From Zea mays (lineage: Eukaryota > Streptophyta > Magnoliopsida > Poales > Poaceae), in contig NC_050098.1 in assembly GCF_902167145.1 (NCBI RefSeq), positions 83,058,207 to 83,122,206 on the forward strand: a DNA stretch of 64,000 bases. Reading direction: 5' to 3'. Shown here one piece after another: positions 1 to 64,000 of this stretch. Numbering within the stretch: position 1 is the stretch's first letter; each line of letters starts with the position of its first letter. Under the pieces are notes generated by a model. That model was given only the letters and a program-made list of their open reading frames with translations, did not search any database and was not told the DNA's origin. The position numbers and the translations under genes were made by a program.

Positions 1-531
1 ACCTTCTAGGGAACTTCGGCATAATAACATGACTTGAGACAAAGGGTTGCACCGACTTAAAGATGAAAAGACAGATCGGCCCATGATAATTTGTGTCTTG
101 ATTGTAATCGGTTGTGAAGGGTATAAATGTAAATTTACACAGGCTGTGCCCTATGCCTATAAATAGGTGAACAGTACCCCCGTACTGTTCACGCTGACTT
201 GTCCTCGCTCGTGCGTTACGCTTGTGCTCTCATCTTCTGTCAGGCCGAAGGTACAAATGTAATCTTATGTTATTTTTATTCATTCATGACTATATAATAA
301 AAGATATATTATGATAGCATATGATTATCGATGTTATTTCTCATGTTTCATATGCTTCGTCTGTCATTGACATATGTTGTGATTATGAAGGTACGTCCTT
401 CATAACCTTTGTCCAAAGATCGTTATATCCTTAGGGAAATAATGCTTCGAAGGACGAAGGGCATTAACCATTAACCTATTTTTGTGTTGCCTTGTTCTTA
501 ATTCATACCATTTGAGAACAAGTCCCCAACA
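1..531 (+). repeat. 5' LTR of element A (partial)
   Basis: It matches 16576-17106 without net indels and ends in CCCCAACA directly before a TGGCGCC primer-binding site. It contains a TATA box at 158-164, followed at once by the perfect palindrome at 167-192. The first 81 bp are outside the window. Confidence 0.92.
158..192 (+). promoter_or_regulatory. LTR core promoter of A: TATA box plus abutting palindrome
   Basis: TATAAAT at 158-164 is followed at 167-192 by an 11-bp inverted repeat (GTGAACAGTAC and GTACTGTTCAC) around CCCC. The palindrome spans the stretch where the transcription start is expected. The same TATA-plus-palindrome module recurs in the LTRs of B1, B2, B3 and D. Confidence 0.75.
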
Positions 532-532
532 T

Positions 533-550
533 TGGCGCCCACCTCCGGTG
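533..550 (+). other. Primer-binding site of A
   Basis: TGGCGCCCACCTCCGGTG lies one base after the 5' LTR. The same 18 bases recur beside the 5' LTRs of B1 and B2. I do not assign the tRNA. Confidence 0.8.
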
Positions 551-699
551 AACTCACTTCCACTTTTGAGCTGATGGCTTCATTCAGCAACCAAGCCGAA
601 GCATCTTAGGCTACGAAGCTGGTGCTTCCAATTACATGCAGCTCAGGTTCAGAGCCGGCTAACAAGAAGCAAAAGAAGGAAGCACAGAGAAGGGTACAA

Positions 700-3402
700 C
701 ATGTTGGGGTGCAGGGACCCTTCATCAAGTCAAAATGGTCCCACATCCCAATCACCTTCTCCCAGGAGGACCTTTAGCTCAAAGATTACCCTCATAATGA
801 TGCTATGGTCATATCTTGTGTCATCAAGGGATTTCTGGTCCATAATGTTCTAGTTGATACAGGCAGTGTAGTGGATATCATATTTGCTAAGGCCTTCAGA
901 CAGAGGCAAGAACCAAAGGATAAGATTCATGATGCTACACATCATCTATGTGGCTTCGGAGGAAGGCAGATTGTAACACTCGGCAAAATCACAATGCTAG
1001 TGACCTTTGGCTTTGTTCATAACACAAGGACTGAACAGGTTGTCTTTGACATTGTTAACATGGAATATCCATATAATGCAATCATTGGTCGAGAGACACT
1101 TAATGCTTTCGAAGCAATACTTCATCCAGCATATCTATGCATGAAGATACCTTTGAAACAAGGGCCCATTGCTGTTCATGGGAGCCAAGAAGCTGCCAGG
1201 AAGGCCGAAGGAAACTGGATAGATTCAAAGGCAATCCATAACATAGATGGAGCTAAAGCCTCTGAGCAGTATAGATACAAAAGAGAGAAGGCTGCTTTGG
1301 CGGATCAGCCGAAGCCTATGCTTCTATGTGAAGATATAGCAGAACAAAAGGTACTACTGGGGTCTTAGTTATCTGAAGAGCAGGAAAAGAATTTGCTAAG
1401 ATTTCTATTCAACAACAAAGATGTCTTTGCTTGGTCAGCCAATGATCTTTGCGGTGTCAACAGAGATGTCATTGAGCATTCACTCAAAGTGGATCCATCT
1501 TTTAGGCCAAAAAAACAAAGGCTTCGGAAAATGTCTAATGACAAAGCTGAAGGTGCTCGGAACAATGTGAAAAGGCTTCTTAGCGCTGGCGTTATTAGAG
1601 AGGTGAAATACCCAGAGTGGCTAGCCAACACTGTTATGGTGAAGAAGGCCAACGGTAAATGGAGAATGTGCATTGATTTTACAGATCTTAACAAGGCTTG
1701 TACAAAGGATGAGTTCCCATTGCCAAGAATAGATTCTCTAGTAGATGTAGCAGCTTTTTCAGAGCTCATGAGTCTACTAGATTGTTACTCAGGCTACCAC
1801 CAAATCTGGATGAAGAAGGAAGATGAGCCGAAGACTAGCTTCATAACTCCTAGTGGCACATATTGCTATCTTCGGATGCCTAAGGGGCTTAAGAATGCTG
1901 GAGAAAGCTTCAGCAGAATGACAGTCAGAGTCCTTCATTCTCATATAGGCAGGAATGTGCTGACCTATGTTGATGATATCATAGTTAAAAGCACAAAGCA
2001 AGAAAATCACATTGCTGATTTGCAAGAGACATTTGCCAATTTTAGGCAAGCTGGTTTAAAGTTAAATCCAGAAAAATGTGTTTGTGGGGTAAAGAAGGGC
2101 AAGTTCCTTGGCTGTCTAGTATCAACGAAGGGAATTGAAGCTAACCCAAGCAAGATTGAAGCTATCCTTCGGATGGAACCGCTAAGTACAAAGAAAGGGG
2201 CTCAACGGCTGGCAGGTAGATTAGCATCATTAAACAGATTCATATCCAGATCAGCAGAAAGAAATCTGCCATTCTTTGAAATACTGAAGTCAGCCGAAGT
2301 CTTTCAATGGGGCCCAGCTCAGCAAAAAGCCTTCGAAGAGTTGAAACAATATTTAATTGATTTAACAACATTAACTCCACCTTCGCCAGGGGCTCCATTG
2401 CTCTTATATGTTGCAGCTTCGCATTCTGCAGTAAGTGCGGCACTTGTACAGGAGAAGCTTGATGGCCAAGTCAAAAAGCAAGCTCCAGTGTACTTCGTCT
2501 CTGAAGTTCTAAGTCTGTCAAATAAAAATTATACAGAATTGGAGAAGGTGCTATATGTTGTGTTAATGGCCTCCAAAAAGCTTTGGCATTACTTTCAAGC
2601 ATATCGCATAATTGTTCCTTCGTCACAACCTCTGAACGATATTATGAGGAACAGAGAAGCTACTGGAAGAATTGGGAAATGGGCTGCAGAACTTAATGAA
2701 TTCACCATTGACTATGTGCATAGATCCTCAATTCAGTCCCAGGCGTTAGCAGACTTCATCGCTAATTGGACGCCAGGGGCTCACGAAGAAGAAATAAACA
2801 AAGACGTCGAAGCTTGGACAATGTTCTGCGACGGTTCTTGGGGAACCTTTGGTGCAGGAGCGGATGCAGTCCTAGTGGCACCTTCAAAGGTCAAAACATG
2901 TTATGCAGCCAAGCTTGACTTCAGTTGCACAAATAATATTGCTGAGTACGAAGCACTTCTGTTGGGGCTTCGGAAGTTAAGGGCAATGGGAATAAGAAGG
3001 GCCATCCTAAAAACTGATTCCCAAGTCATTTCTGGCCATGTAGATAAAGTAGAAAGGCAAGAGATCCGATGCTTGAAAAATATCTAGATACAGTTCGAAG
3101 GTTGGAGGCTTCTTTCGAAGGTTTTTCTGTCAAGAATATTCCAAGAGGTGAAATGAGCATGCATATTTGCTAGCCAAATCGGTGGCTCAGGGGCTCCCTC
3201 TACCTTCAGAAGTATTTTTTGAAACAATAAAGGCACCTTCGGTTGAACTCATGGAGAGGGCAGTACTTGTTATTTCTCCAGTACATAGTGAAGATTGGAG
3301 AATTGAAATTATATCTTTCCTCCAAGGTAATTGTCTTTCAGATGATGAAGCTTACAATAAGAGAATGGAAGAAAGGACAAGACCGTATGTGATAATAGAA
3401 GG
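700..3402 (+). pseudogene. pol: pol of A, part 1: protease, reverse transcriptase, dual RNase H (broken)
   Basis: The aspartic protease motif DTGS is at 856-867. RT carries the first catalytic Asp (motif LDCYSGYHQ, codon 1780-1782) and YVDD at 1966-1977. A gypsy-type RNase H-like region follows at about 2395-2790; its expected first Asp is missing, in the stretch LLLYVAAS. A second RNase H at about 2815-3070 keeps D (FCDGS, 2830-2832), E (AEYEALL) and D (KTDSQ). This tandem arrangement is typical of the Tat lineage. Breaks: in-frame TAG at 775-777 upstream of the protease, TAG at 1366-1368 between protease and RT, a one-base frameshift near 3080 leading to a stop at 3085-3087, and the B1 insertion after 3402. 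Sequence continues recognisably to 3402 in another frame. The coding capacity for a working polyprotein is lost. Confidence 0.9.
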
Positions 3403-4073
3403 TGTTGGGGACTTGTTCTCAAATGCTATGAGTTAAGAACAAGGCAACACAAAAAATGTTAAACGTTAAAGTCCTTCGTCCTTCGAAGCATTATTTCCCT
3501 TGAGGATATAATGATTTTCGGACGAAGGTTATGAAGGACATACCTTCATAAACACAACATATAATAATGAAGAAGAAAACATATGAAATGTAAAGGATAA
3601 CGTAAACAATTATATATTATTATCAACTCATTTCTATATTATTATTATGGAAAAAATAGAAATGATATCAAATTACAAATGTACCTTCGGCTTAAAAGAA
3701 GGTGAAAGTACAAGCGTGACGCAAAAGCAAATGCCAAGTCATCGTGAACAGTACGGGGGCACTGTTCACCTATTTATAGGCGCGGGATACAGCCCATGTA
3801 AAATTACACCCATGCCCTTTACATTTGGTAGTAATTCTATAGTAATCTACCGAGGTCTGAATGGCCTTTTTATCTTTAAGTCGGTTTCCTTTTCTGCTAT
3901 CACGCCGAAGCTTTCCTGCTCACAGCTTCGGCGCTGTATCAACCTTCATATTCTTTGGGCTTCTCCCACTGTGGTGCCGATTCGAGTCCGAAGGTACCTG
4001 TTCACACATTATACTCCAGAAACATTGTTAAATCATGTTTTTGAGGACCTTCGGAAGCCGAAGGCCCCCAACA
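3403..4073 (-). repeat. 3' LTR of B1
   Basis: 671 bp, TG...CA termini. It is near identical to 10202-11003 once the 128-bp MITE and its 3-bp TSD in the latter are removed. It contains the inverted TATA and the palindrome at 3744-3769. The reverse complement of the family polypurine tract (GTAGCCCCTCGC) abuts it at 4074-4085. Confidence 0.95.
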
Positions 4074-4228
4074 GTAGCCCCTCGCAATATTAATTTGCTA
4101 GAATGATAAATTTAGATTGCGACATGGACAAAGGCCTTAAGCCGAAGGTCCGAAAAAACACCTTCCCTTTGCTAGAATAGCAACATTCACTGACAAGCGG
4201 GGTCTTCCAATTTTCAATGCACTGGGTG

Positions 4229-4236
4229 TATAAATA
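4229..4236 (+). promoter_or_regulatory. TATA box of the B1 antisense gene
   Basis: TATAAATA lies 145-152 bp upstream of the ATG at 4381 and about 155 bp inside the 3' LTR border. The same sequence and spacing is found in B2 (36413-36420) and a TATATAAATA in D (about 55399). It suggests a dedicated promoter independent of the LTR. Confidence 0.65.
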
Positions 4237-4380
4237 AGAGCATACCACGAGCTCATTTGATACACTTTCTTGCCATCTGCTCTTGCTTACTTAATTTTTA
4301 GCTCTTGGGCACCAACACTTGCTTGGCTTTTTAAGTTTTTAAGCTTCGGCTTTGAAGACACTTTTTTAGTATTTTCGAAG

Positions 4381-7300
4381 ATGTCTGAAGATAAAAAGGC
4401 TGTTGTCGAGATGAAGCTGAGTCTCTCTGAAGAGAAAAACCTGGGGTTTCTTGTAGCAATGTCGAAGACCAATACAGAAAAGATCACCAAAGAGATTTTA
4501 GAAGGTTTATCTGAAGATACTGATGACAGCGACAGTTATGATGTGGATAGTGGTGGTGAAGACTCCGAAGATCGCCCTTGGCGACCAAGCCATGCGGTTT
4601 TCGGCAAATCAAGTATTAAAGAAAGCCATCTTGCCAACATGAGGGGAAGATATTTCCGGGATTTGTCTATTGTAAGGGCTGACGAGGGAGAGAAGACTTG
4701 CCCAACTCCTAAAGAAAATGAAGTTGTAGTATTTCGAAGCTTCTTGAAAGCTGGACTACGATTTCCCCTGAGCCGCTTTGTTGTGGAGGTGCTGAAGATA
4801 TTTGAAATCCACCTTCACCAACTTATCCCCGAAGCGATCATAAGGATGAATATTTTCGTATGGGCTGTAAGGAGCCAAGGCTTGGAACCTGATGCAAAGA
4901 GCTTCTGCAATATACACGAATTGCTATACGAGACAAAACCCTGGGGTAAGGAACAATATCACAACAACTTTGGCTGCTATAGCTTCGGCTCTCGCTCTGG
5001 GTCAAGCTGCCCAGTGCCGACCTTTCGCAAGAGGTGGCCTGGCGACTGGATGACGGAATGGTTTTACGTGAAAAATGATTTGAACTCTCGAGAAGATATA
5101 AAGAAGATCATTATGCACCCCATCTGGCAAAGCTTCGGCCTGCGAAGGCCGAAGGTGGAAATGAACGAAGCAGCCGAAGAATGCCAGAGAGCCTTCGGAG
5201 TTGTTTGATCTTTTATTGGGATGAGGGATTTGACACAAGAACATATAGCCTTCAGAGTGTGGCCTCTTGCGGATAATTGGGAAATGCCGCAAGAAACTAT
5301 TAAAGAAACTGACGAAAGTGGGCTAGTCCGTCTGAAGTACACATTCAAGTATGGAGACAAATTCGTTGAACTAGATGATGATTGGTTAAAGAGCATTGAG
5401 ACTGTAAGTGATGAATTGCTTGGGGCATACTCGAAGGCCGAAGACACTGCATTGTCAGCGGCCTTCGGAGGCCGAAAAAGGAAAAGACTCAACCGGGTAT
5501 TTGATGCAATCGGGTTCGTCTACCCTGACTATCGTTATCCCATTCGAGGGCAGAAAAGAAAAGGCACAACTTCTGCAAAAGAAGAAGCTGCAGCTGCTCC
5601 TAGTGAGCCAGCACCGAAAAGAAAAAAGATAAAGGTCCTCACACATCGGCCACGCTATATTGAACCAGCCTCGCTGCCTGAGTTCACCGGAGAGACCTCT
5701 TCGGCCACCGAGGCTGAAGAGCCAACCTTGCTGCCAGAAGTCGCAGAACTGGCCGAAGCGCCAACAACAACAGAATTGGAGGAACCAAAGATTTTATTAC
5801 CAGAAACCAAAGAGATGGCCGAAGCGCCATCGACAGAAAAGATGGAAGAAGCAAAAGGATCAACTGAGGGATCAAAAATATCAGAAATTTTAAGTCCTTC
5901 AGTAGAAATTGAAGTAGCAAGAATTAAAAAGGGCCCAGCGGTGACTCCGAAAAGAAAAAGAATGGTCAATGTGCTAGATGTTCTGGAGATAATTAAGTCC
6001 TCAAGCACAACTCCGAAGAAGACTGTTGAAACTTCCGAAGCGGAAACTGAAATTTTTGATACTAAAGCTCCAAAGCAACAAACTGAGGCTGAAGCTGGGC
6101 CTTCAGAGCCCACGAAGGTAAAATCCTTGGAAACCGAGGAAGAAAAAATGACGGAGCCAATTCTTGTTGAAGAAATCAGTGCTGTTGCCCCCGAAGCATC
6201 CCCCAAAGTCCTTGATTATATTGTTCGACATGCTTCGGGGAAAAAGTTGTCTGAAAAAGAAAAGCAAGAGGCCCAGTTTACGCCCAAAAACTGAAATATC
6301 CAAAGGGAGCGTTGATATTCAACGGCAGCGGAGAAGAAGACTTCTTGTATTGTCTCCCTGACAGCAAGGAGATTTCTGTCTGTCGGGAGATGAACAAGAG
6401 CTTCAGATTCCCAACACTAGAAAACGGGCTCTCAGTGTTGTCGAAAAACGAGCTGGCCGACAGCTTGGCGTACAATAGCTTAAAGGTGCAAAAAATGAGG
6501 TCTTTGTATTTTTTCTTGAGACCAAAATTTTTCGTTTGCTTAAATTTATTGACGCACACACATTTTTCCTTGCAGGGCCTTATACTTAGCAATGCCCTCA
6601 GGGCCCAAAAAGATGCCGAAGACGAAGGGTGTGTTATGGCCCTGAGCAACCTTCGTTCCGAAGTAATTGAACTAAGGAACGAAGGTCTCGAAAAAGATAA
6701 AATATTACATTCATTGATAAATAGAATAAAAGAAGACGAAGCTACTTTTAAAGGTCAAGCTGAGGCTCAGAAGCGTGAAATTGAAGATCTTCGAAAACAA
6801 CTATCCAGAGCTAAAGAGGAACACATACTTGAAGAAACGAAGCGAGAACTTAGCGACCAATGGGAAAATCATTTAGAAGGAACTGTTGAAGAGCTTCGTT
6901 CGTCCAAGAAAAGATGCTATGACAAATCTATGGAGTGTGTTAAGAAAATGAAAGCTAGCTTCGCCAGCGTTGGCGCATTCTCGAGCGAAGAAAACTTTAC
7001 AAGAGGCAACCCTGAAGGTCCCATCGAATGGATTAATCACGAAGCTGAGGCCTTTGAGGAAATTTTAAATAGCCGCGGAGACATATGTGCTTTTTCAGGT
7101 GCCAGGGGAATTGCCACCATTTTGGAGAAAAAGGGCTGCGAGCATGTAAAGATTTTAGCGCAAACCGAAGCTACCTTGTCCTTCGAAGATACAAAAGATC
7201 CTTCAGCCGAAGCTAGCATGGTTGGTGGAAAATTTTTCACCGATGTCTGGGACAATGGTGGTCGAGAAATGGCCCGAGAAATTATCCAAAAAAGCGAAAA

Positions 7301-7598
7301 GGGCATCCATGATGCTAGAAAAGTAGCAGAGGCTGCTGAGAAAAGAGCAGAGCCCGAAGGGCAAATAGGTATTAACTAATGGTTTTTATTGGGTTGTAAT
7401 TTTTGATTTTAAACTTCGTTCGCAATTTGTAATAGCAATGTAGCCATATCCTGTCCTCCTTCAGATCCTACTAAAGCTTCTTCGGGCCCTCACCCGAAAG
7501 AAGACGACGAAATTAAAAAGATGGCTGAAGATATCATGGATCAAGTTGTTAATCGACTCCTGAACGAAGCTGCGGAAGTTGTACTTAGGGAAGACTAA
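4381..7598 (+). pseudogene. Antisense gene of B1 (type I, PF04195-like), nearly intact
   Basis: Exons by comparison with B2: 4381-6485, 6576-7368 and 7465-7598, with GT-AG introns of 90 and 96 bp. The protein starts MSEDKK, has an acidic Ser/Asp/Glu segment, then a region resembling the domain called Transposase_28 or putative gypsy-type transposon (motif VVVFRSFLKAGLRFPLS), basic clusters (RKRKRLNR, PKRKRM), a conserved LYCLPDSKE block, and a coiled coil in exon 2. Two lesions break it: an in-frame TGA at 5206-5208 where B2 has Cys, and a one-base frameshift shortly before 6294. Intron 1 is 90 bp without an in-frame stop, so exons 1 and 2 also read through unspliced. The function is unknown. 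The family name does not imply a transposase, and no DDE motif is visible. Confidence 0.82.
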
Positions 7599-8609
7599 GT
7601 GCTATTGTAAAAACTTCTGAAATGTAATATGTGTAATATCTTGTAACCCTGAATATAATATACTTGTTTTTTATGGTTCAATTCTTTACGATGCATGAAA
7701 TTTTACATACGTACCGTTTTTGAGTCTTTGACGAAAAAAAACACCTTCCCTTCTTTTCATGCTTCGTGAAGAAGAATTTTCATTTATCACAACAATACCC
7801 ATAGTGCTCTGATGAAGAATATCCAAGCTTCGTGAAAATATTTTCCGAAGCTACATTCCGAAGATCAATATTGTATCTCCTTGTGACTTAGCATGTTTTT
7901 CCCTTTTTCAAAGCATTCTTCCGAAGATCGATATTGTGTCCCCTTCTTGTGCCATATGCAGCATGATGTATGATGCTTATGCTATGCGAAATGATGTGAT
8001 GATGTTATGCTATGTAAAATGGTATTTATTCTGAAGATATACGCACATCTCCGCAATAAAACACATAATCTTTTTAAATCAGCGTTGACTTTTCGCTGTA
8101 AGCCTCCCTTAGGAGCTTCTTCGCCTTTTACTTCAGCGGAATCAGCCTTTATTTTTCGCTGTAAGCCTCCCTTAGGAGCTTCTTCGCCTTTTACTTCCGA
8201 CGGTATTCGTGTTGACTTTTCGCGCTTCGCCTTTTACTTAGGCGGTATCAGCATTTATTTTTCGCTGTAAGCTCTGCATTCCCTTTGGAACGACTTTGGA
8301 GCAGAAAACTTACACTGCGCTCCCTTTGGAACGGCTTTTTGTAACTTCAGCAAACTTACTCTGCGTTCCTTAGAACGACTTTTTGTTGCTTCGAAGGATT
8401 CATACCGTGCCTTTTAAAATAAATTTTTGATAATTCGAAGGTCCTCCTTGCTATCGCGAATCTTTAAGCTTCAACAACTTAAGCCTGTGGGGAAGATATA
8501 TTTTCCTTGTGGCAAACAATGAAACTATTACATGAGATTTAAAAAGTGTCCTTTATTACACAGAAAATAAAACTGAATGGAAAAGACTACTATCAAGGTA
8601 GGATATTTG
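7599..8609. repeat. B1 spacer: antisense-gene 3' end, conserved motif, tandem repeats
   Basis: Downstream of the antisense stop there are TTGTAA and TAATATA tracts (7625-7670) that suit a plant poly(A) region. Then comes the motif CGAAAAAAAACACCTTCCC at 7732-7750, a near copy of 4151-4167 in front of the same gene. From 8094 to about 8345 there are degenerate repeats of about 60-80 bp built on CGCTGTAAGCCTCCCTTAGG and CTTCTTCGCCTTTTACTT. The remainder up to the gag stop holds nothing I can name. Confidence 0.7.
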
Positions 8610-10127
8610 TCAATAAATGTGCTTCGACTCTGGCACAGTGCTATTGACTGTGCGAGCTTCGGATTGTTCTCTGAAGTCCCTTTGTTGTTGAGCATATTGG
8701 CCCCCTTCTGGCTGCTGGCCTTGTTGCATCGGTGGTGGAGGCGGAGGCTGTTGCCAGGAAGCTTGAGGTTGACTCGCCGAAGCAACAGAAACTGCAGGGT
8801 GGTTGCCTACATATTCTGAGATATAAGGCGAATGATACGAAGCAGTGTGCATGATCTGCTTCGGCTGACCCTGTTGTGCTGCAGCTTCGGCTATCTCCTT
8901 TTGCTTCTGGATGGTAACATGGCACATCCTGGTGGTATGACCCTTGTTTTCACCACAGAACAAGCAAAATATTCTCCTTGGTTGATCTCCAAATCTTCCG
9001 CCGAAGCCCCTGGCGCCTCTGCCTCTTGGAGCTGGCGGCCGGAAGGAGCTTTGCTGTTGCCCCGAAGCCTGTGAGGAGCACTATGGCCTTTGCTGCTGAC
9101 TCCCCTTATCATCATTCTGAGTAGAGTTGTGAATTGACCTAACGTGCCTCGGATAAAATCTTCCTCCGAAGCCCCTAGTCATTTCGGAAAACCTGAAAGC
9201 CTCCTCCCTTCTTTGACGAAAATCATTGTCGGCACGAATATACTCGTCCATCTTCTGGAGCAGCTTCTCCAAAGTTTGAGGAGGCTTCCTAGCAAAGTAC
9301 TGAGCTGAAGGTCCTGGCCGAAGTCCCTTGATCATGGCCTCAATGACAATTTCGTTGGGCACTGTTGGTGCCTGTGCCCTCAAACGCAAGAACCTCCGGA
9401 CATACGCCTGAAGGTATTCTTCGTGATCCTGGGTGCACTGGAATAGAGCTTGAGCAGTGACCGGCTTCGTCTGAAACCCTTGGAAGCTGGTTAACAACAT
9501 GTCCTTCAGCTTTTGCCATGAAGTGATCGTTCCTGGTCGAAGGGAGGAATACCAGGTTTGAGCAACACTCCTGACAGCCATAACAAAAGATTTTGCAATG
9601 ACTGCAGTATTGCCACCATACGAAGATACTGTTGCTTCGTAGCTCATCAAAAACTGCTTCGGGTCTGAATGGCCGTCGAATATAGGAAGCTGAGGCGGCT
9701 TGTAGGACGGAGGCCAAGGTGTAGCCTGCAGCTCAGCAGACAGAGGAGAAGCATCATCAAAAGCAAAATTTCCATGGTGGAAATTCTCATACCAGTCATC
9801 TTCGTTGAAGAAATCCTCCTGATGAAGGTCTTTATGCTGAGGCCTTCAGTTCTGCTCATCCTGAGTAAGATGACGAACTTCTTTAGAGGCTTCGTCTATC
9901 TGCCTTTGCAGTTCAGCTAGCCTGGCCATCTTTTCTTTCTTCCTCTGCACCTGTTGATGAAGCATCTCCATGTCTCTGATTTCTTGGTCTAGCTCATCCT
10001 CTGGCGGTGTCGGGCTGACAGCCTTCCTCTTCTGGCTTCAGGCCTCCCGAAGGGAGAGAGTCTCCTGATTGGGGTCCAGCGGTTGCAGAGCTGCAGCCCC
10101 AGTTGCTGAAGCTTTCTTCGGCGCCAT
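8610..10127 (-). pseudogene. gag: gag of B1 (broken)
   Basis: ATG at 10127-10125 on the - strand. It aligns along its whole length with the intact 503-codon gag of B2, including the Retrotrans_gag core (WYSSLRPGTITSWQKLKD) and a zinc knuckle CLFCGENKGHTTRMC. Visible breaks are TGA at 10040-10038 (CGA in B2, a CpG-type change), a TGA near 9847, and TAG at 9083-9081. After these the frame stays open to TGA at 8612-8610. It shares no overlap with the antisense gene, from which it is separated by the repeat spacer. Confidence 0.88.
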
Positions 10128-10182
10128 AGCGAAGGTTTATGATTGCCGAAGGTGTTCAAAACTCAAAGAGTGGAAGTGAGTT

Positions 10183-10200
10183 CACCGGAGGTGGGCGCCA
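10183..10200 (-). other. Primer-binding site of B1
   Basis: On the - strand TGGCGCCCACCTCCGGTG, one base from the 5' LTR. It is identical to the PBS of A and B2, so all use the same primer tRNA. Confidence 0.8.
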
Positions 10201-10201
10201 A

Positions 10202-11003
10202 TGTTGGGGACTTGTTCTCAAATGCTATGAGTTAAGAACAAGGCAACACAAAAAATGTTAAACGTTAAAGTCCTTCGTCCTTCGAAGCATTATTTCCCTT
10301 GAGGATATAATGATTTTCGGACGAAGGTTATGAAGGACATACCTTCATAAACACAACATATAATAATGAAGAAGAAAACATATGAAATGTAAAGGATAAC
10401 GTAAACAATTATGGGCCTGTTTGGTTTGATGGCTAACTTGACACACTTTGCCTAACTTTTGTGCCTAAGGTTAGTTCTTCAATTCGAACGACTAACCTTA
10501 GGCAAAGTGTGGCATATTTAGGCACGAACCAAATAGCCCCTATATATTATTATCAACTCATTTCTATATTATTATTATGGAAAAAATAGAAATGATATCA
10601 AATTACAAATGTACCTTCGGCTTAAAAGAAGGTGAAAGTACAAGCGTGACGCAAAAGCAAATGCCAAGTCATCGTGAACAGTACGGGGGCACTGTTCACC
10701 TATTTATAGGCGCGGGATACAGCCCATGTAAAATTACACCCATGCCCTTTACATTTGGTAGTAATTCTATAGTAATCTACCGAGGTCTGAATGGCCTTTT
10801 TATCTTTAAGTCGGTTTCCTTTTCTGCTATCACGCCGAAGCTTTCCTGCTCACAGCTTCGGCGCTGTATCAACCTTCGTATTCTTTGGGCTTCTCCCACT
10901 GTGGTGCCGATTCGAGTCCGAAGGTACCTGTTCACACATTATACTCTAGAAACATTGTTAAATCATGTTTTTGAGGACCTTCGGAAGCCGAAGGCCCCCA
11001 ACA
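10202..11003 (-). repeat. 5' LTR of B1 (with MITE)
   Basis: 802 bp = 671 bp LTR + 128 bp MITE + 3 bp TSD. The promoter on the - strand is TATAAATA at 10708-10701, followed by the palindrome at 10699-10674. Differences from the 3' LTR are limited to two substitutions, near 10878 and 10947. Confidence 0.93.
10413..10540. mobile_element. Tourist-like MITE in the B1 5' LTR
   Basis: 128 bp, absent from the sister LTR. Ends are GGGCCTGTTTGGTT and AACCAAATAGCCCC (imperfect terminal inverted repeats), flanked by a 3-bp TAT duplication. Inner inverted repeats CACACTTTGCCTAA and TTAGGCAAAGTGTG make a hairpin-capable body. A 3-bp TSD and these ends suit the PIF/Harbinger (Tourist) type, although TAT is not the usual TWA. 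No coding capacity. Confidence 0.85.
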
Positions 11004-11008
11004 GAAGG

Positions 11009-12122
11009 GGAATTATATATGCATGGAGTCTGTTCTCCACTTCTCAAGTGTTTATCAATAATTGAACGTGTTGAATTAATGAAGGAGATACATGCAGGTC
11101 TGTGTGGATCTCATATTGGGTCTAGGCCTTTGCTGGGAAAAGTGTTCAGACAAGGACTTTATTGGCCGAAGGCAGCTTCGGATGCAGCAGAGCTAGTTCA
11201 AAAATGTGATTGTCAAAAATGTGCAAGAGACCAGAAACAACCTTCATCTCTCACTCAGCTAATACAGCCCACTTGGCCGGTGCAAAGATGGGGCCTGGAT
11301 TTACTAGGCCCACTTCCACAAGCGCAAGGCAATTTGAGATATGTGGTGGTAGCTGTGGAAAATTTTTCTAAGTGGATTGAAGCGAAGCCTCTCGCTACAA
11401 TAACTTCAGTCACAGTCCAGAAATTTTTCTGGCAAAACATTGTTTGTCGCTTTGGCGTGCCGAAGGCTATAACTGTGGACAATGGAACACAGTTTGATGC
11501 CGAAACTTTCAAGGAATTCTGTGATCAGATCGGCATGAAGATTCATTTTGCATCAGTCAGGCATCCGGAGTCAAACGGACTTGTCGAAAGAGAAAATGGC
11601 ATTATAATGATGGAAATAATGAAGCTAATCTTCAATCAGCGCAGAGGAAAGTGGCTAGATGAGTTAATTAAAGTGGTGTCGAGCCACAATACAACCATAT
11701 CAAGATCAACAGGTTTTACACCGTTCAAATTATTATTTGGTGACGAAGCTATAACCCCAGAAGAAGCTAAAGCGGGGTCAATAAGAACAGCAGCTTCGGC
11801 AGAAGACGAAGCTCATTATCACGTGGCAAAAGATACTATAGAAGGGACCAGACTTCAGGCTGTGGAGAATATCAATAAATATCAAGACGAAACAATAAAA
11901 TGGCACGATAGAAAGGTTCGGTTGAAAAATATTAAACCAGGGCATTTGGTGCTTCAGAGAGTGGCTAATCCGGACAAAGTAGGCAAACTACAGCTGAAGT
12001 GGCAAGGACCTTTTCTGGTTGTATCTTCGTCAAGGCCCGGTTCTTACAGATTGAAGGATATGGATGGCAATGACATTCCTAGATCTTGGAACGCGGATGA
12101 GCTTCGAAGATATTATGTGTAA
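11009..12122 (+). pseudogene. pol: pol of A, part 2: integrase (open, separated from RT by B1)
   Basis: The frame is open through the B1 border to TAA at 12120-12122. Numbering from the first codon of that frame (10965), the zinc domain is H43, H50, C83, C86, and the catalytic triad is D112, D172, E208, with exactly 35 residues between the last two (motifs GLDLLG, VDNGTQFD, NGLVERENG). The C-terminal part (PGHLVLQRV, KLQLKWQGPFLV) ends in ELRRYYV, as in other Tat pol proteins. All catalytic residues are kept, but the segment has no start or upstream polyprotein after the B1 insertion. Confidence 0.9.
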
Positions 12123-12990
12123 TTTGATGTAATCTTTTTCATTTTTCCCCTATGGCACCTTTTCCTTTCCAAAGGGGGAGAAAGGTTTTTAATGGGGCCA
12201 TAGCTTGTAATTTCTCTTTTCTTATTTAGCTCTACGAGAGCCAAATCCCCCAAAAGAATGTAAAATGTAAAATCTGAGCATGCACCATCGATTGTAGAGA
12301 GAAAAAAGAAGGGCAGGGAGAAGCTCGAAAGTCGTCCCCAAGGGGATGCAGAGCACAACGAAGCTACAAAAAAGTCATTCCTAAGGGAACGCATCGTAAG
12401 TTTTTGCTCAAAAGTCGTTCCTAAGGGAATGCAGAGCCAAATACCGCCGAAATATAAGGCAAAGAAGTTCAAAAGACGTTCCTAAGGGGATGCAGAACTT
12501 ATACCGCCGAAATAGAAGGTGAAGAAGTTCAAAAGACGTTCCTAAGGGGATGCAGAACTTACACCGAACAATAAGAGGTGAAGCCGAAAAATAAACGGCA
12601 AAGAGATTTCAGTCGTTCCTAAGGGAATGCAGAGTCTGGATGTGGCATTTCTTCAATAGCTTCAATTGCATTCATATACATACATTTAGACATTCGTAGG
12701 ATCATCATCATCATATCATAGAAGTACAGACATTTGTTTCGGCTCTAATGACAAGGCTTCGGCGAGAGCACAAAGAAGCAAATTTATGCTTTGTTGTGTA
12801 CGAAAAGAAGGGAAGGTGTTTTTTGCCTTCGGCTCAAAAAATACAAGTTTCGTCCACATCAAAGCAGTTCATACATGGATGCAAAGGTAAAAATATATTA
12901 CAAGGTATGGACAAATTTACAGACTAGTGTTTGATTCCTAAATTACAGTATCTTTTACAAGGTTAATTCAAAAATTTCTCTAGAGCTTTT
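12123..12990. repeat. A spacer with about 60-bp tandem repeats and purine tract
   Basis: No gene. From about 12290 to 12640 degenerate direct repeats of about 60 bp contain TTCCTAAGGGGATGCAGAAC and CGCCGAAATA; the cleanest units are at about 12417, 12478 and 12538. At 12797-12818 there is a purine run GAAAAGAAGGGAAGG followed by TGTTTTTTG, the same motif that flanks the antisense gene at its other end (16394-16410). The equivalent repeats occur in B1, B2 and B3 between gag and the antisense gene. Confidence 0.75.
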
Positions 12991-15900
12991 TCACAGCAGT
13001 GTCTTCAGCTTCATCAATTCATCACTATCCACCAAAGCTTCAGATCATTGCTCTTCAGCTTCGGTATCCTGTACATAACAAAGTGGTATAAGGTAAACAC
13101 AAATCTTAAGAACAAGGTAAGTAATAGGTACAAGTGTATTACCGATTTGAGATGACTTTGAGCTTCATCACCAGCTAAGTCTCACCCTCCCTTCGTCCAG
13201 ATTTGAGTTATAAATCTATTTCCAATGCTTCAGGCTAGACTAGGGATGTCAGTTAAATCTGCTGGTGACAGGCTAAAGTTTGGCCTATTCACGATCTTCC
13301 CATGCGTGCAACCAGTCTTCATGAAAGCAACAGTTGTGCCCCGAGAAGCTAGGAGGGCACAAAAGTCACCGTGCCCAGCTATAACTTCGTCAAGAGCATC
13401 AACTTCGCCCTCGATATGATCGAAGGTGCCTGGAAGGTCTTCAACCGATGGTTCAAATTTCTCAGAGTTGGCTCCAACTGAGTTGAAGACCTGCTTCAGC
13501 CATTGCGCACAACGGTTGCCGAAGCTTTGGCATTTGTCTTGAAGCTCTTTCAAGGATTTTTGCAAATTTGAACTCTTTTCGACTTTGGTTTTAAGCTTCG
13601 TAACGAAATCCTTCTTTTCCCGTTCAAAGTTTTCTGATTTTAGGAGGAGTTCACTGTTTAATCTGGCAATCTCAGCTTGGGCTTCTATCAGTGAACCCTC
13701 CATCGTCTGAGGAACAAAATCTTTCTTCTCAAGAGCAGCTTCATGATCTTTAATTTTGCTTTCCATGCCTTCAATTATAACCTCGTTTTTCTTATCTTCG
13801 ATGTGTTGTTGCATCCTCAAGGCTTTACTTAATAGCATACTCTATGCAAAATAACCTTCATCAGCAATCACCTTCATCGTAAAACAATGAAAAGACGAAG
13901 GAAAAAAATTTTACCTTGAAATTAGAATAGAACAAACTACCGACGATATGCTGTCGTCGGTAGCAACTGATGTCAGCCTCGAGCTTCGGGAAACCAACAC
14001 TCTTCGACAGAGTACCGATAACCTTCGCTCCAGTTCGGTCTCGGAGGCATCCTAAGCTTTCTTCGTCAATGCCACCAAAGATCAATGCTCCTGGCTGGTA
14101 GCCACAAGATATAACATAATCTCTCAGCTCCTCTTTCTCAGCCTTAGATAACTCATGACCAATTATGTTTTGAAAATCGAAGTCCTTTTCCTCCGAAATA
14201 TCTTCGACGATCTTCTTCCCTTTTCCAGGCACTGTAGCCACGGTTTCTTCGGCAGCTGCAGCAGCTTCTTCCGCGACCATATTCAAGAGCATTTTATCAA
14301 TATCAGAAAATGCGCTCTCCAGATTCGTGGCTTCGGTCGTTGCTGCTTCGGCAGTTGTAGCCTCGGTGGGAGCATCTTCGGTAGCTGTGGCAACTTCGGC
14401 AGCTGGTGTTATTTTTGACACTGAGGGCGGCGGTGGTGTTTCTTCAATAGCTTCAATTACAGTAATAATCCTTCGCTTTTTTGGCCCAGCAGACTTCTTG
14501 GCTGCCAAAGGCTCCTCCTTCTTCTGTAAAAGCTTCGTCAGATGCGGCCCTAGCGGACTTAGCTTGATAGGTAAGGATTTGGTCATTACCTTTAGAATTT
14601 CTTCTACGTCAGCAGCAGAAGGTGTTGAAGGAGTCTCTTCCTCCATCTCAGTTGTTTTTGGCTTCGGAGCCACAACCTTCCTCTTCTTCTGAGCAGTCAC
14701 CTTCGGCTCAGGGCTGGATTTTCTCTTTTTCAGAATTTCTTCATCTTCTTTCACCATCCTAGCAGCTTGTCTGCTCAGAACACTAACAATCTGTTTTCTC
14801 TTTTGCCCTTCGGCACCCTTGTTCAATCGCTCATAGTCAGAATATTCAAAGTTCAAGGCATCCATCACCCGATTGAACCTTCGTTTTGGTCAGGTGCCGA
14901 AGGCTGCAGTCATCAGCTGATCTTATTTTTTCGTGTAATTACCCAAAATTTCGTTGCACATAGTTTCTATCATTTCTAACCATTCTTGGCATGACCCTTT
15001 GAACTGTTTCTCAAATTTCAACCGATAAGGCAGTCGCACAAGCTCATTCTTTTCCTTTGTCCTCTTTAGCTTCGGCATGTTCCATTCACTCAGCGTCAGG
15101 AACACTTATAGGCAAGATATTCTTGGACTAGATCTTTGGTGCTGATCTGCTCGGCTACCACCCTGAATTCTGCCACAGCTTGTTGGCACGGTGACCCCAT
15201 CGACATGCGGCACAAGGGCCTAGTCAACCCGAAGCTTAAGCTCAGCGGGCTCAGTACTAGCATCTTTAGCTTCTCCCTCTTCTTTTCATCGGCCTTAACA
15301 TAGAACCACTCATTTTTCCAACCGGTTGGCCACTTGGTGCGATAGCTAACAACTGGAGCCTTCATATCTTTGCAGTAAGCAAAGTTGTAACAACCAAAAT
15401 TCTCATGAAGCCTATCTTCTCTGGCCTTCGTCTGATAATGAAGCCCATGCACTTGGCAAAAAGATTCAGCATTCGGGTCTATTCCTTGGCTTCGGAGTGC
15501 CCAGATGAAGATGCTGAGCCTAACGATAGCGTTAGGAGTCAGCTGATGAAGATAGATTTCGTAATTTTCCAAGACTTCCCTAATTATCTCGTTCAAAGGA
15601 AACCTCAATCCCGCTCTGAAGAAACTCCTAAAAACTACCACCTCATCATTTTCCGGTGTCGGAGTGGTTTCTTCCCCAGCAAAACGAATCAGTTTCTTCT
15701 CAGCTTCTCCGAAGTAGCCTAGCTTTATCATCATGGGCATATCAGCCTCAGAAACAGTAGATTTTCCAAAGTCCAAGTGGTTGGGTTTGGCTGGCATGAG
15801 AGTGTTATAATCTTCCTCTTCTTCATTAACATCATCTTCTTCGATGTCAGACTGTTCAGCTTTGGCAGCAGGTGCACCTTCGTCAGTAGCTCCCTCTGTC

Positions 15901-16007
15901 ACAACCAGTCCCGATTGTTTCATCACTTCAGAGATTGGGACAATCTCTGTGGCTTCGGTCTCCTCTCCGTCACGGGTCACCCTAGCAGTTGAACGTATTC
16001 TGGCCAT
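12991..16007 (-). pseudogene. Antisense gene of A (type II, PF04195-like), broken
   Basis: ATG at 16007 on the - strand, protein start MARIRSTARV. It has an acidic N-terminal part, then the conserved region with VVVFRSFFRAGLRFPL, YLHQLTPNAIVRLSIF and NEWFYVKADE, basic and Ala/Glu-rich low-complexity linkers, then in exon 2 a coiled coil. Exon 1 ends at 13915 (AAG before GTAAAA), exon 2 starts at 13841 (73-bp intron ending GCATAG) and ends at 13143, and a second intron of 74 bp runs 13142-13069. Lesions: frameshift or stop near 15098, TAA near 14923, TGA near 14893, a stop at about 13230 and one in exon 3. It is a homologue of the D gene and more distantly of the type I gene in B elements, and the intron 1 position is shared. 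Confidence 0.8.
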
Positions 16008-16494
16008 CAGGTGTTGAAATTCTTGTAGTTCTTACGAATGTTGATGATTTTTACAGTTTTGACGAAGCTCTCTCTTATGCCGAAGCTAAATCAAAATGAT
16101 GCTTTGCTTGAGAATGCGATGAGAAAGCTTCGGCTATGGTTAAATTTTTCAGCAGCACAACAGTGCAATGGCAATGAATCCTATGGTAACTTCACACCTA
16201 CCCGTCTGTTTATATAGTGCTGCAGGTGTGAAGGTGAATCGTCAAGTCGCCCGCACCCGCTCAACAGTCACCCGCACTCACTGAACGGTGGACCACGGCG
16301 CGTGGGAGATGAATCGCCAGATCGCGCGTACCCGCCGCATAGTGGGACCACCTCGCGCTCGTAATATTTTAATCATTTCTCGGCAACGAGCTTAGGGAAG
16401 GTGTTTTTCGGACCTTCGGCTTTCCGAAGCCTAGGACAATTTTTCACAGATCAAGCTTGTTACGAAAAACGATCTAGCACCGCGAAGGGGCTAA
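16008..16494. other. A: antisense-gene promoter region and polypurine tract
   Basis: Between the antisense ATG and the 3' LTR. On the - strand a TATA-like TATATAAACAG lies near 16215. The motif AGGGAAGGTGTTTTTCG is at 16394-16410. The putative polypurine tract GAAGGGG is at 16484-16490, four bases before the 3' LTR. Confidence 0.6.
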
Positions 16495-17106
16495 TGTTGG
16501 GGGTCTGCTTCGTCGCCGAAGGTCCTGTAAGAAGAAACACCTTCGGAGGATCAGCATAGAAATAATGTCGAAGCTACCTTCCATGGAACTTCGACATAAT
16601 AACATGACTTGAGACGAAGGGTTGCATCGACTTAAAGATGAAAAGACAGATCGGCCCATGATAATTTGTGTCTTGATTGTAATTGGTTGTAAAAGGTATA
16701 AATGTAAATTTACACAGGTTGCGCCCTATGCCTATAAATAGATGAACAGTACCCCCGTACTGTTCACGCTGACTTGTCCTCGCTCGTGCGTTACGCTTGT
16801 GCTCTCACCTTCTGTCAGGCCGAAGGTACAAATGTAATCTTATGTTATTTTTATTCATTCATGACTATATAATAAAAGATATATTATGATAGCATATGAT
16901 TATCCATGTTATTTCTCATGTTTCATATGCTTCGTCTGTCATTGACATATGCTGTGATTATGAAGGTACGTCCTTCATAACCTTCGTCCGAAGATCGTTA
17001 TATCCTTAGGGAAATAATGCTTTGAAGGACGAAGGGCATTAACCATTAACCTATTTTTGTGTTGCCTTGTTCTTAATTCATAGCATTTGAGAACAAGTCC
17101 CCAATA
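16495..17106 (+). repeat. 3' LTR of element A
   Basis: 612 bp, from TGTTGGGGG to CCCCAATA. It matches the partial 5' LTR over 531 bp with about 20 differences. The palindrome after the TATA box is kept except for its outermost base pair. Confidence 0.93.
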
Positions 17107-17932
17107 GGGAGGATCAGGGACTCAGGGACGAAAGTTTCCCCAGTGATCCCTCCCACTAGGACTGCCAGCTCGTCCCAGGGCAGGTCGGTGCCCAGTTCGT
17201 GCTGGATCCGGCCGATGTCGTTCGGGCCGGTGAACCAGCAACACAGGCGCGGTCTCCTCTGTAGTGGCGCGATCCGGCGCTTCAGCAGGTCGCCGACCAC
17301 GTGCATCGACGTCAGGCCGCCAGTGGCCAAGCCCTTGATCCTGTCCAATATGGGCAGGAACTCTGGCGCCAGGCACGGCTTGGTCCTCCACAGCTTGCGG
17401 TCGAGCGCCGGCCCATCGCTCGGCAGGATGAGGCGGTCGTTGGCCTCGGCGCTGGCAATCACCCAGTCGCTGCACCAGTTTCCCACCTCGCGCCGCCGAG
17501 GGTGGGGATGTAGACGACGGCTGCATTCGGCCTCGTCTGGAAGTAGTAGGCACCAATGTGGTCCCTAGTCTTCCCGGACTTGACCAGCACGAAGAAGTGG
17601 CGGAAGAGAGAAGTGCAGGGAGCCACCCCTACGAACATCTCGGAGAGGGGGATGAAGATGGCCGCCTGGAGGATGGAGTGGGGCGTGAGGTGCTGAAGCT
17701 GAAGCCCGAACTCGTCCAGCAGCAGCAAGAAGAAGGACGAGATCGCCAGCGCCAACTCGCAGGAGATGTAGGAGGTGAACAGCACAAACTCCTCGGCGGC
17801 GAGATCGCCGAGGGGGGCGGCGCCGGCGTGGATTCTTCCGGCGAGCCCCGGCGCGCTCCACCCGAGCAGGCCACGTACTAGGTTAAGCGCTTCCTTAGAC
17901 TGGAAACGGTCAGGCTGACCAAGCAAAGCCAT
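17107..17932 (-). pseudogene. Antisense ORF of E (diverged PF04195-like protein), truncated
   Basis: The likely ATG is at 17932 on the - strand (MALLGQPDRF). The reading continues with FVLFTSYISCELALAISSFF, then LQHLTPHSILQAAIFIPLSE, which has the spacing and HxLTP signature of the antisense proteins of A and B. A one-base frameshift lies near 17490, after which WVIASAEAND and LDRKLWRTKP continue in the next frame. Element A truncates it at 17107. A longer upstream frame reaches 18091, but its peptide is not family-like. The function is unknown. This is a third, distant lineage of the same kind of passenger gene. Confidence 0.65.
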
Positions 17933-18362
17933 GGCGTGTGCTGCGGAGCGAGTGGGGAGCAGAGGAGCAAGAAGGCAAAGGGGTGCAAGCGATTGGGAGA
18001 GAATGCGAAAGGGTACCTGCTGCATGCGGGGTGAATCCTTTTTAAGGAAACCTGAGTCCTTGTTAGGGAAACCCTTCGGCGTGCCCCTCAATCACAGCAG
18101 GAAATCTTGCCCGACGGGCACCAAGGACCAAGACAAACCCAGTCCCTGACACGGGGGCCCGAGTCCACAAGTCATACGGTTTGTGAACCGCACTTCGGGT
18201 GCAGAAGGAATGAACCGCTGCACGCGCCTGTAGACGGTGGGTGCGTCAGCAGACGCGCTGAAATGGCGTGCCAATCATCAATCAGGCCATGTTGAGGCAA
18301 AGTACAAGATTTGGCCCCACCTACAGGCTCGCATCCTCCCCTAAGGTGGGCCCGGGGGCCAC
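17933..18362. other. E: noncoding 3' region and polypurine tract
   Basis: No gene seen. GC-rich. It ends in a purine-rich tract (18343-18360) followed by AC and the LTR. Confidence 0.6.
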
Positions 18363-19472
18363 TGTCGGTACCCGGAAACTAGGGTACCCCTTACTACTAT
18401 ATAAAGACGCAGAACCCACGCGGCTATCTTTAGTCGTGTGGTAATTAAAAGAGCTGTCCATGGGACCAGGCCATGACTCACCCCATCCTCGGGCGACTAC
18501 TCTGGGCCATCAACAGCGCCTGACCCGACCTCATAGGTGGGTCTGGGGCCGCCACATGTCCGCCACGTGTCCAGAGAAAGTGATATACTCCAAGACATCA
18601 ACAGTGAGTCCAGACCTCCATGGGAAAGTGCCGGACCCCTGGATATATAGTCCGGACCTCCAAGTTTGGTCCAGGACCCCCACGTGTATGAACCGAACCC
18701 CCCCCCCCCCCGTATGGGGTCCGGGCCACCCATAGTAGGGTCCCAAGGTTCTAGGACAGAACACGCCTGGGCTTTAATGAGGGCTTAGGTGGGGGTCCGG
18801 TGCCGACACGTGTCCGGACCTGTCCGCATACACTCCTGTTACCCACTCATGCGGAGACACAATGCTACCACATGGCGTAATACGCGCGGCATAAGCCAAC
18901 GGGCGGAACCTGGCATGATGCCTCTGGGCTACGTGCGCCTTCGCATTCATTGCGGATAAGGCGTGCGCCTGTCCATTCCACTGACAGGCGGCGTGCCCAG
19001 TCCACGATACGTGGGCCGCGCAATTACTCACACGTTACTATATCGAGGGCAATCACTCACCATTACTCGTGCAGGTTACTGCCTATCAATGCTGTGTGGA
19101 CTGCGACCATCATTACTTCCGCTGATTACTCATACGTTACTCTGTCAGCATTAGATATTCCCATAATGTATTTCTTCCATTAGGCTCCTGAGCCTGCATG
19201 TCGGGGCTCAGCATTCTTGTATGTGCCTCCCTTAAACTATAAAAGGGAAGGCACACAACGTTACAAGGACAAACTCATTCACATCGTCAATACAGCTTAC
19301 ACACAATGGAGGTAGGGTATTACGCTCCGGCGGCCTGAACCACTATAATCCCTCGTGTCCTCTCGTGTTCATCCCGAATTAACTAGACAGGCAAACCGCT
19401 TAGGCCCCCTCCTCATCTTAGGATTAGGGCGGGTGCGTTCCGCCACCCGGCCGGTAGATTTCCCCACCGACA
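18363..19472 (+). repeat. LTR of element E
   Basis: 1110 bp, from TGTCGGTACCCGG to CCACCGACA. TATAAAAG is at 19238-19245, well placed for a 3' third promoter. A run of 14 C lies at 18698-18711. An inverted-repeat pair GGTACCC / GGTACCCC lies at the start. The partner LTR is outside the window. Confidence 0.8.
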
Positions 19473-20101
19473 GTTTTGATTTATTCATTTAATAAAGTAA
19501 ATAAAAGGGAAACCCTAAGGGTTAAAGTATATTTAATCTTGTGAGATTAATAATGTGTATTACATGAATTTATCTCTAGTTTAACTTTTATGTCTCATTA
19601 AAAGGAATTAAATCAGATTATGTAATCATGGACAACACTTAGGGAATAATCAACTACTTAATGAGATTAGTCTACCCTATAATTTAAACTCCCTTTTGAG
19701 TTTATACTTTTCTTTTTGAGATGTGTTCCCATGTTTGTACATGATTGATGTATCATTTATTTGTCATTTACCAAATTTATTGAATGCATGATCGCTTTAT
19801 TTAGACAACGAGCAGTCCGTGGTTCCTGAGTGTGTTGGTGAAGATCTTCCTGAGCAACAACCTGGTGAAGGCAAGTGTCCTCTGACCCATTATGTCCCAT
19901 TCATTTTTAATTCACTGTCTTGCATTACATTATTTAACCTAAGGATTGACTAGTCTGTATTTACCTTATCCTTGTTTGCCCTTTGGTTTATCATGGTTAG
20001 CTTTATGCTATTGCTTTACTTTGATCAATGAACATGATGTGAACATTTATGATACGATGATGTTATCCCAATGATGATATTGTGATACTCTAGGGGGCTC
20101 A
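19473..20101 (+). repeat. Element F: LTR segment 1 (Tekay-like)
   Basis: AT-rich noncoding DNA between E and G. It is continuous with 44804 once G and its GCTCA duplication are removed. No gene. The composition and order (AT-rich, then a segment with GACAACGAGCAGTCCGTGG) match long chromovirus LTRs. Confidence 0.7.
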
Positions 20102-20830
20102 TGTGACACCCCAGGTGTCAATTTTGCGTTATGTCGGGAGATTTATCCTAATCTCGGATGCTCAGTGAAAATTTCTATTTCTCGCTCGCGTATGTCTCTG
20201 ATTATCCAGATTATTTATCCACATTTCACCAAGTTTGGAATTATTCAATCTCAAGAACAACCAAATTTGGAGCTGTTAAAACTTTTATTCTCGGCGCGAA
20301 TGTAATCTCAATATTCAATCTCGATTTATAAATCTCGCCTAAAGCTCATTAAATCAAACCCTCGACGACTGTTATCTGATCTGAGCCCGAATCTAATTCC
20401 TCGAACTTCGAACGATGTTCGACTATTTTAATCCGAATCCGTACACTCCAAAGAAATACTCAGTATGTCGTCCTCTAATCAAATCCTACTCGACTCAGCT
20501 TAGTATCTCTGTATCCAATCCGATTTCAAAATCAACATCGGCAACGATTTTTAAATATCACGATTCGCTTTCTCCGACTAAAAATCCAAAACCGATCAAA
20601 TCTCAGGACGGATTATTTTCGAATCACGCGTAGGGAATTATTTTCGAGCGAAATCAAATCCAACTCTCGGCCGAATTAATCGCTCAATCGTTCGTTCGTC
20701 GAAACTCTAATTCGCTCTATTCTTCGTAGAGACGAAATCCGCAGGAACATTTTTAGTCCGGAAAATAAATTAGCGCAGCCCGAATTCGTATTTTGGGCCA
20801 AGCCCAACCCAGCCCATTTGGCCCACTAAG

Positions 20831-20864
20831 AAAAACCCTAACCCTAGGGCTGCTTCTATAAATA
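20831..20864 (+). promoter_or_regulatory. G LTR promoter: telo-box and TATA
   Basis: AAAAACCCTAACCCTAGGG lies directly upstream of TATAAATA (20857-20864). Telo-boxes (AAACCCTAA) near TATA boxes are known plant promoter elements. The same arrangement stands in the 3' LTR (TATA about 28756). If this is the promoter, R-U5 would be over 5.4 kb long. Confidence 0.6.
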
Positions 20865-21020
20865 GGGGTGCTCACTTGGAAATTTTCCACTCCCACCCCT
20901 CTATTTTCCCTAGCCGCCACAACCCTTTTCCCTCTCTTCTACTTCAGCCGACGCACACATTTTCGTTGTCCCCTTCTCCCACACGACAGCAAGCAGGGAG
21001 CTCGGCTCCTCCTCCTCGCC

Positions 21021-21689
21021 ATGGTGCTCGGCCACACCGTCGGCTGGCCATGGCGCCTCCTGCATTCTTCCCCACGCTATCTTCCTCCTTCCCCGTTGCT
21101 GTCTTCACCAACACTCGCCCTCCCATGGAAACCAGCAGCCATGGCGTCCCCCTTCCCAAGCTTCCTTGCCGAGCAGCGCCACCCTTCCGTGGATGAAGCC
21201 CGGTGCCCCTTCCAGCTTCTCCACTGCAGTAGGCACGCCGACGCCTCCCTCTGCTCCACATCCCAGCCATGGTGGCCGCCGTGCTCCCTGCTCCTCCTTT
21301 GGCGAGCGGCTGTAGCAGGGGGCCTTCTTCCCCAGCGGCGCCTCTGCTCTCCCTCCCCATGGCGCCACCCCCTGCAGCTTTCCCTCTACCTCGACGCCTC
21401 TGCTGCTCCCTGTCCTCCCCTCCATGGGCGCGAGCTCCACTTCCCATGGACGGCGCCCAGATTTTCGCGCACTCAGCCATGGCGCCCAAGCCTGCGCAGC
21501 GCCCCTCTCCGAGCTCGCCCCTTCGCTGCTCCTTCCCATGACCAGCGCCCCTGTTTCCCTCTCCCAACCGTGGACAACACCACCCCCTCCACTTCGGCTG
21601 AGGCATGTCCAACCCCCTACGGCGCAGCTCCTCGCAGCCGAGTTTCCCCCGCAGCCCCGCATCGTTGGCGCTTCACGGGCGTTCGATGA
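21021..21689 (+). other. GC-rich open frame in the G 5' LTR (222 codons, doubtful gene)
   Basis: ATG at 21021 (MVLGHTVGWPW), stop after RFTGVR, low-complexity Pro/Ser/Leu/Ala-rich, no domain recognised. Open frames also exist on the opposite strand (231 codons), as expected for GC-rich DNA with few stops. The copy in the 3' LTR (28920-29588) has the same length with only substitutions. It could be an acquired gene fragment or an untranslated leader. I do not claim a protein. Confidence 0.3.
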
Positions 21690-23400
21690 AATGCCCGAGT
21701 GAAGCTCTATGTCATGAACAGCAGCGATGTCACGGTCGCCGTGACCTCGCCTTCGTGCGTTGCTCGCATTGCTCCGCATCGTCATCGAGTCTCCTTGCAA
21801 GCTTGTGGTTCAGCCAAAACCTTGCTTGCGTGCGAGTGGAGAACCTCGACGAAGTAAGTAATGAAGAGTAAGCTGTCCCTTTTGTTTTCCAACTATTATT
21901 AGGCGATATCTTGTAAGGCGTTGAATGTTGGTAAAGTTTATTATTCATATGTAGTGGCGTGAACGCGTGTGTGAATCGAGGAAATAACTGAGTTATGTTG
22001 ATTGGATGTGATGTGTAAATTTAAAAATAGTAGGTTTGTGTGTAGGGTGTATTATTGAACATGTATGTCGATGTATTATAATAGTGATTGCGTTAAAGTC
22101 GTTTGAAGTATTTTGAATGCATGACGAAGATGGTTGCGTTCGACATAGGGAAAGAGACAGGTTGTGCGATAAAAAGGCTAGATTGATTTTATAGGTCGTA
22201 TGAAAAACGTTCTATTAAGTGTATACGTCGAGTATGTTAAATGGATCCTACGTATGTAGAGTGTAGGGTATTGGTTAGGCGAAGAATAGGGTGGTAGACG
22301 AATATGCGATGTACAGTCAAGCAACGATTGAAGTGCAACTCATGCGTCATGTGATTAAAAAGTAGAACACATATGCGTTGTATGACCGTGATTGAATTGT
22401 AGTGCGAAGGATAGGTTTTACTATTTTAAACGGTTAGTCGGCAGACTCGATCAGTAAAGCTAAAATTGATTATGCAATTTAGATGAGGTGACGACCTGCC
22501 GTAGTAGTCGTCGCCTTCTCTATGTTTTCGAGTCGGATAAATACCATAGGCAATTAATTGTTGATACCCAAAGATTGTTAGAAACAAGTAGTCATGCTCT
22601 ACCTATTGCGTCAAAGGAAATATGGTATGTTGATTAATTGGGAGTTAAGTGACCTAATATAGAAAAGTAGTTAAGAAAACTAATCGAATTAATTTTAGCT
22701 ATATTTTAAGTTAAGATGTCTAAAATGGTGAAACTAGTTTTGTTGGTCTCATAGTGTTATGATTGAGAAAAATATGAACTTGTGTATGAATTACTATTTT
22801 TTATGTTGTGTTAGCCAATGCTTGTTAAATAGAGGAATTGAATTGCGTTAAGTAATTGTTATATGTAGGTGTTTCCAGTACTTCTAGTGGTTGCAAGTTA
22901 ATTAGTAGACTCTCTATATGACGCTAGATGTCTAGGTAGAATTCTGAAATTTGTGTTGCCCAAATTGTCGAGTTAGAGGTTTAATTCGATTGATGCCGAT
23001 TAAGTGACTGAAAATAACTAGTAAAGAAGTTGTAGATGTAAAACTAGAAACTAGTATGCATATGTCCTCGTATGATGTTGTGGTCTAAATGCGTATGTTT
23101 ATGGTCGTGGATGAAAAGTAGTAGTGCTCAGGTGATGTCTAAGTTAAAATGCAAACTATTAGTGAAAAGCGCTTCCATATTGATTGTTATAGAGGATGCA
23201 TTGTTAATTGAGTATGGTACTTTTAGTGCGCAAAATAACTTGTATAAAAATTAGTAAGTCTACATGTTAGTTCTCACTTAGTTATTTTAACTCTAACAAT
23301 TGTCAAAGTGTTAGAATAATTCAAGTCTCTAGAATATGGCAATTCTTGAATCGTTTAGGAGCTGAAATTTATTAATTTCTGTTTTGGGCTGCACGCACTG

Positions 23401-24310
23401 TTTTAGTTGTGCTGTATGTTTGATGAACTAAATTATATTTTCTGTAGATATGTGCTATAGAAAAGTTGTAGACAACTCTATTATCTTACTTGTGTAAAAA
23501 TTTGACAGGCGTAAGTCTGATCGTTTACGAGTTATACTTTTTACAAATTCAGTAACTGAATCTGTCCAAATTCTGTACAGATTTCAGAAACTGCATTGTT
23601 TGCTTAAGTTAATGTTAGAATCAGTCATTGTCGATTATAAGAAAGTTGTAGGTGCTTTTCTTATCTTGCTTGTGTTAAAATTTCATAACTAAAGGCCTGA
23701 CGGTTTAAGAGTTATGAATTTTTCAACTTGATTGCTGTGTTCTGTCCACCGTCAGAACAGATTTTGAAAACTGCGTCGTTTGATTCAGTTAGGCACAGAA
23801 TTACTTTTTGATGATTATAAAAGTTATGTAGTGCAATTGCCAAGCTTTCCAAAAAGTCTTGGATCACTATTTTTGGTAGTCTGAAGATTAAGTTATGGAT
23901 GTTTAAAGTCTGAAGACTGAATCTGTCCAGTTCTGGACAGCACAGCCTTCATAGTATATTTTACCCTTGATACATGCTAAACCAGCCAAGGATGTTTATA
24001 AATAATTTGTAGAACATTTAATTAGCTTTCCAGAAAGTCTAGGATCACTTTGTTTGGATGTCCGAATCTTTTGTTGTGAATTTTTGAAGCTGCAAGTCTG
24101 AATCTGTCCAAATCTGGACAGATCTGCTGTGTTTGCACAATTCGACCTTGCTAAGTGTTTAATCAGATTGTGATGACAATACCAAAGTTGTAGAGCACTT
24201 TTTAAGCTTTCCCGAAAGTCCTAGTTTGATATTTTTGGACTAACCATTGAAGAGTTATGATTAAAACAAGCAACTGCTGTATTGCTGTCCAAAAATTCTG
24301 CTAGTGCTCA
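23401..24310. repeat. Five-unit array with 180-bp period in the G LTR
   Basis: The marker TCTGTCC (TGCTGTCC in the last unit) stands at 23561, 23741, 23922, 24103 and 24283, spaced 180, 181, 181 and 180 bp. A second marker (GTTGTAG-like) recurs near 23464, 23644, 23824, 24004 and 24186 at the same period. The units are strongly diverged in between. Shared sub-motifs are AAGTTGTAG, AGCTTTCC.AAAGTC, GAGTTATG and CTGTCCAAA.CTGGACAG. The 3' LTR copy lies at about 34432-35340. Confidence 0.8.
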
Positions 24311-26328
24311 TTTGATTGTTAGTTCACCCGTTTGGCTAAAAATGTTTGGTTAGCACTTAAATAAATGTAGACTTGCCATGACTAAGCTTAATGTTGCCTA
24401 AGTGTCCTGTTTTATATGTTTCTTCTCTAGTTGATTGTAATATAGGAGTTCATAGACATGAATGCCTAGGTCCTATTTAAACTTACATTGTATTGGTTGC
24501 TTTTGTACGGTCAATAGAAGAACAAATGAACGATTAAGGTGAGCGTATTAAATGTGTGTACTTGTGATGTCGTGGTCATGTTGCGTAAATAAATAAAATA
24601 TTGTCATCTTTTTAATGGTGTTAATGCTGAACGTCGATAATGTGTAGATAACTAAAGCAAACATATGGTTGTTACGGTGTCTTCCATTTTATTGTTTAGT
24701 TCGCCACGGTGTCCTTGTATATCTTGTGCTACTTTTGTGCTACTTTTAGTATATTCATACATATGCATCTTGCATCTCATTTAGGACCGAGAGATGACGC
24801 TCATGCAAGTGGTGTGGTGCCAACCACAAGATGCCGTTGGTGGACGACCTGAAGAATGGACATAACCAGTGAATGCTCGCCAAGCGAGTACCCTCCCCCA
24901 GCAAACACTATCTAAGTGTTAAATTAAAGGCAAGCCCCGGTTTTATGCATAACCTGTTACTTATGCTATTTTACTACACTTATTGATTGTAGGATTGAAT
25001 ATGCACTTAAGTGTAGGAGTTGTTTGAAACCTTAGTTGCATGATCTCAGGAATCTCATTGAGATGAATACTAGTATGCTAAGTCGAGTAGCTGCTTACTA
25101 TTTAGGGATCGCGGTAGAAGTCGAGTGATTTTTCTAGCACTCGCGCGAGGTCAGGACATTGATTGTACCCACTTTCATATCATACTGATGTTGGGTTGTG
25201 GGCAACAATCCATGGGGATTGGTTGTTCACGGGATAAAAATCTGAATAAGGATTAAGGTGTGGTACCGTGAGTCAAGCGTTTGAACGTACTAAACATATA
25301 CCGAGAAATATGGTAAATCGGTAAGCCTAGTACCTGATTGAACCTGGCAGCAGATTGCCCTCCTCACACGACCTGAGACGAGGTCTCCCATTCCGGTTAT
25401 GGTGGGTACAAGTGCGGTCACTGCACGACGGCAGTCGGGGTCAGTGAGGCATTGTACGCCAAGGCGGTGAGCCCCTCTCTGTTGATGGGGAATCGATGGG
25501 GACGGTTGATGTGTGTGGGGACGGAGTGCCCCTACATGTCGTGTGTTTAGGTTTACCTTGCAAGGTTTAAAAACTCGATTCGAATCGTCTGCTTGTTGCA
25601 GCTAATGAGACTGCTTGATCCATGCTGCTACATTGAGTAAGCAGTGGAAATGAGTTGACTGGCAAAAAGGTTGATTGCTTAAAAATGTTTGATATCATGT
25701 ATGAGTAGCTAGGTACTCATCTAGTTTAAAAGGATCATACTAAAACTTGAAAAGCTAAAACTTGATTTTAGACTCAACTAGTGCTTTTGGCAAACCAAAC
25801 CCCTCAGCCAAACAGCTGCATGTCTAGAGGTAGAGGAGTAGACTCCTCACACTGGGTAAGTCTAGCGGAGTATTAGTATACTCAGCCTTGCTTGTGGCAT
25901 AATTTTTGCAGGTACCTCCTTGCTTTAGTTGATGGTGTGACTTGGCTTTCGTCCCTGCCACCGGGACAGACGGTCGAGTGGGTTACTGCTTCCGCAGGAG
26001 AGGACCAGGAGGAGTAGCGTGGCCAGGCTTCGCCATGTTACTCGGGTTTTCTCCGTTAGTTATTTCCGCTGCATTAAAATTTATGGTTATTATTTCTGAA
26101 ACTCCGATAATGTAATCACTAATTATACTTATTAAATTTGTTGTATCATGCTTTATTGTATTTCTCTGTGCCTCACCTTCGAGTGAGCTAGTGGTATTCG
26201 ATCCTGGTAAGTGGCTTTATCGGACTAGATCCGAGGGACTGACAGGTTATTCCTGTTTAAGTGTGTTGCTGCTCTTATGGGTGCGACTTGGGCACTTAAG
26301 CTGGAATAATTCGGGCGGTTACGCCACA

Positions 26329-28000
26329 GCTGGTATCGGAGCGAATACCATTACGGAGAAGTCAATAAGTCATGATTACCAACCTTTTCTAAAGTAAAAC
26401 TTGCTTAGAAACCAAAGTTGGATAGATGTCAGGACGATAAGTTAGACCTAGGACGTGAAGCCTTAGGAAATAGATGGGTAGCTAGGTGGCTATATTTATA
26501 TAGGCCATAAAGGCTACTGTTACTATTAATAAGGATGCTGTAGAAGCATCCGAAAAATTAGTTAGGTCTGAGAAGACGACTAGAATGAGCATGCATCATG
26601 ATTGTTGCATTATAATTGTCTCTTGCGCATCAACATGCTTCTCTTACCTTTATTCCAATAATAAAAACTTATGAATAATGTGATGTACTGCTATGTTAGA
26701 AATGACTTACCTCGTGTCAGATTGGTAAGTCTAGTTAGGTCGTGCTATGTGTTTCTCTTGTCTCGCTATCTAGGTGGTATTGTATTTGTTCAACCTTTTT
26801 TGCAAAAACAAATGTGTCTAACCTACTCCTAAAAAGACCTCTCCAAACAACCTTGAGTTTAGCAAGTGAAACCTCCAAAAAAAACATGCTTGTGTTGGTG
26901 TTTTCGAACCCTTATGTGTTTCCCCCTTGAAGTTGCACCTGCACGGCTTGTAGACACCCATAGCTTGACCCCTAAATCGACTAAAACTTCCTTGTGCACT
27001 TGTTGTGTCAAAAAAAATTATTGTTGGTGTCTAGTTGCGCAAACCCTATCAAGGCCATGTTTCTTTCCATAAATCCTTGCCCCTAAAACTTCATAGCATT
27101 CATGTTGATCATCCAGCTGATCTTGTTGCCTACCTCTCCTTTCGCATGGATCTAGTGATCTTTTTCCTTGTGAATCATGTTGCGGCTTTATCATCCAAAT
27201 CTCGGGATCCCCTATTGAATCTGCCCCGTTATCTGGTTATCTGCTATAACCCGTTCTCAAGTATCGGATGTTGATCTGCCTAAATCTCTCATTTCTGGTC
27301 AGTCTCATACCCCTTCTTTGAGGACCATGACGCTTGTTTTATCAATTTATCTCTAAACGACATCTCTATGTGGATTAATGAATTTTGCTGTTATCTTGGG
27401 ATCTCTCATGTCTCTAAAAGCTTATCAATCTCGATCTCATGGTTGGTTCCTCCTCATATTAAATACCGTATCGATCTTTGGCTGATAATCCTCGTGATGA
27501 TCATAAAAATAGTTCTCTGAGATGAAGAAATTTCTCATGTGATGCTCTTTTGCCAACAATCTCTGCTTCAACTCCGATCACATTCTTATTTTCTGAGCCA
27601 TACTCTCATGGGCTCCATCTATTTGTGCTATGTCAATTCCGCATTGGTTATGTTTGATAATGGTGTCATGACTAACGACTGATGGTGCCGCGACGAAATC
27701 GAGAGCCTACTATGGTGCACACATGGTTGAGCTGCTCGGCACACGCTGGTATCGCGGTTAATAGTCGTGATCCATTACGAGACAATACTGATGTGTTGTC
27801 TTTTGTGGACATTCTCTCAGAGTGATCGCTGCATTTTGTCTCAATATGTCGCGATATTCTGTCCAAATCTATCTTCCATATCTCGTCAGAATACCATCTC
27901 ATGAATGTACATCTATCTTTCGCCTGGGAGTTACATGCTTCTCCACCCTTGAAGTTCCTCATTCGAATCTCGGGATGAGATTCTTTTAAGGGGGGAAGGC
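26329..28000 (+). other. G interior: PBS, noncoding DNA, polypurine tract
   Basis: The PBS at 26331 onward reads TGGTATCGGAGC, one base off the usual initiator tRNA-Met type. The body has no ORF over about 96 codons and no recognised gag or pol motif. It may be relict coding DNA, but I cannot show that. A clear polypurine tract AAGGGGGGAAGG at 27988-27999 precedes the 3' LTR. Confidence 0.75.
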
Positions 28001-30763
28001 TGTGACACCCCAGGTGTCAATTTCGCGTTATGTCGGGAGATTTATCCTAATCTCGGATGCCCAGTGAAAATTTCTATTTCTCGCTCGCGTATGTCTCTGA
28101 TTATCCAGATTATTTATCCACATTTCACCAAGTTTGGAATTATTCAATCTCAAGAACAGCCAAATTTGGAGCTGTTAAAACTTTTATTCTCGGCGCGAAT
28201 GTAATCTCAATATTCAATCTCGATTTATAAATCTCGCCTAAAGCTCATTAAATCAAACCCTCGACGACTGTTATCTGATCTGAGCCCGAATCTAATTCCT
28301 CGAACTTCGAACGATGTTCGACTATTTTAATCCGAATCCGTACACTCAAAAGAAATACTCAGTATGTCGTCCTCTGATCAAATCTTACTCGACTCAGCTT
28401 AGTATCTCTGTATCCAATCCGATTTCAAAATCAACATCGGCAACGATTTTTAAATATCACGATTCGCTTTCTCCGACTAAAAATCCAAAACCGATCAAAT
28501 CTCAGGACGGATTATTTTCGAATCACGCGTAGGGAATTATTTTCGAGCGAAATCAAATCCAACTCTCGGCCGAATTAATCGCTCAATCGTTCGTTCGTCG
28601 AAACTCTAATTCGCTCTATTCTTCGTAGAGACGAAATCCGCAGGAACATTTTTAGTCCGGAAAATAAATTAGCGCAGCCCGAATTCGTATTTTGGGCCAA
28701 GCTCAACCCAGCCCATTTGGCCCACTAAGAAAAACCCTAACCCTAGGGCTGCTTCTATAAATAGGGGTGCTCACTTGGAAATTTTCCACTCCCACCCCTC
28801 TATTTTCCCTAGCCGCCACAACCCTTTTCCCTCTCTTCTACTTCAGCCGACGCACACATTTTCGCTGTCCCCTTCTCCCACACGACAGCAAGCAGGGAGC
28901 TCGGCTCCTCCTCCTCGCCATGGTGCTCGGCCACACCGTCGGCTGGCCATGGCGCCTCCTGCATTCTTCCCCACGCTATCTTCCTCCTTCCCCGTTGCTG
29001 TCTTCACCAACACTCGCCCTCCCATGGAAACCAGCAGCCATGGCGTCCCCCTTCCCAAGCTTCCTTGCCGAGCAGCGCCGCCCTTCCGTGGATGAAGCCC
29101 GGTGCCCCTTCCAGCTTCTCCACTGCAGTAGGCACGCCGACGCCTCCCTCTGCTCCACATCCCAGCCATGGTGGCCGCCGTGCTCCCTGCTCCTCCTTTG
29201 GCGAGCGGCTGCAGCAGGGGGCCTTCTTCCCCAGCGGCGCCTCTGCTCTCCCTCCCCATGGCGCCACCCCCTGCAGCTTTCCCTCTACCTCGACGCCTCT
29301 GCTGCTCCCTGTCCTCCCCTCCATGGGCGCGAGCTCCACTTCCCATGGACGGCGCCTAGATTTTCGCGCACTCAGCCATGGCGCCCAAGCCTGCGCAGCG
29401 CCCCTCTCCGAGCTCGCCCCTTCGCTGCTCCTTCCCATGACCAGCGCCCCTGTTTCCCTCTCCCAACCGTGGACAACACCACCCCCTCCACTTCGGCTGA
29501 GGCGTGTCCAACCCCCTACGGCGCAGCTCCTCGCAGCCGAGTTTCCCCTGCAGCCCCGCATCGTTGGCGCTTCACGGGCGTTCGATGAAATGCCCGAGTG
29601 AAGCTCTATGTCATGAATAGCAGCGATGTCACGGTCGCCGTGACCTCGCCTTTGTGCGTTGCTCGCATTGCTCCGCATCGTCATCGAGTCTCCTTGCAAG
29701 CTTGTGGTTCAGCCAAAACCTTGCTTGCGTGCGAGTGGAGAACCTCGACGAAGTAAGTAATGAAGAGTAAGCTGTCCCTTTTGTTTTCCAACTATTATTA
29801 GGCGATATCTTGTAAGGCGTTGAATGTTGGTAAAGTTTATTATTCATATGTAGTGGCGTGAACGCGTGTGCGAATCGAGGAAATAACTGAGTTATGTTGA
29901 TTGGATGTGATGTGTAAATTTAAAAATAGTAGGTTTGTGTGTAGGGTGTATTATTGAACATGTATGTCGATGTATTATAATAGTGATTGCGTTAAAGTCG
30001 TTTGAAGTATTTTGAATGCATGACGAAGATGGTTGCGTTCGACATAGGGAAAGAGACAGGTTGTGCGATAAAAAGGCTAGATTGATTTTATAGGTCGTAT
30101 GAAAAACGTTCTATTAAGTGTATACGTCGAGTATGTTAAATGGATCCTACGTATGTAGAGTGTAGGGTATTGGTTAGGCGAAGAATAGGGTGGTAGACGA
30201 ATATGCGATGTACAGTCAAGCAACGATTGAAGTGCAACTCATGCGTCATGTGATTAAAAAGTAGAACACATATGCGTTGTATGACCGTGATTGAATTGTA
30301 GTGCGAAGGATAGGTTTTACTATTTTAAACGGTTAGTCGACAGACTCGATCAGTAAAGCTAAAATTGATTATGCGATTAAGATGAGGTGACGACCTGCCG
30401 TAGTAGTCGTCGCCTTCTCTATGTTTTCGAGTCGGATAAATACCATAGGCAATTAATTGTTGATACCCAAAGATTGTTAGAAACAAGTAGTCATGCTCTA
30501 CCTATTGCGTCAAAGGAAATATGGTATGTTGATTAATTGGGAGTTAAGTGACCTAATATAGAAAAGTAGTTAAGAAAACTAATCGAATTAATTTTAGCTA
30601 TATTTTAAGTTAAGATGTCTAAAATGGTGAAACTAGTTTTGTCGGTCTCATAGTGTTATGATTGAGAAAAATATGAACTTGTGTATGAATTACTATTTTT
30701 TATGCTGTGTTAGCCAATGCTTGTTAAATAGAGGAATTGATTTGCGTTAAGTAATTGTTATAT

Positions 30764-33700
30764 TGTCACACCCGGATTTAAGGGACAAAGCCGGGTGCAT
30801 CTCATACATGCGCCAAGAAGACAACATATACAATAACAGAGTGTATAGAGATAAATGTCATAAAACATCAGAGTATTTATTACATAGCGGAAGACTTATT
30901 ACAAAATAAAATAATGAATATAAAACGAACTAAGGATCGTCGGCGCAAATGTCGACTGAGAAACGCCACCTAGATCAGATCATACTCCTCGCCTTGTGGC
31001 TCCTCCTGAACCACCTGCTCTTCTCCTGTGGGGGGGTGTGAGACAGCAAGAGTGAGCTCACATACGTTCATCGCTCAACAAGTTGTGGGGAATAATGTGG
31101 CATGAACTCACCAAAGGTGGGAGTTCATGAAGTGTAAGGCTGATCAATGAAATAAAGGCTGAAGCTGAGCATTGCTTTTAAGTTGGTCAAAATTTTATTA
31201 GCAATTACTAAGTACAAGTAAATACCAACCCTTAGAAATAATAAATAAAAGTAATAATGAAATAATCCCAGATGCAATGAAATGACAGATTGAGTTTAAG
31301 TTCCATAATTTAATCATGTGAGTGTCCGAGCCGCTCATGACCGTGAGCACGGCTAGTATACCAGTTTTACACTCTGCAGAGGTTGCGCATCTTTACCCAC
31401 AAGTCGTGTTACCCATTTGCCACGGAGTTGATCAGACTCCATACACCTCTACCGAGGAAGCGAGGCAGGGTACCACTACGAGGCCTTTACAAAGTTCCAC
31501 TAGCTTCAGACTACCCGCTACAGTTTATAGGAAGCTCCAGTGCAGGGTTCTTGCCTGACCGCCATCGCAGCAAATCAACCCAAGGACCTCCCTACACTGA
31601 CCACTCCCCTACTGCCCTTGCCCCTTTCAGGTAAGGTAGCCCTCCACTAGCTTTCCTAGTTAATCAGCCAAGGGCGTCCCATTAAACCCTTGTGGTAGCA
31701 CTGTTTTCCCGGGTGGTTCTCCATGTTCCCATTAACATAATGATCTTATCATGAACATAAAATAATGAACAGATAATAGAAAGTGTAGTCATGAGTCATA
31801 AATATCTTTATACCCAAATCCACATAAAGCAATAGCATGTACTACCCCAAAATTTAGTAGTAAAACCAGTGGTGAAACAAGGTATAAAGATAGTCAAATC
31901 TAGGGTAACCTATTGGGTCCCAGCAAAATTAACCTATGCAGATCATTATGATTAATAAGAACATGAATGGGTAAAAGAAGTGATCAAGGGCACAACTTGC
32001 CTTCAATGAGCTCCTGCTCAGCTATCTCTACTTGCTGAACCTCAGAATCCTGTGTAGCTTGCTCGTCTACTCGCATCAACACAATACATACATAGTATAG
32101 CATAAATTAACATCACATCAAACATATAAATAACATATACAATAAAAACCTAGACATTAAAATAAGATCCTAGGAACTGGAATCACTAAATTTGGAGTTA
32201 TAGATTTTAAGATACGAATTTCTGAAGGTTTTATGTATTTAATACGAGATTAAGTGAAAGAATAATTTTAATGTGTTTGTCATGCCAGAACAGAGGCACT
32301 AATGGCTAGACAATAATATTACAAAAATTTAGGAACTGGAATGAACCAATTTGGAGTTCATAAGAATTTTCTACAAATTAAACAAGTTCTAACATTTATT
32401 TAGGCATTAAAACTAATTTCAAATATTAATTTCTGATTTTTTTAATACTCTCTGGGTTGGGCCTCGATTTCTGGAAAATGTAGGGGGTCTCTGGTAAAAA
32501 TTCCACAGACACAGGGGAACACCGGAGTGGACTGCGGGTTGATTCATTATAAACATAAGGGCTTATTTGACAAACGGACTCGATGAAGGGGGTACGCACG
32601 ATCTGCGACCGTCCGATCTAACTCCTACGTATCCGATTAGATTGTAGGCCACCAAATTCCAATGCCGCCAGATCGAAAACCAAGGGCCCAGGTTCATCTA
32701 CGCGGTGGCACGCCCAGGACCCTTGATCTACCCATCAACCGTCAAAAACCCGTCTTCCCCAGCGATGCCTGGGCACGGCCAACAGCGCACCCGGCTTCAG
32801 CGCGCGCGCTACCCCACGGACCGCGGACAGGGCGCCCAAGCTACGCGCGACCAGGGATAATTGTCGAGGCACGGAGTAGGGTGCTCACCGTGATAGAAAA
32901 CGAGCCCGACGCCGATGTCGCAGAGGTTACAGTCCTCGTTGGAGCGCGGCTTCGCACCGAGGCGGCCCGCCAGGAACTCGGCAAGCACCAACGCGCGGCG
33001 AGAGAGGTGGGCACGCGGAACACCGCCACCGTGCGCAGCTTCGACAGCCGAAAACCCCGCACCAGGCACTGGAATCCAGATGACGCACGACGGCTACAGA
33101 CACGAGGGTGTTCACTGGACGGAGAGGGGACTCCTACACTGGCGGCGGCGGAAGGAAAAGTGGCAAGGAGAGGAGTTGAAGGGGAGAAGCGATGAGGATC
33201 TTCGGCCTGCTTTTGAAGCCCAGAGGGGATGCAGTCGTGGTGAGCGGGGATGTCGCGAGCTCAACGACTTGCCCGCGAAGCCCGGCGAGGAAAAGGAACA
33301 GGGGGTTGTGGGTCCCAGCGTCCAGTCGCACCGGTGTTAGCCGTATCAAGCGATTGCGGAGGATGACCCACGGGTCCCGCGAGTCAGGGCTGTGTGGCTA
33401 CGCGGGGCGTGGGGTAGAGTGGGCCGCGCGTGGAGAATTTGGCCCAGCAGGCCTCCTTTCTCTTTTTCCTTTATCTTTTTCTTTTGTTTCTAAGTTTAAT
33501 TTGAATTCGAATTTTAAATTCAAAATTGTGCCAAATTTATTCTCAAATCAAATTGTGAGATTAAAAATACCAACTTTGTAAATATAATTATATTATTTAT
33601 ATTCTTATGTCCTTTTTCTTCTTCTTATTTTCAAAACCCTACTTTCAAATTTAGGGTTTTAATTCCACTTCTAATGTCCATTATCTTATTATTTTTTTCC

Positions 33701-33890
33701 TTATTATTCTATTTAATGCACAAGCATATAAAACTCCAACAAAATGCTCTTTCTTTTATTTTTACATCATTTGTTTTTAATTAAGCACTAATTATTATAT
33801 GTGTGCTCTTTCTTTTTTATGATGCAATTAAGGCACATAAAATTGAGGAGATTTCTCTATTGTTCTTTGTATACAATTTTGAGTATTACA
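30764..33890 (-). mobile_element. H: solo LTR of a Tekay-like element
   Basis: 3127 bp flanked by TATAT at 30759-30763 and 33891-33895. On the - strand it begins TGTAATACTC and ends CCGGGTGTGACA, the same end as the F LTR (53351-53360). The segment with GTGAGCACGGCTAGTATACC and CTCTGCAGAGGTTGCGCA is the reverse complement of F sequence near 45200. No internal region is left, so it is a recombination product. The GC-rich part at about 32640-33440 has open frames but no gene. Confidence 0.9.
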
Positions 33891-35589
33891 TATATGTAGG
33901 TGTTTCCAGTACTTCAAGTGGTTGCAAGTTAATTAGTAGACTCTCTATATGACGCTAGATGTCTAGGTAGAATTCTGAAATTTGTGTTGCCCAAATTGTC
34001 GAGTTAGAGGTTTAATTCGATTGATGCCGATTAAGTGACTGAAAATAACTAGTAAAGAAGTTGTAGATGTAAAACTAGAAACTAGTATGCATATATCCTC
34101 GTATGATGTTGTGGTCTAAATGCGTATGTTTATGGTCGTGGATGAAAAGTAGTAGTGCTCAGGTGATGTCTAAGTTACAATGCAAACTATTGGTGAAAAG
34201 CGTTTCCATATTGATTGTTATAGAGAATGCATTGTTAATTGAGTATGGTACTTTTAGTGTGCAAAATAACTTGTATAAAAATTAGTAAGTCTACATGTTA
34301 GTTCTCACTTAGTTATTTTAACTCTAACAATTGTCAAAGTGTTAGAATAATTCAAGTCTCTAGAATATGGCAATTCTTGAATCGTTTAGGAGCTGAAATT
34401 TATTAATTTCTGTTTTGGGCTGCACGCACTGTTTTAGTTGTGCTGTATGTTTGATGAACTAAATTGTATTTTCTGTAGATATGTGCTATAGAAAAGTTGT
34501 AGACAACTCTATTATCTTACTTGTGTAAAAATTTGACAGGCGTAAGTCTGATCGTTTACGAGTTATGCTTTTTACAAATTCAGTAACTGAATCTGTCCAA
34601 ATTCTGTACAGATTTCAGAAACTGCATTGTTTGCTTAAGTTAATGTTAGAATCAGTCATTGTCGATTATAAGAAAGTTGTAGGTGCTTTTCTTATCTTGA
34701 TTGTGTTAAAATTTCATAACTAAAGGCCTGACGGTTTAAGAGTTATGAATTTGTCAACTTGATTGCTGTGTTCTGTCCACCGTCAGAACAGATTTTGAAA
34801 ACTGCGTCGTTTGATTCAGTTAGGCACAGAATTACTTTTTGGTGATTATAAAAGTTATGTAGTGCAATTTCCAAGCTTTCCAAAAAGTCTTGGATCACTA
34901 TTTTTGGAGGTCTGAAGATTAAGTTATGGATGTTTAAAGTCTGAAGACTGAATCTGTCCAGTTCTGGACAGCACAGCCTTCATAGTATATTTTACCCTTG
35001 ATACATGCTAAACCAGCCAAGGATGTTTATAAATAATTTGTAGAACATTTAATTAGCTTTCCAGAAAGTCTAGGATCACTTTGTTTGGATGTCTGAATCT
35101 TTTGTTGTGAATTTTTGAAGCTGCAAGTCTGAATCTGTCCAAATCTGGACATATCTGCTGTGTTTGCACAATTCGACCTTGCTAAGTGTTTAATCAGGTT
35201 GTGATGACAATACCAAAGTTGTAGAGCACTTTTTAAGCTTTCCCGAAAGTCCTAGTTTGATATTTTTGGACTAACCATTGAAGAGTTATGATTAAAACAA
35301 GCAACTGTTGTATTGCTTTCCAAAAATTCTGCTAGTGCTCATTTGATTGTTAGTTCACCTGTTTGGCTAAAAATGTTTGGTTAGCACTTAAATAAATGTA
35401 GACTTGCCATGACTAAGCTTAATGTTGCCTAAGTGTCTTGTTTTATATGTTTCTTCTCTAGTTGATTGTAATATAGGAGTTCATAGACATGAATGCCTAG
35501 GTCCTATTTAAACTTACGTTGTATTGGTTGCTTTTGTACGGTCAATAGAAGAACAAATGAACGATTAAGGTGAGCGTAGTAAATGTGTG

Positions 35590-36259
35590 TGTTGGGGACT
35601 TGTTCTCAAGTGCTAAGAGTTAAGAACAAGGCAACATAAAAAGTGTTAAGTGTTAAAATCCTTCGTCCTTCGAAGCATTATGTTCCTTCGGGAAATAATG
35701 AGTCTCGGACGAAGGTCATGGGAGGCATACCTTCGTAAACATAACAAGTAATGACGAAGGACTCACACAAAGCATGAAATATGATATGAGCATCACCATA
35801 AAATCATTTCTATTTTATTAACATGGAAAAACAGAAATGATTCCAAATTACAAATGTACCTTCGGTCCTGAGAGAAGGTGGAAAGTACAAGCGTGATGCC
35901 AAAAACAAATGCCAAGTAAGCGTGAACAGTACGGGAGTACTGTTCATCTATTTATAGACGCGGGACGCAGCCCACGTAAAATTACATCCATGTCCATTAC
36001 ATTTGTTAACGGTTTATGGAAATCTATTGAGGACCCCGAAGTCTTTTTATCTTTAAGTCGGTTCCCCCTTGTGCTATCGCGCCGAAGCTTCCCTGCGTAC
36101 AGCTTCGGCTGCCCTCGACCTTCGTCTGGCTCAGCCTTCGTCCTGGTCGTGCTCCATATCCATAATTCTGAATCCGAAAATACCTGTTCATATAATTCAC
36201 TTGGAAAGCATTGTCAAATCATGTTTTTGAGGACCTTCGGAGGACGAAGGCCCCCAACA
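35590..36259 (-). repeat. 3' LTR of B2
   Basis: 670 bp, from TGTTGGGG to CCCCCAACA. No difference from 42354-43023 was found by reading both. The reverse complement of the polypurine tract, GTAGCCCCTCGC, abuts it at 36260-36271. Confidence 0.96.
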
Positions 36260-36334
36260 GTAGCCCCTCGCAATATTAATTTGTAAATAATAAATTCAGA
36301 TTGCGATATGGACGAAGGCCTTGAGCCGAAGGTC

Positions 36335-36420
36335 CGAAAAAACACCTTCCCTTTGCTAGAATAGCAACATTCACTGACAAGCGGGGCCTTTTAACTTTCA
36401 ACGTCCTAGGCGTATAAATA
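36335..36420 (+). promoter_or_regulatory. Promoter region of the B2 antisense gene
   Basis: CGAAAAAACACCTTCCCTT at 36335-36353 and TATAAATA at 36413-36420, 146 bp before the ATG at 36566. Both elements recur at the same relative places in B1 (4151-4169 and 4229-4236). The promoter lies inside the element but outside the LTR. Confidence 0.65.
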
Positions 36421-36565
36421 AGAACACATCGTGAATTCATTTGGTACACACGCTTGCCTTTTGCTTCGGCCCACTAAAAATTTTTAGCTCTTGTTCATTG
36501 AGATTTGCTGGTCTTTTTGACTTCGAAGCTTCGGCCTCGGGAACAAATTTTTAGTGTTTCCGAAG

Positions 36566-39500
36566 ATGTCTGAAGACAAGAAGGTCCCTGCTGAGACGAA
36601 GCTGAGTCTCGAGGAGGAGAAGAATCTGGGGTTCCTGATAGCGATGGCAGAGACTAATACAGAGAAAATCACGAAGGAGATTCTCGAAGGTTTGTCCGAA
36701 GACACTGATGACAGCGACAGCTATGATGTAGAAAGTGATGGGGAAGAGGCCGAAGACCGACCGTGGCGACCAAGTCACTCAGTTTTTGGGAAAACAACCA
36801 TCAAGCAGAGTCACATTGATAATATGAGGGGGCGATACTTCCGAGACATATCTATTGTGAGAGCTGATGCCGGGGAAAAGACTTCTCCCACCCCTGAAGA
36901 GGATGAAGTTGTGATTTTCCGAAGCTTCCTCAAGGCTGGGCTTCGATTCCCCCTGAGCAATTTTGTTGTTGAGGTACTGAAAACATTCCAAATCTACCCT
37001 CATCAACTCACTCCCGAAGCTATTATAAGAATGGGGATTTTTGTCTGGGCTGCGAGAAGCCAAGGTTTGGAGCCAAACGCTAAAAGCTTCTGCAACATAC
37101 ACGAGTTATTGTATGAGACAAAGCCCTGGGGAAAGGAGCAATACCACAACAACTTTGGGTGCTACAGCTTCGGCGCCCGCTCCGGGTCAAGCTACCCTGT
37201 GCCAACCTTTCGGAAGAGGTGGCCCGGAGCCTGGATGTCTGAATGGTTTTATGTGAAAAATGATCTAACAGCGCAAAATAATGTCAAGAGTATCATTATG
37301 TACCCAATTTGGCAACGCTTCGGACTTCGAAGGCCGAAGGTTGAAATGGATGAGGCAGCCGAAGAATGCCAAAGAGCCTTCGGCGCAGTCTGCTCCTTCA
37401 TTGGGACAAGGGACTTGGTCCAGGAGCACATTGCCTTCAGGGTATGGCCACTTGCAGAAAAGTGGGAAATGCCGAAAGAAACCATCAAAGAGTCCGACGA
37501 AGGCGGGCTAGTCAGATTAAAATACACATTCAAATATGCAGATAAATTTATTGAACCTGATGATGACTGGCTGAAAAGCATTGAAACATTAAGTGATGAA
37601 TTACTTGGGGCATACTCGAAGGCTGAAAATACTGCACTATCAGCAGCCTTCGGAGGCCGAAAGAAGAAGAGACTGAACCGAGTGTTTGATGCAATCGGGT
37701 TCTTCTACCCTGATTATTGTTATCCCATCCGAAGGCAAAAAAGGAAAAATATAACCTCTGAAAAAGAAGAAGCTGAAACCGCTCCTAGCGAGCCAGAACC
37801 AAAAGGAAAAAGGTTGAAGGTCTTCACACATCGACCACGCCATATTGAACCAGCTTCGGTGCCGGAGTTTACCGGGAAAACTTCTTCAGCCACCGAAGCT
37901 GAAAAACTAATCAAGTCAGCCTTGTTGCCAGAGATCGCAGAAACGGCCGAAGTGCCACCAAAGATTGAATCAGAACAATCAAACATTTTGTTGTCAGAAA
38001 CAAAAGAGAAAACCGAAGCGCCGCTCACAGAAAAAATTGAGGAAGTAAGAGAAGCAACTGAGGGCTCCAAAACATTAGAAGTTTTGAGTCCTACAGCAAT
38101 CGTTGGGACAGCAAAACACCAAAAGGGGCCATTAGTGACCCCAAAAAGGAAAAGAATGGTAAATGTACTAGACGTCTTGGAGACGATTAAGTCTTCAAGT
38201 ACAATTTCAAAAAAGAGTGTTGATGTTGCTGAAGGTTCTACTGAAGCTTCGGCTCAACAAGCTGAAGCTGAAGCTGGGCCTTCAGAGCCCTTCAAAGAAC
38301 AACCTTTTGAAGCCGAAGCAGTAAAAATTCCGGAACCAATATTAGTTGAAGAAACGGGCACCGTCATCCCCGAAGCACCTGCCGGCATGCATGATTACAT
38401 CATACGACATGCTTCGGGGAAAAAGCTATCCGAGGAAGAAGCTTATGAGGCCAACCATTATGCAAAGGAGCTGAAATATCCGAAGGGGGCAGTAATATTC
38501 AATGGAACAAACGAAGATGACTTCTTATACTGCCTGCCTGATAACAAAGAGCTATCCGTCTGCCGAGAGATGGCGAGAAGCATAGGCTTTCCGAAGCTTG
38601 AAGCTGGGTTAAGTGCCATGACAAAAGAGGATCTCGCAGACAGCCTTGCGTATAATAGCTTGAAGGTACCGGAATTAAACACTTGAAAAAACCCCCTTAT
38701 TATTTTTACGCACATCATTCCTTTTTCCTTATCTGAATTCTTTTTCGAATAGGGCCTGATCCTAAGCAACGCGCTAAGAGCGCAGAAGAGCGCCGAAGAT
38801 GAAAGTTATGAAATTGCGTTTAATAATTTACGCTCCGAAGTTATCAAGCTGAGAAATGAAGCTTTGGAAAAAGATAAAATTCTGTTTACATTGGTGGATA
38901 AAGTGAAAAAAGACGAAGCCGCTTCAAAGGCCCAATCCGAAGCTCAAAAACGCGAGATTAAAGATCTTCGGAAACAACTGGCTAGAGCTAAAGAGGAGCG
39001 CGCGCTTGAGGAAACGAAGCGTGAACTTAGTGATTTTATGGTCAACAAATTGGAATCAAGAGTTAAGGAGCTTCGCACATCGCAGTGGAAATGCTATGTT
39101 AAATCTATAGAATGCGTGAATAAAATTAAAAACAGCTTTGCTAGCGTCGGCGCCTTTTCCAGCGAAGAGAATTTTTCTCGAGGCAATCCCGAAGATCCGC
39201 TGGAATGGATTAGCCACGAAGCAGAGGCCTTCGAAGAAATTCTGAACAGCCGTGGCGATATATGCGCTTTTTCAGGCGCTAGAGGAATTACTTCTGTGTT
39301 AGAAAAGAAGGGTTGTGGGCACGTAAAACTTTTAGCTCAGTCCGAAGCTACCTTACCCTTCGAAGATATCAAGGACCCCTCAGCCGAAGCAAGCGTGGTT
39401 GCTGGCAAATTTTTTACTGATATCTGGAACGACGGCGGCCGAGGAATGGCACAAGAAATTATCGAAAGGAGCGAAAAAGGCATCCACGAAGCTAGGAAAG

Positions 39501-39772
39501 TGGCAGAGACTGCCGAAAAAAGTACGGAGCCCGAAAGACAATTAGGTATTAATTAGTCGTTCTTATTGTGTTGCAGTTTTTGTTTCACACTCTACTCACA
39601 GTTTATAATAGTAATGAAAAAATGTTCTTTTGCTCCCGAAGGTACCGCATCGACTGTCGATCCCCAAACAAAAGGGGATGATGAAATTAAACAAATGGCC
39701 GAAGCTATCATGGACAAAGTTGTTGATCAACTTTTAAATGAAGTCGCCGAAGCAGTTTTAAGAGAAGACTAG
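36566..39772 (+). CDS. Intact three-exon antisense gene of B2 (type I, PF04195-like, 1007 aa)
   Basis: Exons 36566-38665 (700 codons), 38753-39545 and 39642-39772; introns 87 bp (GTACCG...AATAG) and 96 bp (GTATTA...CGAAG). The phases fit and no stop occurs before TAG at 39770-39772. I take ATG 36566 (MSEDKKV) as the start; upstream codons in frame lack an ATG. Parts: acidic residues 40-65 (SEDTDDSDSYDVESDGEE); a region at about 105-265 like PF04195 (VVIFRSFLKAGLRFPLS, YPHQLTPEAIIRMGIF, SEWFYVKNDL); basic, NLS-like clusters near 364 (RKKKRLNR) and 525 (PKRKRM); Glu/Ala-rich linkers; a conserved block near 611-700 (DFLYCLPDNKE); a coiled coil in exon 2; a short conserved C-terminus in exon 3. 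The gene runs opposite to gag and genomic RNA. Its role is unknown. A nuclear or chromatin function is inference from the basic clusters and coiled coil only. Confidence 0.85.
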
Positions 39773-40779
39773 ATGTTATTTAGAAAAACAGTTAAATTGT
39801 AATCTATGTAACATTTGTACATTTGAATGTAATATACAAGTTTCTTTCCATTATTCAATTCTTTACGATGCATGAAACTGTACATACATACCATTTTTGA
39901 GCCTTCGGCGAAAAAACACCTTCCCTTCTTTTCATGCTTCGTGAAGAAAACATTCTTCGTTAAAACTGTTCCGAAAAAACACATCCATGCTTCGTAAAAA
40001 CAGCCACTGAAGCTAATCGTCCATGCTTCGTGAAAGCATTCTCCGAAGCTATTTTCCGAAGATTATCATTATATTCCCTTGTGACTTTGCACAATTTGCA
40101 TTTTCTCAAATCATTCTTTCGAAGGTTAGTACTGTGTGCCCTTCTTTTTGCCGTATGCAACATGATGTATGATGCTTATGCTATGCGAAATGATGTGATG
40201 ATGTTATGTTATGCAAATGACGTCTGTTCCGAAGATACACACAAAACACATTCGTAAGCTCTGCATTCCCTTAGGAACGTCTTTGGAGCTTCTTCGTCTT
40301 TTACTTAGACGATCTCAGCGTTGACTTTTCGCTGTAAGCCTCCCTTAGGAGCTTCTTCGCCCTTTACTTAGGCGGTATCAGCGTTGACTTTTCGCTGTAA
40401 GCCTCCCTTAGGAGCTTCTTCGCCCTTTACTTAGGCGGTATCAGCGTTGACTTTTCGCTGTAGGCTCTGCATTCCTTTAGGAACGACTTCTGAGCAGAAA
40501 ACTTACACTGCGCTCCCTTTGGAGCGGCTTTTTGTGACTTCACAAACTTACTCTGCGTTCCTTAGAACGACTTTTCGTTACTCCGAAGGATTTTTAATTC
40601 GAAGGTCCTCCTTGGTAACGGAAAAAATTTTAAGCTTCAGCAACTTAAGCTTGTGGATCAAATAGATCTTCCTCGTGGAAAACAACGACATTATTACATG
40701 AAAACTATCAATGTTTTTTTTTTGCTTGACAGAAAATAAAACTGAATAAGAAAGACTGCTATCAAAGGTAGGATATGTG
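39773..40779. repeat. B2 spacer: convergent 3' ends and tandem repeats
   Basis: The antisense gene and gag converge here. TTGTAATC and TGTAATATAC at 39797-39840 suit a poly(A) region of the antisense gene. CGAAAAAACACCTTCCCTT at 39909-39927 repeats 36335-36353 exactly. From about 40255 to 40470 there are three near-identical units of about 62-64 bp with CGCTGTAAGCCTCCCTTAGG and GGCGGTATCAGCGTTGAC. No other gene. Confidence 0.75.
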
Positions 40780-42291
40780 TCAATAAATGTGTTTCGACTC
40801 TGGCACAGTGCTGTTGACTGTGCGAGCTTCGGACTGCTCTCTGAAGTCCCTCTGCTGTGGAGCGTATTGACTCCCTTCTGGCTGTTGACCTTGCTGCAAT
40901 GGAGGTGGGGGCGGAAGCTGTTGCCAGGAAGCTTGAGGTTGACTTGCGGAAGCTACGGAAGCTGCAGGGTGGTTGTCTATGTATTGTGGGATATAAGGCG
41001 GATGACACGAAGCAGTATGCATGACCTGCTTCGGCTGAGCTTGTTGAGATGCAGCTTCGGCAATTTCCTTTTGCTTCTGGATTGTAATGTGGCACGACCT
41101 AGTGGTATGGCCCTTGCCTTCTCCACAGAACAAGCAAAACAGTCTCCTTGGCTGATCTCCGAATCTTCCGCCGAAGCCCCTGGCGCCTCTGCCTCTTGGA
41201 GCTGGTGGCCGGAAGGAAGTTTGTTGTTGTCCCGAAGCCTGTGAGGAGCATTGCGGTCTGTTCTGATTCCCCTTATCATCATTCTGAGTGTTGTGGATGG
41301 ATCGGACATGCCTCGGGTAATATCTTCCTCCGAAGCCCCTGGTCATCTCAGAAAATCTGAAGGCCTCCTCCCTTCTTTGGCGAAAGTCATTGTCGGCACG
41401 AATGTACTCATCCATCTTTTGGAGCAATTTCTCCAAGGTCTGAGGAGGCTTCCGAGCAAAGTATTGAGCTGCAGGTCCAGGACGAAGCCCCTTGATCATG
41501 GCTTCGACAACGATTTCATTGGGCACCGTTGGTGCCTGCGCCCTCAATCGTAAGAACCTTCGGACATAAGCCTGAAGATATTCTTCGTGATCCTGAATAC
41601 ACTGGAAGAGGGCTTGAGCTGTAACCGGCTTCGTTTGAAATCCTTGAAAGCTGGTTAGTAACATATCCTTCAGCTTCTGCCATGAAGTGATTGTTCCTGG
41701 CCGAAGGGAGGAATACCAGGTCTGAGCAACATTCCTGACGGCCATGACGAAAGACTTCGCCATGACTGCAGCGTTGCCCCCGTACGAAGACACTGTTGCT
41801 TCGTAGCTCATCAAGAATTGCTTCGGGTCGGAGTGGCCGTCAAACATGGGGAGCTGGGGTGGCTTATAGGATGGAGGCCAAGGAGTAGCCTGCAGCTCAG
41901 CAGACAGAGGAGAAGCATCATCAAAAACAAAATTTCCCTGATGGAAATTATCATACCAGTCATCTTCGTTGACGAAGCCCTCCTGATGAAGGTCTTTCTG
42001 ATGAGGCCTTCTGTTCTGCTCATCGTGAGTAAGATGGCGGACTTCCTCAGAGGCTTCGTCTATCTGCCTTTGCAACTCGGCTAGGCGGGCCATCTTCTCC
42101 TTCTTCCTTTGTACTTGTTGGTGTAGCATCTCCATATCCCTGATTTCTTGGTCTAGCTCCTCTTCCTGAAGTGTCGGGCTGACAGCCTTTCTCTTCTGGC
42201 TTCGGGCCTCCCGAAGAGAGACGGTCTCCTGGTTGATGTCCAACGGTTGCAGTGTTGAAGCCCCAGTCGCTGAAGCTTTCTTCGGCGCCAT
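40780..42291 (-). CDS. gag: gag of B2, intact, 503 aa
   Basis: ATG at 42291 on the - strand (MAPKKASATG), stop TGA at 40782-40780. An N-terminal acidic and coiled-coil segment (DQEIRDMEMLHQQVQRKKEK) is followed by the Retrotrans_gag core (SFVMAVRNVAQTWYSSLRPG, FQGFQTKPVTAQALFQ), a basic Gln/Arg/Gly-rich linker (RGRGARGFGGRFG), one zinc knuckle CLFCGEGKGHTTRSC and a Pro/Gln-rich tail. The knuckle is CX2CX5HX4C, one residue longer than the usual CX2CX4HX4C, and B1 and B3 share this. The product should form the particle and package the RNA. It is expressed from the LTR promoter at 42720-42686. No protease or RT follows. Confidence 0.93.
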   Translation of the reverse strand: MAPKKASATGASTLQPLDINQETVSLREARSQKRKAVSPTLQEEELDQEIRDMEMLHQQVQRKKEKMARLAELQRQIDEASEEVRHLTHDEQNRRPHQKDLHQEGFVNEDDWYDNFHQGNFVFDDASPLSAELQATPWPPSYKPPQLPMFDGHSDPKQFLMSYEATVSSYGGNAAVMAKSFVMAVRNVAQTWYSSLRPGTITSWQKLKDMLLTSFQGFQTKPVTAQALFQCIQDHEEYLQAYVRRFLRLRAQAPTVPNEIVVEAMIKGLRPGPAAQYFARKPPQTLEKLLQKMDEYIRADNDFRQRREEAFRFSEMTRGFGGRYYPRHVRSIHNTQNDDKGNQNRPQCSSQASGQQQTSFRPPAPRGRGARGFGGRFGDQPRRLFCLFCGEGKGHTTRSCHITIQKQKEIAEAASQQAQPKQVMHTASCHPPYIPQYIDNHPAASVASASQPQASWQQLPPPPPLQQGQQPEGSQYAPQQRDFREQSEARTVNSTVPESKHIY

Positions 42292-42334
42292 AGCTTCCGA
42301 AGGTGTTCAAAAAAGCTCGAAGTGGAAGTGAGTT

Positions 42335-42352
42335 CACCGGAGGTGGGCGCCA
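42335..42352 (-). other. Primer-binding site of B2
   Basis: TGGCGCCCACCTCCGGTG on the - strand, one base from the 5' LTR, identical to A and B1. Confidence 0.82.
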
Positions 42353-42353
42353 A

Positions 42354-43023
42354 TGTTGGGGACTTGTTCTCAAGTGCTAAGAGTTAAGAACAAGGCAACA
42401 TAAAAAGTGTTAAGTGTTAAAATCCTTCGTCCTTCGAAGCATTATGTTCCTTCGGGAAATAATGAGTCTCGGACGAAGGTCATGGGAGGCATACCTTCGT
42501 AAACATAACAAGTAATGACGAAGGACTCACACAAAGCATGAAATATGATATGAGCATCACCATAAAATCATTTCTATTTTATTAACATGGAAAAACAGAA
42601 ATGATTCCAAATTACAAATGTACCTTCGGTCCTGAGAGAAGGTGGAAAGTACAAGCGTGATGCCAAAAACAAATGCCAAGTAAGCGTGAACAGTACGGGA
42701 GTACTGTTCATCTATTTATAGACGCGGGACGCAGCCCACGTAAAATTACATCCATGTCCATTACATTTGTTAACGGTTTATGGAAATCTATTGAGGACCC
42801 CGAAGTCTTTTTATCTTTAAGTCGGTTCCCCCTTGTGCTATCGCGCCGAAGCTTCCCTGCGTACAGCTTCGGCTGCCCTCGACCTTCGTCTGGCTCAGCC
42901 TTCGTCCTGGTCGTGCTCCATATCCATAATTCTGAATCCGAAAATACCTGTTCATATAATTCACTTGGAAAGCATTGTCAAATCATGTTTTTGAGGACCT
43001 TCGGAGGACGAAGGCCCCCAACA
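42354..43023 (-). repeat. 5' LTR of B2
   Basis: 670 bp, apparently identical to the 3' LTR. The promoter on the - strand is TATAAATA at 42720-42713, followed by the palindrome at 42711-42686 (10-bp perfect core with a GGGA loop). Confidence 0.96.
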
Positions 43024-44803
43024 GTGTGTACTTGTGATGTCGTGGTCATGTTGCGTAAATAAATAAAATGTTGTCATCTTTTTAATGGTGTTAATGCTGA
43101 ACGTCGATAATGTGTAGATAACTAAAGCAAACATATGGTTGTTACGGTGTCTTCCATTTTATTGTTTAGTTCGCCACGGTGTCCTTGTATATCTTGTGCT
43201 AGTTTTGTGCTACTTTCAGTATATTCATACATATGCATCTTGCATCTCATTTAGGACCGAGAGATGACGCTCATGCAAGTGGTGTGGTGCCAACCACAAG
43301 ATGCCGTTGGTGGACGACCTGAAGAATGGACATAACCAGTGGATGCTCGCCAAGCGAGTACCCTCCCCCAGCAAACACTATCTAAGTGTTAAATTAAAGG
43401 CAAGCCCCGGTTTTATGCATAACCTTTTACTTATGCTATTTTACTACACTTATTGATTGTAGGATTGAATGTGCACTTAAGTGTAGGAGTTGTTTGAAAC
43501 CTTAGTTGCATGATCTCAGGAATCTCATTCAGATGAATACTAGTATGCTAAGTCGAGTAGCTGCTTACTATTTAGGGATCGCGGTAGAAGTCGAGTGATT
43601 TTTCTAGCACTCGCGCGAGGTCAGGACATTGATTGTACCCACTTTCATATCATACTGATGTTGGGTTGTGGGCAACAATCCATGGGGATTGGTTGTTCAT
43701 GGGATAAAAATCTGAATAAGGATTAAGGTGTGGTACCGTGAGTCAAGCGTTTGAACGTACTAAACATATACCGAGAAATATGGTAAATCAGTAAGCCTAG
43801 TACCTGATTGAACCTGGTAGCAGATTGCCCTCCTCACGCGACCTGAGACGAGGTCTCCCATTCCGGTTATGGTGGGTACAAGTGCGGTCACTGCACGACG
43901 GCAGTCGGGGTCAGTGAGGCATTGTACGCCAAGGCGGTGAGCCCCTCTCTGCTGACGGGGAATCGATGGGGACGGTTGATGTGTGTGGGGACGGAGTGCC
44001 CCTACATGTCGTGTGTTTAGGTTTACCTTGCAAGGTTTAAAAACTCGATTCGAATCGTCTGCTTCTCGCAGCTAATGAGACTGCTTGATCCATGCTGCTA
44101 CATTGAGTAATAAGTGGAAATGAGTTGACTGGCAAAAAGGTTGATTGCTTAAAAATGTTTGATATCATGTATGAGTAGCTAGGTACTCATCTAGTTTAAA
44201 AGGATCATACTAAAACTTGAAAAGCTAAAACTTGATTTTAGACTCAGCTAGTGCTTTTGGCAAACCAAACCCCTTAGCCAAACAGCTGCATGTCTAGAGG
44301 TAGAGGAGTAGACTCCTCACACCGGGTAAGTCTAGCTGAGTATTAGTATACTCAGCCTTGCTTGTGGCATAATTTTTGCAGGTACCTCCTTGCTTTAGTT
44401 GATGGTGTGACTTGGCCTTCGTCCCTGCCACCGGGACAGACGGTCGAGTGGGTTACTGCTTCCGCAGGAGAGGACCAGGAGGAGTAGCGTGGCCAGGCTT
44501 CGCCATGTTACTCGGGTTTTCTCCGTTAGTTATTTCCGCTGCATTAAATTTTATGGTTATTATTTCTGAAACTCCGATAATGTAATCACTAATGATACTT
44601 ATTAAATTTGTTGTATTATGCTTTATTGTATTTCTCTGTGCCTCACCTTCGAGTGAGCTAGTGGTATTCGATCCTGGTAAGTGGCTTTATCGGACTAGAT
44701 CCGAGGGACTGACGGGTTATTCCTGTTTAAGTGTGTTGCTGCTCTTATGGGTGCGACTTGGGCACTTAAGCTGGAATAATTCGAGCGGTTACGCCACAGC
44801 TCA

Positions 44804-45846
44804 GGCCTTTTTTCTGAGTACCTCTCCATAAGGACCTGTTCGTGGAGTTACCACCTGGGATAACAGTGCAACCATGAGGGTGGAATGGGACGTCCTTAGC
44901 TGATTAATTAGATGAATCTGGGGGTGTAGTTGGCTTTGCCTGAGGGCCAACAATGGGGGCTGGGGCATGGTGCTCGCTCTGCCAAGGGGGGGGGGGTGCA
45001 GAGGTTCATTCGATTTAGTTTTGTTAGTCACCCACCTTGGGGAGGTGTACTGCGTTTCTACGACTAGCGAAACCTAACAAGCAGCTATGCACTAGGGGAG
45101 TCTTTGTAAAGGCTACGTAGTGCATCCCTGGCCATTCACCTTGGTATTGAAGATCGAGTCTGTACTACCCATGCTGGGAAGGGATCACAACTCGTGGGTA
45201 AAGTGTGCAACCTCTGCAGAGTGTTAGAAACTGGTATATCAGCAGAGCTCACGGTTAAGAGCGGCCATGGGATTCTCTTTGATTAGAAGAACTTTGATTA
45301 CTTTTATGATGATGGTTAAGAATGTTGGTTATACTTCTGATCTCTGGTATTTCCTCTTCAAGGGAGTACTTTTGGGTAATAAATGGGTTTATTACTAAAA
45401 CTTGGCTCGACTAATAGTAATAAATGTTCGACCAACTAAGAGCAATTGCTTAACCTCAAGCCCACATACAGCTAGTCCACTTTAACCAAACGGGACATTT
45501 GCTGAGTACGTTGATGTGTACTCACCCTTGCTTTACAAACCACCCCCACCCCAGGTTGTCCCCACTATACTCAATGCTCAGGAGGAGATGCTGGCAACAT
45601 GGAGGACTTTGAGGGGTTTCAGGACTACGACGAGTTCTAGTTTTTCTTAGTGGCAACCCCCAGTCAGCTGCCTATGTAGGCTTATCTTCTACGTTTCGTA
45701 TTCCACACTTTGATATTAATGTTAATGACTATGGCTATGAATTAGACTCTATGGATGTCTCGGACATCTTATTGTAATAAAGTACTTTTCCGCTATTTAC
45801 TTTTAGCATTGTGTGATGATGTCCAATTATGTAATCGCTATGTACG
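44804..45846 (+). repeat. Element F: LTR segment 2 (Tekay-like)
   Basis: It resumes F after G. It carries the block with CAACCTCTGCAGAGTGTTAG and GCTCACGGTTAAGAGCGG, which is also found inverted in H near 31330-31390. A G11 run lies at 44986-44996. No gene. It is interrupted by B3 at 45847. Confidence 0.75.
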
Positions 45847-46505
45847 TGTTGGGGGCCTTCGTCTTCCGAAGGTCCTCAAAAACATGATTTAACAATGTTC
45901 CCCAAGTAAAATATATATATAGGCACCTTCAGACTCGGAATAAAACTGTACACGATATGGAAAGCATGGTCGAGAAGAAGGTCGATGCAGTTCCGAATCT
46001 ACGCGCAAGGGAGCTTCGGCTCAACGGCAGAAAGAGGAACCGACTTAAACGGGAAAAGGCTATCTAGTCCTCGATGGATTGCCCTTAGGTCAATAGTAAG
46101 CATAAAGGGCATGAATGTAATTTTACACAGGTTGCGTCCTGTGCCTATAAATAGATGAACAGTACCCCCGTACTGTTCACGCTGACTTGTATTCATTTGT
46201 GCGTCCCGCTTGGACTTTGGCCTTCTGTCAAGCCAAAGGTATAAATGTAATCCAATATTGTTCTTGTTCATCCATAAAGATATATTAATGATGTCATATG
46301 ATTATTCATGTTATTTCTCACGTTTCATATGCTTCTTCTTCCATTAATATATGCTATAATCATGGAGGTACGTACTTCATGACCTTCGTCTAAAGATCAT
46401 TATATCCTAAGGGAGATAATGCTTTGGAGGACGAAGGGCATTAATCTTTAATATTTTGTGTTGCCTTGTTCTTATGTCGAAGCACTTGAGAACAAGTCCC
46501 CAACA
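45847..46505 (+). repeat. 5' LTR of B3
   Basis: 659 bp, from TGTTGGGGGCC to CCCCAACA. TATAAATA is at 46146-46153 and the palindrome at 46155-46180. A PBS variant TGGCGCGCATCTCCGGTG follows at 46507-46524, differing from the B1/B2 PBS at two positions. Confidence 0.93.
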
Positions 46506-46565
46506 TTGGCGCGCATCTCCGGTGTACTCACTTCCACAACCTTCGGCAAAGCATCAACCTTCGTC

Positions 46566-48090
46566 ATGCCGCCAAAGAAGATAACAGCGCCAGGGGCTGC
46601 ACTGCAGCCACTAGACACAAACCAAGACACTCTCTCTCCGAGAGGCCAGAAGCCAAAAGAGGAAGGCCACTAGTCCAACACTTCAGGAGGAGGAGTTGGA
46701 CCAGGAGATCAGGGACATAGAAATCATTCACCAGCAGGTGCAAAGGAAAAAGGAGAAGGTGGCTCGGCTGACCAACCTTCAGAAGAAGATCGACGAAGCT
46801 ACTGAGGAAGTGCGTCATCTTACTCAAGATGATCATGACCGAAGACCCCAACACCGGGAGCTTCGTCAAGAGGGCTCATTCAACGAAGATGAATGGTACG
46901 ATGATTTTAATCATGGTACCTTTGCTTTTGATGATGCTTCTCCCCTGGCAGCAGAATTGCAGGCTATCCCATGGCCACAATCCTACAAGCCACCATAGCT
47001 ACCCATGTACGATAGGCACTCGGACCCAAAGCAATTTTTGATGAGCTATGATGCAACAATATCCTCATATGGAGGCAACACAGCTGTTATGGCAAAGTCC
47101 TTCGTCATGGCGATCCGAAACGTGGCCCAGACATGGTACTCTTCTGTTCGGCCAGGGACAATCACATCATGGCAGAAGCTCAAGGACATGTTGGTTACCA
47201 ATTTTCAGGGCTTTCAGATGAAGCCAGCCATAGCTCAAGCCTTGTTCCATTGCACACAAGACCATGAGGAATACTCGTAGGCGTATGTCCGAAGGTTCTT
47301 GCGACTAAGAGCACAAGCGCCCACAGTACCCAATGAAATTGTCATTGAGGCCATGATCAAGGGTCTTCGGCCAGGACCTACAGCCCAATACTTCGCCCGG
47401 AAACCTCCCCAAACTCTGGAGAAGTTGCTTCAGAAAATGGATGAGGACATCCGGGCTAACAATGACTTCCGACAAAGAAGGGAGGAAGCTTATAGATTTT
47501 CTGAGATGACTAGGGGCTTCGGAGGGAGAGTCCACCCTAGGCATGTCAGATCAATCCATAGCTCCAGTCAGAATGATGACAAAGGAAGCCAGTTTCAGAG
47601 GCCACAACACACCTCACAGTCTTCGGGACAGCAGCAAAGCTCCTTCAGGCCGCCGGCTCTAAGGGGCAGAGGCGCTAGGGGCTTCAGAGGGAGATATGGG
47701 GATCAGCCTAGGAAAATCTATTGCTTATTCTGTGGAGAGGACAAAGGTCACACTACAAGAACCTGCCAGATCACCATCCTGAGGCAAAAGGAGATTGCCG
47801 AAGCAGAAGCTCAGCAGAATCAGCCGAAGCAAGTCCTACATACCGCTTCGTGCCATTCTCCTTACATACCAGAATATGTGGGCAACCAACCTGCAGCTTC
47901 TGTTGCTTCGGCAAGACATTCACAGGCTTCTTGGCCTCAGCTCCCACTGCCACCACTAGTGCAACCTACTTACTCCCGAAGCCAGCAGCCAGAAGGGCGC
48001 TAGCACTCCCAACAACAACGTGAATTCAGGGAGGAATCTGAAACTCGTACAGTCAATAGTACAGAACCAGAATCGAAGCACATATACTGA
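46566..48090 (+). pseudogene. gag: gag of B3 (broken)
   Basis: ATG at 46566 (MPPKKITAPG). A frameshift lies near 46630-46690, then the frame from 46696 follows the B2 gag. Stops are TAG at 46996-46998, TAG at 47278-47280 and TAG at 48001-48003. The Retrotrans_gag core (SFVMAIRNVAQTWYSS) and the zinc knuckle CLFCGEDKGHTTRTC are readable. The last codons (ESKHIY) match B2, ending TGA at 48088-48090. Confidence 0.9.
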
Positions 48091-49053
48091 ACGATATCCT
48101 GCTTCTGAAATACTTTTATGTTCTATGCCATTTTGCTTTCTTAATAAGGAACAAACAATGTAAATCTAGTTTTAATTTCTTGTAATGATTTTGCTTCTAT
48201 CAGAATGAAATATATCTTCTTCACAGATTTACGAAGCTCAAAAGCCGTTCCTAAGGGAATGCAAAGCTAAATTTGCCGAAGCTACAAAAAGTCGTTCCTA
48301 AGGGAGCACAGCGTAAGTTTGAGCTCAAAAGTCATTCCTAAGGGAATGCAGAGCCTAAATTGCCGAAGCTACAAAAAGTCGCTTCTAAGGGAGCGCAGTG
48401 TAAGTTTTCTGCTCAAAAGTCATTCCTAAGGGGATGCAGAACTTATACCGCCGAAATAGAAGGCGAAGAAGTTCAAAAGACGTTCCTAAGTGGATGCAGA
48501 ACTTATATCACCGAAATAGAAGGTGAAGAAGCTCCAAAGTCGTTCCTAAGGGGATGCAGAGCTTGTGTGTTTCAGTGTGGGCGTGTGGGTGTGTGGCTTC
48601 GGCATCATCATCATTTTGCATCATATCATCACATCATTTCGCATAACATCACACCATACATCATATCGCATCAATGACATGAGAATTGAATATGGAACCG
48701 ATTTTCGGCAAATGCTTCGTCAAAATGAAAAAGTGCTAAGGCACGAAGTAAGCTTCGGGAAATACAGTTTCATCAGCCTGGTCACAAAGAGGGGATCTCT
48801 CTTTGCGAAGCATGGATATCTTTCTTTACAAAGCATGGATCTTTTTCTTTACGAAGCATGAAAAGAAGGGAAGGTGTTTTTCGCCATAGGCTCAAAAACG
48901 GTATGTATGTAAGTTTCATGCATCGCAAAGAAATAAATTACAATAATTTACATATTCGATTCAAACTTACACACATCAAATATTACAGTATTGTTACAAT
49001 AAAAGCACAATGTCCATTCTAGTGACTCTTACATTGACCATTTCAAAATGTTT
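48091..49053. repeat. B3 spacer with tandem repeats
   Basis: From about 48235 to 48565 there are degenerate units of about 60 bp with CGTTCCTAAGGGGATGCAGA and CGAAATAGAAGG, in the same orientation relative to the element as in A. The purine motif GAAAAGAAGGGAAGGTG lies near 48860-48880. Then come AT-rich DNA and the 3' end of the antisense gene. Nothing else is recognised. Confidence 0.72.
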
Positions 49054-52000
49054 TTACAATAAGTGATATTCCTCTTTAAGGACTTTCTCTGCAACTTCGT
49101 TCAGTAATTTGTTAACGACTTCATCGATAATAGATTCAGCCATGTTTATGATCTCCAGTGCTTCCTTCATTTTTGGATCAGCTAGAGGATCGTACGGTTC
49201 CGGCGGCAGAGATAGTTCAGCTGAAGTAGGAAAAATTGATTAGCTCGAAGCCTTAAAGCAAGTACCGAAGCTAAAAAGCCAAAAAAAAAATACCTATACG
49301 CTTTTCGCGCTCTGCAGCTTCTTCAGCTCGTCTTGCTTCTGCTCAGGCGTCATGGGTATCTTTTTCACTTTTCTTTATAATTTCATGGGCCATCTCTCGG
49401 CCACCATTCACCCAGACATCATTGTAAAATTTCCCGCCCATCAAGGTTGCTTCAGTTGAAGGATCCTTCGTATCATCTACGGAGAAGGCAGCTTCGGCCT
49501 GGGCTACAGCTTTAATGTGATCACATCCTGCCTTCTCCAAGATAGCTGAAATTCCCCGTGCACCAGAAAACGCGCAAACATCCCCGCGATCACTTAAAAT
49601 TTCTTCGAAGGTCTTGGCTTCTCCACTTATCCACTCAACAACGCCTTCGGGGTCGCCTCGTATGAAGTTTTCTTCAGCAAAGTAGGCACCCATTTTGGCG
49701 AAGCTAGCTTTTATTTTCTTCATGCAATCCAAGGATTTTTCAAAGCACCTTTCCCTGGATGTGCGAAGTTCTTCAACATTTTTCTCCAGATGATTTTTCC
49801 AATATTCGCTAATTTCTTGGTTAGCTTGCTCGCTGCGCAGTTTTCCTTAGCTTTGGCCAGCTGTCTCCGAAGGTCTTCAATTTCAGTCTTTTGGGCTTCG
49901 GCCTGAGCTTTGAAACTAGCTTCGTCTTCCTTCACTTTGTTTACCAATGAAATTAAGATTTTGTCTTTTTAAAGACCTTCGTTTCTCAATTCGATCACCT
50001 CTGAATGAAGGTTATTCAGAGCCATTGTATAGCCTTCGTCTTCAATATTCTTCTACGCCCTAAGGGCATTACTAAGAATTAAGCCCCCCAAGAGGAGGAA
50101 AGATTGAGTATGACAAATAAAATACTTCATTCTCAAATTCAAAGTTAACCTTTATGCCTATATACTGTTGTAGGCTAGGCTGTCGGCAAGATCATCCTTC
50201 GACAAAATTGAAAGGCCATCTTCCACCTTTGGGAATCCCATGCTTCTGCCTATCTCCCGGCAAGCAGATATTTCTTTGTTGTCCGGGAGACAGTATAAGA
50301 AATCATCTTCATTGCTTCCGTTAAAAACTAAGGCTCCTTTCGGATATTTCAGGTTTTGAGCATAATGTCTTGCTTCAGCGATTTCATCTTCGGACAATTT
50401 CTTCCCCAAGCATGTCGAACGATGTACTCGATATTTTCAATTGGAGCTTCAGGAGCGGTAGTCTCGACCTTTTCAGGTGCAGTCTGCCCTACCATCTCTT
50501 CCTCAAGCGCAATAGGCTTCGTCGCGGCAGGCGCCGAAGGCCCAGCTTCGGTTTCAGCCTGAGTTTTTGTAGCTTTGACTTCTGCTTGCTTAGTATCAGT
50601 TTTGGCTTGCGCTTTGGCAGCTTCAGCAACTTTCCTTGTAGGAGCAGGGCTCAAGGCCTTCGTAGTCTCCAGCACAGCATCTAGCACGTTGGCCATCCTC
50701 CTCCTCTTGGGAGTCGCGGCAGAAGCCTTTTGAATCTTAGGCAGTTTTGCCTCTGTTGGAGGGTTCAGGATTTCTGACTTTTTTATTGATTTTTTCTCTT
50801 ATGGGTCTTCAGCCTTATCATCTTCAGCTTCGGTGGGCCCGACTGTAGGCAACTTCGGCACTACAGTCGGCTCTTCAATGCTCTCTGCAATTGGAGCAGC
50901 CTGTCTTGCTTCGGCAGTTGAAGAGGCCCCTTCGCCAAGTTCAGGCACTATGGCTGGTTCAATGTATCATGGCCGATGGGTCAGAACCTTTATTTTCTTA
51001 CTTTTCGGCTCAACCAGCACATCAATGATGGCCGAAGCGGCGGCTTTTCTTTTCTTCCCTTGCCCTCGTAGCGGGTAATGATAGTCAGGGTATATGAAGC
51101 CAATAGCATCGAATACCCTGTTTACTCTTTTCTTGCCCCGACCTCCAAAGGGTGCAGACAGAGCATTATCTTCGGTCTTGGAGTATGCTCCAAGTAGCTC
51201 ATCACTCGTAGCTTCAATACACTTCAGCTAGTCGTCGTTTGGCTCATCAAACTTCTCCATAAATCTGAAGGTATACTTTAGTCGGACTAGACCACCCTCA
51301 CTAGAGTTAGTGGTGGTCTCCTTTAGCATTTCCCAGCTTTCGACAAGCGGCCATACCCTGAAGGATATATGTTCCTAAATCAAATCCCTTGTGCCAATGA
51401 AGGAGCAAACAGTGCTAAAAACCCTCTAACATGCTTCAACAACGTCATCAATTTCCACCTTTGGCCTTCGTAGGCCGAAGCGAGACCAGATTGGTCGCTG
51501 AATGATTTCCTTAATATCCTCCCTTGCCTTTAAATCATTTTTAACATAAAACCATTCCTCCATCCAGGCTCCAGGCCATCTCTTCCGGAATGTTGGCATC
51601 GGGTGGCTTGCGTTGGGGCGAGCGATAAAACCATAACAACCGAAGTTATTGTGGTACTGTTCTTTGCTAGTAGCCTTCGTCTCATACAAGAGCTCGTGCA
51701 TACTGCAGAAGCACTTCGCGCTCGGCTCTAGCCTTTGACTTCTTACAGCCTAGACAAAAATGCCCATCCTCATCACAGCTTCGGGGGTAATCTGATGAAG
51801 AAAAATCTAGTATGTCTTCAATACTTCAACTACAAACTTGCTCAAAGAAAACTGAAGTCCATCCTTAAAAAAGATTCGGTAGATAACAACTTCATTTTCC
51901 TCAGGGGCAGGGACAATGTCATCTCCGCCAACTCTCATGATAGACATGTCACGAAAGTACCATCCTCTCATGTTGTCAAGATGACTCTGTTTAATAGTAG

Positions 52001-52290
52001 ATTTTCCGAAGACAGCATGGCTTGGTCGCCAGGGCCGATCTTCAGAATCTTCATCTCCACTTTCCACATCATAACTATCACTGTCATCAGTATCTTCAGA
52101 CAAACCTTCCAATATCTCTTTAGTAATCTTCTCGATGTTTGTTTTGGACATAGACTCATTAAACCCGGCGATAAAAGGATCCACAACTTTCTTTTCTTCG
52201 ATTAGCTTCATCTCCTAAGTCAGCTTAGTCTCCGCAGTCATCCTTTTTTCCTCAGTCATCTTCTTTTCCTCAGTCATTTTCTCCAGACAT
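49054..52290 (-). pseudogene. Antisense gene of B3 (type I), heavily broken
   Basis: It begins near 52290-52277 on the - strand, with a repeated MTEEKK-like start and a TAG just before 52211. Readable blocks match B2: SEDTDDSDSYDVES, VVIYRIFFKDG, HELLYETKATSKEQYHNNFG, EEWFYVKNDL, DDFLYCLPDNKE and the exon 2 block EENFIRGDPE. The C-terminal exon lies at about 49220-49054. Many stops and frameshifts. The promoter-side copy of the AACACCTTCCC motif seen in B1 and B2 appears deleted. Confidence 0.8.
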
Positions 52291-52550
52291 GGTGAAAGCA
52301 CGTCTTTAAACTGAAGCTCCAAAAGCTTGAAAAGCAGGCGAGAGCTAGTGAGCAAGAGTTAAAAAGTTTGAGAAAATAACGCGAATGCTAGAAATGGCGT
52401 ACCAAATGTTGCCGGTGTGGGTTCATATTTATACGCTCAGTGCCTTGCAATTTGGTAGACCCCATCTGTTAGTAACTATTGCTTAAGGCCTTCGTTCATG
52501 TCGCAGTCTGAATTCGTTGATTATAACAAATTAATAATGCGAGGGGCTAC

Positions 52551-53219
52551 TGTTGGGGGTCTTCGTCTTCCAAAGGTCCTCAAAAACATGATTTAACAAT
52601 GTTCCCCAAGTATAATATATATACAGGTACCTTCGGACTCAGAATAAATTGTACACGATATGGAAAGCATGGTCGAGACGAATGTCAATGCAGTTCCGAA
52701 GCTACGCGCAAGGGAGCTTCGGCTCAACGGTAGAAAGAGGAACTGACTTAAAGGGGAAAAGGCTATCTAGTCCTTGATGGATTGCCCTTAAGTCAATAGT
52801 AAGCATAAATGGCATGAATGTAATTTTACACAGGCTACGACCTGTGCCTATAAATAGATGAACAGTACCCTCGTAATGTTCATGTTGACTTGTATTCATT
52901 TGTGCGTCACGCTTGGACTTTGGCCTTCTGTCAAGCCAAAGGTATAAATGTAATCCAATATTGTTCTTATTCATCCATAAAGATATAATAAAGATATATT
53001 AATGATGTCATATGATTATTCATGTTATTTCTCATGTTTCATATGCTTCTTCTTTCATTAATATATGTTGTAATCATGGAGGTACGTCCTTCATGACCTT
53101 CATCTCAAGATCATTATATCCTAAGGGAGATAATGCTTCAGAGGACGAAGGGCATTAATCTTTAATATTTTGTGTTGCCTTGTTCTTAAGCTGAAGCACT
53201 TGAGAACAAGTCCCCAACA
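52551..53219 (+). repeat. 3' LTR of B3
   Basis: 669 bp, preceded by the polypurine tract GCGAGGGGCTAC at 52539-52550. The palindrome after the TATA box has decayed here. Confidence 0.92.
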
Positions 53220-53224
53220 GTACG

Positions 53225-53360
53225 TGAGTTTCTGATCCTGGCACGTACATGGTTCGCATTCGGTTTGCCTTTCAAAACTGGGTGTGACAATATGAGTGGA
53301 AAATGGATCCTAGCAGACATATGTTATGCATTTGGTTTTGCCCCAAAACCGGGTGTGACA
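53225..53360 (+). repeat. Element F: LTR 3' end
   Basis: It ends AAAACCGGGTGTGACA, the mirror of the H end, and is followed by a PBS-like TGGTGTCAGAGTTATG at 53365-53380. This marks it as the 5' LTR of F in + orientation. In-window F LTR pieces sum to about 1.8 kb; the rest lies left of E. Confidence 0.78.
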
Positions 53361-54573
53361 AAAGTGGTGTCAGAGTTATGTTGACTCTAGGTCGTTAGAC
53401 TAGTTAGAAATGGAAAGCCCAGTCTGTTGAAAATATGCTTATTTTGCTCATACAAATTTATTTTACTAATCTTGCCTTTTTCAAAATTCAAACTAAGGTG
53501 ACATTTTCTTCTTGTAGATGGTGCGCACTCTCCAACCACCTGCGTGAACACCAACAGTATCCCTCCACCTAGGCAGGCTCCGTTCTACCCAGTTGTGGTG
53601 TTAGAAGTACCGATGGAGCTGCACCACCTCCATGTGGAGAATTGAGTGATCTTGGAGGACAGCTCTGAGGAAATTTTGGCAACACCCACTCCATTGTCAG
53701 AGTCTCAACACCCACACCAGAATCATCTTCAGCACCGCCAGTTCCAGCACCTCAAGCCCCGGCTCCTGGAGGCGACGACCCAGATGATTCTAGTGATGGT
53801 GGAGACGATGATGATGAAGAATAAGAAGGCGAAGAAGAAAACAACAATGAAGAAGCCAACAATGAACAAGAGGATAACTTTGTTGGGATGTGGCCTGCCA
53901 CCGAGCATTACACCTCAATGTTCGAGACAGGACACTTCCCAAACCTACTGCAGAATGTACTACATGCACTGGGAACCTACGTCTGACCTCTCTATGACAC
54001 ACGGCGAGTGTCTGAGCCCCCTCGGGCTTGTTACTACATCACTCGTGTGCATATCAAAGTGATGGATGTAGGAGATAGATGTTTCAGGACTCTATCAGCC
54101 CATGAGTCCCTGATGCCGCTATCTACCTACGCTGCCTCGGTCAGCAATGCTGCTCGAAGAGCTTTGTGGTCCCTCAGCCACACCTATCGGCAGCAACTGC
54201 ACGACACGGCATACAAGCATCTTTCTCTGCGTCCTTGTGGAGAGAACCAGACAGGTGTTGTTCCAAGTGATTTGGAGAAGATCCCCTCAACACCCTCGTA
54301 GGTGTGGTGGTAGGTCTTAACTCTGACTTGGACAGTGCTACCCTGGACCTCTCAAGGGTACATGAGGAGCTAGAGGATGCACATTCAAGGATTGCAGCCC
54401 TGGAAGCTCAACTTGAAGGAAGGAACTCCCCTGAAGCTCAAGTCCAGGCCTTAGCTATGTCCCCACCTCGCAAGAGGATACACTATGGAGCCCCAGGATC
54501 AATCACTAGGCTGCTTTCGGACATTATGGGTCATGATGCAATAAGTTCTATTTTGCGATTAAACGATGGAAAA
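53361..54573 (+). pseudogene. F interior: decayed ORF of unknown function
   Basis: Frames around 53519-54573 show an acidic stretch (near 53790-53870, rich in Asp, Glu and Asn), a conserved-looking segment (ACYYITRVHIKVMD, RCFRTLSAHESLMPLSTYAA) and a heptad-like segment at about 54330-54420 (DLDSATLDLSRVHEELEDAH), interrupted by several stops. It is not the usual chromovirus gag. It may be the only protein of a non-autonomous Tekay-type element. D is inserted at 54574. I do not recognise the family. Confidence 0.45.
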
Positions 54574-55202
54574 TGTTGGTCACTTGTTCTCAAATGTTGT
54601 GAATCAAGAACAAGACAACACAATTGTTAAAGATAAAGGACCTTCGTCCTCCAAAGCATTGTCTCCTTTTGGATTCAACGATAATCGGACGAAGGTCATG
54701 AAGGACATACCTTCATCATGTTATGAATAAATTGAAATACATAAATACAAGTATTCATGCAAGTATAATAGATACAAGTCATTGATTCATTCATATTAGC
54801 ATTCCTTCAAACTTAAAAGAGTATTGACAGAATATACGTTACATTAAAACCTTCGGCTTGCTCGAAGGTGATGACGAGAGAGAGATATTGCAATCCAGTG
54901 TGAACAGTACAGTGCTACTGTTCATCTATTTATAGGCACGAGACGCAGCCCAGGTAAAATTACATTTATGACCCTCGACATTTGTTTACAAGCATGACTC
55001 AAACCACTCGGGTCTATATGGTCTTTTCATCCTCTTCTTAATCTAAACTGAAGCTGATGGTAGCTTTGGCACTTGGCATCGTTGCTTCTAAGCGAAGTAT
55101 TCGTCTTGAGAACCTTCGGTAGAAGGACAAAAGACTTCAGTATAACTTTGCCGAAGGTGTCTTTGTCTTGAGGACCTTCGACAGAGAAGAAGACCTCCAA
55201 CA
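54574..55202 (-). repeat. 3' LTR of D
   Basis: 629 bp with family-typical ends but clearly diverged from the B and A LTRs. The palindrome is 9-10 bp with a different loop (CAGTGC), so the stem is kept while the loop changes. Confidence 0.85.
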
Positions 55203-55562
55203 GTAGCCTCTTCACAGTGCTAGATCGTTATTTCATAACGAGCTCGCGAAAAACAAGAAGGCTTCGGAATGCCGAAGGTCCAAAAAACACCTTCCCTGAG
55301 CTTGTTATAAAAAAATGATTAAAATATTCCAAGTGTCGTCGGTCCACCGTTCAGCCAGTATACACGCTTTAGCGGTTCGCCTTCTTCTCCTTCAGGGCTA
55401 TATAAATAGACAAGTTGGTGAGAAGTTACCGCATCATTCATTTCTATTGCACCGTTGTGCTGTTGAAAATTTTAACCGAAACCGAAGTTCTCTGCATTGT
55501 ACTTTCAAACAAGCACTTCATCGCTTAAGATCAACTTCGTCTAAAAGAAGCTGAACATCAAA

Positions 55563-58291
55563 ATGGCCAGATTAAGATCCACTGCACGGGTGTCTTGCGA
55601 GGGAGATGAAACTGAAGCAACTGAGACAACACCCATATCAGAAATGATGAGGCGATTAGGGCTTGTTGTGCAAGAGGAAGCTATTGCCGAAGGTATCTTT
55701 AATGCCGAAGCTAAACGAACCGTGGCCGAAGTTGCGAGTGATAACGAAAGTGAAGAGGGCGGTAGTATTTTGTGTCCAACTAAGCCTAGCCATGTTGAAT
55801 TTGGAAAATCCACAGTAAAGGCAGAGGATTTAGTTGTGATGAAGAAACTAGGGTATTTTGGAGGGAATGATGATGAATTAGTTTGCTTTGTTGGAGAAGA
55901 AATAATTCTGGAGCCGAAGGAAGATGAAGTTGTGGTATTCAAGAGCTTCTTCAAGGCGGGGCTTTGGTTCCCCCTATAAGAAATGATAGGTGAAGTTTTA
56001 AAGAAGTTTGAGATCTATCTACATCAGTTGACCTCGAACGCTATTGTCAGGCTTAGTGTTTACATCTGGGCTCTGCGAAGCCAAGGAAAGAGCGCTAACA
56101 CCGAAGGGTTCTGTCGAGTTCATGAGGTTCATTACCAAACAAAGGCAAGGGCTGATGGTCTGCATAAAAATTTTGGGTGCTACAACTTTGCATACCGAAA
56201 GGATACGAAGGCCCCGGTGATAGGCTATCCGACCAAGTGGCCCACTGGTTGGATAAGTGAATGGTTCTATGTTAAGGCAGACGAGAAGAAAAGAGAAAAG
56301 CTTATGAGGATGGTGATGAGTCCTCTGCGATTAAACTTTGGCATGAGTCAGCCCCTATGCAACATGCAGCTGGAGTCTCCTTGCCAGCTAGCTGAAGTGG
56401 AATTTAGGGTCGTGGCTGAACATATCAGCCCGAGAGATTTGGTGCAAGAATATCTGGCAAACCGGACATTCCCAACTTCTGGTGGCTGGGGAATGCCGAA
56501 GAAGAGAGAAGGGGGGAAGAAATATGAGCTTGTCTGTCTACCGTATCGCTTCAAGTTTCAGAAAAGATTTAAAGAGCCATGCACTGAATGGTTAGAATTG
56601 ATAGAGACCATGTGCAATGAAATTCTTGGAAACTATACAAAGAAAGAAGATTAGTTAATGACTGCTGCCTTCGGCACCCGACCAAAGCGAAGGCTGAACC
56701 GTGTGATGGATGCTCTTAACTTTGAGTACCCTGACTATGAAAGGCTTGATGAAGGGGCCGGAGGAGTCAAGAGGAAGATGATTGTCAGTATTCTAAGTAG
56801 GCATGCTATCCGGTCGGTTAAAGAAGACCAAGAGGCTTTAAAGAAGCAAAAAACAATACCGAAGCCGAAAGTATCGACTGCCAAAAAACGAAAGCTTGCC
56901 GAGATGTCCTCTGAGAAGACGAAGATGCAAGATGTGTCGAAGCAAAATACGAGCCCTTCTTCGTCTTCTGCTGCTGAGGTCTCAGAGATTTTAAATGGTA
57001 ATGACTGAGTCTTTCCCATTTGCCCTGCTAAGTCCTCTAAGGTTGGAACTGACAAGCCTCTTATATACAAGGGAAATCTCATCGACTGCTGAGAGGAAAA
57101 ATGGGGGCCAGAAGAAATGACTTATGATTAATATACTGGAAGCAATTGAACATACCCTGCCCTCGGCTTCGGTAGACAAAGTTACTAAATCTACTGATGT
57201 CGAAGCTACCGTCGCAGCTGAAGATGAAAATCTCACAACCACTCTATCATAAATCGATAGACTCATATCAAACGTGGTTGCGGAGAAAGAGGTAGCCACA
57301 TTAATTTCTGATAAGGGGAAGAAAATTGAAGAAACCACTTCGAAAGGAGTGAATTTCGACCAACGACACTTGGGCGGCCAGCAGCTCTCCGAAGAGGACA
57401 TATCAGAGCGAAAAGAATTTGTTATCTCCTGCGGCTACCGGATGGGGTCAATGATCTTCGATGAAGTCGATGAAGAAATTGTGGGATGCATTCGCGACCG
57501 CGCTGGTGCTAAAATTATAAGCACCATGTCCAAGAGTTTTGGATTCTCGAAGCTTGAAAAAGACATCAGCTGCTACAGACGCTAACACATCATCGACAGC
57601 TTATTTTACTCGAACTTCAAAGTAAGGCTCCTTTGCAAGTTATTGTTGATATCTTCATGTTGATTTAAGTATTCTAACTTTAGTTCATTTTTACAGAGAA
57701 TATTATTAAGCAAAGTTTTAAAAATGCAACAAGATGATGAAGACAGAAAGAATGAAATTGTTGTCAAGGGTTTCAAAGATAAAATCAAGAAACTTGAAGA
57801 TTCTTTAAAAGAAAAAGATGATTTGCTGCATTCAGTCGAAGGATCGCTTGCCGAAGCGCAAACTCAAAATAAGAAATTGAGCAAGGAGTTGAAAGAGGCT
57901 CAGATGCTTTTGCAAGAGAACTCCAGCCGATTCAACTGTGAAACCAAAGATTTGAACATGACCATCAAGGTTGAGGCTGAAAGGAACTTGAAACTCAGTG
58001 AAGCACTCAGAACTCTTAAAGATAAATGTTTTAATTTTGCAAGCCAATGCACTGCTTGATTAAACGGTATATTCAATTCAGTCGGAGTTGCATCCGAGAA
58101 AGCTAGCCTCTATACCGAAGATGTCCCCGTAGCACTTGAATGTGTCGAGAAAGAGGTTGACGTCCTCGACGAAGTTATAACTAGCCACGGTGACTTCTAT
58201 GCGCTAGTGGCTTCTAGTGGTACGGCTGTCGCTTTCATAAAAGCCGGATGCAACCATGCAAGGGCTGTTAACAGGCCAAATTTCAACCTTT
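55563..58291 (+). pseudogene. Antisense gene of D (type II), broken and truncated
   Basis: ATG 55563 (MARLRSTARV); TATATAAATA at about 55399 gives a 5' leader of about 130 nt. One frame carries the protein to 57008 with only two in-frame stops, TAA 55977-55979 and TAG 56652-56654. Then a frameshifted zone and the frame 57274-57585 follow. Intron 1 is 57622-57696 (75 bp, GTAAGG...TTACAG), placed as in A. Exon 2 begins RILLSK and is a coiled coil; it has a TGA near 58058 where A encodes Trp. Conserved blocks are VVVFKSFFKAGLWFPL, YLHQLTSNAIVRLSVY and SEWFYVKADEKKREK. Element K cuts it at 58292. Confidence 0.82.
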
Positions 58292-60681
58292 TGTAACACA
58301 TCTGGTGTTACTATCACTAAAACTTGAGCATAACATCATGAGCATTGGCATATCATGTGTTTGTTACACCTAGAGTGCATTCACTAGGTAAAAATTTCAA
58401 ATAAGTTGTGGTGATGTGGCTTGAAGTATGGTTAACCCTAGGGTAGGGTATTAAACCCTAAGTTAGGGCTTATGGAGGTAAGTGAAGTCCAAATAGGATA
58501 AAACCTCAAAAACCATGAGAAATACTCATAAGATCTTAAAATTGATGAACTTTAGTGGCAGAAAAACCCTAGAGAACTCAAAACCCTAAAAAGACCCCTG
58601 GAAAACCTAAATTGGAAACCTAGGGAGTAACTGTAAATTCTAGGCACTTTTAGACCAAAGTGCAAATATCAAAGTAAAAGAGCACCTCAAACCCACTATT
58701 TTTCATATTGAAGGTTTTGCAAGTTAAATAGTAGAATTTGGACCTATTTGCAAAAAGCACCACATAAACCATATATCCCTAAGTCTGTAATTCAGTGAAT
58801 ATGGTCAACTTTGGAGCTTTATATCTCCAAATCTACAAGAGTTTTGCTTGAGGTCAATACATCAAACCCGTAGAGCTAAAATAGGAGTACAACTTTGCTT
58901 AAGTGATTAAACCTTGGTGTCATACAAAGTTTGGAGATAAATAGACCTAGATTCTGGCTGTCAGTCGAGTCAGAAGACTGAAACATGGCTGACAGTGAAC
59001 TCTGACGAGTTTTAAAGCTGATTTGAGCTTGATCGAGTGAGCGGATGACCAAAGTCCCTATGATCAAATTGGAGCCTGTATATAGGTTAATAACTTTGTT
59101 GTAATCTGGATGGTAACTTGTCACGCAAAAATTGAAGAAAAACACCTCTGAAGATGCTCTGTCACAATGACTGAAGAAAACCCTGATGGTACAGTAGCAA
59201 AAAGATCTTCTGATTTAGTGTATCTCGTCGCCGGTGACCTTACGCCGCGGTTGATGCCGGTCGTCACGTTTCATGAGCCCTGGTTTGCGGATAACGACTG
59301 GTGGTGAAAGATCTCAACGCAAGGAAGGATTAAAGCCTTATCATCAGACTATTCATTGTGCCACTTGCCGCGCGATTGACTGTGGTGTCCTCGCCGGCGT
59401 TCGCCGTCTTTCGTAGCCGCGCCACGTACTTAGAAGAGTACCACGTCGCAGTAGATAGCCGTAGGTAGTCTGTCCATCGCGTGAGACGTTGCCCCGGTGA
59501 ACGCCATGGTAGTTCACGCTGGTGACTCACCCCTCTCTTCGATCGTTGGTCTTCCCCTTTCAAAATTCGGAGCCACCACCCTAATACACTATAGTCGGAG
59601 AATTTTGTTCTTCCCCCAAATCTGTTGTCCGTGCCACCATGAGACATCGCGCCGTGGCCAGCCGTCTCCAGGTCTGCCCTCGCTCTCCATGGCCATGTTT
59701 TAGCACCCACACATGCTTGTGATACTCATCGGCTCAACCCATTGTGCTTGACCACACTCAATCGACCGAAACACCTTAATTTGTATGCGGTGTTTGCCGT
59801 CACCATGGTCGAGTGAATCCAGGGCAGGATTAGTTCAATTGAGGCTTGTTCTAGGTTCACCTTGGGTCGGTAACGCTAACCCATTAGTTAATTTAGGCAG
59901 CCGACGCCGGTCATGGCCGGTCTGAGCAACAAGATGGCCGGCGGCGAGCGCGCCGTTGCCAGGGTTTGTTTTGGAGAAGAAACAGAAAATAGAGGGCCTT
60001 GGTGTAAATGTCAGAGACACATAGAAATAGTGCGTAGGACTCTTTACGGGTTTTTCAAATCACTAGGGTCTCCTGTGCAAATCTGGCAACGCGGGCGCGT
60101 TTCGCCGTCATGGGCCAGCTCGAGCTAGATTAAGCTCGTTACTGTTTATGCTTTTCCTTTGTCTTTTTCTGCCAGACTTAGGAAATTCATAAGAAATTAT
60201 AGAAAAACAATAAAAATATGAGACCAATTTTGTTGGACTCCTAAATTTCTCTAGTATTTAATAAAAATAGTTCAAATATTTTTAATCCAAACTAGGAATT
60301 ATGTAGTGTTTAATAAGGCTTAAACCTAGTCACTTGGAATTTTAGAAATTATTTAATAACTCCAAAAATCACCAAACTTTTTGGATAAGCCTAATATGAT
60401 GTTTAGATCCCATGAGTGAAGTTTGACTTGTTTTGGACATTGTTTGATTCCCAAACCCAAAACCCTAGTCTCCTAGGTAGTATCCGTCTTATGAAAATGA
60501 AGTACTGACTCCGAAAACCCTAGTTTTCCCCGGTGTACCGTGAAGTAAAGTTGTATTCAAGATACAACTTGATGTATCTCTTCTATCATTGCATTTTCAT
60601 AAGAATTACATGAGCATTCATAGTTATATATGGTTATGTATAGAGAACGAGGAAGAAATAACTGTTGAAGAAGAGGAGACT
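58292..60681 (+). mobile_element. Element K: 5' part of a long LTR, unclassified gypsy-like
   Basis: It begins TGTAACACATCTGGTGTTAC, a 7-bp inverted repeat around ATCTG, directly at the break in the D gene. 2.39 kb of AT-rich then GC-richer DNA without a credible gene. Short telomere-like tracts (CCCTAGGGTAGGG, AAACCCTAAGTTAGGG) lie at about 58436-58466. L interrupts it at 60682. The ends resemble Tekay-like LTR starts. No TSD can be checked. Confidence 0.6.
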
Positions 60682-62403
60682 TGTCGGGGACCATAATTAG
60701 GGGTACCCTCAAGGCTCCTAATTCTCAGCTGGTAACCCCCATCAGCATAAAGCTGCAAAGGCCTGATGGGCGCGATTAAGTCAGGGATCGGTCCATTCGA
60801 GGGACTCGATCACGCCTCGCTCGAGCCTAGCCTCAGACAAGGGCAGCCGACCCCGGAGGATCTCTGCCTCGCCCGAGGCCCCCCTCCAGCGGCGAACGTA
60901 TTTTCGGCTCGCCCGAGGCCCTGTCTTCGCCAAGAAGCAATCCTGACCAAATCGCCGCGCCGACCGACCAAATCGCAGGAGCATTTAATGCAAAGGTGGC
61001 CTGACACCTTTATCCTGACGCGCGCCCTTCAGTCGATAGAGCCAAAGTGACCGCAGTCACTTCGCCGCTCCACTGACCGGCCTGACAGAAAGACAACGCC
61101 GCCTGCGCCGCTCCGACTGTGGTGCCACTTGACAGAGTGAGGCTGATAGGCAGTCAGGCCCGGCCGCACGCACCATAGGAAGCTCCGCTTCGCCCGACCC
61201 AGGGCTCAGACTCGGGCTAAGCCCCGGAAGACGGCGAACTCTGCTCCGCCCGACCCAGGGCTCGGACTCGGGCTAAGCCCCGGAAGACGGCAAACTCCGC
61301 TCCGCCTGACCCAGGGCTCGGACTTGGGCTTAGCCCCGGAAGACGATGAACTCCGCTCCGCCCGACCCAGGGCTCAGACTCGGGCTAAGCCCCGGAAGAC
61401 GGCGAACTCCGCTCCGCCCGACCCAGGGCTCGGACTTGGGCTCAGCCCCGAAAGACGGCGAACTCCGCTCCGCCCGACCCAGGGCTCGGACTTGGGCTCA
61501 GCCCCAGAAGACGGCGAACTCCGCTCCGCCCGACCCAGGGCTCGGACTTGGGCTCAGCCCCGGAAGACGACGAACTCCGCTTCGCCAGACCCCAGGGCTC
61601 AGACTCTGCCCTGGCCTCAGCCGACGATCTCCGCCTCGCCTGACCCAGGGGCTCGGACTCGACCTCGGCCACGGAAGACAGACTCGACCTTGACTTCGGA
61701 GGAGCCTCCACATCGCCCAACCTAGGGCGCAGACCAGCCACGTCAACAGGAGGCGCCATCATCACCCTACCCCAAGCTGACTCGGGCCACGGGGAACAAG
61801 ACCGGCGTCCCATCTGGCTCGCTCCGCCAGATAGGCAATGATGGCGCCCCGCATACTCTATGATGACGGCGGCACTCAGCCCCCTTACGGAAGCAAGAGG
61901 ACGTCAGCAAGGACTCGACAGTTGTCCCTCCGCCAGGCTCCAGCGCTCCTCCGACGGCCACGACATCACACAAACCGGGCGCCAAAACCTCTCCGGCTGC
62001 CACGATGGCGTGTACTTAGGGCGCTAGCTCTCTTCTGCTAGACACGTAGCACTCTGCTGCACCCCCCATTGTACACCTGGATCCTCTCCTTACGTCTATA
62101 AAATGAAGGACCAAGGCCCTCTTAGAGGGGGTTGGCCGCGCGGGGACGAGGACGAGACAGGCGCTCGCGTGAGGCCGCTCGCTCCCTCTCCCGCGTGGAC
62201 GCTTGTAACCCCCTACTGCAAGCGCACCCGACCTGGGTGTGGGACGAACACGAAGGCCGCGGGATTTCCACCTCTCTCACGCCCATCTCCGGCCACCTCA
62301 CTTCCCCCCTTCGCGCTCGGCCTCGCGCCGACCCATCTGGGCTGGGGCACGCGGCGACATTCACTCGTCGGCCTAGGGACCCCCTGATCTCGAAACGCCG
62401 ACA
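60682..62403 (+). repeat. LTR of element L
   Basis: 1722 bp, GC-rich. It contains a 56-bp tandem array at about 61180-61620 and TATAAAA at 62097-62103. The several open frames inside the array are by-products of the repeat. The PBS is at 62406-62423, two bases after the LTR. Confidence 0.82.
61180..61620 (+). repeat. 56-bp tandem array in the L LTR
   Basis: About eight units built on GAACTCCGCTCCGCCCGACC and GGCTCAGCCCCGGAAGACG. The GAACT-type marker stands at 61236, 61292, 61348, 61404, 61460, 61516 and 61572, exactly 56 bp apart. The period is not a multiple of three, so all three frames give the same peptide in turn. Confidence 0.9.
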
Positions 62404-62463
62404 GTTGGCGCGCCAGGTAGGGGCCTGTTGCGTGTTGACGAATAGCTTCCCGTCAAGCTCCAG

Positions 62464-63290
62464 ATGGGCAGTCTCCAGCAACCTCTCCGGCCCGGGACGG
62501 TGCTCCGTTTCGGGAGCCTTGAGTTCATGTCCCTCGATGGCAGCTATGACATGATACTCCTTCCACCGCCGTGCGACAGCGACAATGGCGGCCGGCACCC
62601 CGCCCGCCGGCGGCGGAATCGACGACGTCTTCCCCGCGTGGTGGAAGAACAACCTTCGAGCTCACCCCGTCCTCTCCCCCGCCGACGGAGGAGGAGGCGG
62701 GGCAACCAAGGCCAAGCAGGAGGCAGCGCCTCGTCGGCTGTCGAGCGAGTCGACGGCGCCGGCACCTCAATGGGGGGTGCGCCGAGCGTCGACCCCGCGT
62801 TTGAGACGAAGACGAGCGCCGTCTCCCCGCAACGCGCCATTCCGAGCAAACGGACGACGCCAGCACGCTCGCGAAAGGCCTGCTGGACGTCACCCTCGTA
62901 CCTGAGACGGCGGTGCAGTCGGTCCCCGACGTGACTTCATCACCGCCCGTCGACCAAGAGGTACCGACCGATTCCCGTCTCACGCCTTTCGGATTCAGCC
63001 TCGACCCGCCTAGCGGCTTCTCTTTGGCGGACGCTCTCGTAGAGGCGAGTCCGAACCCTCTAGGGTTTCGTATGCGGTCACCTTGGGACCGGCTGACGGA
63101 CGTCTCGACCTACGTGCCCTCTGGGTCCGAGGAAGACGACGAGCCCGACTTCTGTTGCGATTTCTCTGGACTTGGCGACCCCAGTGGCATGCGGGACTTC
63201 ATGACCGCATGCGACTACTGCCTTTCCGACTGTTCCAACGGCAGCCGCGGCCTCGGCGACGAGGACTATGGCCCAAGCCGTGAATGTTTC
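62464..63290 (+). pseudogene. gag: gag of L, N-terminal part (frameshifted, truncated by M)
   Basis: ATG 62464 (MGSLQQPLRPGTVLRFGSLE). The reading shifts frame near 62600 and again near 62880-62920. The last frame, with FGFSLDPPSGFSLADALVEA and acidic SEEDDEPDF, ends in SRECF where M is inserted. This resembles the N-terminal region of Huck/Flip-type gag proteins. No capsid core or zinc knuckle is in the window. Confidence 0.6.
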
Positions 63291-64000
63291 TGTAATACCC
63301 ACTTTGTAAGAAAATCAAAAAGGAGAAAGTACAATCATGTATGTGTGTGCATCTCTATCTATCATCGCATGTGCCTGATCATGATAAAAAAAATGAGTAA
63401 ATCATTCATTACCAAGACACAAATAAACCATTGCGTCATTTTGGGATTTTTGTTTGTGCATTAAAAGCAATAATAATATGAATAAAATGTAATGTTAATG
63501 GGACGGGGGGTTAAAGTAAACCCTAAATCGAAAATTGATTTGAAAATAGAAAATAAAGGATATGAAAATGTAAATAATATATATAATTATATTTACCAAA
63601 ATTGGTACTTCTAATCTCACAATATAATTTGAGTATAATTTGGCACAAGATTTGAATTTAAATCTGAATTTAAAATAGGATTTGGAAATAAAAGAAAAGA
63701 AAAGAAAAAAAAGAAAAAAGAGTAAAATACAACTTGGGCTGGCAGACTCCACTTCTCGGCCCAGTCGACATCCCTACCGCGCGGCCCAACTTTCCCCAGT
63801 GCGCATGACACCGGCTCACTGACCGCGGGCCCGGGACGTCAGACCTCCGTCTTCCTCGCGCCGTCTGCTCCGCGGATTCCGCTCAGCACGCGCTTGGTTG
63901 TTGCACGGCTGTGGATCACGCGCGGGTCCCGCGCGTCAGGCCTTCGTTCTTCCATGTCCGCGCGCATCGGCTCAGCAGAAGCGCACCAATCGCAAGAATC
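63291..64000 (+). mobile_element. Element M: start of a Tekay-like LTR (same family as H)
   Basis: It begins TGTAATACCC, like the - strand start of H. The stretch 63590-63780 (TTGGTACTTCTAATCTCAC, TTTGGCACAAGATTTGAATT, then TCTCGGCCCAGTCG) is the reverse complement of H sequence at about 33430-33590. It runs out of the window. No gene. Confidence 0.72.

What the first reader, a model, noticed from the sequence alone, without database searches (positions are those of the whole stretch)
36566..39772. Intact, spliced 1007-aa gene running antisense inside a gag-only LTR retrotransposon
Seen: three exons with GT-AG introns and compatible phases, no internal stop, own TATA box, own poly(A)-like region, beside an intact gag and apparently identical LTRs. 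The decayed copies in B1, B3, A and D share the design. Known: extra antisense ORFs occur in Tat-lineage elements such as Grande, some with the PF04195 domain. Inference: the gene is selectable cargo or a helper (packaging, nuclear entry, anti-silencing), since it stays open while pol is absent. I know of no established function.
Basis: partly seen in the sequence, partly recalled or inferred. Interest (0 to 1): 0.88.

Follow-up and report, generated by a model that had tools for sequence, protein, structure and literature searches.

The report
Antisense spliced gene inside maize retrotransposon
A very young jumping element, probably of maize, that has lost its copying enzymes still carries, on its opposite strand, a three-exon gene for a large protein that natural selection keeps intact; such antisense genes are known in this group of elements, but their job is still unknown.

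Summary
At 36566-39772 a three-exon gene (1007 codons, GT-AG introns) lies antisense in a 7434-bp LTR element (35590-43023; identical 670-bp LTRs, 5-bp target duplication, empty site at 24554) with intact gag and no pol.

It is a real gene. Against copy F, third codon positions differ 44.6%, first/second 17.5/11.4%, in frame across both junctions, while introns are flat; dN/dS is 0.10 (gag 0.07). Both introns are GT-AG in 30 of 30 genomic copies (fetched by exon 2 similarity, this element included).

It is not an isolated oddity. The protein carries TRP28 (PF04195), reported antisense in 97% of Retand-lineage clusters (Vicient 2025). Element, genome and a neighbouring pol-bearing, gag-less element D with the same primer site fit maize Zeon (gag) and Cinful (pol).

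Most likely it is an accessory gene for the element's own propagation: a coiled-coil, probably nuclear protein, with pol supplied in trans. The new points are the exon structure, selection on the gene in a pol-less element, and mosaic copies that differ sharply over its TRP28 part. No spliced product appeared among 51 informative database proteins, so splicing and function remain inferred.

The parts
35590..43023 (-). Element E: gag-only LTR retrotransposon, 7434 bp; its sense strand is the minus strand
   Evidence: identical LTRs, 5-bp TSD, empty site
42354..43023 (-). 5' LTR, 670 bp
   Evidence: 0 of 670 substitutions against the other LTR
35590..36259 (-). 3' LTR, 670 bp
35585..35589 (.). 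Target-site duplication GTGTG, left copy
43024..43028 (.). Target-site duplication GTGTG, right copy
24554..24558 (.). Empty site in the duplicated flanking DNA (GTGTG once)
42336..42352 (-). Primer binding site (TGGCGCC...), one base after the 5' LTR; the first 33 bases after the LTR are identical in D, E and F. The matching tRNA was not determined
   Evidence: sequence compared
36260..36271 (-). Polypurine tract next to the 3' LTR (GCGAGGGGCTAC)
   Evidence: read from sequence
40780..42291 (-). gag, 503 aa, PF03732 plus a CX2CX5HX4C zinc-knuckle-like motif
40281..40462 (.). 63-bp tandem repeats between gag and the antisense gene
36413..36420 (+). TATA-like box (TATAAATA) of the antisense gene, kept in F and G
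36566..38665 (+). Antisense gene, exon 1 (700 codons); TRP28/PF04195 at residues 116-178 of the protein (120-182 of the scanned ORF)
38666..38752 (+). Intron 1, phase 0
   Evidence: GT-AG in 30 of 30 loci; no codon-position pattern against F
38753..39545 (+). Exon 2; its first 131 residues are modelled as one long helix
39546..39641 (+). Intron 2, phase 1
   Evidence: GT-AG in 30 of 30 loci; in F, L043, L045 and L046 the AG lies 3 nt upstream
39642..39772 (+). Exon 3 with stop codon
3403..11003 (-). Copy F: gag-only element nested in D; antisense gene 4381-7598 with one stop and one 1-nt deletion, gag with three stop codons
45847..53219 (+). Copy G: older, decayed gag-only element in the opposite orientation
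1..17106 (+). Element D (left LTR cut by the window edge; interrupted by F): protease-like, RT/RNase H and integrase ORFs, no gag found; antisense TRP28 gene 15794-13173 with both introns
54572..58263 (+). Fragment H with a related antisense-type gene (55683-58263)

Best explanation
Element E is a recently inserted, non-autonomous Ty3/gypsy retrotransposon of the TRP28-bearing (Retand/Tat) kind, most likely maize Zeon. Its antisense gene is an old accessory gene of the lineage. Shown here: the gene is kept by purifying selection over three exons whose junctions are kept. Inferred: Pol II starts at an internal promoter about 150 nt before the ATG; the transcript is spliced twice and makes a protein with an N-terminal TRP28 region, a variable charged linker with basic nuclear-import-like motifs, a coiled coil and a conserved C-terminal region; the protein dimerises, enters the nucleus and binds the element's DNA or RNA to aid its expression, nuclear step or integration. 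Reverse transcriptase and integrase come in trans from D-type partners that share the primer site. Because the packaged RNA is the opposite strand, the antisense introns are not spliced out of it and survive each round of copying. Pol is lost from these elements while gag and the antisense gene are kept, which suggests that the antisense protein, like Gag here, works best for the RNA or DNA that encodes it, or is not supplied by the partner.
For: Codon-position differences E-F over the three exons 17.5/11.4/44.6%, each exon with the same pattern; introns flat. dN/dS 0.097 with F (bootstrap 0.070-0.125), N-terminal 390 codons 0.051, gag 0.069; 0.114 to 0.226 with seven complete genomic copies. 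GT-AG in 30 of 30 loci, 9 of them with intron-length changes and 30 of 30 with stops in the unspliced intron-1 frame; 24 of 30 open over the covered part. D, 28-46% identical in protein, has an intron at the matching place 1 (73 nt) and a candidate intron 2 (74 nt), neither a multiple of three. Eight of 8 further copies keep full-length gag; in 4 of 4 measured, LTRs differ by 0-1 base with matching 5-bp TSDs. PF04195 above cut-off. Exon 2 helix 2-131 with pLDDT mostly near 95. Shared primer site and LTR ends in D, E, F.
Against: No RNA was examined. None of 51 informative database proteins (of 273 retrieved) joins exon 1 to exon 2, and 28 of them read on through an intron 1 that happens to be open, so in some copies a protein without splicing is possible. 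The exon 1 fold was not obtained (mean pLDDT 34.9), and no solved structure matched the profiles credibly, so DNA binding is taken from Vicient 2025. Loci were chosen by similarity to an open exon 2, which favours intact copies. dS with F (1.5) is near saturation, exon 2 alone is saturated, and G gives no usable dS. Supply of pol by D-type elements is inferred from shared ends and from print.
Confidence: 0.6

Rival explanations
1. Anti-silencing factor: the antisense protein binds members of its own family and lifts host silencing, as VANC proteins do for VANDAL DNA transposons (recalled).
For: Selection on a gene not needed for copying itself; TRP28 predicted to bind DNA (PMC11963269, parts 1-4 of 5 seen). 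38 of 41 Cinful-zeon sub-families are down-regulated in the maize mop1/RDR2 mutant while other families rise (PMC2774947, passages), so this family answers unusually to loss of the silencing pathway.
Against: No direct evidence; the mop1 response has other possible causes, and a freely diffusing anti-silencer would not need to be kept by every copy.
Confidence: 0.2
2. Regulation by antisense RNA: what matters is the antisense transcript (double-stranded RNA with the genomic RNA), the protein being secondary.
For: The gene overlaps the 3' half of the genomic RNA; Vicient and Casacuberta 2020 (PMC7264820, parts 1-2 of 3 seen) name this possibility.
Against: Selection is on the amino-acid sequence: dN/dS about 0.1 and a 3-periodic pattern in all exons.
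Confidence: 0.08
3. No spliced gene: exon 1 alone makes a 706-residue protein and the rest is a separate ORF or remnant.
For: In E the exon 1 ORF runs on to a stop at 38684; no spliced product was found in the databases.
Against: Exons 2 and 3 are as constrained as exon 1 from their first codons; exon 2 of E has no in-frame ATG before residue 96; GT-AG kept in 30 of 30 loci; intron 1 diverges faster than its flanks (frame identity 0.44 against 0.78 and 0.85 in 27 read-through ORFs).
Confidence: 0.06
4. Captured host gene carried as cargo.
For: Gene-like anatomy with introns.
Against: Relatives in several diverged elements at the same place, with the TRP28 domain reported across flowering-plant Retand elements and no match outside TEs (PMC11963269); the PF04195 search rang in 0 of 14 control genomes, which are not stated to be plants, so that control says little.
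Confidence: 0.03

Closest known systems
Antisense TRP28 (PF04195) ORFs of Retand-lineage elements (Vicient 2025, PMC11963269)
   Same: Domain, antisense orientation next to the 3' LTR, tandem repeats nearby
   Different: That survey started from reverse transcriptase, so gag-only elements could not enter; in the parts seen it describes ORFs, not exons, introns or selection tests
Maize Zeon (gag) and Cinful (pol) (PMC8547701, PMC2412881, PMC3091746, PMC5311732, passages)
   Same: E: 7434 bp, LTR 670, gag only (Zeon 7.3 or 7.459 kb, LTR 0.6 kb or 698 as I read the tables). D: right LTR 612 bp, internal part about 8357 bp without nested F, gag-less (Vicient 2025, Zea mays 1 and 2: LTR 587/585, internal 8365/8245, GAG NO)
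   Different: No published Zeon or Cinful sequence was compared; the antisense gene of Zeon is not mentioned in the passages seen
Grande gene23 (Gomez-Orte 2013; known here only through PMC7264820 and PMC11963269)
   Same: Antisense gene with its own promoter near the 3' LTR; nuclear product
   Different: Not compared by sequence; whether it has introns was not seen
TR-GAG elements (search listing only; definition recalled)
   Same: LTRs, primer site, gag, no pol
   Different: A second, antisense gene under selection

Membership tests
Retand-type antisense TRP28 accessory gene | PF04195 above the curated cut-off | tested here: met
   42.3 bits against 26.2, E=9.2e-11
Retand-type antisense TRP28 accessory gene | Antisense to gag/pol, next to the 3' LTR | tested here: met
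   gene on +, gag on -; in D antisense to RT and integrase
Retand lineage | Reverse transcriptase groups with Retand | not tested
   E has no RT; the RT of D was not placed in a tree
Retand lineage | Tandem repeats between coding part and antisense gene (about half of clusters) | tested here: met
   40281-40462, 63-bp unit; related arrays in F, G and D
Zeon | Gag only, about 7.3-7.5 kb, LTR 0.6-0.7 kb | tested here: met
   7434 bp, LTR 670, gag, no pol
Zeon | Sequence identity to published Zeon | not testable with these tools
   no named maize record is held
Cinful (element D) | Pol without gag, matching size | tested here: met
   RVT, RNase H and rve ORFs; protease just below its cut-off (20.4 against 20.7 bits); E's gag finds no credible match in D
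Functional LTR insertion unit | Identical LTRs, TSD, primer site, polypurine tract | tested here: met
Spliced protein-coding gene | Spliced transcript | not testable with these tools
   no RNA reads; proteins gave 0 joined of 51 informative
Spliced protein-coding gene | Kept splice sites and codon constraint across junctions | tested here: met
Captured host gene | Confined to one or a few copies, with a host parent | tested here: not met
   present in 30 of 30 loci and in diverged elements D and H; a host parent was not searched for separately

The most novel reading that the evidence does not exclude
The antisense protein is a self-favouring nuclear factor, possibly an anti-silencer, with an exchangeable recognition part. 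Each RNA class of a divided retrotransposon (gag-only and pol-only) keeps its own version because it works mainly on the copy that makes it; the N-terminal TRP28 part is swapped between otherwise nearly identical elements, as a specificity domain would be.
Probability: 0.15. Interest if true: 0.8.

Novelty: new variant of a known kind. Interest (0 to 1): 0.5.

Why it matters
The role of antisense TRP28 genes is an open question in print. A gag-only element isolates it: pol has been lost, yet gag and the antisense gene stay under purifying selection, so the gene cannot merely be dragged along with pol. The exon model here can be checked directly against strand-specific long reads. Copies that share most of their sequence but differ sharply in the TRP28 part offer a natural comparison of versions.

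Tried and rejected
Structure: exon 1 model mean pLDDT 34.9, so no fold search was made; exon 2 is only good for the long helix. Solved structures: one match at E=0.13 with the exon 1 profile, taken as chance; none with the exon 2 profile. IMG/VR scan: two pattern matches, no confirmed relative. Search for spliced products: searches gave 285, 3275 and 2665 proteins, 120 listed each, 273 distinct retrieved; 0 joined among 51 informative. Comparison with G: 11 stop codons, dS not estimable. D-type copies in the genome: the genome search did not complete; F-type likewise. Intron 1 as an in-frame linker was considered because it is 87, 90 and 72 nt in E, F and G and open in F; rejected because of stops in 30 of 30 loci, 7 of 30 length changes in it, 73 nt in D and faster divergence. 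Literature: searches gave listings only; papers opened are named in the full report. Sanz-Alferez 2003, Gomez-Orte 2013 and PMC2596294 are not held.

Full report
What is there. Element E spans 35590-43023 with its sense strand on minus. Its two 670-bp LTRs are identical. GTGTG flanks it on both sides and occurs once at 24554-24558, in a 98.5%-identical duplicate of the flanking DNA that lacks the element. On the sense strand follow a primer site, a 503-residue gag with PF03732 and a zinc-knuckle-like motif, a spacer with 63-bp repeats, and a polypurine tract. Pol pieces of element D find nothing in E. On the other strand, between spacer and 3' LTR, lies the reported gene with exons 36566-38665, 38753-39545 and 39642-39772.

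Is the gene real? F, a second young copy in the window (2 substitutions in 671 LTR positions), is 75% identical to E over this gene. Over all exons the differences at codon positions 1, 2 and 3 are 17.5, 11.4 and 44.6%; exon by exon 17/11/42, 17/11/50 and 24/21/51. The introns show no such pattern: 56/44/46 and 25/38/31. dN/dS is 0.097 (bootstrap 0.070-0.125), 0.051 for the first 390 codons and 0.239 for the linker; exon 1 out of frame gives 1.12 and 1.85; gag gives 0.069. Limits: dS of 1.5 is near saturation, exon 2 alone is saturated, F has one stop and one 1-nt deletion in the gene and three stops in gag, and G (11 stops) gives no usable dS.

Copies in the genome. The window lies in a 2.18-Gb genome of 655 contigs whose contig C1 has 308,450,363 bases, which fits maize from memory. 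A search with exon 2 had 34,366 first-look candidates; 145 were scored, all open over the match at 92-100% identity. The 30 loci fetched (E among them) all carry gag on the opposite strand. Both introns are GT-AG in 30 of 30; intron length differs from E in 9 of 30 (7 in intron 1, 2 in intron 2); unspliced intron 1 has stops in 30 of 30; 24 of 30 are open over the covered part; dN/dS is 0.18 and 0.29 within and 0.24 between the two groups. These loci were picked for a matching exon 2, so they are biased towards intact copies. Eight longer stretches were then fetched. All 8 have full-length gag matches; one (L044) was placed so that it lacks the N-terminal part of the antisense gene. In the 4 of 8 whose ends the script recognised, elements are 7364-7435 bp, LTRs differ by 0, 1, 0 and 1 bases, and 5-bp target duplications match. 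Against E, the antisense gene has dN/dS 0.114-0.226 in the 7 usable copies, with no stop in the codons compared; gag has one stop each in L043 and L046. Intron 1 is GT-AG in 9 of 9 (E, F and seven copies). Intron 2 has GT in 9 of 9 and AG at E's place in 5 of 9; the other four have it 3 nt upstream, in frame.

How old is the design? Element D in the same window is protein-level related only (46% over the TRP28 part, 28-31% beyond), yet has an intron at the same place (73 nt) and a candidate second intron (74 nt). H reads as if it had the first intron too, seen only in translation. G keeps the GT of intron 2 but has lost both consensus ends of intron 1. TATA boxes stand at -153, -152 and -174 in E, F and G; those listed for D and H depend on approximate starts.

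The protein. TRP28 near the N-terminus; three basic motifs at 365, 415 and 526 that look like nuclear-import signals; a helix over residues 2-131 of exon 2. Exon 1 could not be modelled. DNA binding rests on the prediction reported by Vicient 2025; nuclear location was shown for Grande gene23 as cited in PMC7264820 and PMC11963269.

Who supplies pol? D has RT/RNase H and integrase ORFs and a protease match just below cut-off, no credible gag, and the same 33 bases after the LTR as E and F. D's LTRs differ by 18 of 529 positions, so D is a relative of the partner, not the partner itself. PMC8547701 (passages) describes maize Cinful as coding for pol and Zeon for gag, a near-mutualism. Sizes agree with Zeon and Cinful in PMC2412881, PMC3091746 and PMC5311732 (passages) and with Zea mays 1 and 2 of Vicient 2025.

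Mosaics. Copies are recombinants. E and L039 are 98.8-100% identical over the antisense gene but 80-81% in the left part of each LTR and 94-96% in the middle of gag. L043 and L045 are 97.8-100% identical over tiles from exon 1's end through most of gag, but 77-82% over about 1.2 kb of the N-terminal (TRP28) part, with LTR tiles at 90-94%. The amino-acid change between such versions is modest (E against L043, first 390 codons: dN 0.095, dS 1.47), so this is exchange between old versions rather than fast adaptive change. It fits co-packaging and template switching (inference).

Spliced products. If databases held spliced RNA, proteins joining exon 1 to exon 2 should appear. Among 273 retrieved proteins 51 have at least 8 residues before the exon 2 start: 0 are joined, 28 read through an open intron 1, and 23 begin in intron-like or unassigned sequence. 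The collection is mostly metagenomic, so this is weak, but it does not support splicing, and it shows copies in which a protein can be made without it.

Interpretation. An accessory protein for the element's own propagation fits best: it is old, constrained like gag, kept where pol is lost, and made from its own promoter. Antisense placement also lets introns survive, because the packaged RNA is the other strand. Whether it acts in expression, nuclear import, integration or against silencing is open. PMC2774947 (passages) reports 38 of 41 Cinful-zeon sub-families down-regulated in mop1, a hint that silencing and this family interact in an unusual way.

Known or new? Antisense TRP28 genes are known (97% of Retand clusters, PMC11963269, parts 1-4 of 5 seen; PMC7264820, parts 1-2 of 3 seen). 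PMC6317226 was seen in passages only and mentions an Ogre intron in the sense strand. In the listings of nine searches I saw no title or abstract on exons, introns or selection in a Zeon antisense gene; most of those papers were not opened, and key older ones are not held.

Noticed in passing
20102-26331 and 28001-44801: A roughly 6.2-kb stretch is duplicated in tandem order at 98.5-99.2% identity; the second copy is split by about 3.1 kb at 30764-33890 and by element E.
   Followed up: partly
3403-11003 within 1-17106: Gag-only element F is inserted into pol-bearing element D with TSD GAAGG; F's right LTR carries an extra stretch of about 130 bp around 10413-10540.
   Followed up: partly
L039-L046 compared with E: Mosaic elements: copies nearly identical over most of their length differ sharply over the TRP28 part, the left part of the LTR or the middle of gag, as if by template switching.
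   Followed up: partly
17459-18091: A further TRP28 (PF04195, E=1.5e-17) ORF of 210 aa on the minus strand, from another element.
   Followed up: no
61183-61606: 7.6 copies of a 56-bp GC-rich tandem repeat.
   Followed up: no
protein collection: Exon 2-type ORFs are common in public metagenome proteins, mostly as hypothetical proteins; three listed (P0201, P0229, P0237) are named predicted RNase H-like nuclease. They look like plant retroelement DNA in those samples.
   Followed up: no
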